From positions 1 to 26,463 of the IMG/VR virus record IMGVR_UViG_3300010883_000366: a stretch of 26,463 nt of DNA; one strand, given 5' to 3'. The notes beneath the pieces were generated by a model. It had not been told where the DNA came from and made no database searches. It worked only from the letters and a program-made list of their open reading frames with translations. The translations under genes were made by a program, and so were the position numbers. This document shows, piece by piece, positions 1-26,463 of this stretch. How positions within the stretch are numbered: the first letter of the stretch is position 1; each line of letters begins with the position of its first letter. This DNA comes from a virus.

Positions 1-1
1 A

Positions 2-1321
2 TCAGGTAAATGGGAAAGACCTAACAACATATTAAACAACTGGAGAGTTACAAAAACTACATTAAGATTAGGTAGTAGAGTAATTGGTAAATGCCTTATG
101 GGTAGTACTTCAAATGCTCTAGATAAAGGTGGTAGAAACTTTAAAAAATTATACGATGACTCAAACGTTAAAAAAAGAAACGCAAATGGCCAAACTCGTT
201 CAGGACTCTATAGTTTGTTCATTCCTATGGAGTGGAATTACGAGGGATACATTGATTCTTATGGCTACCCTGTCTTCGAGACCCCACAAAAACCTGTGTT
301 TGGACCTCATGGAACGCCAATCAAAATTGGAGTTATTGAATACTGGAACAATGAGGTAGAAGGTCTTAAGGACGATCAAGATGGCTTAAACGAATTCTAT
401 AGACAGTTTCCACGTACTACAAAACACGCGTTTAGAGATGAGTCTAAAATGTCTTTATTTAACTTAACTAAGATTTATCAACAAATAGATTACAACGAGG
501 GTATTGAAAAACAAAGCGTTGTAACTAGAGGAAACTTTCAATGGGAAGACGGAATTATAGATACTAAAGTTATTTTTATGCCAAACAATAAAGGTAGGTT
601 TTATATATCTTGGGTTCCGCCAGTTAATTTACAAAATCAAATATTTGTAAGAAACGGAATGAAACATCCAGGTAATGACCATATGGGTGCTTTTGGTTGT
701 GATAGTTACGATATATCAGGTACGGTAGACGGTAAAGGTTCTAATGGATCTTTACATGGTTTAACTAAGTTTAGCATGGATGAAGTTCCTTCTAACATCT
801 TTTTTTTAGAATATATAGCTAGACCTCAAACTGCTGAGATATTTTTTGAAGACGTTTTAATGGCTTGTATATTTTATGGTATGCCAATATTAGCTGAAAA
901 CAATAAACCTAGATTATTATACCATTTTAAACGTAGAGGTTACAGAAAGTACGCAATGAATAGACCTGACAAAACAGAATTTAAATTATCTATAACAGAA
1001 AAAGAGATTGGTGGAATACCTAATTCTAGCGAAGATATAAAACAAGCACACGCCGCAGCTATAGAAACCTACATAGAACATTACGTAGGTGACTTAGGTG
1101 AAAATTGGGGGTCAATGTATTTTCAAAGAACTTTAGAAGATTGGGCTCAGTTTGATATAAATAATAGAACAAAACACGATGCATCTATAAGCTCGGGACT
1201 TGCTATAATGGCTTGTAATAAAAATAAATATAGACCAGTAAATGAAATAATTAGAGAAAAAGTTTCTTTGGGATTTACTAAATATAATAACAAAGGGGAT
1301 TTTTCTAAAATAATAAAATAA
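2..1321 (+). CDS. terL: Terminase large subunit, C-terminal part (5' end outside window)
   Basis: This is the DNA-packaging motor subunit, which couples ATP hydrolysis to translocation and cuts the concatemer at the portal. The reading frame is open from base 2, so the gene starts upstream and the ATG at 98 is internal. About 439 residues are visible. The Walker A and B part is missing, but the segment GKCLMGSTSNALDKGG (from about base 89) resembles the ATPase coupling motif region. The nuclease half has the RuvC-like acidic residues: GCDSYD (bases 695-712), an acidic residue in AENNK (about 893-907), and RTKHDASISSGLAIMA near the C-terminus. The stop TAA is followed directly by the portal ATG with no gap, which suggests coupled translation. 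The portal downstream supports the call. The first ~430 nt use more G/C-ending codons than the rest. Confidence 0.92.
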   Translation, partial: SGKWERPNNILNNWRVTKTTLRLGSRVIGKCLMGSTSNALDKGGRNFKKLYDDSNVKKRNANGQTRSGLYSLFIPMEWNYEGYIDSYGYPVFETPQKPVFGPHGTPIKIGVIEYWNNEVEGLKDDQDGLNEFYRQFPRTTKHAFRDESKMSLFNLTKIYQQIDYNEGIEKQSVVTRGNFQWEDGIIDTKVIFMPNNKGRFYISWVPPVNLQNQIFVRNGMKHPGNDHMGAFGCDSYDISGTVDGKGSNGSLHGLTKFSMDEVPSNIFFLEYIARPQTAEIFFEDVLMACIFYGMPILAENNKPRLLYHFKRRGYRKYAMNRPDKTEFKLSITEKEIGGIPNSSEDIKQAHAAAIETYIEHYVGDLGENWGSMYFQRTLEDWAQFDINNRTKHDASISSGLAIMACNKNKYRPVNEIIREKVSLGFTKYNNKGDFSKIIK

Positions 1322-3718
1322 ATGATTCAAAGCAATTACAATAGTGGTTTTCCTAGTCAAGTAGTACCTGACGAAGAGAAGATGAGTTGGGAATACGGAA
1401 AACGCGTAGGTCAAGCTATCGAACAAGAATGGTTTAGAAGCAACAGAGGTGGTGATAGGTTTTCTATGAATTTTGTTCAATACAATAACTTAAGATTGTA
1501 TGCTAGAGGAGAACAGTCTATACAAAAATATAAAGACGAACTATCTATTAATGGAGATTTAAGTTATTTAAATTTAGATTGGAAACCAGTTCCTATTATA
1601 CCTAAATTTGTAGATATAGTTGTTAACGGAATGTCTCAAAGAGATTATGACATAAAAGCTTACGCGCAAGATCCTGAATCACATAAAAAAAGAACTGATT
1701 ATGCTGAAGGTTTATTAAGAGATATACAAGGAAGAAAATTTTTAGAAAAAGCTCAAAATGTTATGGGAATGGATCTATGGAACACTGATGCGCCAGAAAA
1801 TCTACCTGAAAACAAAGAAGAGTTAGGCTTGCATATGCAACTTAGCTATAAACAGTCTATTGAAATAGCAGAAGAAGAAGCTATATCAAATGTTTTAGCT
1901 CAAAACAAATTTCCACAAGTTAAAAAAAGAATGCTATATGACTTAGTGGTTTTAGGTATAGGCGCGGTAAAAACAAACTTTAATAGATCTAATGGTATAA
2001 CTGTAGAATATGTTGACCCAGCAAATTTAGTTTATTCGTACACTGATGATCCTAATTTTCAAGATATATATTATGTAGGTGAGGTTAAAATGATTCACTT
2101 ATCAGAACTTAAAAAACAGTTTCCTGACTTATCAGATGAAGAGCTAAAGAAAATAGAAAAATTTCCAGGTACTCAAAATTATTTAAAAAACTGGAATCAA
2201 AGCAAAGATTACGTAGCTGTAATGTTTTTTGAATATAAAACGTATAGCAATCAAGTTTTTAAAATAAAATATACAGATCAAGGTTTAGAAAAAGCTTTAG
2301 AAAAACCTGATACATTTGCTCCACCACCAAACGATAATTTTGATAGAGTTTCAAGATCTATTGAAGTGTTGTATAGTGGTGCTAAAGTTTTAGGTATTGA
2401 TAACATGCTAGAATGGAAAATGGCCGAAAACATGACTAGGCCTAATTCTAATATGACTAAAGTTAATATGAATTATCAAATTTGCGCACCTAGAATGTAC
2501 AGAGGTAAAGTAGAATCTTTAGTTAGTAGAGTAACTGGTTTTGCAGACATGATACAATTAACTAGCTTAAAGTTACAGCAAGTTATATCTCGTATGGTAC
2601 CTGATGGTGTTTTTGTAGACGTTGATGGTTTAGCTGAAGTAGATTTAGGTAATGGAACAAATTATAATCCACAAGAAGCACTTAATATGTATTTTCAAAC
2701 TGGTTCTATAGTTGGTAGATCTTTAACTCAAGACGGCGATCCTAACAGAGGAAAAGTACCTATACAAGAATTACAGTCATCTAGTGCTAACGGAAAAATA
2801 GCTTCTTTAATAAATACGTACCAGTATTATTTACAAATGATACGAGACACTACTGGTCTTAATGAGGCTAGAGATGGTAGTATGCCAGATAAAGATGCTT
2901 TAGTAGGTTTACAAAAAATGGCAGCAAACGCTTCAAACACGGCAACTAGACATATATTACAAGCGTCATTGTATTTAACAGTTAAAGCAGCTGAAAATAT
3001 ATCTTTAAGAATTGCTGATGTACTAAGTTTTGACTTGTTAGCTGATACATTAAAAAAATCTATAAGTAGCTTTAACGTAGGTACTATGTCAGAAATGGCT
3101 GATTTAAACTTGTTTGATTTTGGTATATATTTAGAACTAGAGCCTGACGAAGAAGAAAAAGCACAATTAGAACAAAACATACAAGTAGCTTTACAAACTG
3201 GAGGTATAAACTTAGAAGACGCAATTGATATACGCCAAGTTAAAAACTTAAAAGTAGCTAATACTTTACTTAAAGTTAAACGTAAACAAAAACAAGCTTA
3301 TGACGAGAAAGTGGCTCAACAAAATATTCAAGCACAATCAGAGGCTAATATAAGAGCACAAGAAGCTTCTGCTTTATATGAAGTTCAAAAAAACGAAGCA
3401 ATGGCCGCGTCTAAACTACAAATAGAACAAGGTAAAGCTCAATTTGATATACAAAAACTAGAAAAAGAAGCTCAAATAAAAAAAGAGCTAATGGAGTTAG
3501 AGTTTCAATACACTAAACAATTAGCTTCTATGGAAAAAGAACAAATGAGTTTAAAAGAAAAAGAAATAGAAGATCGTAAAGATCAAAGAACACAATTACA
3601 AGCGTCACAACAAAGTGAAATGATTGCACAAAGAAAAAACAACCTAGCGCCAACAAACTTTGAGTCTGCTAACGATGGGTTAGGAGGATTAAATCTAGAG
3701 TCATTTACTCCTAGATAG
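1322..3718 (+). CDS. Portal protein
   Basis: This is the probable dodecameric portal at the unique head vertex, through which DNA enters and leaves and onto which terminase and ring proteins dock. It has 798 residues, within the range of long podovirus and crAss-like portals. The N-terminal half (NNLRLYARGEQSIQKYK, then LDWKPVPIIPKFVDIVVNG at about residues 80-100) matches my memory of crAss-like portal proteins. A segment near residue 220 (VEYVDPANLVYSY) fits the portal stem/clip region. Residues about 655-775 are almost continuously rich in Q, E, K and A with few helix breakers, so a long helix or coiled coil is likely, comparable to the barrel of the P22 portal. It lies between the terminase and the scaffold, the usual position. 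The start is fixed by direct abutment with the terminase stop. Confidence 0.9.
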   Translation: MIQSNYNSGFPSQVVPDEEKMSWEYGKRVGQAIEQEWFRSNRGGDRFSMNFVQYNNLRLYARGEQSIQKYKDELSINGDLSYLNLDWKPVPIIPKFVDIVVNGMSQRDYDIKAYAQDPESHKKRTDYAEGLLRDIQGRKFLEKAQNVMGMDLWNTDAPENLPENKEELGLHMQLSYKQSIEIAEEEAISNVLAQNKFPQVKKRMLYDLVVLGIGAVKTNFNRSNGITVEYVDPANLVYSYTDDPNFQDIYYVGEVKMIHLSELKKQFPDLSDEELKKIEKFPGTQNYLKNWNQSKDYVAVMFFEYKTYSNQVFKIKYTDQGLEKALEKPDTFAPPPNDNFDRVSRSIEVLYSGAKVLGIDNMLEWKMAENMTRPNSNMTKVNMNYQICAPRMYRGKVESLVSRVTGFADMIQLTSLKLQQVISRMVPDGVFVDVDGLAEVDLGNGTNYNPQEALNMYFQTGSIVGRSLTQDGDPNRGKVPIQELQSSSANGKIASLINTYQYYLQMIRDTTGLNEARDGSMPDKDALVGLQKMAANASNTATRHILQASLYLTVKAAENISLRIADVLSFDLLADTLKKSISSFNVGTMSEMADLNLFDFGIYLELEPDEEEKAQLEQNIQVALQTGGINLEDAIDIRQVKNLKVANTLLKVKRKQKQAYDEKVAQQNIQAQSEANIRAQEASALYEVQKNEAMAASKLQIEQGKAQFDIQKLEKEAQIKKELMELEFQYTKQLASMEKEQMSLKEKEIEDRKDQRTQLQASQQSEMIAQRKNNLAPTNFESANDGLGGLNLESFTPR

Positions 3719-3748
3719 TCTTATTTATTAATTTTATATTATTATATT
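3719..3748 (+). promoter_or_regulatory. A/T-only leader before the scaffold gene
   Basis: The 30 nt between portal and scaffold are almost entirely A and T and end in ATTATATTATG, with ATG as the start codon. There is no Shine-Dalgarno purine block. The same 11 bases end the leader at 6527-6537. It may be a start context for Bacteroidota ribosomes, a late promoter, or both; the sequence alone does not decide. Confidence 0.3.
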
Positions 3749-4990
3749 ATGTTAGAAAAACAAGAAACAATAGTACCTGAAGTGACTCAAGAAGTTAAAT
3801 CAGAAGGTGGAGATATGAAAATGAAATCTAAACCTAAAATGAAAAAATTTAGTTCTACTAAAGAAAAACCTTTTAAAGTTGATTTGGGTCAAAAAACTGA
3901 ACCAACGGTTGAAAATAAGGTTATAAAAGTAGATTTAACTAAAAAACTAGAAGACAATGCCATTCAAATCGGAGAAACAGAAAAAGTGGTTGTGGGCGAA
4001 CAAGCCAGAGATAGCGTTGAAGTGGACAAACAAGTACAAGAGCCCGCTAAAGTTATTGAAGAATTTAACCCAATCCAAGAAGTAACTGAAGAAATTCAAC
4101 AAGAAGTTAAAGAAACTGTAGCTGAAGTAAAAGAAGCTATAAGAGATGAAAAAGTTTTAGGTAAAAAATTACCTGAAAATATTGAAAAACTAGTTGGTTT
4201 TATGGAAGAAACTGGCGGTACCGTAGAAGATTACGTTAGATTAAACGCAGATTATTCTAAGGTAGATGGAAAAACTTTATTAAAAGAATATTACAAAAAA
4301 GCTAAACCGCATTTAGACGGTGAAGAAATAAATTTCATAATGGAAGAAAACTTTCAATATGATGAAGAAATTGATGATGAGCGAGACATCAAACGAAAAA
4401 AACTCGCTTTAAAAGAAGAGGTTGCAAAAGCCCAAGGATTTTTAGAAGACTTAAAAGGTAAATATTACGACGAGATCAAGTTGAGACCCGGCGCTACCCA
4501 AGAGCAAACTAAAGCCATGGATTTTTTTAATCGATATAATGAAGATCAACAGTTAGTTAAACAACAACATGAAGATTTTAAAGGACGTACAAAAGATTAT
4601 TTTTCAGATGATTTCAAAGGTTTTGATTTTGAGTTGGGAGATAAAAAATTTAAATACGGCGTTAAAAATCCTAGTGAAGTTGCTGATGAACAAAGTAACC
4701 TATCCAATTTTGTTAAAAAGTTTTTAAACAAAGATGGAAGTGTGAATGATCACAAAGGTTATCATAAAGCTATATATGCTGCTAAAAACGCTGATACTAT
4801 AGCACAACATTTTTATGAGCAAGGCAAGGCCGACGCTGTTAAAGATGTAGTGTCTAAGTCTAAAAATATAAATAATGAAGCTAGGACAACTCCTAGTGGT
4901 GATATTTTTATTGGAGGCTTAAAAGTTAAAGCTGTTACCGGTGTTGATTCTCATAAACTGAAAATAAAAACAAGAAAATTTAACAATTAA
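3749..4990 (+). CDS. Probable capsid scaffolding / assembly protein
   Basis: This 413-residue protein is very hydrophilic and probably acts as the internal scaffold on which the procapsid forms. The call rests on position and composition, as no catalytic motif is visible. Residues 1-130 are low-complexity, rich in K, E, V and Q, and likely disordered (runs such as MKMKSKPKMKKF). The middle (about 190-280) is acidic and predicted helical, with EENFQYDEEIDDERD and a following charged helix. The last 20 residues are basic (HKLKIKTRKFNN), as expected for a C-terminal hook that contacts the capsid shell. It lies between portal and major capsid, the usual place for scaffold genes. No serine-protease signature is evident, so I do not call it a fused prohead protease. 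A minor head protein is the alternative. Confidence 0.65.
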   Translation: MLEKQETIVPEVTQEVKSEGGDMKMKSKPKMKKFSSTKEKPFKVDLGQKTEPTVENKVIKVDLTKKLEDNAIQIGETEKVVVGEQARDSVEVDKQVQEPAKVIEEFNPIQEVTEEIQQEVKETVAEVKEAIRDEKVLGKKLPENIEKLVGFMEETGGTVEDYVRLNADYSKVDGKTLLKEYYKKAKPHLDGEEINFIMEENFQYDEEIDDERDIKRKKLALKEEVAKAQGFLEDLKGKYYDEIKLRPGATQEQTKAMDFFNRYNEDQQLVKQQHEDFKGRTKDYFSDDFKGFDFELGDKKFKYGVKNPSEVADEQSNLSNFVKKFLNKDGSVNDHKGYHKAIYAAKNADTIAQHFYEQGKADAVKDVVSKSKNINNEARTTPSGDIFIGGLKVKAVTGVDSHKLKIKTRKFNN

Positions 4991-5001
4991 AATTAACAAT
5001 T

Positions 5002-6450
5002 ATGGGAATATTAAGTCCTCAATTTGGTGGTTTAGTGCCTTCGCAAGCTCAACAAACGTTAGCGAACAACTACCTCCAATTTAACACAGGTGGTGCAAAT
5101 GACTTTGCTCAACAATACCTACCTGAGATTTATGAAGCTGAAGTAGAGAGATACGGAAATCGTACTGTCGGTGGCTTTTTAAGAATGGTTGGCGCTGAAA
5201 TGCCAATGACTTCTGATCAAGTAATTTGGTCTGAACAAAATAGATTACACATCGCTTACGATGGTGTAACAATTACAAATGCTACAACAATTACTTTACC
5301 TGCAGCAGTAACAAACGTATTAGCTCCTAACATGACTGTAGTCATTATGGATCCAGCTAGTCCTGCTTCTGTTGTTCATGGTATTGTTGGAAACGGTGCT
5401 ATTCAAACTGGTAACCAAACTGCTACAATTTATCCTTACATCGCTGCCAACCTTAACGGTCTTGGTATTGGTAACACGGCTTGTAAGCTATTTGTTTATG
5501 GTTCTGAATTTGCTAAAGGTACTGCTGGTTCTACTGAAAATGTACAACCATCATTCACTCAGTTTTCTAACTCACCAATTATAATTAAGTCTAACTACCA
5601 AATCAATGGTTCTGATACTGCTCAAATTGGGTGGGTTGAAGTTGCTGCTGAAGATGGAACTTCTGGTTTCTTATGGTACTTAAAAGCTGAAGGTGAAACT
5701 AGATTACGTTTTGAAGATTACTTAGAAATGAGTATGATTGAAGGTGAACTTGCTCAAGCTGGTTCTGGTTTTACTGTTAATCAAGCTTTAATACCTGGAT
5801 TTGGTAATCAAGCTGGTACTGTAATAGCTGCAAAAGGTACTCAAGGTTTATTCTCTGCAATAAACTCTAGAGGAAATGTTATGGCTGGATACGGCGGATC
5901 TTTACAAGATTTTGATGCTTTATTACAAAACTTAGATTCTCAAGGTGCTATTGAAGAAAACATGCTTTTCTTAGATAGAGCTACAGAATTACAGTTTGAT
6001 AATATGTTAGCGCAACAAAACTCTTATGGAGCTGGAGGTACATCTTACGGTGTATTTGAAAACTCTGAAGAAATGGCGTTGAACTTAGGTTTCTCTGGTT
6101 TCAGAAGAGGTTCTTACGACTTCTACAAAACTAGTTGGAAATATCTAAATGATGCTTCTACAAGAGGTGGTTCTGCACAATTCACTGGTGGTGACAACAT
6201 CGACGGTGTATTAGTACCTGCAGGAACAACTACTGTGTATGACCAATTACTTGGTACAAACATACGTAGACCGTTCTTACACGTACGTTACAGAGCTTCA
6301 CAAGCTGATGACAGAAGAATGAAATCTTGGATCACAGGATCTGTTGGTGGTGCATTCACTACAACAAATGATTTCATGCAAGTATCTTTCTTATCTGAAA
6401 GATGTTTAGTGACACAAGCTGCAAATAATTTTGTATTATTTACTGCTTAA
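5002..6450 (+). CDS. Major capsid protein (HK97-fold expected)
   Basis: This is the probable shell protein of the icosahedral head, 482 residues. The N-terminal part (YLPEIYEAEVERYGNRTVGG, then SDQVIWSEQNRLHIAY at about residues 72-87) and the middle part (GSDTAQIGWVEV, FLWYLKAEGETRLRFEDYLE at about 202-245) resemble crAss-like major capsid proteins as I remember them. The stretch between (about 90-180) is T/N/A-rich and could be an inserted beta domain on the capsomer surface. The HK97 fold is inferred from family knowledge, not seen directly. The gene follows the scaffold by 11 nt and is followed by a strong hairpin, typical for the most highly expressed virion gene. It also uses visibly more C-ending codons (AAC, TAC, TTC) than its neighbours, which fits high expression. 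Confidence 0.88.
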   Translation: MGILSPQFGGLVPSQAQQTLANNYLQFNTGGANDFAQQYLPEIYEAEVERYGNRTVGGFLRMVGAEMPMTSDQVIWSEQNRLHIAYDGVTITNATTITLPAAVTNVLAPNMTVVIMDPASPASVVHGIVGNGAIQTGNQTATIYPYIAANLNGLGIGNTACKLFVYGSEFAKGTAGSTENVQPSFTQFSNSPIIIKSNYQINGSDTAQIGWVEVAAEDGTSGFLWYLKAEGETRLRFEDYLEMSMIEGELAQAGSGFTVNQALIPGFGNQAGTVIAAKGTQGLFSAINSRGNVMAGYGGSLQDFDALLQNLDSQGAIEENMLFLDRATELQFDNMLAQQNSYGAGGTSYGVFENSEEMALNLGFSGFRRGSYDFYKTSWKYLNDASTRGGSAQFTGGDNIDGVLVPAGTTTVYDQLLGTNIRRPFLHVRYRASQADDRRMKSWITGSVGGAFTTTNDFMQVSFLSERCLVTQAANNFVLFTA

Positions 6451-6463
6451 TATTTATTGTAAT

Positions 6464-6511
6464 AGTTACCCTTGTAAAAACTACAGGGGTAATTGTTACT
6501 CTTATTTTAAC
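6464..6511 (+). terminator. Intrinsic-type terminator after the major capsid gene
   Basis: Bases 6466-6476 (TTACCCTTGTA) pair with 6482-6492 (TACAGGGGTAA) in an 11-bp stem with one T-G wobble and a 5-nt loop (AAAAC). Two more pairs (G-T and A-T) can extend the stem to 6464-6494. A T-rich tail (GTTACTCTTATTTT) follows. It lies 13 nt past the capsid stop codon. It probably limits read-through from the capsid gene or stabilises the 3' end of its message, like the terminator after the T7 capsid gene. Confidence 0.8.
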
Positions 6512-6534
6512 AAACTATTTAATTATATTATATT
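6512..6534 (+). promoter_or_regulatory. A/T leader after the capsid terminator, possible promoter
   Basis: Between the hairpin and the next ATG is an A/T-rich stretch ending in ATTATATTATATTATG. It shares its last 11 bases with the leader before the scaffold gene. Since transcription probably drops at the upstream hairpin, a promoter here would make sense, but I see no clear Bacteroidota -33 TTTG / -7 TAnnTTTG pair. Confidence 0.25.
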
Positions 6535-7308
6535 ATGTCAAAAACAAAACAAACAGTACCTAATCCAGAAAGCGGTTGGGAAATAAAAGATAGAAATTAT
6601 TTTCTTATAGGAAGACACAAACCAATAACGTATACAATAACGTCTAGACACAGTCAAAAATACCCGTGTCTATATTTTGATGAAGAATTAGGGGTTCAAA
6701 AAGCTATACGATATGCAACTAATCAAAATTCACCTTTTGTTGAAGAGCAAAAAGGAGAAGTTACATTAGAGCATATAGTGTTTAAAGACGGAAGTTTATT
6801 TGTTCCTAAAGAAAAACAAAATCTACAAAAATTATTATCATTATATCACCCAGGTAGAAATAAAAGATTTGCAGAGCACAAACCTGTAATGCAAGCTCAA
6901 GAAGATCTATATGATTTAGAATTAGAAATTGAAGCGCTTAATCATGCTAGGACATTAGATATTGACGCTGCTGAAGCTGTGCTAAGAGTAGAGCAAGGAA
7001 GTAAAGTATCTAAAATGAGTTCTAAAGAAATAAAAAGAGATGTATTATTATTAGCTAAACATGATCCAAAATTATTCATTGAATTAGCTAGCGATGATAA
7101 TGTTATGCTAAGAAACTTTGGTATTAAAGCCGTAGAAGCTGGTATAATAAGTCTTACCTCTAATAACAGAGATTTTAAATGGGCAAGTAATGGTAGAAAA
7201 CTTTTAACAGTACCTTTTGAAGAACATCCATATTCAGCATTAGCTGCGTGGTTTAAAACAGATGAAGGTTTAGAAGTTTACAAAACTGTAGAGAAAAAAT
7301 TCTCTTAA
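6535..7308 (+). CDS. Conserved phage protein of unknown function, after capsid gene
   Basis: This 257-residue soluble protein has no signal peptide or membrane segment. I do not recognise a catalytic motif. The sequence contains blocks that look strongly constrained: NYFLIGRHKPITYTITSRH near the N-terminus, RYATNQNSPFVEEQKGE (about residues 60-76), LQKLLSLYHPGRNK (about 100-113) and the C-terminal LLTVPFEEHPYSALAAW with FKTDEGLEVYK. As I recall, similar proteins sit behind the major capsid gene in related marine and gut phages. Its place between capsid and ring proteins suggests a head-completion, decoration or assembly role. The last is inference only. A hairpin lies upstream and another downstream, so it may be its own small transcription unit. 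Confidence 0.55.
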   Translation: MSKTKQTVPNPESGWEIKDRNYFLIGRHKPITYTITSRHSQKYPCLYFDEELGVQKAIRYATNQNSPFVEEQKGEVTLEHIVFKDGSLFVPKEKQNLQKLLSLYHPGRNKRFAEHKPVMQAQEDLYDLELEIEALNHARTLDIDAAEAVLRVEQGSKVSKMSSKEIKRDVLLLAKHDPKLFIELASDDNVMLRNFGIKAVEAGIISLTSNNRDFKWASNGRKLLTVPFEEHPYSALAAWFKTDEGLEVYKTVEKKFS

Positions 7309-7325
7309 CCTGTAATACTAATATA

Positions 7326-7345
7326 AGGCCCGTTGTTTCGGGCCT
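7326..7345 (+). terminator. GC-rich hairpin between the unknown gene and the ring gene
   Basis: AGGCCCG (7326-7332) pairs perfectly with CGGGCCT (7339-7345) around a 6-nt loop TTGTTT. The 7-bp stem is the most GC-rich spot in this AT-rich region. There is no clean T tract after it (CATATTATAATAAA), so it may be a weak terminator or an RNA-processing or stability element. A possible TTG start at 7333 lies in the loop and is unlikely to be used. Confidence 0.6.
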
Positions 7346-7368
7346 CATATTATAATAAAAAAACACAA

Positions 7369-8280
7369 ATGGCAATAAACGTAAACACTGTATACAAAAC
7401 AGTATTATTAATACTTAACCAACAGCAAAGAGGTTATATGACACCAGATGAGTTCAACAAAGTTGGAACGCAAGTTCAGCTTATTATGTTTGAAAACTAC
7501 ATGAGTGATCTTAATCAGCAAATCCGCGTGCCTCAAAACGATAGCGAATACGCTAATAGAGTTAAGAATATAGACGAAAAAATTGACATTTTTAAAAAAA
7601 TTGGTACTGCTAATTATAACAGTACAGGATTATATTTTACCTTACCTTATGCTAACACAAATCCTGTGTTTACGCAAAATATAGCTAACAACGGAACAAC
7701 AACTTACGCTACTACTTACACTGGAACAAATTTTGATATACAATGGAAAGTTACAGCTGCTAACGTTGAAGTATTTAACTACACTTTTTCAACAAATGCA
7801 GGTGGAACTACTTTTGTTTTTACAGGAGTTCCTGCCGGCGCTATGGTATTTGAAGCATATGATATAGATTTTTATAGACTAGGTACTGTTATATACAATG
7901 ACGCTACAGAAGTGCAAATGATGAACAGAAACGAGTGGTATTTAATAAAAAAAGCTCCATTAGTAGCGCCAACAACATCACAACCAGCTTGTTTATATGA
8001 GGATTTTAAAATATACATGTACCCTACAACTATAATAAATAGCGTTCAAGTTTCTTATATTAAAAAACCTAGCGATCCTATATGGGGATATGTACCAGGC
8101 GCTTTAGGTCAATTTTCTTACGACGAACAATCATCTACTCAATTTGAATTACATCCATCAGAGCAAACAGAACTTATATTAAAAATACTTATGTACGCTG
8201 GTGTCATTATAGAAGATCCATCAATAATACAAATTGCCGCGCAAAAAGTGCAAGGTGATGACATGAATGAAAAAAGCTAA
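7369..8280 (+). CDS. Head-to-tail ring / adaptor protein (crAss-like ring protein type)
   Basis: This is a probable ring protein below the portal, joining head to short tail. I place the start at the ATG at 7369 (303 residues, MAINVNTVYKTVL), because the frame's upstream extension to a TTG at 7333 would run through the hairpin at 7326-7345. The N-terminal part (NTVYKTVLLILNQQQRGYMTPDEFNK) and the C-terminal half (RNEWYLIKKAPLV, MYPTTIINSVQVSYIKKPSDPIWGY) fit my memory of crAss-like virion ring or tail tubular proteins. Residues about 95-165 are T/N/F-rich (NIANNGTTTYATTYTG and following) and look like an inserted beta domain. The next gene follows after 3 nt and is also a ring-type protein, so the two are probably translated and assembled together. 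Confidence 0.75.
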   Translation: MAINVNTVYKTVLLILNQQQRGYMTPDEFNKVGTQVQLIMFENYMSDLNQQIRVPQNDSEYANRVKNIDEKIDIFKKIGTANYNSTGLYFTLPYANTNPVFTQNIANNGTTTYATTYTGTNFDIQWKVTAANVEVFNYTFSTNAGGTTFVFTGVPAGAMVFEAYDIDFYRLGTVIYNDATEVQMMNRNEWYLIKKAPLVAPTTSQPACLYEDFKIYMYPTTIINSVQVSYIKKPSDPIWGYVPGALGQFSYDEQSSTQFELHPSEQTELILKILMYAGVIIEDPSIIQIAAQKVQGDDMNEKS

Positions 8281-8283
8281 TCA

Positions 8284-9480
8284 ATGGGACTATTAACAGA
8301 AAGTAACTTACAATATTACGGAGGAACACAATTGTTTACTCAGAATGCTAACACAATATTATTTGTAAGCACATTTGATACTGAATTAGTTTTTACAACT
8401 AATGATCCTACTAATTCGGCTTACTCACTTAATAACTGTGAATTATATCAAAGTACAGATCTTGGTGTTATATGGACGCCTTACAATACGTTGGCAAATG
8501 CTTTATACACTGCAACGTTTAATCCATTAAATAATACTATAACCACAAACACCGCTATAGCAGCTGGAACTTGGTTTAAAATACAATTAAAACAAGCGGC
8601 TATTGATAACAACTACGGTAGTTATGAATACATAAGTGTTAACGACATAGTAAACAATTATTTGGTTGCTTATGTAGGTGAAGACAAATTAGTGCCTAAC
8701 GTAAAAAGAACTGATGTTATATTTCATGCTAAACGCGGACTACAAGAGTTTAGTTATGATACTTTAAAATCTATAAAATCACAAGAATTACAAATACCCG
8801 CAAGTTTATCTTTAGTTATACCACAAGATTATGTTAACTACGTTAGACTTTCTTGGATAGATGGGTTAGGGGTTAAGCGTATAATATATCCTGCTAATAA
8901 TTTAACTATAGCTCCTTACGAAGCTTTGTCTCAAGACAGCGTAGGTATGCCATTGCAAGATGCTAATTCAAACAACATAGAGGTTCCACCAACTACAATA
9001 GAAAGATGGAACGCTGCTAATGACAAACTAATAACAGGTAATTGGGAAATAAACTCTGCTTACAATACAACGGCTTGGTTAGATGGTTATCCATTGCTAT
9101 GGCAACAACAGTTAGGACAAAGATATGGTTTAAATCCTGAAACCACCCAAAACAATGGATGGTTTCTTATAGATGAAAGAAGAGGAACTTTTAATTTTTC
9201 AAGTAGTCTTGCTAGACAGTTGGTTACTATAGAGTACATATCAGATGGATTGTCTACAGACTTGGATACAAAAGTACCTAAGATGGCGGAAGACGCTATG
9301 TACGCTCATATAAACCACGCTGTGTTAGGTAGTAGAATAAATATACCTGAGTATATAGTTCAAAGATATAAAAGAGAAAGAAGTGCTAAATTAAGAAATG
9401 CTAAAATAAGATTATCAAACATAAAGATAGATGAAATTGCTCAAGTAATGAGAGGTAAATCTAAATGGATTAAACACTAG
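8284..9480 (+). CDS. Second ring / tail adaptor protein
   Basis: This 398-residue protein is probably another ring layer between the portal complex and the muzzle. Its core (YEYISVNDIVNNYLVAYVG, then KRTDVIFHAKRGLQEFSYD, LKSIKSQELQIPASL and PQDYVNYVRLSWIDG; about residues 113-200) is the part I recognise as similar to crAss-like tail/ring proteins. The first ~110 residues lack this character and are rich in N, T and aromatic residues in alternating patterns, suggesting an added N-terminal beta-sandwich. The C-terminus is basic and helical (YKRERSAKLRNAKIRLSNIK). It starts 3 nt after the first ring gene and ends 3 nt before the muzzle gene, a tight co-translated set. Confidence 0.72.
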   Translation: MGLLTESNLQYYGGTQLFTQNANTILFVSTFDTELVFTTNDPTNSAYSLNNCELYQSTDLGVIWTPYNTLANALYTATFNPLNNTITTNTAIAAGTWFKIQLKQAAIDNNYGSYEYISVNDIVNNYLVAYVGEDKLVPNVKRTDVIFHAKRGLQEFSYDTLKSIKSQELQIPASLSLVIPQDYVNYVRLSWIDGLGVKRIIYPANNLTIAPYEALSQDSVGMPLQDANSNNIEVPPTTIERWNAANDKLITGNWEINSAYNTTAWLDGYPLLWQQQLGQRYGLNPETTQNNGWFLIDERRGTFNFSSSLARQLVTIEYISDGLSTDLDTKVPKMAEDAMYAHINHAVLGSRINIPEYIVQRYKRERSAKLRNAKIRLSNIKIDEIAQVMRGKSKWIKH

Positions 9481-9483
9481 TAA

Positions 9484-12400
9484 ATGGCAGAAATCAAAAA
9501 TACCTTTTTAAAAGGTAAAATGAATCAAGACTTAGACGCTAGACTTGTTCCTAACGGAGAGTATAGAGAAGCTACTAATTTACAAGTTAGTAGATCAGAA
9601 GGATCAACCGTGGGTGAGTTTGAAAACATTTTAGGTGATTTAGCAATTGCCAGCACTGGTTCAAGCTCTGTAAAAATAATAGGTTATTTTTCTGACACTA
9701 CAAATAATATTATTTATTATTTTGCTAGTAATTTTTATGATACAGACTCAAGTGTAAGAGCAGCAAGCACTAACATATGTAAAATATTTTCTTACAATAT
9801 AGACACTAATCAAAACGTAGAACTAGTTAGAGGTTATTGGTTGAACTTTAATCAAGCTTTCCCTATACATGCTGTTAATTTAGTAGAAGAGTTGTTATTT
9901 TTTACTGATAATTTAAACCAACCTAGAAAAATAAACATTTCAAAAGCAAACCCTGGGCAATTAGCAGTTCCAATTTATTATTATAACGAAGACCAAATAT
10001 CTGTAGCTAAATATTATCCTTTTGAAACAATAATAGCTTTTGATAGATTTAACACTAGAGTAGATGGACTCGTAAGTAATAGTAATATAGTTGTTTTAGG
10101 TGATTCAGCTGGTACTATCCAGGTAGGTGATATAGTAAATGATTGGGATAGAGATTTTGAAACAACAATACAAATAACAACTTTAATTACTGTAATAGAA
10201 ATTACCGGCAGTAAAACAGTCAAGTTATCTGAAGCTGTTACGTTACCAGACGCTTTTCATATTCAATTTAGCAGACCAACAATGACAAGCAAAGCTAGCA
10301 AGGAAGTTAGTAACTTTAATTTAGTAGAAATTTATTCTGGTTCTGCAGTTGCAGGAACAGCCGTTGGTCCTAATGTTGGTGATGGTATATTTTTACCTAC
10401 TACTAATTTAAATTCTACTCCTACTATAGGCATGTACGTTACTTGTCCTTCTGATGACGCTGGTTTTGGAAGTAGTGGTTTTGGAGCTACCCCAAGCAAT
10501 ACTGGTGTTATAACATCGGTTTTAATAGATGGTATATATACAAAAATAACAGTTGACGTAACTAATACTTTAGCAGCTTTAAGTAATCCTGACATTTTAG
10601 TGGGCCAAAACCCTAGTTATGATGCTCTTTGGAAAGGTGACCCGGATCTTTTAAAACAAGAGTATGTAAGATTTAGTTATAGACTTAGATATGTCGATGG
10701 AGAATATTCTTTAATGGCTCCATTTACTCAAATAATGTTTATACCACAACAATATGGAGAATTTGGAAAAGGTATTCGTACTCAAGATCAAGACATGGAA
10801 GAAGCTTATAAAAGCACTATAATATCTTGGATGCAAAATAATGTAGATAACGTTTTATTAAAAATTCCAATACCTAAAACAATATCATCAAGCTTAGCTT
10901 TAACAACAACCTCAACAGCCACGGCTCTTATAAATAATTTACATGTAGATTCTATCGATATTTTGTACAAAGAATCAGATTCTTTAGCTGTCAAAGTTTT
11001 AGATACAATAAATATAACATCAACAACTGTTTTTAGTGACTTATTTTTTAGAGATTTAATAAACGGTAATGGAACTAGATATTATTACAATTATAACTAT
11101 GAATCTAGTAAACCATATAAAACTTTACCAGAAGGCCAAACAACTAGAGTCTATGATAAAGTTCCAGTAAAAGCTTTATCACAAGAAATTATAGGAAATA
11201 GAGTAGTATATGGTAATTACATAGACAAACATAGCAGTCCACTATCTATAAACTATAGCGCAACCATTTCAGATAAATCAGTTACTTATGACAACTATAC
11301 TCAGTTTACTAATAGTTCTTTAAAAGAAAATAGAACATACCAAGCTGGTGTTGTTCTTTCTGATAGATACGGAAGACAATCTACTGTAGTTTTATCTTCT
11401 TTAGACGCTACACCTAATCAACCTGGGTCTACAATATTCTCTCCTTATAAAAAATACCAAGACAATAATGTTTTTTCATGGCTAGGTGATGCTATGAGAA
11501 TAACATTTAACGCGGCAATACCTACAACTACACCTGGACCAGGTGAATTTTCAGCAATAACAAAACCTCTTGGTTGGATGTCTTATAAGATTGTCATAAA
11601 ACAACAAGAGCAAGATTATTATAATGTATATCTTCCTGGTTTTGTTAACGGCTATCCTGTTGTGGAAGACGTAGATCAAGACGTAACAGTGTTTACAACC
11701 TTAATAGGTGACAACATAAATAAAATACCTAGAGATTTAACAGAAGTAAGTGGTCAACAAACTCAATTTAATAGTAGTGTAAGACTTTTTGGTAGAGTAA
11801 ACAATCCTAATATAAACAACAGGCAAAATGGAAGTCCAGTATATCCTTATACAAATCATTCCGAGCCCTACAATCAACAATATTATCCAGGTATAATATC
11901 AGATTCTGTAAGAAATATAACAACAATACAAGATGGAGAAATACAAACTTCTCCTTTTCAACCTGGAATTACTGCTGGTCCTTTTGAAAACTCTACAGGT
12001 AAAATGCCTTGGGGAACTACACCAGCTTTACAGCCTCTTTATAATGGTGACTCAAATCCTTATTATGCAGAAATTAACGTTGGTCAAAAGATTTTATCAA
12101 CAAACAACTTAAGTAGTACGCTGGCGTCAAAAAATAGAAGTAATCAACTAGGCGCAATATGCACAGCGTTTACTGGTGCTCAAAACATTAACACCATGGA
12201 GCCTTTTTTAACTGTATCAGAAACAGATCCAGTAGACTCTTTGTTAGAAATTTTTTGGGAAACTTCATCGTCTGGAGAATTATCTATACTTAATGAAAAT
12301 ATAAACGCACAATACGATGGGCTAACTACTATTACGGATCCTAATCAAACTTTTTTAGAAACTTACGAAGCAGGAGATAATATAGACTCTAGCTTTAGTT

Positions 12401-13758
12401 TTGTTGATGGTGGTGGACAATCTCGTACTAATTTAACTAGTGCAGTTATACAATCGATTACAGTTAACACAAATCCAATTCAAACAGTTGACATCAGAAC
12501 GTTTGGTTTAACAGAAAATACAGACGGAACTTATAAGTTAAAAACTGGTTCCCTAGCAACAACTGGTTTAGATGCTACTTTTTGGTATGGAACTAACTCG
12601 CCTACTTTAGATAATTATACTATAACGTATGCTACTGTCTACAGTGCTCCTAGTGGAAGCGTTTTTAACGACACCATAACTCAAAACGTTTTGCTGGAAA
12701 ACTCTACCCCAGGAACTTTAGTAGGAACACAATGCCCTATAACTTTAAGTGGGGTTGACGCTCCATCTGTTAATGATACTATTATATTTAATTACCTAAC
12801 AGGTGAAACAGTAACAATTGGATCTAACCCAGCAGTGTCTAACTATGGTAAAATGGACAACGGAAGTGTTGATGCTACTAATTTACAGTCAGAATTAACA
12901 TTTGCAATACAAACACAAGTGGATACTAATGGCGTTGTAAGTATATTTGAATTTGCTAATACAACAGATGGTGTATTAAGAGTTAAATCTAGTTCAACAA
13001 TGGTATCAGGTGAAACTTACACTATACTGGTTGATGTTACTGATAATAATGGTGATACTAGTGGTACCGTTCCTTACACTGGTATAACTTACTCTTGTTC
13101 GTTATCGTTTACGGTTGGTGCGCAACACATAAACAGAGCGCCTTGTAATGGTCCTGTAATGCCAGCTAACATTGGTTGTGGTAACTACAGACAAATATGG
13201 GCGTTTGTTAATTCAATATCTCAAACAGGAACATCAGGCGGACTAGGCACTTACCCTCAAACAGGTATACCAGGTATAATATATGGAACTTCTAATAATT
13301 ACACTTATTACAACGTAGCCGTTGCTTACACGCCAACAACTAGTAATGGTGGTTTAAATTCTGGAGCAGTACTTTATATAACACCAACTCTTAGGTTTAC
13401 TAATCCAGGTGGGGTTACAAGTAATAGTGCCAATGTTTATTATACTATACAGTATAGAAGTAGCTCAGGTAGTTCATGGACTCAAGCTGTTTATTTTAAA
13501 AAACAAATAGGAACTGGCTCTATAGTTACAGCAACTGCAACTATTGGAACAGCTAACTATGTTAGTGGTCAATATTTAAGTGGCGGAGCTACAGATTACA
13601 AAACTAAATATTGGTTTAACGTAACTGGAGAATATAGAGTATTAACAAGTTATGTACAAGGACCAATCTGTTCTACTAGCGCTGCTAGTACAGTTACTTT
13701 CTTTCCAGACTTTGGAGATGGTGAATATAATAATCAATGTTCTTTAGGTCCATTGTAA
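9484..13758 (+). CDS. Giant tail muzzle / nozzle-like protein with C-terminal adhesion-like domains
   Basis: This 1424-residue protein probably forms the distal tube (muzzle) of the short tail and may touch the cell surface. The N-terminus (NTFLKGKMNQDLDARLVPNGEYREATNL split across residues 6-33, followed by VGEFENILGDL) is a hallmark I associate with crAss-like tail stabilisation or muzzle proteins. So are LLFFTDNLNQPRKINI (about 137-152) and, near 560-640, IGNRVVYGNYIDKHSSP and RTYQAGVVLSDRYGRQS. Repeating short beta patterns suggest a propeller. Residues about 1065-1195 look cadherin-like (LENSTPGTLVGT, then DVTDNNGD). The last ~200 residues are S/T/G/Y/N-rich with four cysteines near 1221, 1232, 1396 and 1419. 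No signal peptide or clear catalytic motif is seen. The next gene looks like part of the same structure. Confidence 0.75.
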   Translation: MAEIKNTFLKGKMNQDLDARLVPNGEYREATNLQVSRSEGSTVGEFENILGDLAIASTGSSSVKIIGYFSDTTNNIIYYFASNFYDTDSSVRAASTNICKIFSYNIDTNQNVELVRGYWLNFNQAFPIHAVNLVEELLFFTDNLNQPRKINISKANPGQLAVPIYYYNEDQISVAKYYPFETIIAFDRFNTRVDGLVSNSNIVVLGDSAGTIQVGDIVNDWDRDFETTIQITTLITVIEITGSKTVKLSEAVTLPDAFHIQFSRPTMTSKASKEVSNFNLVEIYSGSAVAGTAVGPNVGDGIFLPTTNLNSTPTIGMYVTCPSDDAGFGSSGFGATPSNTGVITSVLIDGIYTKITVDVTNTLAALSNPDILVGQNPSYDALWKGDPDLLKQEYVRFSYRLRYVDGEYSLMAPFTQIMFIPQQYGEFGKGIRTQDQDMEEAYKSTIISWMQNNVDNVLLKIPIPKTISSSLALTTTSTATALINNLHVDSIDILYKESDSLAVKVLDTINITSTTVFSDLFFRDLINGNGTRYYYNYNYESSKPYKTLPEGQTTRVYDKVPVKALSQEIIGNRVVYGNYIDKHSSPLSINYSATISDKSVTYDNYTQFTNSSLKENRTYQAGVVLSDRYGRQSTVVLSSLDATPNQPGSTIFSPYKKYQDNNVFSWLGDAMRITFNAAIPTTTPGPGEFSAITKPLGWMSYKIVIKQQEQDYYNVYLPGFVNGYPVVEDVDQDVTVFTTLIGDNINKIPRDLTEVSGQQTQFNSSVRLFGRVNNPNINNRQNGSPVYPYTNHSEPYNQQYYPGIISDSVRNITTIQDGEIQTSPFQPGITAGPFENSTGKMPWGTTPALQPLYNGDSNPYYAEINVGQKILSTNNLSSTLASKNRSNQLGAICTAFTGAQNINTMEPFLTVSETDPVDSLLEIFWETSSSGELSILNENINAQYDGLTTITDPNQTFLETYEAGDNIDSSFSFVDGGGQSRTNLTSAVIQSITVNTNPIQTVDIRTFGLTENTDGTYKLKTGSLATTGLDATFWYGTNSPTLDNYTITYATVYSAPSGSVFNDTITQNVLLENSTPGTLVGTQCPITLSGVDAPSVNDTIIFNYLTGETVTIGSNPAVSNYGKMDNGSVDATNLQSELTFAIQTQVDTNGVVSIFEFANTTDGVLRVKSSSTMVSGETYTILVDVTDNNGDTSGTVPYTGITYSCSLSFTVGAQHINRAPCNGPVMPANIGCGNYRQIWAFVNSISQTGTSGGLGTYPQTGIPGIIYGTSNNYTYYNVAVAYTPTTSNGGLNSGAVLYITPTLRFTNPGGVTSNSANVYYTIQYRSSSGSSWTQAVYFKKQIGTGSIVTATATIGTANYVSGQYLSGGATDYKTKYWFNVTGEYRVLTSYVQGPICSTSAASTVTFFPDFGDGEYNNQCSLGPL

Positions 13759-13789
13759 AAAGCAAGTAAAAACAAGTAATAATTAATAT

Positions 13790-15148
13790 ATGGGAGTTAC
13801 GATTGAAGTAGGTTATTTTAATACCTTTGCATTAAAGAGATTAGCAAGCACTGCAATTCCGCAAGTAGCTGATTTACCTGAAGATTGGTTTGTAGAAGAA
13901 TCTAGAATCAAAGGTGGTTATAATAACACTACTGTTGACTTTGGGGTTAAAGCTTATTTAGTAGAAGAACAAGCTGAGTCTGCTAGAAGAGGTAACTCAT
14001 TAATATATTCTGGTATTTATAATTCTAGAACTGGTATAAACCAAACAAATCAATTTAGCGTATCACAAGATATCACTAGAAGCGTAGATCCGGTTGGTGG
14101 AACTATACAAAAATTATTTGCTGAAGACACTAATTTAATTATATTTCAAGAGAAAAAAGTAAATGGAGCTTTAATAGACAAAGATGCTATATTCACAGCA
14201 GAAGGTTCTGCTATAACTACATCAGGCAGATTAGTTATAGGACAAATAACTCCTTATCAAGGCAACTGGGGCATCGGAACTAACCCAGAATCATTTGCGG
14301 TGTATGGATTTAGAAAATACTTTGTAGATAGAAACAGAAACGCTGTTTTAAGACTGTCTAGAGATGGTATAACTGAAATATCAAACTATGGCATGACTGA
14401 TTTCTTTAGAGATCAACTAGGCGCTATAACTTCAACAGGATTAATTACCGGTGGCTATGATATACACAATCAAAACTACATAGTAAGCATGAAACCTACG
14501 TTTACTTCAAGTTATAAAACTTTAGCGTTTGACGAAAGATCACAAGGTTGGACTACGTTTTATACTTACAATCCTAGTTTTATTACAAGTTTAAAAGGTA
14601 ATACTTACAATAGCTTTAATGGGAAATGGTATCAATGCTACGTTGATACACAACCAAGAAATTCATTTCACGACTTAAGCGCTTCTCCTAGTACCGTTAA
14701 GTTTATATTAAACCCTGCTGCAGATAAAATGAAAAACTTTAACACAATAAGTTACGAAGGTACTAATGGGTGGGAAGTAACGTCAATTGTTAGTGACGAA
14801 ACTGGTTGGACTGAAAACAACCCTGCTTTTGTATCAGACACAGCTTCAACTATATGGAGTTACGATCAAGGTCAATATCAAGAAGGAGGTATTACTCAAT
14901 ACGCAGGTTTTGCTAGAAAACAAAACAACTATGTTGCGGCTATAAAAAATAACACACCTGCTCAAACCGGTGAGGTTGTTTTTGGTGACTCGCTTATGGG
15001 TATAAAAGGTTACAACGTAGTAGTTACAATGCAAACAGACACAACAAGACCTGTAACAGCTAATAGTCAAACAGTACAGTTAACCGCTACAGATGAGAAC
15101 GGATTAAAAGAATTATTTAGCGTAGGCTCTACATTTAATATAGAATAA
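13790..15148 (+). CDS. Tail muzzle companion protein (C-terminal muzzle-like)
   Basis: This 452-residue structural protein is beta-rich. Blocks such as NSLIYSGIYNSRTGINQTN (about residues 70-88), EDTNLIIFQEKKVNGALIDKDAIF (split across about 111-134), FAVYGFRKYFVDRNRN and LRLSRDGITEISNYGM (about 165-200) resemble what I remember as the C-terminal part of crAss-like muzzle or stabilisation proteins. Here it is a separate gene: an in-frame TAA at 13784-13786 lies just upstream of the ATG, so it is not a simple frameshift extension of the previous gene. It is preceded by 31 nt containing two CAAGTAA copies. It probably packs against the 1424-residue protein to complete the tail tip. No enzyme motif is visible. 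Confidence 0.7.
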   Translation: MGVTIEVGYFNTFALKRLASTAIPQVADLPEDWFVEESRIKGGYNNTTVDFGVKAYLVEEQAESARRGNSLIYSGIYNSRTGINQTNQFSVSQDITRSVDPVGGTIQKLFAEDTNLIIFQEKKVNGALIDKDAIFTAEGSAITTSGRLVIGQITPYQGNWGIGTNPESFAVYGFRKYFVDRNRNAVLRLSRDGITEISNYGMTDFFRDQLGAITSTGLITGGYDIHNQNYIVSMKPTFTSSYKTLAFDERSQGWTTFYTYNPSFITSLKGNTYNSFNGKWYQCYVDTQPRNSFHDLSASPSTVKFILNPAADKMKNFNTISYEGTNGWEVTSIVSDETGWTENNPAFVSDTASTIWSYDQGQYQEGGITQYAGFARKQNNYVAAIKNNTPAQTGEVVFGDSLMGIKGYNVVVTMQTDTTRPVTANSQTVQLTATDENGLKELFSVGSTFNIE

Positions 15149-15153
15149 ATTTT

Positions 15154-15561
15154 ATGGAATTAAATATTAGAAAGCTTGAAGAAAGCGATTGGGATACGTT
15201 AGTATCCTGGTGGGATGCTTGGCCTGAATGGACAAACCCACCAAAAGATTTTTTACCAGACAATGGCACAGGAGGTTTTATAGTAGAAAAAAACGGTTTA
15301 CCAATAGTGGCTGGTTTTATGTATTTTACTAACTCTAAAGGAGTTTTACTAGAATGGATAGTTTCTAGTCCTACTTATAGAGAAGATGACAGACAAGAAG
15401 CTTTAGAGTTTTTAATTAATACTTGTGAAGACTTTATAAGACAAGCAGGTAAAAAATATATTTTTAGTATTGGTAGAAATAAACATTTAATAAAAACTCA
15501 TAAAAAACTAGGATACAACGTGGACACTAAAAGTTCACATGAAATTATAAAAACAATTTAA
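15154..15561 (+). CDS. Small GNAT-like acetyltransferase
   Basis: This 135-residue protein has the outline of a GNAT N-acetyltransferase, which moves an acetyl group from acetyl-CoA to an amine. Seen: an N-terminal IRKLEESDWDTL strand-helix, a central LPIVAGFMYFTNSKGVLLEW beta segment, WIVSSPTYREDDRQEAL, and a closing strand and helix with HLIKTHKKLGYNVDTK, typical of GNAT C-termini. The acetyl-CoA pyrophosphate loop (Q/R-x-x-G-x-G/A) is not obvious; the equivalent place reads YREDDRQEA, so activity is uncertain. It sits inside the virion gene block, 5 nt after the muzzle companion and 1 nt before the first cargo gene, so it is made late. The target may be a virion or host protein; this is inference. 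Confidence 0.68.
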   Translation: MELNIRKLEESDWDTLVSWWDAWPEWTNPPKDFLPDNGTGGFIVEKNGLPIVAGFMYFTNSKGVLLEWIVSSPTYREDDRQEALEFLINTCEDFIRQAGKKYIFSIGRNKHLIKTHKKLGYNVDTKSSHEIIKTI

Positions 15562-15562
15562 T

Positions 15563-16261
15563 ATGGCAGCAATAACAGCATCAGTAGCCGCAACAGTAGG
15601 TGGAAACATAGTTAAAGGCATAGGCGCAAGAAACGCAAGTAAAAGAAACGCGGCAAAAGCACAAGCAGCTAGAAGAGCTATAAGTGACTTAGAAAACGGA
15701 AGACAAGATGCTATAAACCCATTTGATAACCAAAGTAGCTTAGCTGACATGGCTCAAGACCTTAGTGGATCTATGAACAATCCTATGGCTAACTTAGGTG
15801 TTGCAACTCAAGCTGCAGAAATGCAAGCTGAAGAGGCTGATATAGCATTAGCAAACACCCTAGATACTCTTAGAGCTACAGGGGCGGGGGCTGGTGGAGC
15901 CACTGCATTAGCGCAAGCTGCGCTTAAAAGTAAAAAAGGTATTAGTGCTAGTATAGAATCACAAGAGGCGCAAAACAACCAATTAAGAGCTCAAGGAGAA
16001 GCAGATTTACAAAGAAGACAAACAGCCGAACAACAAAGAGTGCAAGGAATGCAGATAGACGAAGGTGTTAGAGTACAAAACGCCGAGTCTCAAGGTAGAG
16101 CATTTCAATTCAACACGCAAGAAAGTAGAGACAATACAAAACTAGGTAGATTATACGGCCAACAAGCAAGTGCTGAAGCAAATGAATCACAAGCAAGAGC
16201 GGCTGGAGTAAACGCTTTAGCCGGTGGTTTAACAGGTTTAGGCGCTTTAGGAGGATTATAA
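15563..16261 (+). CDS. Small internal virion / ejection-like protein
   Basis: This 232-residue protein is rich in A, Q, G and N and has no cysteine. It starts with a weakly hydrophobic A/G/V stretch (ITASVAATVGGNIVKGIGA) and continues with long amphipathic helices (about residues 25-215), for example EQQRVQGMQIDEGVRVQ. It ends with a G/A/L segment (AGGLTGLGALGGL). This composition, with glycine-rich hydrophobic ends and an Ala/Gln helical middle, resembles podovirus ejection proteins such as T7 gp14 and P22 gp7, which enter the host envelope with the DNA. It is the first and smallest of three proteins in rising size order, like T7 gp14-gp15-gp16. Function is inferred from composition and position, not from motif matches. 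Confidence 0.6.
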   Translation: MAAITASVAATVGGNIVKGIGARNASKRNAAKAQAARRAISDLENGRQDAINPFDNQSSLADMAQDLSGSMNNPMANLGVATQAAEMQAEEADIALANTLDTLRATGAGAGGATALAQAALKSKKGISASIESQEAQNNQLRAQGEADLQRRQTAEQQRVQGMQIDEGVRVQNAESQGRAFQFNTQESRDNTKLGRLYGQQASAEANESQARAAGVNALAGGLTGLGALGGL

Positions 16262-16279
16262 TAAATAAATAAAAACAAA

Positions 16280-18037
16280 ATGGCACAAGAAGCAGGATAC
16301 CCATTATATGTTGTAAAACCGTATGATGAAAACGAAATAAAATCAATAGCTGATCCATATACAAAATTAGCCGCTAGAATGAGCGCTCAAAAACAAGCTT
16401 ATACTCTTAAGCAACAAGCTTTAAGAAACTCAGAAGCAAAAGCTGTTTATGAATCAGAAAGTGAACTAAATAAAGTTGTTAAAATTGGTGGCGCAACTTA
16501 CGAAACAAACGCGCAAGACTTGTTTAGAAAAGTAATTAGTGATGGTATTGATATCCAGAACGGTATAGCCACAGGCAATATAGACCCTTCTACAGGCGCT
16601 AGAGCTTTAGTTAGTTTAAACGCTACTTTTGATTCTTATAAAAGAAACGCACCAAATGTTTTAGCAATGGCAAAATACGCTGAAAGTGTAGGAGCAGGTG
16701 GATTCGATACTTCTTCAAAATTAAATGATCCAAATTTAGGAATACTTCTAAAAAAACTTCAAAACAGTAGCAGTGAAGTAAGTTTAGCACAAGTGGAAGG
16801 TACTTTAATTTTAAAAGGCAAAGGAACTATTATAGATTCTTTTGGAAAAGAAATACCCTGGGAATATGACCTTAATATAGATGAATTTGAAAAACAATTT
16901 GCAAACGGAGGCACTCAAATTATAAAAACAGTGCCAACAAAAGAAGAGCTAGGATTAGAAGGTATAGCAAAGCCTTTAATGGCTGCGATGAACGCTCAAG
17001 GTAACTATAAACAGATTAAAGAAAAAAACGGCCAAACAAGTACTTCTGAATATTTTAATATAGACGAAATGAAAGCAGCATTAGTGGGGCAAAATAGCAC
17101 TGCTGTGGACTCTATAATAAGAGGAGGTGACGCTGATATTATATGGGCTGACATGTTTATGAAAGGTCACAATATAGATTATCTTAAAGATAATAATTTA
17201 TTATGGGATCCAGCAAGTAGTGTAGAGCACACTATAGAAAGCACTACAGGAGTTGAATACAAAGGAAACATGTTGAATATTATGAAACAATATTTGGCTG
17301 ATGAAATTATAGCAATGATACCACCTTCTCAACAGGTTATGTTTGAAAAAGATCAAGATGGAAATCCTAATCCATATGGAGATATAATACCTCATGACAG
17401 TAATTATACGTGGAACGAAAATTTAAAAGAAAATGAAAAAGAAGAAGATTTAACTGACGCTCAAAAAACATTTGATATATATAGTAGAGATCCTTTATTT
17501 GAAATGGAAAATGCTTTAATAGACAGCGGAAAAAACCCTGGCGCAACTGTTTCTGAAAAATCAGGAGTATATACAATAACGTTTCCAGAAACGGATATTA
17601 GAAAAGCTACAAAAGTAGATTATAATATGTACGAAAAAAATGATTTTATTCGATTTTATAGATCAATACGTAATTTAAATGATAGGTTTGAAGGTACAAG
17701 CGATAAAGCCGGACAAAGTAAAGAAGAGTTTGATAAAATAGTAAACGAAGGTTGGTTAAAATTTGAAAAAGAATTTAAAAGCTCCGGAACAGACCCTGTT
17801 CAAATGCCTCATAAACAGCGAGTAACTGAAATGTTAAAAAATATAACTAAAGATGGTTACTATGGAGTGTTAAGTAAAGCTGAAGAAAAAACATTAAGGA
17901 ATTTTGCAAAAAATGAATTTAGTTCTAAAAAGGATAACGTTTATGAGGGTCAAGAGCAATGGGATATAGAGTTAGAAATAGCGCTACAAAGGCGATTAGA
18001 CTTTTTAAGGAGTGATGTAACAGAACAATCTAAGTAA
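16280..18037 (+). CDS. Medium internal virion / cargo-like protein
   Basis: I do not recognise a domain in this 585-residue protein. It is hydrophilic, K/E/D/N-rich and mainly helical in appearance, with no signal peptide or membrane segment. The N-terminus (GYPLYVVKPYDENEIKSIADPYTKLA, split across residues 6-31) precedes a helical region to about residue 130. A mixed alpha/beta middle follows (about 150-300), then an acidic stretch (ENEKEEDLTDAQ, about 385-396) and a charged helical C-terminus. It lies 2 nt before the giant cargo gene and 18 nt after the small one, so it is probably the middle partner in the ejection set. An assembly chaperone or structural cargo are both possible. Confidence 0.5.
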   Translation: MAQEAGYPLYVVKPYDENEIKSIADPYTKLAARMSAQKQAYTLKQQALRNSEAKAVYESESELNKVVKIGGATYETNAQDLFRKVISDGIDIQNGIATGNIDPSTGARALVSLNATFDSYKRNAPNVLAMAKYAESVGAGGFDTSSKLNDPNLGILLKKLQNSSSEVSLAQVEGTLILKGKGTIIDSFGKEIPWEYDLNIDEFEKQFANGGTQIIKTVPTKEELGLEGIAKPLMAAMNAQGNYKQIKEKNGQTSTSEYFNIDEMKAALVGQNSTAVDSIIRGGDADIIWADMFMKGHNIDYLKDNNLLWDPASSVEHTIESTTGVEYKGNMLNIMKQYLADEIIAMIPPSQQVMFEKDQDGNPNPYGDIIPHDSNYTWNENLKENEKEEDLTDAQKTFDIYSRDPLFEMENALIDSGKNPGATVSEKSGVYTITFPETDIRKATKVDYNMYEKNDFIRFYRSIRNLNDRFEGTSDKAGQSKEEFDKIVNEGWLKFEKEFKSSGTDPVQMPHKQRVTEMLKNITKDGYYGVLSKAEEKTLRNFAKNEFSSKKDNVYEGQEQWDIELEIALQRRLDFLRSDVTEQSK

Positions 18038-18039
18038 AT

Positions 18040-21000
18040 ATGGAAAAATTATATACATTACCAGGTTATGACGAACCTGTTTCAATTACGGATGAAGATA
18101 AAGAAATTTTTTTAAATCTTCATTCAGACGCAGTTTTATATGAACCAGTAAAGCAAAACGATCCTGCTGTAAATGCAAAGGCCAATGTAGGATCGACAAC
18201 AAGTACGGCTTCAATATCGGAAAATGGTTCTTCGGAGTACAATCAAACAGATGAAAAAGGAAATAAATTTAAACAACCAGTTAAAGATTTTTTAAAAGAG
18301 AAGCTATATGGTACAGCTTTTGGGAATTTACTTATGCCTAGCGGAAAAGATTACCAAAACCAAATTAAAGCCAATAAAATAGACAACGAAACTGCCGAGG
18401 AAACTAAAGTTTTGATGGAGAATGCAATTCGGTTAACTGACGATGAAATAAACCTTGCGAGTGAAGAAGCAGACAATTTAGATTTTACACCTACAATAAA
18501 AACAACCGGTGGTTGGCGAGATAGTGGCACAGGAACATCATTTTATGAGAAAGAAAGCACTACAACTACTCAACCTTATGAAGAAATAATAGACCAAGCA
18601 AAAAGATATTTACAAAAAAACAATGGAGATACTTCAAAAGAAAACATTGAAAGAGTTGCTAGATTAATTTATAGAGATGAAGTTTTAGAGAATGTGATTA
18701 ACACAAAAGCTAATTCGTTTTTTGATGAATTAGATAACATACCATTACAATTTGCTGTTAAAAAAATTGTAGGAGAAAAAATAATAGAACAAAGTTATTC
18801 TTTACCAGAAGAACATAAAAAAATTACCGCATTAGTTGATGCTTTTGAGAATCAAAATACAGCCCTAAATAAAAACATTGAATCTTTCCTTAGCGCTATT
18901 AACAATCCAGATTATGAATATACAGATTTAGAAGAAGGAGAAGAAATGGTAGAGTTTGGTTATAATCTTCAAACGAATGAACCTCATCGTGTGCCCTTGA
19001 AAGTTGTTAATAAATTAAACGACTTGTTAACTGAAAAAAAACTAAACGGTGATGTTTTACGAAAAAGAGGAATAAAATTTATTGACGACACAAAAGAATA
19101 CGAATATAAACTTAAAGATTTAGATTTATTAGGTAGAGATTTTGATTTAGCAAACAAACTAGCATCCACAGCTGGAACTAGTATAATGCAATTAGGTAGA
19201 GGTATTGAAAGCGCTAGTATAGATGCTAAATTGTTAATTAATTCACATCTTTTTGACCCAGGAGCTATTACGCGTGACAGATTATTAAAAGAAAGACAAG
19301 TAGAATTAGATGAACAAAAATCAATGGCCAGCAAATATATGCAAGAAGAATACGCGCCAGACATAAGTTTTGGAAACGCTTTTGATTCTTGGGGTAATTT
19401 TGGAGAATGGTCTACCTTAGCTTTAGCTGGTCAAACAGGTACGTTGCTAATGTTAGCTACTGGTAGAGTTGGTTTACTAGGTCTTGGTATTAGTACTTAT
19501 GGTACAAAACTCTCTGATATAAGAGAATTTGACAAAGCTAATGAAACAAGAACAACAGGTCTAAACGCTCGTTTATCTGCTCTTGGTTTTGGATTATCAG
19601 AAGTTTTTTTAGGCGCAATGCCAACGTTTAGACTTTTGAATAAATCTTCAAAAAGCATGGGTGAAAACATTACTAGAAGTTTTTATAAAGGCAAGATAGA
19701 TTATATCAAAAGAAATGTTGATATATTACCTGCTGCATTTGCTACTGAATACGTTAGCGAAGGAGCTACTCAGTTAAGTCAAAATATTATAGATATTTTA
19801 GCTGGAAAATTACAAAAATCTCAAGTTATGCGAGGTGTTGATGAAGCTGCTTTTACTGGAGGTTTGCTAGGTCCAGCAATAACAAGTGTTCCATTTGCAA
19901 GAGGTATTGTTTTGTCTCATTTTTCTGACTGGAAATCTACACAAGAATTTAGAGACAACGCTGTTGAAATAGGAAAGCTTAACGAAGCTATTGAAAACAT
20001 GGACAAGCGTACTACTATGTACAAATACACAATGTCAGAAATCAATAGATTAACTGAAAATAATTACAATATATTACAAAACATAGAAGGAAATTTAGAG
20101 TTAACTAAAGACGGTTTTAATAATTTTCAAAGAGTAAGTGAAGAGCAAGAAATACAAAGAGCTTTATTTGAAAGTTATGATGCTGACAAAACAATGGACA
20201 ATAGCACTAAGCTTGGGCTCATTAAAGGACTAAAAAGAAAATTTGATATATTAGAGATTCAAAGACAAACTTACAAACAAGATTTTGGTATTTTATTTAA
20301 TATTGTTCCTGTTGAGGAACAAAAAACTTGGTTAGATCAAGCGGCTAAAGAATTAGGGCTTACACAAGGTATAGATTCTGATAAAAAAATAAAAGACAAA
20401 GCTGTAGAGCTTTTTCAAAAAGATAGATTAGAAAAAACAAACAATATTTCTTTAAAAGCGTTAAACGCGTTAGGAAAAGCAGGTGTAAATGTTTCTCATC
20501 AATACGAGGATAGCAATTCAAATTTATTAGCAAAAGTTAAAGAAGAAATAGAAAGCTTAATAGAACAAGGTTTTTATACTGAAGAAAATGGCAATAAACT
20601 TATTAAAGAAATAACTCAAGATATAAACAGTGGTGATGTAAATGGTGCAAATATAGTTTGGACAGACAAAAATGGTAAAATAAACTATTCTATATATGTA
20701 TCTAAAACCAACGCACTTTTAAATGGCAAAACAGAAGTGGCAATTCATGAAATAGGGCATACTTTGTTTATAGAAGCAGTTAAAAATGACATGATGGCAT
20801 ACAGTGTTCTCGCGCAAGAGGTGTTAAACTACTTAGAAGTAAACAACAGCGCTATGTACAATAGAATAGTTGTGGCATCAAATAACCAAACTCCTGATGA
20901 GGTTTTAACTAATTTTCTTGAAGAAGTTTCAAGTGGAAGATTTGAAATAGAAGCAAATTTAAAAGCAAATCCAAAAACAAAAGGATTTTGGGCCAGTATA

Positions 21001-24000
21001 GGTAAAATTATTGGAAGTACAACGTCAAAAATAACAAATACAAAAGAAGCTCTTGCTTTTACTGGAGCTAGCGATGTGGTTTCGTTTTTAGCAACATTAG
21101 GTGATAAGTTAAGGTCGGGTACTTTAAAAATGAGTGATGTTAAAAATTTACAAAAAAAAGGTATAGCTGGAGTAAAACCAGGTGAATTAAACTTAAAAAT
21201 AAAAACCCCGACAGTTAAGCTTTCAGTAACTAGCATGTCTCAAGCTTTTGATAATGTAGTTAAAAACAAAAACTTTGCAGACAACGAAGACTTTAGAAAC
21301 AGAGACAACGGAAAGTTTTTAAACGAAGCGTTAAACCTTGTAGAAACAAATCAGTCTTATAATAGTTATGTAAACGGTTTAATAACCGCAGACATAAACA
21401 CAGGATCTTTACCTGCTGAAACTAGACAAGATATAAATAGAAAAGTAAAAGAAGCTGTTAAAGATAGAATTATGTTAAATTATAATCCTAACTATCAAGG
21501 AAAGCCTTTTAGCTTATTTAGTTTTATTTATGGTAACAAATTTGGAAAAGGTGGAAGAACTGAAAGCGCTTTTAAAGACGTTAAAAAAGCATATGCTACA
21601 ACCGTATCTACTATTCCGTTGACTAACGAAGCTGGTGGTGCGTTTGATGTTTTAGACACGAGCAAAGGTTCTGATGAAATGTTTGATGATAAAGTAAAAG
21701 CAAAAGCTAAAAGAAGGCCAAGATCTAAACTAGGACAAGGTATAACTTTAAGAGGTAAAAAATTAATTACTACAGAAAACGCACAGGGTCTTACTTTAGA
21801 ACAAGAAATAGAAGTTGCTGCTTTAGAAACTTTTAAAGGATCTATGCCTGAGGTTGAAAGTAAGAAATTCAAAGACTTTGTTTTAAATCAAGAAAACAAA
21901 ATAAGAAAAAGCATACAAAACAGAGTTAAATCTACTAAAGACTTTCAACAAGTATTAAAAGAGTTTTTACCTTTGTATAAAAACTACCCGTTATCTTATT
22001 TAGTTCAAATGGATAAAAGAAACGACAATAAAACATTAGTAACGGCAATAAAACAAAATCTTAGTTCTAAAGAAGTTGATATAGCTATTAAAGAAAATAA
22101 ACTTCCTAAAAACACAAGTAGAACCTCTGGCCCTACTTTATACAAACACGCTTCGCCTAGCGTTAGTCAATTGAATAACTTCTTTTTTAGTAATGATTTA
22201 AACCCGTCTACTAAAGGAACAAGAAAAGACGCTTTTTTTAGAGGTTTAGCAGCTCAAATGCTTTTTGATATGGCTCCTTCAGCAGCTAGAGCATCTGGCA
22301 TGCCGTCTTTAGATATAACTAAAATGTCATCAACACTAAACGTTGAACCTGTTATAAAGTTTAGTCAATCCTATATTTTTGATGCAAATTTAGGAGGTAG
22401 ATTAAAAGTAGATACTTTGTTAGAAGCTGCAAAGCTAGATAAAACTATGAATCTTGGTGTTAAAGTTTTAACAGAAACAGGTAGAAAAGAAATAGTAGAT
22501 TTAATAAAAAACGAAATTATTGTATTATTACCTAAACAGGCTTGGGTAGGTAGAAATGGCGCTAACGTATTTACAACATCAGGAAAAGATTGGGGAAACA
22601 TTAGCATGACCAGTGATAAAGTTGGGGGAGCGGCGCTAAATCAATTAAGAGCAGATATAAACGCTATGCTTGAAGCTCAACCCGCTAGTGCGTTTGGTGC
22701 GGATATAAAATATACAGTAGAGCAAAATGGAAAAACTATTATAAAAACTTTAGACAGTTTTACCGTGTCTAATTATAGTACTATATTTAAAGACGGTCGT
22801 AGCGAAGAAGATATAAAAGCCAAAGCAGAGGCGTTTAACGATAGGGTGGCAATAATACATAGCGCTTTGTGGAGTAGAATAAACAAAGCTATAAATAAAG
22901 ACGTTAATAAAGCATCGGCAATAGCTACATATTTAAAACTAACAGCTAACCACACTGGTCATTGGCACAAGTTAGGTGCTCAAATATGGGGTTACTCACC
23001 AAATCCAAAAGGTATTAAAAAAATTAACAAAATCACTGGTAAAGTTATAACAACAAAACGTGAAATGGAGCATGCTGTTCCTGCTACTGCTGCTTATTTA
23101 TATTTACTACAAGTTGCTATCAATAATAGTGGTTTAACAAATACTGATTTTAAAACAGCCTATGATTTATTAATAAAAAATTATAAATTAATAGGTTTAG
23201 ACAAAAATGTAGAAACTAAACTTGGTAAAGCTAAGTTAGCTAGAAAAATGCCTAAGGACTGGAATATATTAGATAATTATTGGTGGCAAAGGTATTTTAA
23301 CGAAGCAATGTTTTTACAAGAAGGAGGTATTGATCCAAGAAGTGTAATAAACTTAGACGGCAAAAATATGTTTGAGCTTTTTAAAATAGGTTATGACGGA
23401 AAACAAACTACTTTAAAATTACTACAAGATGGTGACGCTGCTGCTAAGGTTAATTTAAACGTGTTTGGTATAAAATTATCTATGCAAAACAATTCTAGTG
23501 GTCAAATGCAGAACCTTGCTAAATACGACAAAGCAGCTTCTTTAGCTAGAAGCTATAGCACGCCAACTAAAAAAATAAGAGTATTTGATTTTGATGATAC
23601 TTTAGCTAAATCTAAATCTAACGTGCTTTACGTGATGCCTAACGGATCTAAAGGAAAATTAAATGCTACAGAGTTTGCTAAAAAATCTGAAACATTAGAG
23701 TTGCAAGGAGCTATTTTTAATTTTGAACAATTTAACAAAGTTATTGATGGTAAAAAAGGTCCTTTATTTGAATTAGCTAAAACTATGTCTGAAGCCAAAG
23801 GTAAAAGAGATATTTTTGTTCTAACGGCAAGACCACAAGCTTCCGCTAACGCTATACATGAGTTTTTAAAAGGCGTTGGATTAAATATACCTATTACTAA
23901 CATAACAGGATTAGAAAATGGATCACCACAGGCTAAGGCTGATTGGGTTATAAACAAAGCTTCTGAAGGTTATAATGATTTTTATTTTGCTGATGACGCA

Positions 24001-26082
24001 ATTAAAAACGTCAAAGCTGTAAAAGAAATACTATCACAAATAGATGTTAAGTCTGAAGTTCAATTAGCTAAGTTTAGCAAAATGACTAATCTAGACACTG
24101 TCATAAATAATATGATAGAGAAATCTACTGGTATAGAATCTTTCAAAGAGTATTCTTATTCAAAAGCTAAAAGAATAGGAGAAAACAAAGGTAAATATAA
24201 TTTCTTTATTCCTCCTTCGGCTGAAGATTTTGCAGGTCTAATGTATCCATTATACGGTAAAGGCAAGCAAGGCGACGCGGATATGAAATGGATAAAAGAA
24301 AACGTGTTTGATCCTTACAATCAAGCTGAAAACGCGTTAACACAAGCTAAAACATCTGTTGCTAATGACTATAAAAAATTAAAGAAAAACTTTAAAAACA
24401 TACCTAAAACATTAAAAAAACAAGCTTTTGATGGTTTTACATACATGGACGCTGTAAGAGTTTCTATTTGGACCGCTCAAGGTATGGAAATACCTGGTTT
24501 ATCTAAAAAAGATACTAAAGATTTGGTTGATTTTATAAAGAACGATAGTGATTTAGCAATATTTAGTAATGAACTAATTAAAATACAAAAAGGAAAACCA
24601 TACCCTGAACCCACTAAAGAATGGTTAGCAGGTACAATTACTACAGATATAATAGGCGGTATAAATAAAGTTAACAGAGCTGAATATTTACAACAGTGGC
24701 AAGAAAATGTAGATATATTGTTTTCAGATAAAAATAAAAATAAATTAAGAGCCGCTTTTGGCGATGGATACGTAGATGCTTTAGAAAACATCTTAGAAAG
24801 AATGAAAACTGGAAGCAATAGAGCTAGAAGCAACAACAAAATAGTTAACAATATTACTGATTGGATAAATAACTCTGTTGGTGCTATAATGTTCTTTAAT
24901 GCTAGATCTGCAGTTCTTCAAACTCTTTCTGCTGTCAATTTTATAAACTTTTCAGATAATAATATACTAAAAGCTGGCTTAGCCTTTGCTAATCAACCAC
25001 AGTATTGGAAAGATTTTATGTTTTTAATGAATTCTGATTATTTATTAGCTAGAAGAAATGGTTTAAAGATTAACGTAAGTGAGTCTGAAATAGCTGATGC
25101 AGTCGCGGATAGTAAAAACAAACCCAAAGCTGCTATAGCATACATATTATCTAAAGGGTTTTTACCTACACAGTTTGCGGATAGTTTTGCTATTGCTTCT
25201 GGTGGCGCTACGTATTATAGAAATAGAATAAAAAAATTAATGAAAGATGGTATGCCTCAAGAGTTAGCAGAGCAACAAGCTTTTTTAGATTTTTATGCTA
25301 TTTCAGAAGAAACACAACAATCTAGTAGAGCTGACCGTATTAGTATGCAACAAGCAAGTACAGCTGGTAGAGTTATATTAGCATTTGCTAATACTCCAAT
25401 GCAGTACATGAGATTACAGAAAAAAGCTATTCTTGATTTAAAAAACGGTAGAGGTGATGCAAAAACTCATATATCTAAAATAATATACTATGGGTTAGTT
25501 CAAAACTTTATATTTAACGCTATGCAAAACGCTTTATTTGCGTTAATATTTGATGATGATGACGATGATAGTGTACCAAAAAAGAAACAAATAAGAATAG
25601 CTAATGGTATGGCTGATTCTTTATTAAGAGGTACTGGTATTGCGGGAGCAGCTTTAGCTACTGTTAAAAATATAATTCTTAAATTATACGAAGAAAGTGA
25701 TAAAAAAAATCCTAAATACGAAGACGCAGCATTAGAGTTATTAACTTTTTCACCTCCAATTGATTCTAAAATTACTAAGTTTAGATCTGCTTTAAGAACT
25801 TTAAATTGGGATGCAGATGAGATTAAAGAAAAAGGTTTTAGTTTAGACAACCCAGCGTACATGGCAGGTGGCCAAATAATTTCAGCGTTTACAAATATAC
25901 CATTAGATAGGGTGGTTAGAAAATATAACAACATATCAGCAGCAATGAAAAAAGATACTGAAACATGGGAAAGTATGGCTATGATAGCAGGTTGGTCTGA
26001 ATGGGAAATATTAGGACCTAAGGTTAAAGAAAAAAAGAAAAAAAATAAAGTTAAAGAAGAAAATCCAGGTATAGTATTTTAA
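18040..26082 (+). CDS. Giant polyvalent cargo protein with zincin and HAD domains
   Basis: This 2680-residue protein is probably packed in the head and delivered into the host at infection. Domains in order: a charged N-terminal region (1-450); hydrophobic G/A/L segments at about 458-487, 511-530 and 604-625, possible membrane-active parts; a zincin metallopeptidase core with H903-E-I-G-H907 and possible third ligand E961 or E962; a very basic patch (KAKAKRRPRSK, about 1221-1231); a His cluster (H1638, H1641, H1643; E1677-H1678) without an assigned role; a HAD phosphatase domain with D1850-F-D-D-T, T1929, K1966 and D1985-D1986; and a long conserved-looking C-terminal region from about 2285 with six aspartates (2505-2510) and a K-rich end. 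This matches the polyvalent proteins of phages, which combine several enzymes in one chain. It is last and largest in the cargo trio. No RNA polymerase motif is seen. Confidence 0.72.
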   Translation: MEKLYTLPGYDEPVSITDEDKEIFLNLHSDAVLYEPVKQNDPAVNAKANVGSTTSTASISENGSSEYNQTDEKGNKFKQPVKDFLKEKLYGTAFGNLLMPSGKDYQNQIKANKIDNETAEETKVLMENAIRLTDDEINLASEEADNLDFTPTIKTTGGWRDSGTGTSFYEKESTTTTQPYEEIIDQAKRYLQKNNGDTSKENIERVARLIYRDEVLENVINTKANSFFDELDNIPLQFAVKKIVGEKIIEQSYSLPEEHKKITALVDAFENQNTALNKNIESFLSAINNPDYEYTDLEEGEEMVEFGYNLQTNEPHRVPLKVVNKLNDLLTEKKLNGDVLRKRGIKFIDDTKEYEYKLKDLDLLGRDFDLANKLASTAGTSIMQLGRGIESASIDAKLLINSHLFDPGAITRDRLLKERQVELDEQKSMASKYMQEEYAPDISFGNAFDSWGNFGEWSTLALAGQTGTLLMLATGRVGLLGLGISTYGTKLSDIREFDKANETRTTGLNARLSALGFGLSEVFLGAMPTFRLLNKSSKSMGENITRSFYKGKIDYIKRNVDILPAAFATEYVSEGATQLSQNIIDILAGKLQKSQVMRGVDEAAFTGGLLGPAITSVPFARGIVLSHFSDWKSTQEFRDNAVEIGKLNEAIENMDKRTTMYKYTMSEINRLTENNYNILQNIEGNLELTKDGFNNFQRVSEEQEIQRALFESYDADKTMDNSTKLGLIKGLKRKFDILEIQRQTYKQDFGILFNIVPVEEQKTWLDQAAKELGLTQGIDSDKKIKDKAVELFQKDRLEKTNNISLKALNALGKAGVNVSHQYEDSNSNLLAKVKEEIESLIEQGFYTEENGNKLIKEITQDINSGDVNGANIVWTDKNGKINYSIYVSKTNALLNGKTEVAIHEIGHTLFIEAVKNDMMAYSVLAQEVLNYLEVNNSAMYNRIVVASNNQTPDEVLTNFLEEVSSGRFEIEANLKANPKTKGFWASIGKIIGSTTSKITNTKEALAFTGASDVVSFLATLGDKLRSGTLKMSDVKNLQKKGIAGVKPGELNLKIKTPTVKLSVTSMSQAFDNVVKNKNFADNEDFRNRDNGKFLNEALNLVETNQSYNSYVNGLITADINTGSLPAETRQDINRKVKEAVKDRIMLNYNPNYQGKPFSLFSFIYGNKFGKGGRTESAFKDVKKAYATTVSTIPLTNEAGGAFDVLDTSKGSDEMFDDKVKAKAKRRPRSKLGQGITLRGKKLITTENAQGLTLEQEIEVAALETFKGSMPEVESKKFKDFVLNQENKIRKSIQNRVKSTKDFQQVLKEFLPLYKNYPLSYLVQMDKRNDNKTLVTAIKQNLSSKEVDIAIKENKLPKNTSRTSGPTLYKHASPSVSQLNNFFFSNDLNPSTKGTRKDAFFRGLAAQMLFDMAPSAARASGMPSLDITKMSSTLNVEPVIKFSQSYIFDANLGGRLKVDTLLEAAKLDKTMNLGVKVLTETGRKEIVDLIKNEIIVLLPKQAWVGRNGANVFTTSGKDWGNISMTSDKVGGAALNQLRADINAMLEAQPASAFGADIKYTVEQNGKTIIKTLDSFTVSNYSTIFKDGRSEEDIKAKAEAFNDRVAIIHSALWSRINKAINKDVNKASAIATYLKLTANHTGHWHKLGAQIWGYSPNPKGIKKINKITGKVITTKREMEHAVPATAAYLYLLQVAINNSGLTNTDFKTAYDLLIKNYKLIGLDKNVETKLGKAKLARKMPKDWNILDNYWWQRYFNEAMFLQEGGIDPRSVINLDGKNMFELFKIGYDGKQTTLKLLQDGDAAAKVNLNVFGIKLSMQNNSSGQMQNLAKYDKAASLARSYSTPTKKIRVFDFDDTLAKSKSNVLYVMPNGSKGKLNATEFAKKSETLELQGAIFNFEQFNKVIDGKKGPLFELAKTMSEAKGKRDIFVLTARPQASANAIHEFLKGVGLNIPITNITGLENGSPQAKADWVINKASEGYNDFYFADDAIKNVKAVKEILSQIDVKSEVQLAKFSKMTNLDTVINNMIEKSTGIESFKEYSYSKAKRIGENKGKYNFFIPPSAEDFAGLMYPLYGKGKQGDADMKWIKENVFDPYNQAENALTQAKTSVANDYKKLKKNFKNIPKTLKKQAFDGFTYMDAVRVSIWTAQGMEIPGLSKKDTKDLVDFIKNDSDLAIFSNELIKIQKGKPYPEPTKEWLAGTITTDIIGGINKVNRAEYLQQWQENVDILFSDKNKNKLRAAFGDGYVDALENILERMKTGSNRARSNNKIVNNITDWINNSVGAIMFFNARSAVLQTLSAVNFINFSDNNILKAGLAFANQPQYWKDFMFLMNSDYLLARRNGLKINVSESEIADAVADSKNKPKAAIAYILSKGFLPTQFADSFAIASGGATYYRNRIKKLMKDGMPQELAEQQAFLDFYAISEETQQSSRADRISMQQASTAGRVILAFANTPMQYMRLQKKAILDLKNGRGDAKTHISKIIYYGLVQNFIFNAMQNALFALIFDDDDDDSVPKKKQIRIANGMADSLLRGTGIAGAALATVKNIILKLYEESDKKNPKYEDAALELLTFSPPIDSKITKFRSALRTLNWDADEIKEKGFSLDNPAYMAGGQIISAFTNIPLDRVVRKYNNISAAMKKDTETWESMAMIAGWSEWEILGPKVKEKKKKNKVKEENPGIVF
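20611..20940 (+). other. Zincin metallopeptidase core within the giant protein
   Basis: Codons at 20746-20760 encode HEIGH, the HExxH zinc-binding signature, at residues 903-907, preceded by a hydrophobic turn (KTEVAIHEIGHTLF). About 55 residues later, EVLTNFLEEVSSG (954-966) supplies an acidic residue that could be the third zinc ligand as in gluzincins. The beta segments before it (ANIVWTDKNGKINYSIYV) fit the edge strand of a zincin fold. The target may be a virion, host or cell-wall protein; this is unknown. Confidence 0.78.
23572..24060 (+). other. HAD-superfamily phosphatase domain within the giant protein
   Basis: All four HAD motifs are visible. Motif I is KKIRVFDFDDTLA, with nucleophile D1850 and acid D1852. 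Motif II is FVLTARP with T1929. Motif III is K1966 in GSPQAKAD. Motif IV is FYFADDAIKN with D1985 and D1986. The spacing resembles the polynucleotide 3'-phosphatase and nucleotidase types, so a nucleic-acid or nucleotide end is a possible substrate, but specificity cannot be read from the sequence. Confidence 0.82.
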
Positions 26083-26092
26083 AAAAAAAATT

Positions 26093-26463
26093 ATGAAAAA
26101 ACTTATAATATTAGTAATGCTACTATGTAGCTGTGGAAGTTATCAATATATTCCTAATAGTGTCTATGTAGATGTACAAACATCTCCAGAAGACATAACA
26201 TCTATATTCACTAGCTTTAACACAGACATAGTACGTATAAAATTCAAGCCCTTTAAACCTCGTTTTTACTTTGTTAATAACTATGGTTACTGGGGAATGA
26301 GACCTATGTGGATGGATTTTAATTTTTATCAAGGTAACTTTTATAATTATTACTCTAGCTTTTACAGACCTTGGAATTATTGGGATTACTATATGATACC
26401 TTGGAATCAAGGACCTTTTAATAATCAAGGTTATAATGTAGTTTATAATTCCAGTAGAAGAAA
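26093..26463 (+). CDS. Aromatic-rich lipoprotein, 3' end outside window
   Basis: An ATG at 26093, 10 nt after the giant gene and behind an A-run, opens a frame that stays open to the window edge (123 codons seen). The N-terminus MKKLIILVMLLCSC is a lipoprotein signal peptide: two lysines, a hydrophobic core and a lipobox LCSC with the lipidated cysteine at residue 14. The mature part is very rich in Y, W, F and N (for example NYYSSFYRPWNYWDYY), with few charges and no enzyme motif. Such Y/W/N-rich secreted proteins are common in Bacteroidota genomes, so it may have been acquired from the host. Roles in superinfection exclusion, lysis (outer spanin) or surface alteration are possible but not shown. 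The opposite strand also has an open frame here, which I regard as a shadow. Confidence 0.75.
   Translation, partial: MKKLIILVMLLCSCGSYQYIPNSVYVDVQTSPEDITSIFTSFNTDIVRIKFKPFKPRFYFVNNYGYWGMRPMWMDFNFYQGNFYNYYSSFYRPWNYWDYYMIPWNQGPFNNQGYNVVYNSSRR

What the first reader, a model, noticed from the sequence alone, without database searches (positions are those of the whole stretch)
18040..26082. One 2680-residue protein joins zincin peptidase, HAD phosphatase and possible membrane segments
The sequence shows HEIGH at 903-907, four HAD motifs at 1850-1986, and G/A/L-rich hydrophobic segments at 458-625 in one uninterrupted frame at the end of a virion gene block. Phage polyvalent proteins delivered with the DNA are known to combine enzymes this way. 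If packaged, this chain would place a peptidase and a phosphatase in the host at the moment of infection, possibly to disarm defence or process host proteins or nucleic acid ends. This combination is the best candidate in the window for a poorly described system.
Basis: partly seen in the sequence, partly recalled or inferred. Interest (0 to 1): 0.68.

Follow-up and report, generated by a model that had tools for sequence, protein, structure and literature searches.

The report
Giant phage virion protein with enzymes
This gene encodes one huge protein of a marine phage related to flavobacterial phages, probably packed into the virus particle and sent into the bacterium with the DNA, that carries a real zinc-protease domain and a swappable phosphatase cassette resembling enzymes that repair broken DNA or RNA ends; the overall design is known, the phosphatase cassette (with a kinase nested in it in some relatives) appears not to have been described.

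Summary
Window 18040-26082 (+) is one open frame of 2680 aa with HEIGH at 903 and HAD motifs at 1850-1986. Both are real domains. Of 89 non-identical full-length relatives, 81 keep exactly one HExxH (0.6% of shuffled copies) and 54 carry DxDDT. H903, E904, H907 and E954 are invariant in 68 sequences; all four HAD motifs are invariant in 48. AlphaFold2 gives a zincin-like domain (nearest zincin in the PDB: anthrax lethal factor) and a HAD domain whose best, though tied, PDB matches are the Pnkp phosphatases. The "membrane segments" are only weakly hydrophobic, but that region is homologous to giant proteins in the same gene slot of cultured phages, two of which carry MS/MS proteomics evidence as virion proteins. 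The C-terminal 640 aa is the most conserved part and is structurally like polyvalent-protein C-termini. The HAD is a cassette, gained or lost about ten times. In four relatives a P-loop kinase sits inside the HAD cap. Verdict: a new variant of the known polyvalent virion protein, most likely delivered with the DNA; the zincin processes it or a host target, and the HAD heals nucleic-acid ends. Activities, and packaging of this very chain, are inferred.

The parts
18040..26082 (+). Giant polyvalent-type virion protein gene, 2680 aa
   Evidence: Uninterrupted ORF; last gene of the virion block, the slot held by 1.7-3.9 kaa proteins in related phages
18040..19284 (+). Variable N-terminal region, aa 1-415
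   Evidence: Poorly aligned and of very different length among relatives
19285..20271 (+). Helical, weakly hydrophobic domain, aa 416-744, shared with cultured-phage virion proteins
   Evidence: Profile matches elemoA gene 90 (E 3e-35), phi38:1 gp101 (9e-27), phi19:3 gp129 (2e-20), Panino giant (7e-17); hydropathy peaks 466-484, 512-530, 607-625
20374..20931 (+). Zincin-like metallopeptidase domain, aa 779-964
   Evidence: AlphaFold2 blocks of pLDDT about 83-98 with the helix/3-strand/2-helix order; anthrax lethal factor fold match Z about 7; profile also matches elemoA 1456-1677, E 1e-13
20746..20760 (+). HEIGH motif, aa 903-907
   Evidence: H903, E904, H907 invariant in 68 sequences
20899..20901 (+). 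E954, likely third zinc ligand
   Evidence: Invariant in 68 sequences; in the second C-terminal helix
23068..23073 (+). Conserved EH dyad (E1677-H1678) of an unidentified middle domain
   Evidence: Nearly invariant among 47 relatives
23572..24054 (+). HAD phosphatase cassette, aa 1845-2005
   Evidence: AlphaFold2 HAD Rossmannoid core; Pnkp1 Z 10.8 and T4 Pnkp Z 10.3, tied with other HADs at about 10; phrog_415 E 3e-5; optional cassette
23587..23601 (+). HAD motif I, D1850-F-D1852-D-T1854
   Evidence: D1850, D1852, T1854 invariant in 48 sequences
23824..23826 (+). HAD motif II, T1929 of LTAR
   Evidence: Invariant in 48 sequences
23935..23937 (+). HAD motif III, K1966
   Evidence: Invariant in 48 sequences
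23992..23997 (+). HAD motif IV, D1985-D1986
   Evidence: Invariant in 48 sequences
24088..26010 (+). Conserved all-helical C-terminal core, aa 2017-2657
   Evidence: Most conserved part (about 40-70% identity) in at least 396 viral contigs; all-helical model; fold matches to polyvalent-protein C-termini in BFVD
2..18037 (+). Upstream virion block: terminase, portal, capsid and tail genes
   Evidence: PHROG matches and gene-by-gene synteny

Best explanation
The gene encodes a polyvalent giant virion protein of a podovirus related to flavobacterial phages. It is most likely packed in the particle and sent into the host with the DNA. The helical weakly hydrophobic domain (aa 416-744) and the all-helical C-terminal core (aa 2017-2657) are the carrier: they hold the chain in the virion and take part in ejection. 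The zincin-like domain (aa 779-964) is a metallopeptidase that most likely cuts the chain itself to release its parts, or else cuts a host protein. The HAD domain (aa 1845-2005) is an interchangeable phosphatase cassette, most likely acting on phosphorylated DNA or RNA ends of the Pnkp kind, to heal damage that host defence inflicts early in infection. Shown here: the domains, their conservation, their modular spread, the synteny, and the record of virion mass spectrometry for homologues. Inferred: packaging of this very chain, both enzyme activities, substrates and timing.
For: ORF and motifs. HExxH in 81 of 89 relatives and HAD motif in 54 of 89, with near-constant HAD-to-core spacing. Invariant catalytic residues. 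AlphaFold2 models and fold matches. Synteny with phi38:1, Elemovirus and ctfjg026. N-terminal domain shared with cultured-phage giants. MS/MS notes on phi40:1 gp101 and phi18:3 gp123. HAD as a cassette needing about 10 gains or losses, absent in L078 beside sister L077. A P-loop kinase (phrog_505 polynucleotide kinase, AAA_33) nested in the HAD of L004, L052, L056 and L057. Zincins are the most common domain of polyvalent proteins, which sit near virion genes (PMC5512222). N4 vRNAP likewise has a membrane-binding N-terminus, an HExxH domain and a large helical C-terminus (PMC12633501). PNK-type HAD phosphatases are listed among jumbo-phage RNA repair enzymes (PMC7824862).
Against: phi40:1 gp101 and phi38:1 gp101 share only the roughly 330-aa helical domain, and phi38:1 gp101 (99.9% identical to phi40:1's) has no HExxH or HAD motif, so packaging of this architecture is not directly shown. 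No Pfam family reaches its cut-off in the window protein; MPTase-PolyVal is not found in the window or its relatives and LPD38 is not found in the close relatives tested. The Pnkp match of the HAD is tied with other HAD phosphatases. Eight of 89 relatives lack HExxH. The supposed membrane segments are weakly hydrophobic.
Confidence: 0.62

Rival explanations
1. The chain is packaged, but the HAD acts on nucleotides or signalling molecules (for example an alarmone or a defence second messenger) rather than on DNA or RNA ends.
For: The HAD model matches Nir2, class B and C acid phosphatases and other HADs almost as well as Pnkp (Z about 8-10); the inserted kinase also resembles zeta/PezT kinases (E 2.5e-4) as much as entries 4gp7/4gp6, which I recall as a Pnkp kinase domain.
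Against: phrog_415 and phrog_505, both labelled polynucleotide kinase, match the HAD and the inserted kinase; the two best fold matches are Pnkp phosphatases. Both are weak discriminators.
Confidence: 0.35
2. The zincin is an effector that cleaves a host protein in the cytoplasm after ejection, rather than a self-processing protease.
For: Iyer et al. list this as an alternative; N4 vRNAP is packaged unprocessed despite its HExxH domain (PMC5512222).
Against: Large multidomain chains and phage P1 DdrB processing favour autoproteolysis in that paper. Nothing here separates the two.
Confidence: 0.35
3. It is only a structural ejection or scaffold protein; HExxH and HAD are relics without activity.
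For: The carrier parts are the most conserved and the HAD is often absent.
Against: The catalytic residues are invariant in the aligned members that have each domain, which is not expected for relics.
Confidence: 0.08

Closest known systems
Phage polyvalent proteins (Iyer et al. 2017, PMC5512222)
   Same: Giant chain beside virion genes, zincin as the prominent enzyme, variable enzyme modules on conserved helical parts; C-terminal fold matches proteins annotated as polyvalent
   Different: HAD/PNK-type phosphatase cassettes are not mentioned in that paper's main text (supplement not read); no catalogued MPTase-PolyVal or LPD38 match in sequence
N4 virion RNA polymerase gp50 (Schitoviridae; PMC12633501)
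   Same: About 3,500-aa ejected chain with a membrane-associated N-terminus, an HExxH domain and a large all-helical C-terminal domain
   Different: No RNA polymerase domain was found here; HAD cassette instead; no homology to N4 gp50 was tested or claimed
Cellulophaga phi40:1 gp101, phi38:1 gp101, phi18:3 gp123, elemoA gene 90
   Same: Same gene slot and homologous helical domain; virion proteins by MS/MS in phi40:1 and phi18:3; elemoA also has the zincin
   Different: The C-terminal regions of phi38:1, phi19:3 and elemoA show no similarity to the core by HMM or profile comparison; phi38:1 and phi19:3 lack HExxH
T4 Pnkp and bacterial Pnkp1 (polynucleotide kinase/phosphatase)
   Same: HAD phosphatase fold, best PDB matches; a P-loop kinase accompanies the HAD in five relatives
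   Different: In four relatives the kinase lies inside the HAD cap instead of beside it; the window chain has no kinase; substrate untested

Membership tests
Phage polyvalent protein | Very long chain with two or more unrelated enzyme domains | tested here: met
   2680 aa with zincin-like and HAD domains by conservation and structure prediction
Phage polyvalent protein | Gene among late virion genes | tested here: met
   Last gene of the terminase-portal-capsid-tail block, syntenic with phi38:1, Elemovirus and ctfjg026
Phage polyvalent protein | Packaged in the virion and delivered with the DNA | tested here: inconclusive
   MS/MS annotation exists for homologues phi40:1 gp101 and phi18:3 gp123, which share only part of the chain; not measured for this chain
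Phage polyvalent protein | Catalogued polyvalent domains detectable by sequence (LPD38, MPTase-PolyVal) | tested here: inconclusive
   No LPD38 in the close relatives tested (only a sub-cutoff match in the Panino giant, E 1.8e-5), no MPTase-PolyVal in window or relatives, no Pfam hit above cut-off in the window protein. No single catalogued domain defines the class and the survey's other zincin clades were not available as models, so absence of these two does not exclude membership
Phage polyvalent protein | C-terminal region sharing a fold with known polyvalent proteins | tested here: met
   BFVD matches with E < 1e-3 over about 800 aa to ART-PolyVal, LPD and MuF-C proteins at 10-14% identity
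Zincin-like metallopeptidase | HExxH plus downstream Glu in a helix/3-strand/2-helix fold | tested here: met
   Invariant H903, E904, H907, E954; model; lethal factor fold match Z about 7
Zincin-like metallopeptidase | Peptidase activity | not testable with these tools
   Needs purified protein
HAD superfamily phosphatase | Motifs I-IV on a Rossmannoid core | tested here: met
   All four motifs invariant in 48 sequences; HAD fold matches up to Z 10.8
Pnkp-type polynucleotide 3'-phosphatase | Closer to Pnkp than to other HADs | tested here: inconclusive
   Top two fold matches are Pnkp but tied within 1 Z with others; no PDB sequence match
Pnkp-type polynucleotide 3'-phosphatase | Accompanying 5'-kinase domain | tested here: not met
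   Absent from the window protein; present in L003, L004, L052, L056, L057 only

The most novel reading that the evidence does not exclude
These phages deliver, inside their virions, a nucleic-acid end-healing enzyme: a HAD 3'-phosphatase cassette into whose cap a 5'-kinase has been nested in some lineages, carried by a self-cutting giant protein, so that repair of cleaved phage DNA or host tRNA can begin before any phage gene is expressed.
Probability: 0.27. Interest if true: 0.72.

Novelty: new variant of a known kind. Interest (0 to 1): 0.5.

Why it matters
It places a widespread but unnamed marine family (at least 396 viral contigs) in the polyvalent virion-protein class. It also points to a module, a PNK-like HAD with or without a nested kinase, that would let a phage bring end repair with it at the moment of entry. 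The sister pair L077/L078 and cultured relatives such as Elemovirus and phi40:1 make the idea directly testable.

Tried and rejected
Chance motifs: rejected by conservation and shuffles. True transmembrane helices: not supported by hydropathy. Foldseek on the PDB alone gave no match at E below 0.001 for either model; only the VIA second look resolved the domains. Profile searches of the PDB with the zincin and HAD-core alignments gave only coiled-coil or chance matches, and the HAD alone none. Homology of the C-terminal core to the giants of phi19:3, phi38:1, Panino, elemoA and ctfjg026 was tested by HMM and profile comparison and not found. POTRA match (E 0.025) rejected as sub-cutoff and in a helical stretch. 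A scan for relatives with the N-terminal half alone found none. The HAD segment alone has no convincing match in cultured phage records. A reversed Panino control reached E 3e-6 with the full N-terminal profile, so Panino's 7e-17 was read with caution. N4 gp50 homology of the core was not tested.

Full report
Observation. Window 18040-26082 on the + strand is a single open frame of 2680 aa with HEIGH at 903-907 and DFDDT at 1850-1854. Pfam gives nothing above its cut-offs; PHROGs gives only one significant family, phrog_415 (polynucleotide kinase), E 3e-5 over 1843-2014. The window record is a 26,463-base viral fragment.

Where it lies. The upstream genes are terminase, portal, capsid and tail genes. 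They align in order with Cellulophaga phage phi38:1 (Pervagoviridae), Flavobacterium phage elemoA and the environmental phage ctfjg026; the portal is 51% identical to ctfjg026, 41% to elemoA and 34% to phi38:1. In each of these, and in Maribacter phage Panino and phi19:3, the last gene of the block is a giant of 1,691-3,859 aa. The host is probably a flavobacterium: the cultured relatives infect flavobacteria, and the best host-genome matches to the core are in a Flavobacteriaceae bin (other matches lie in bins of unrelated taxa and may be mis-binned).

Family. A profile of the C-terminal core finds at least 396 viral contigs. In 89 non-identical full-length members, 81 have exactly one HExxH and 54 the HAD motif, against 0.6% and 0.06% of shuffled copies; 40 of 54 place the HAD motif 165-172 aa before the core. 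H903, E904, H907 and E954 are invariant in 68 sequences. D1850, D1852, T1854, T1929, K1966, D1985 and D1986 are invariant in 48. Members were chosen for having the motif when these alignments were made, so the telling residues are those outside the selection pattern: E954, T1929, K1966, D1985 and D1986.

Structure. The AlphaFold2 model of aa 430-1080 (mean pLDDT 74) has its best part at aa 779-964, with the strand and helix order of a zincin. The VIA second look finds anthrax lethal factor at Z about 7 with 156-174 residues aligned, among helical rows of similar Z that match other parts of the model. This is the same fold that Iyer et al. used to recognise the N4 zincin. The model of aa 1795-2680 (mean pLDDT 78) has a HAD fold at aa 1845-2001 and an all-helical C-terminus. 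The HAD's best matches are Pnkp1 (Z 10.8) and T4 Pnkp (Z 10.3, 20% identity), with other HADs within 1 Z. In BFVD the whole model matches uncultured-virus proteins at 29-46% identity and, at 10-14% identity over about 800 residues, many giant phage proteins, several annotated as ART-PolyVal, large polyvalent protein or MuF C-terminal.

Packaging. A profile of about aa 430-774 matches elemoA gene 90 (E 3e-35), phi38:1 gp101 (9e-27), phi19:3 gp129 (2e-20) and the Panino giant (7e-17); block-shuffled controls gave nothing with the full N-terminal profile, though a reversed Panino sequence reached 3e-6. The paper I believe to be the source could not be read here, so this rests on the GenBank notes.

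Cassettes. On a tree of the core, presence of the HAD needs about ten changes, nine forced by supported branches. The sister pair L077/L078 differs by a cassette containing the HAD, with closely matching sequence on the core side. Five relatives carry a P-loop kinase (AAA_33/zeta, phrog_505 polynucleotide kinase). In L052, L056, L057 and L004 it lies in the HAD cap shortly after motif I; in L003 a 75%-identical kinase lies after the zincin instead. L052/56/57, L004 and L003 sit in different parts of the tree, so the kinase has moved or been lost repeatedly. PDB matches of the kinase are PezT/zeta and entries 4gp7/4gp6, which I recall as a Pnkp kinase domain, so its substrate is open.

Mechanism and limits. 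The best-supported picture is a polyvalent virion protein: carrier helices on both sides, a zincin for processing or attack, and exchangeable phosphatase/kinase cassettes. PNK-type HADs are described as RNA-repair enzymes in jumbo phages (PMC7824862), but I found no mention of a HAD domain in the main text of the polyvalent-protein survey, and a library search combining polyvalent protein, polynucleotide kinase, phosphatase and virion returned only two papers; I read passages of the jumbo-phage review and did not open the other. Activities, substrate, and packaging of this exact architecture remain inferred.

Noticed in passing
L004, L052, L056, L057 (inside the HAD cap); L003 (after the zincin): A P-loop kinase domain is nested inside the HAD phosphatase shortly after motif I in four relatives, while a 75%-identical copy sits elsewhere in the chain of L003, so the kinase behaves as a mobile module.
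   Followed up: partly
window 9484-13758 and 13790-15148: The large virion protein that is one gene in phi38:1 (gp97), elemoA and ctfjg026 appears as two ORFs of 1424 and 452 aa here.
   Followed up: no
window aa 1677-1678 of the giant (23068-23073) and A6 relatives: A nearly invariant E-H dyad, often followed by xxPA, marks a middle domain with no known family.
   Followed up: partly
L100 and L108, region between zincin and core: In place of the EH segment these carry a stretch resembling a PD-(D/E)xK nuclease motif (IDIEF..IEVKKN).
   Followed up: no
L050, HAD cap: A different insert of about 46 aa sits at the same HAD cap position as the nested kinase, so this loop may be an insertion hotspot.
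   Followed up: no
L013 (ctfjg026 giant), aa 1615 and 2500: The ctfjg026 giant protein has two HExxH motifs in one chain.
   Followed up: no
PP540027.1 28792-29250 (Panino giant, C-terminal part): Sub-cutoff LPD38 match (E 1.8e-5), linking another giant in the same slot to polyvalent proteins.
   Followed up: no
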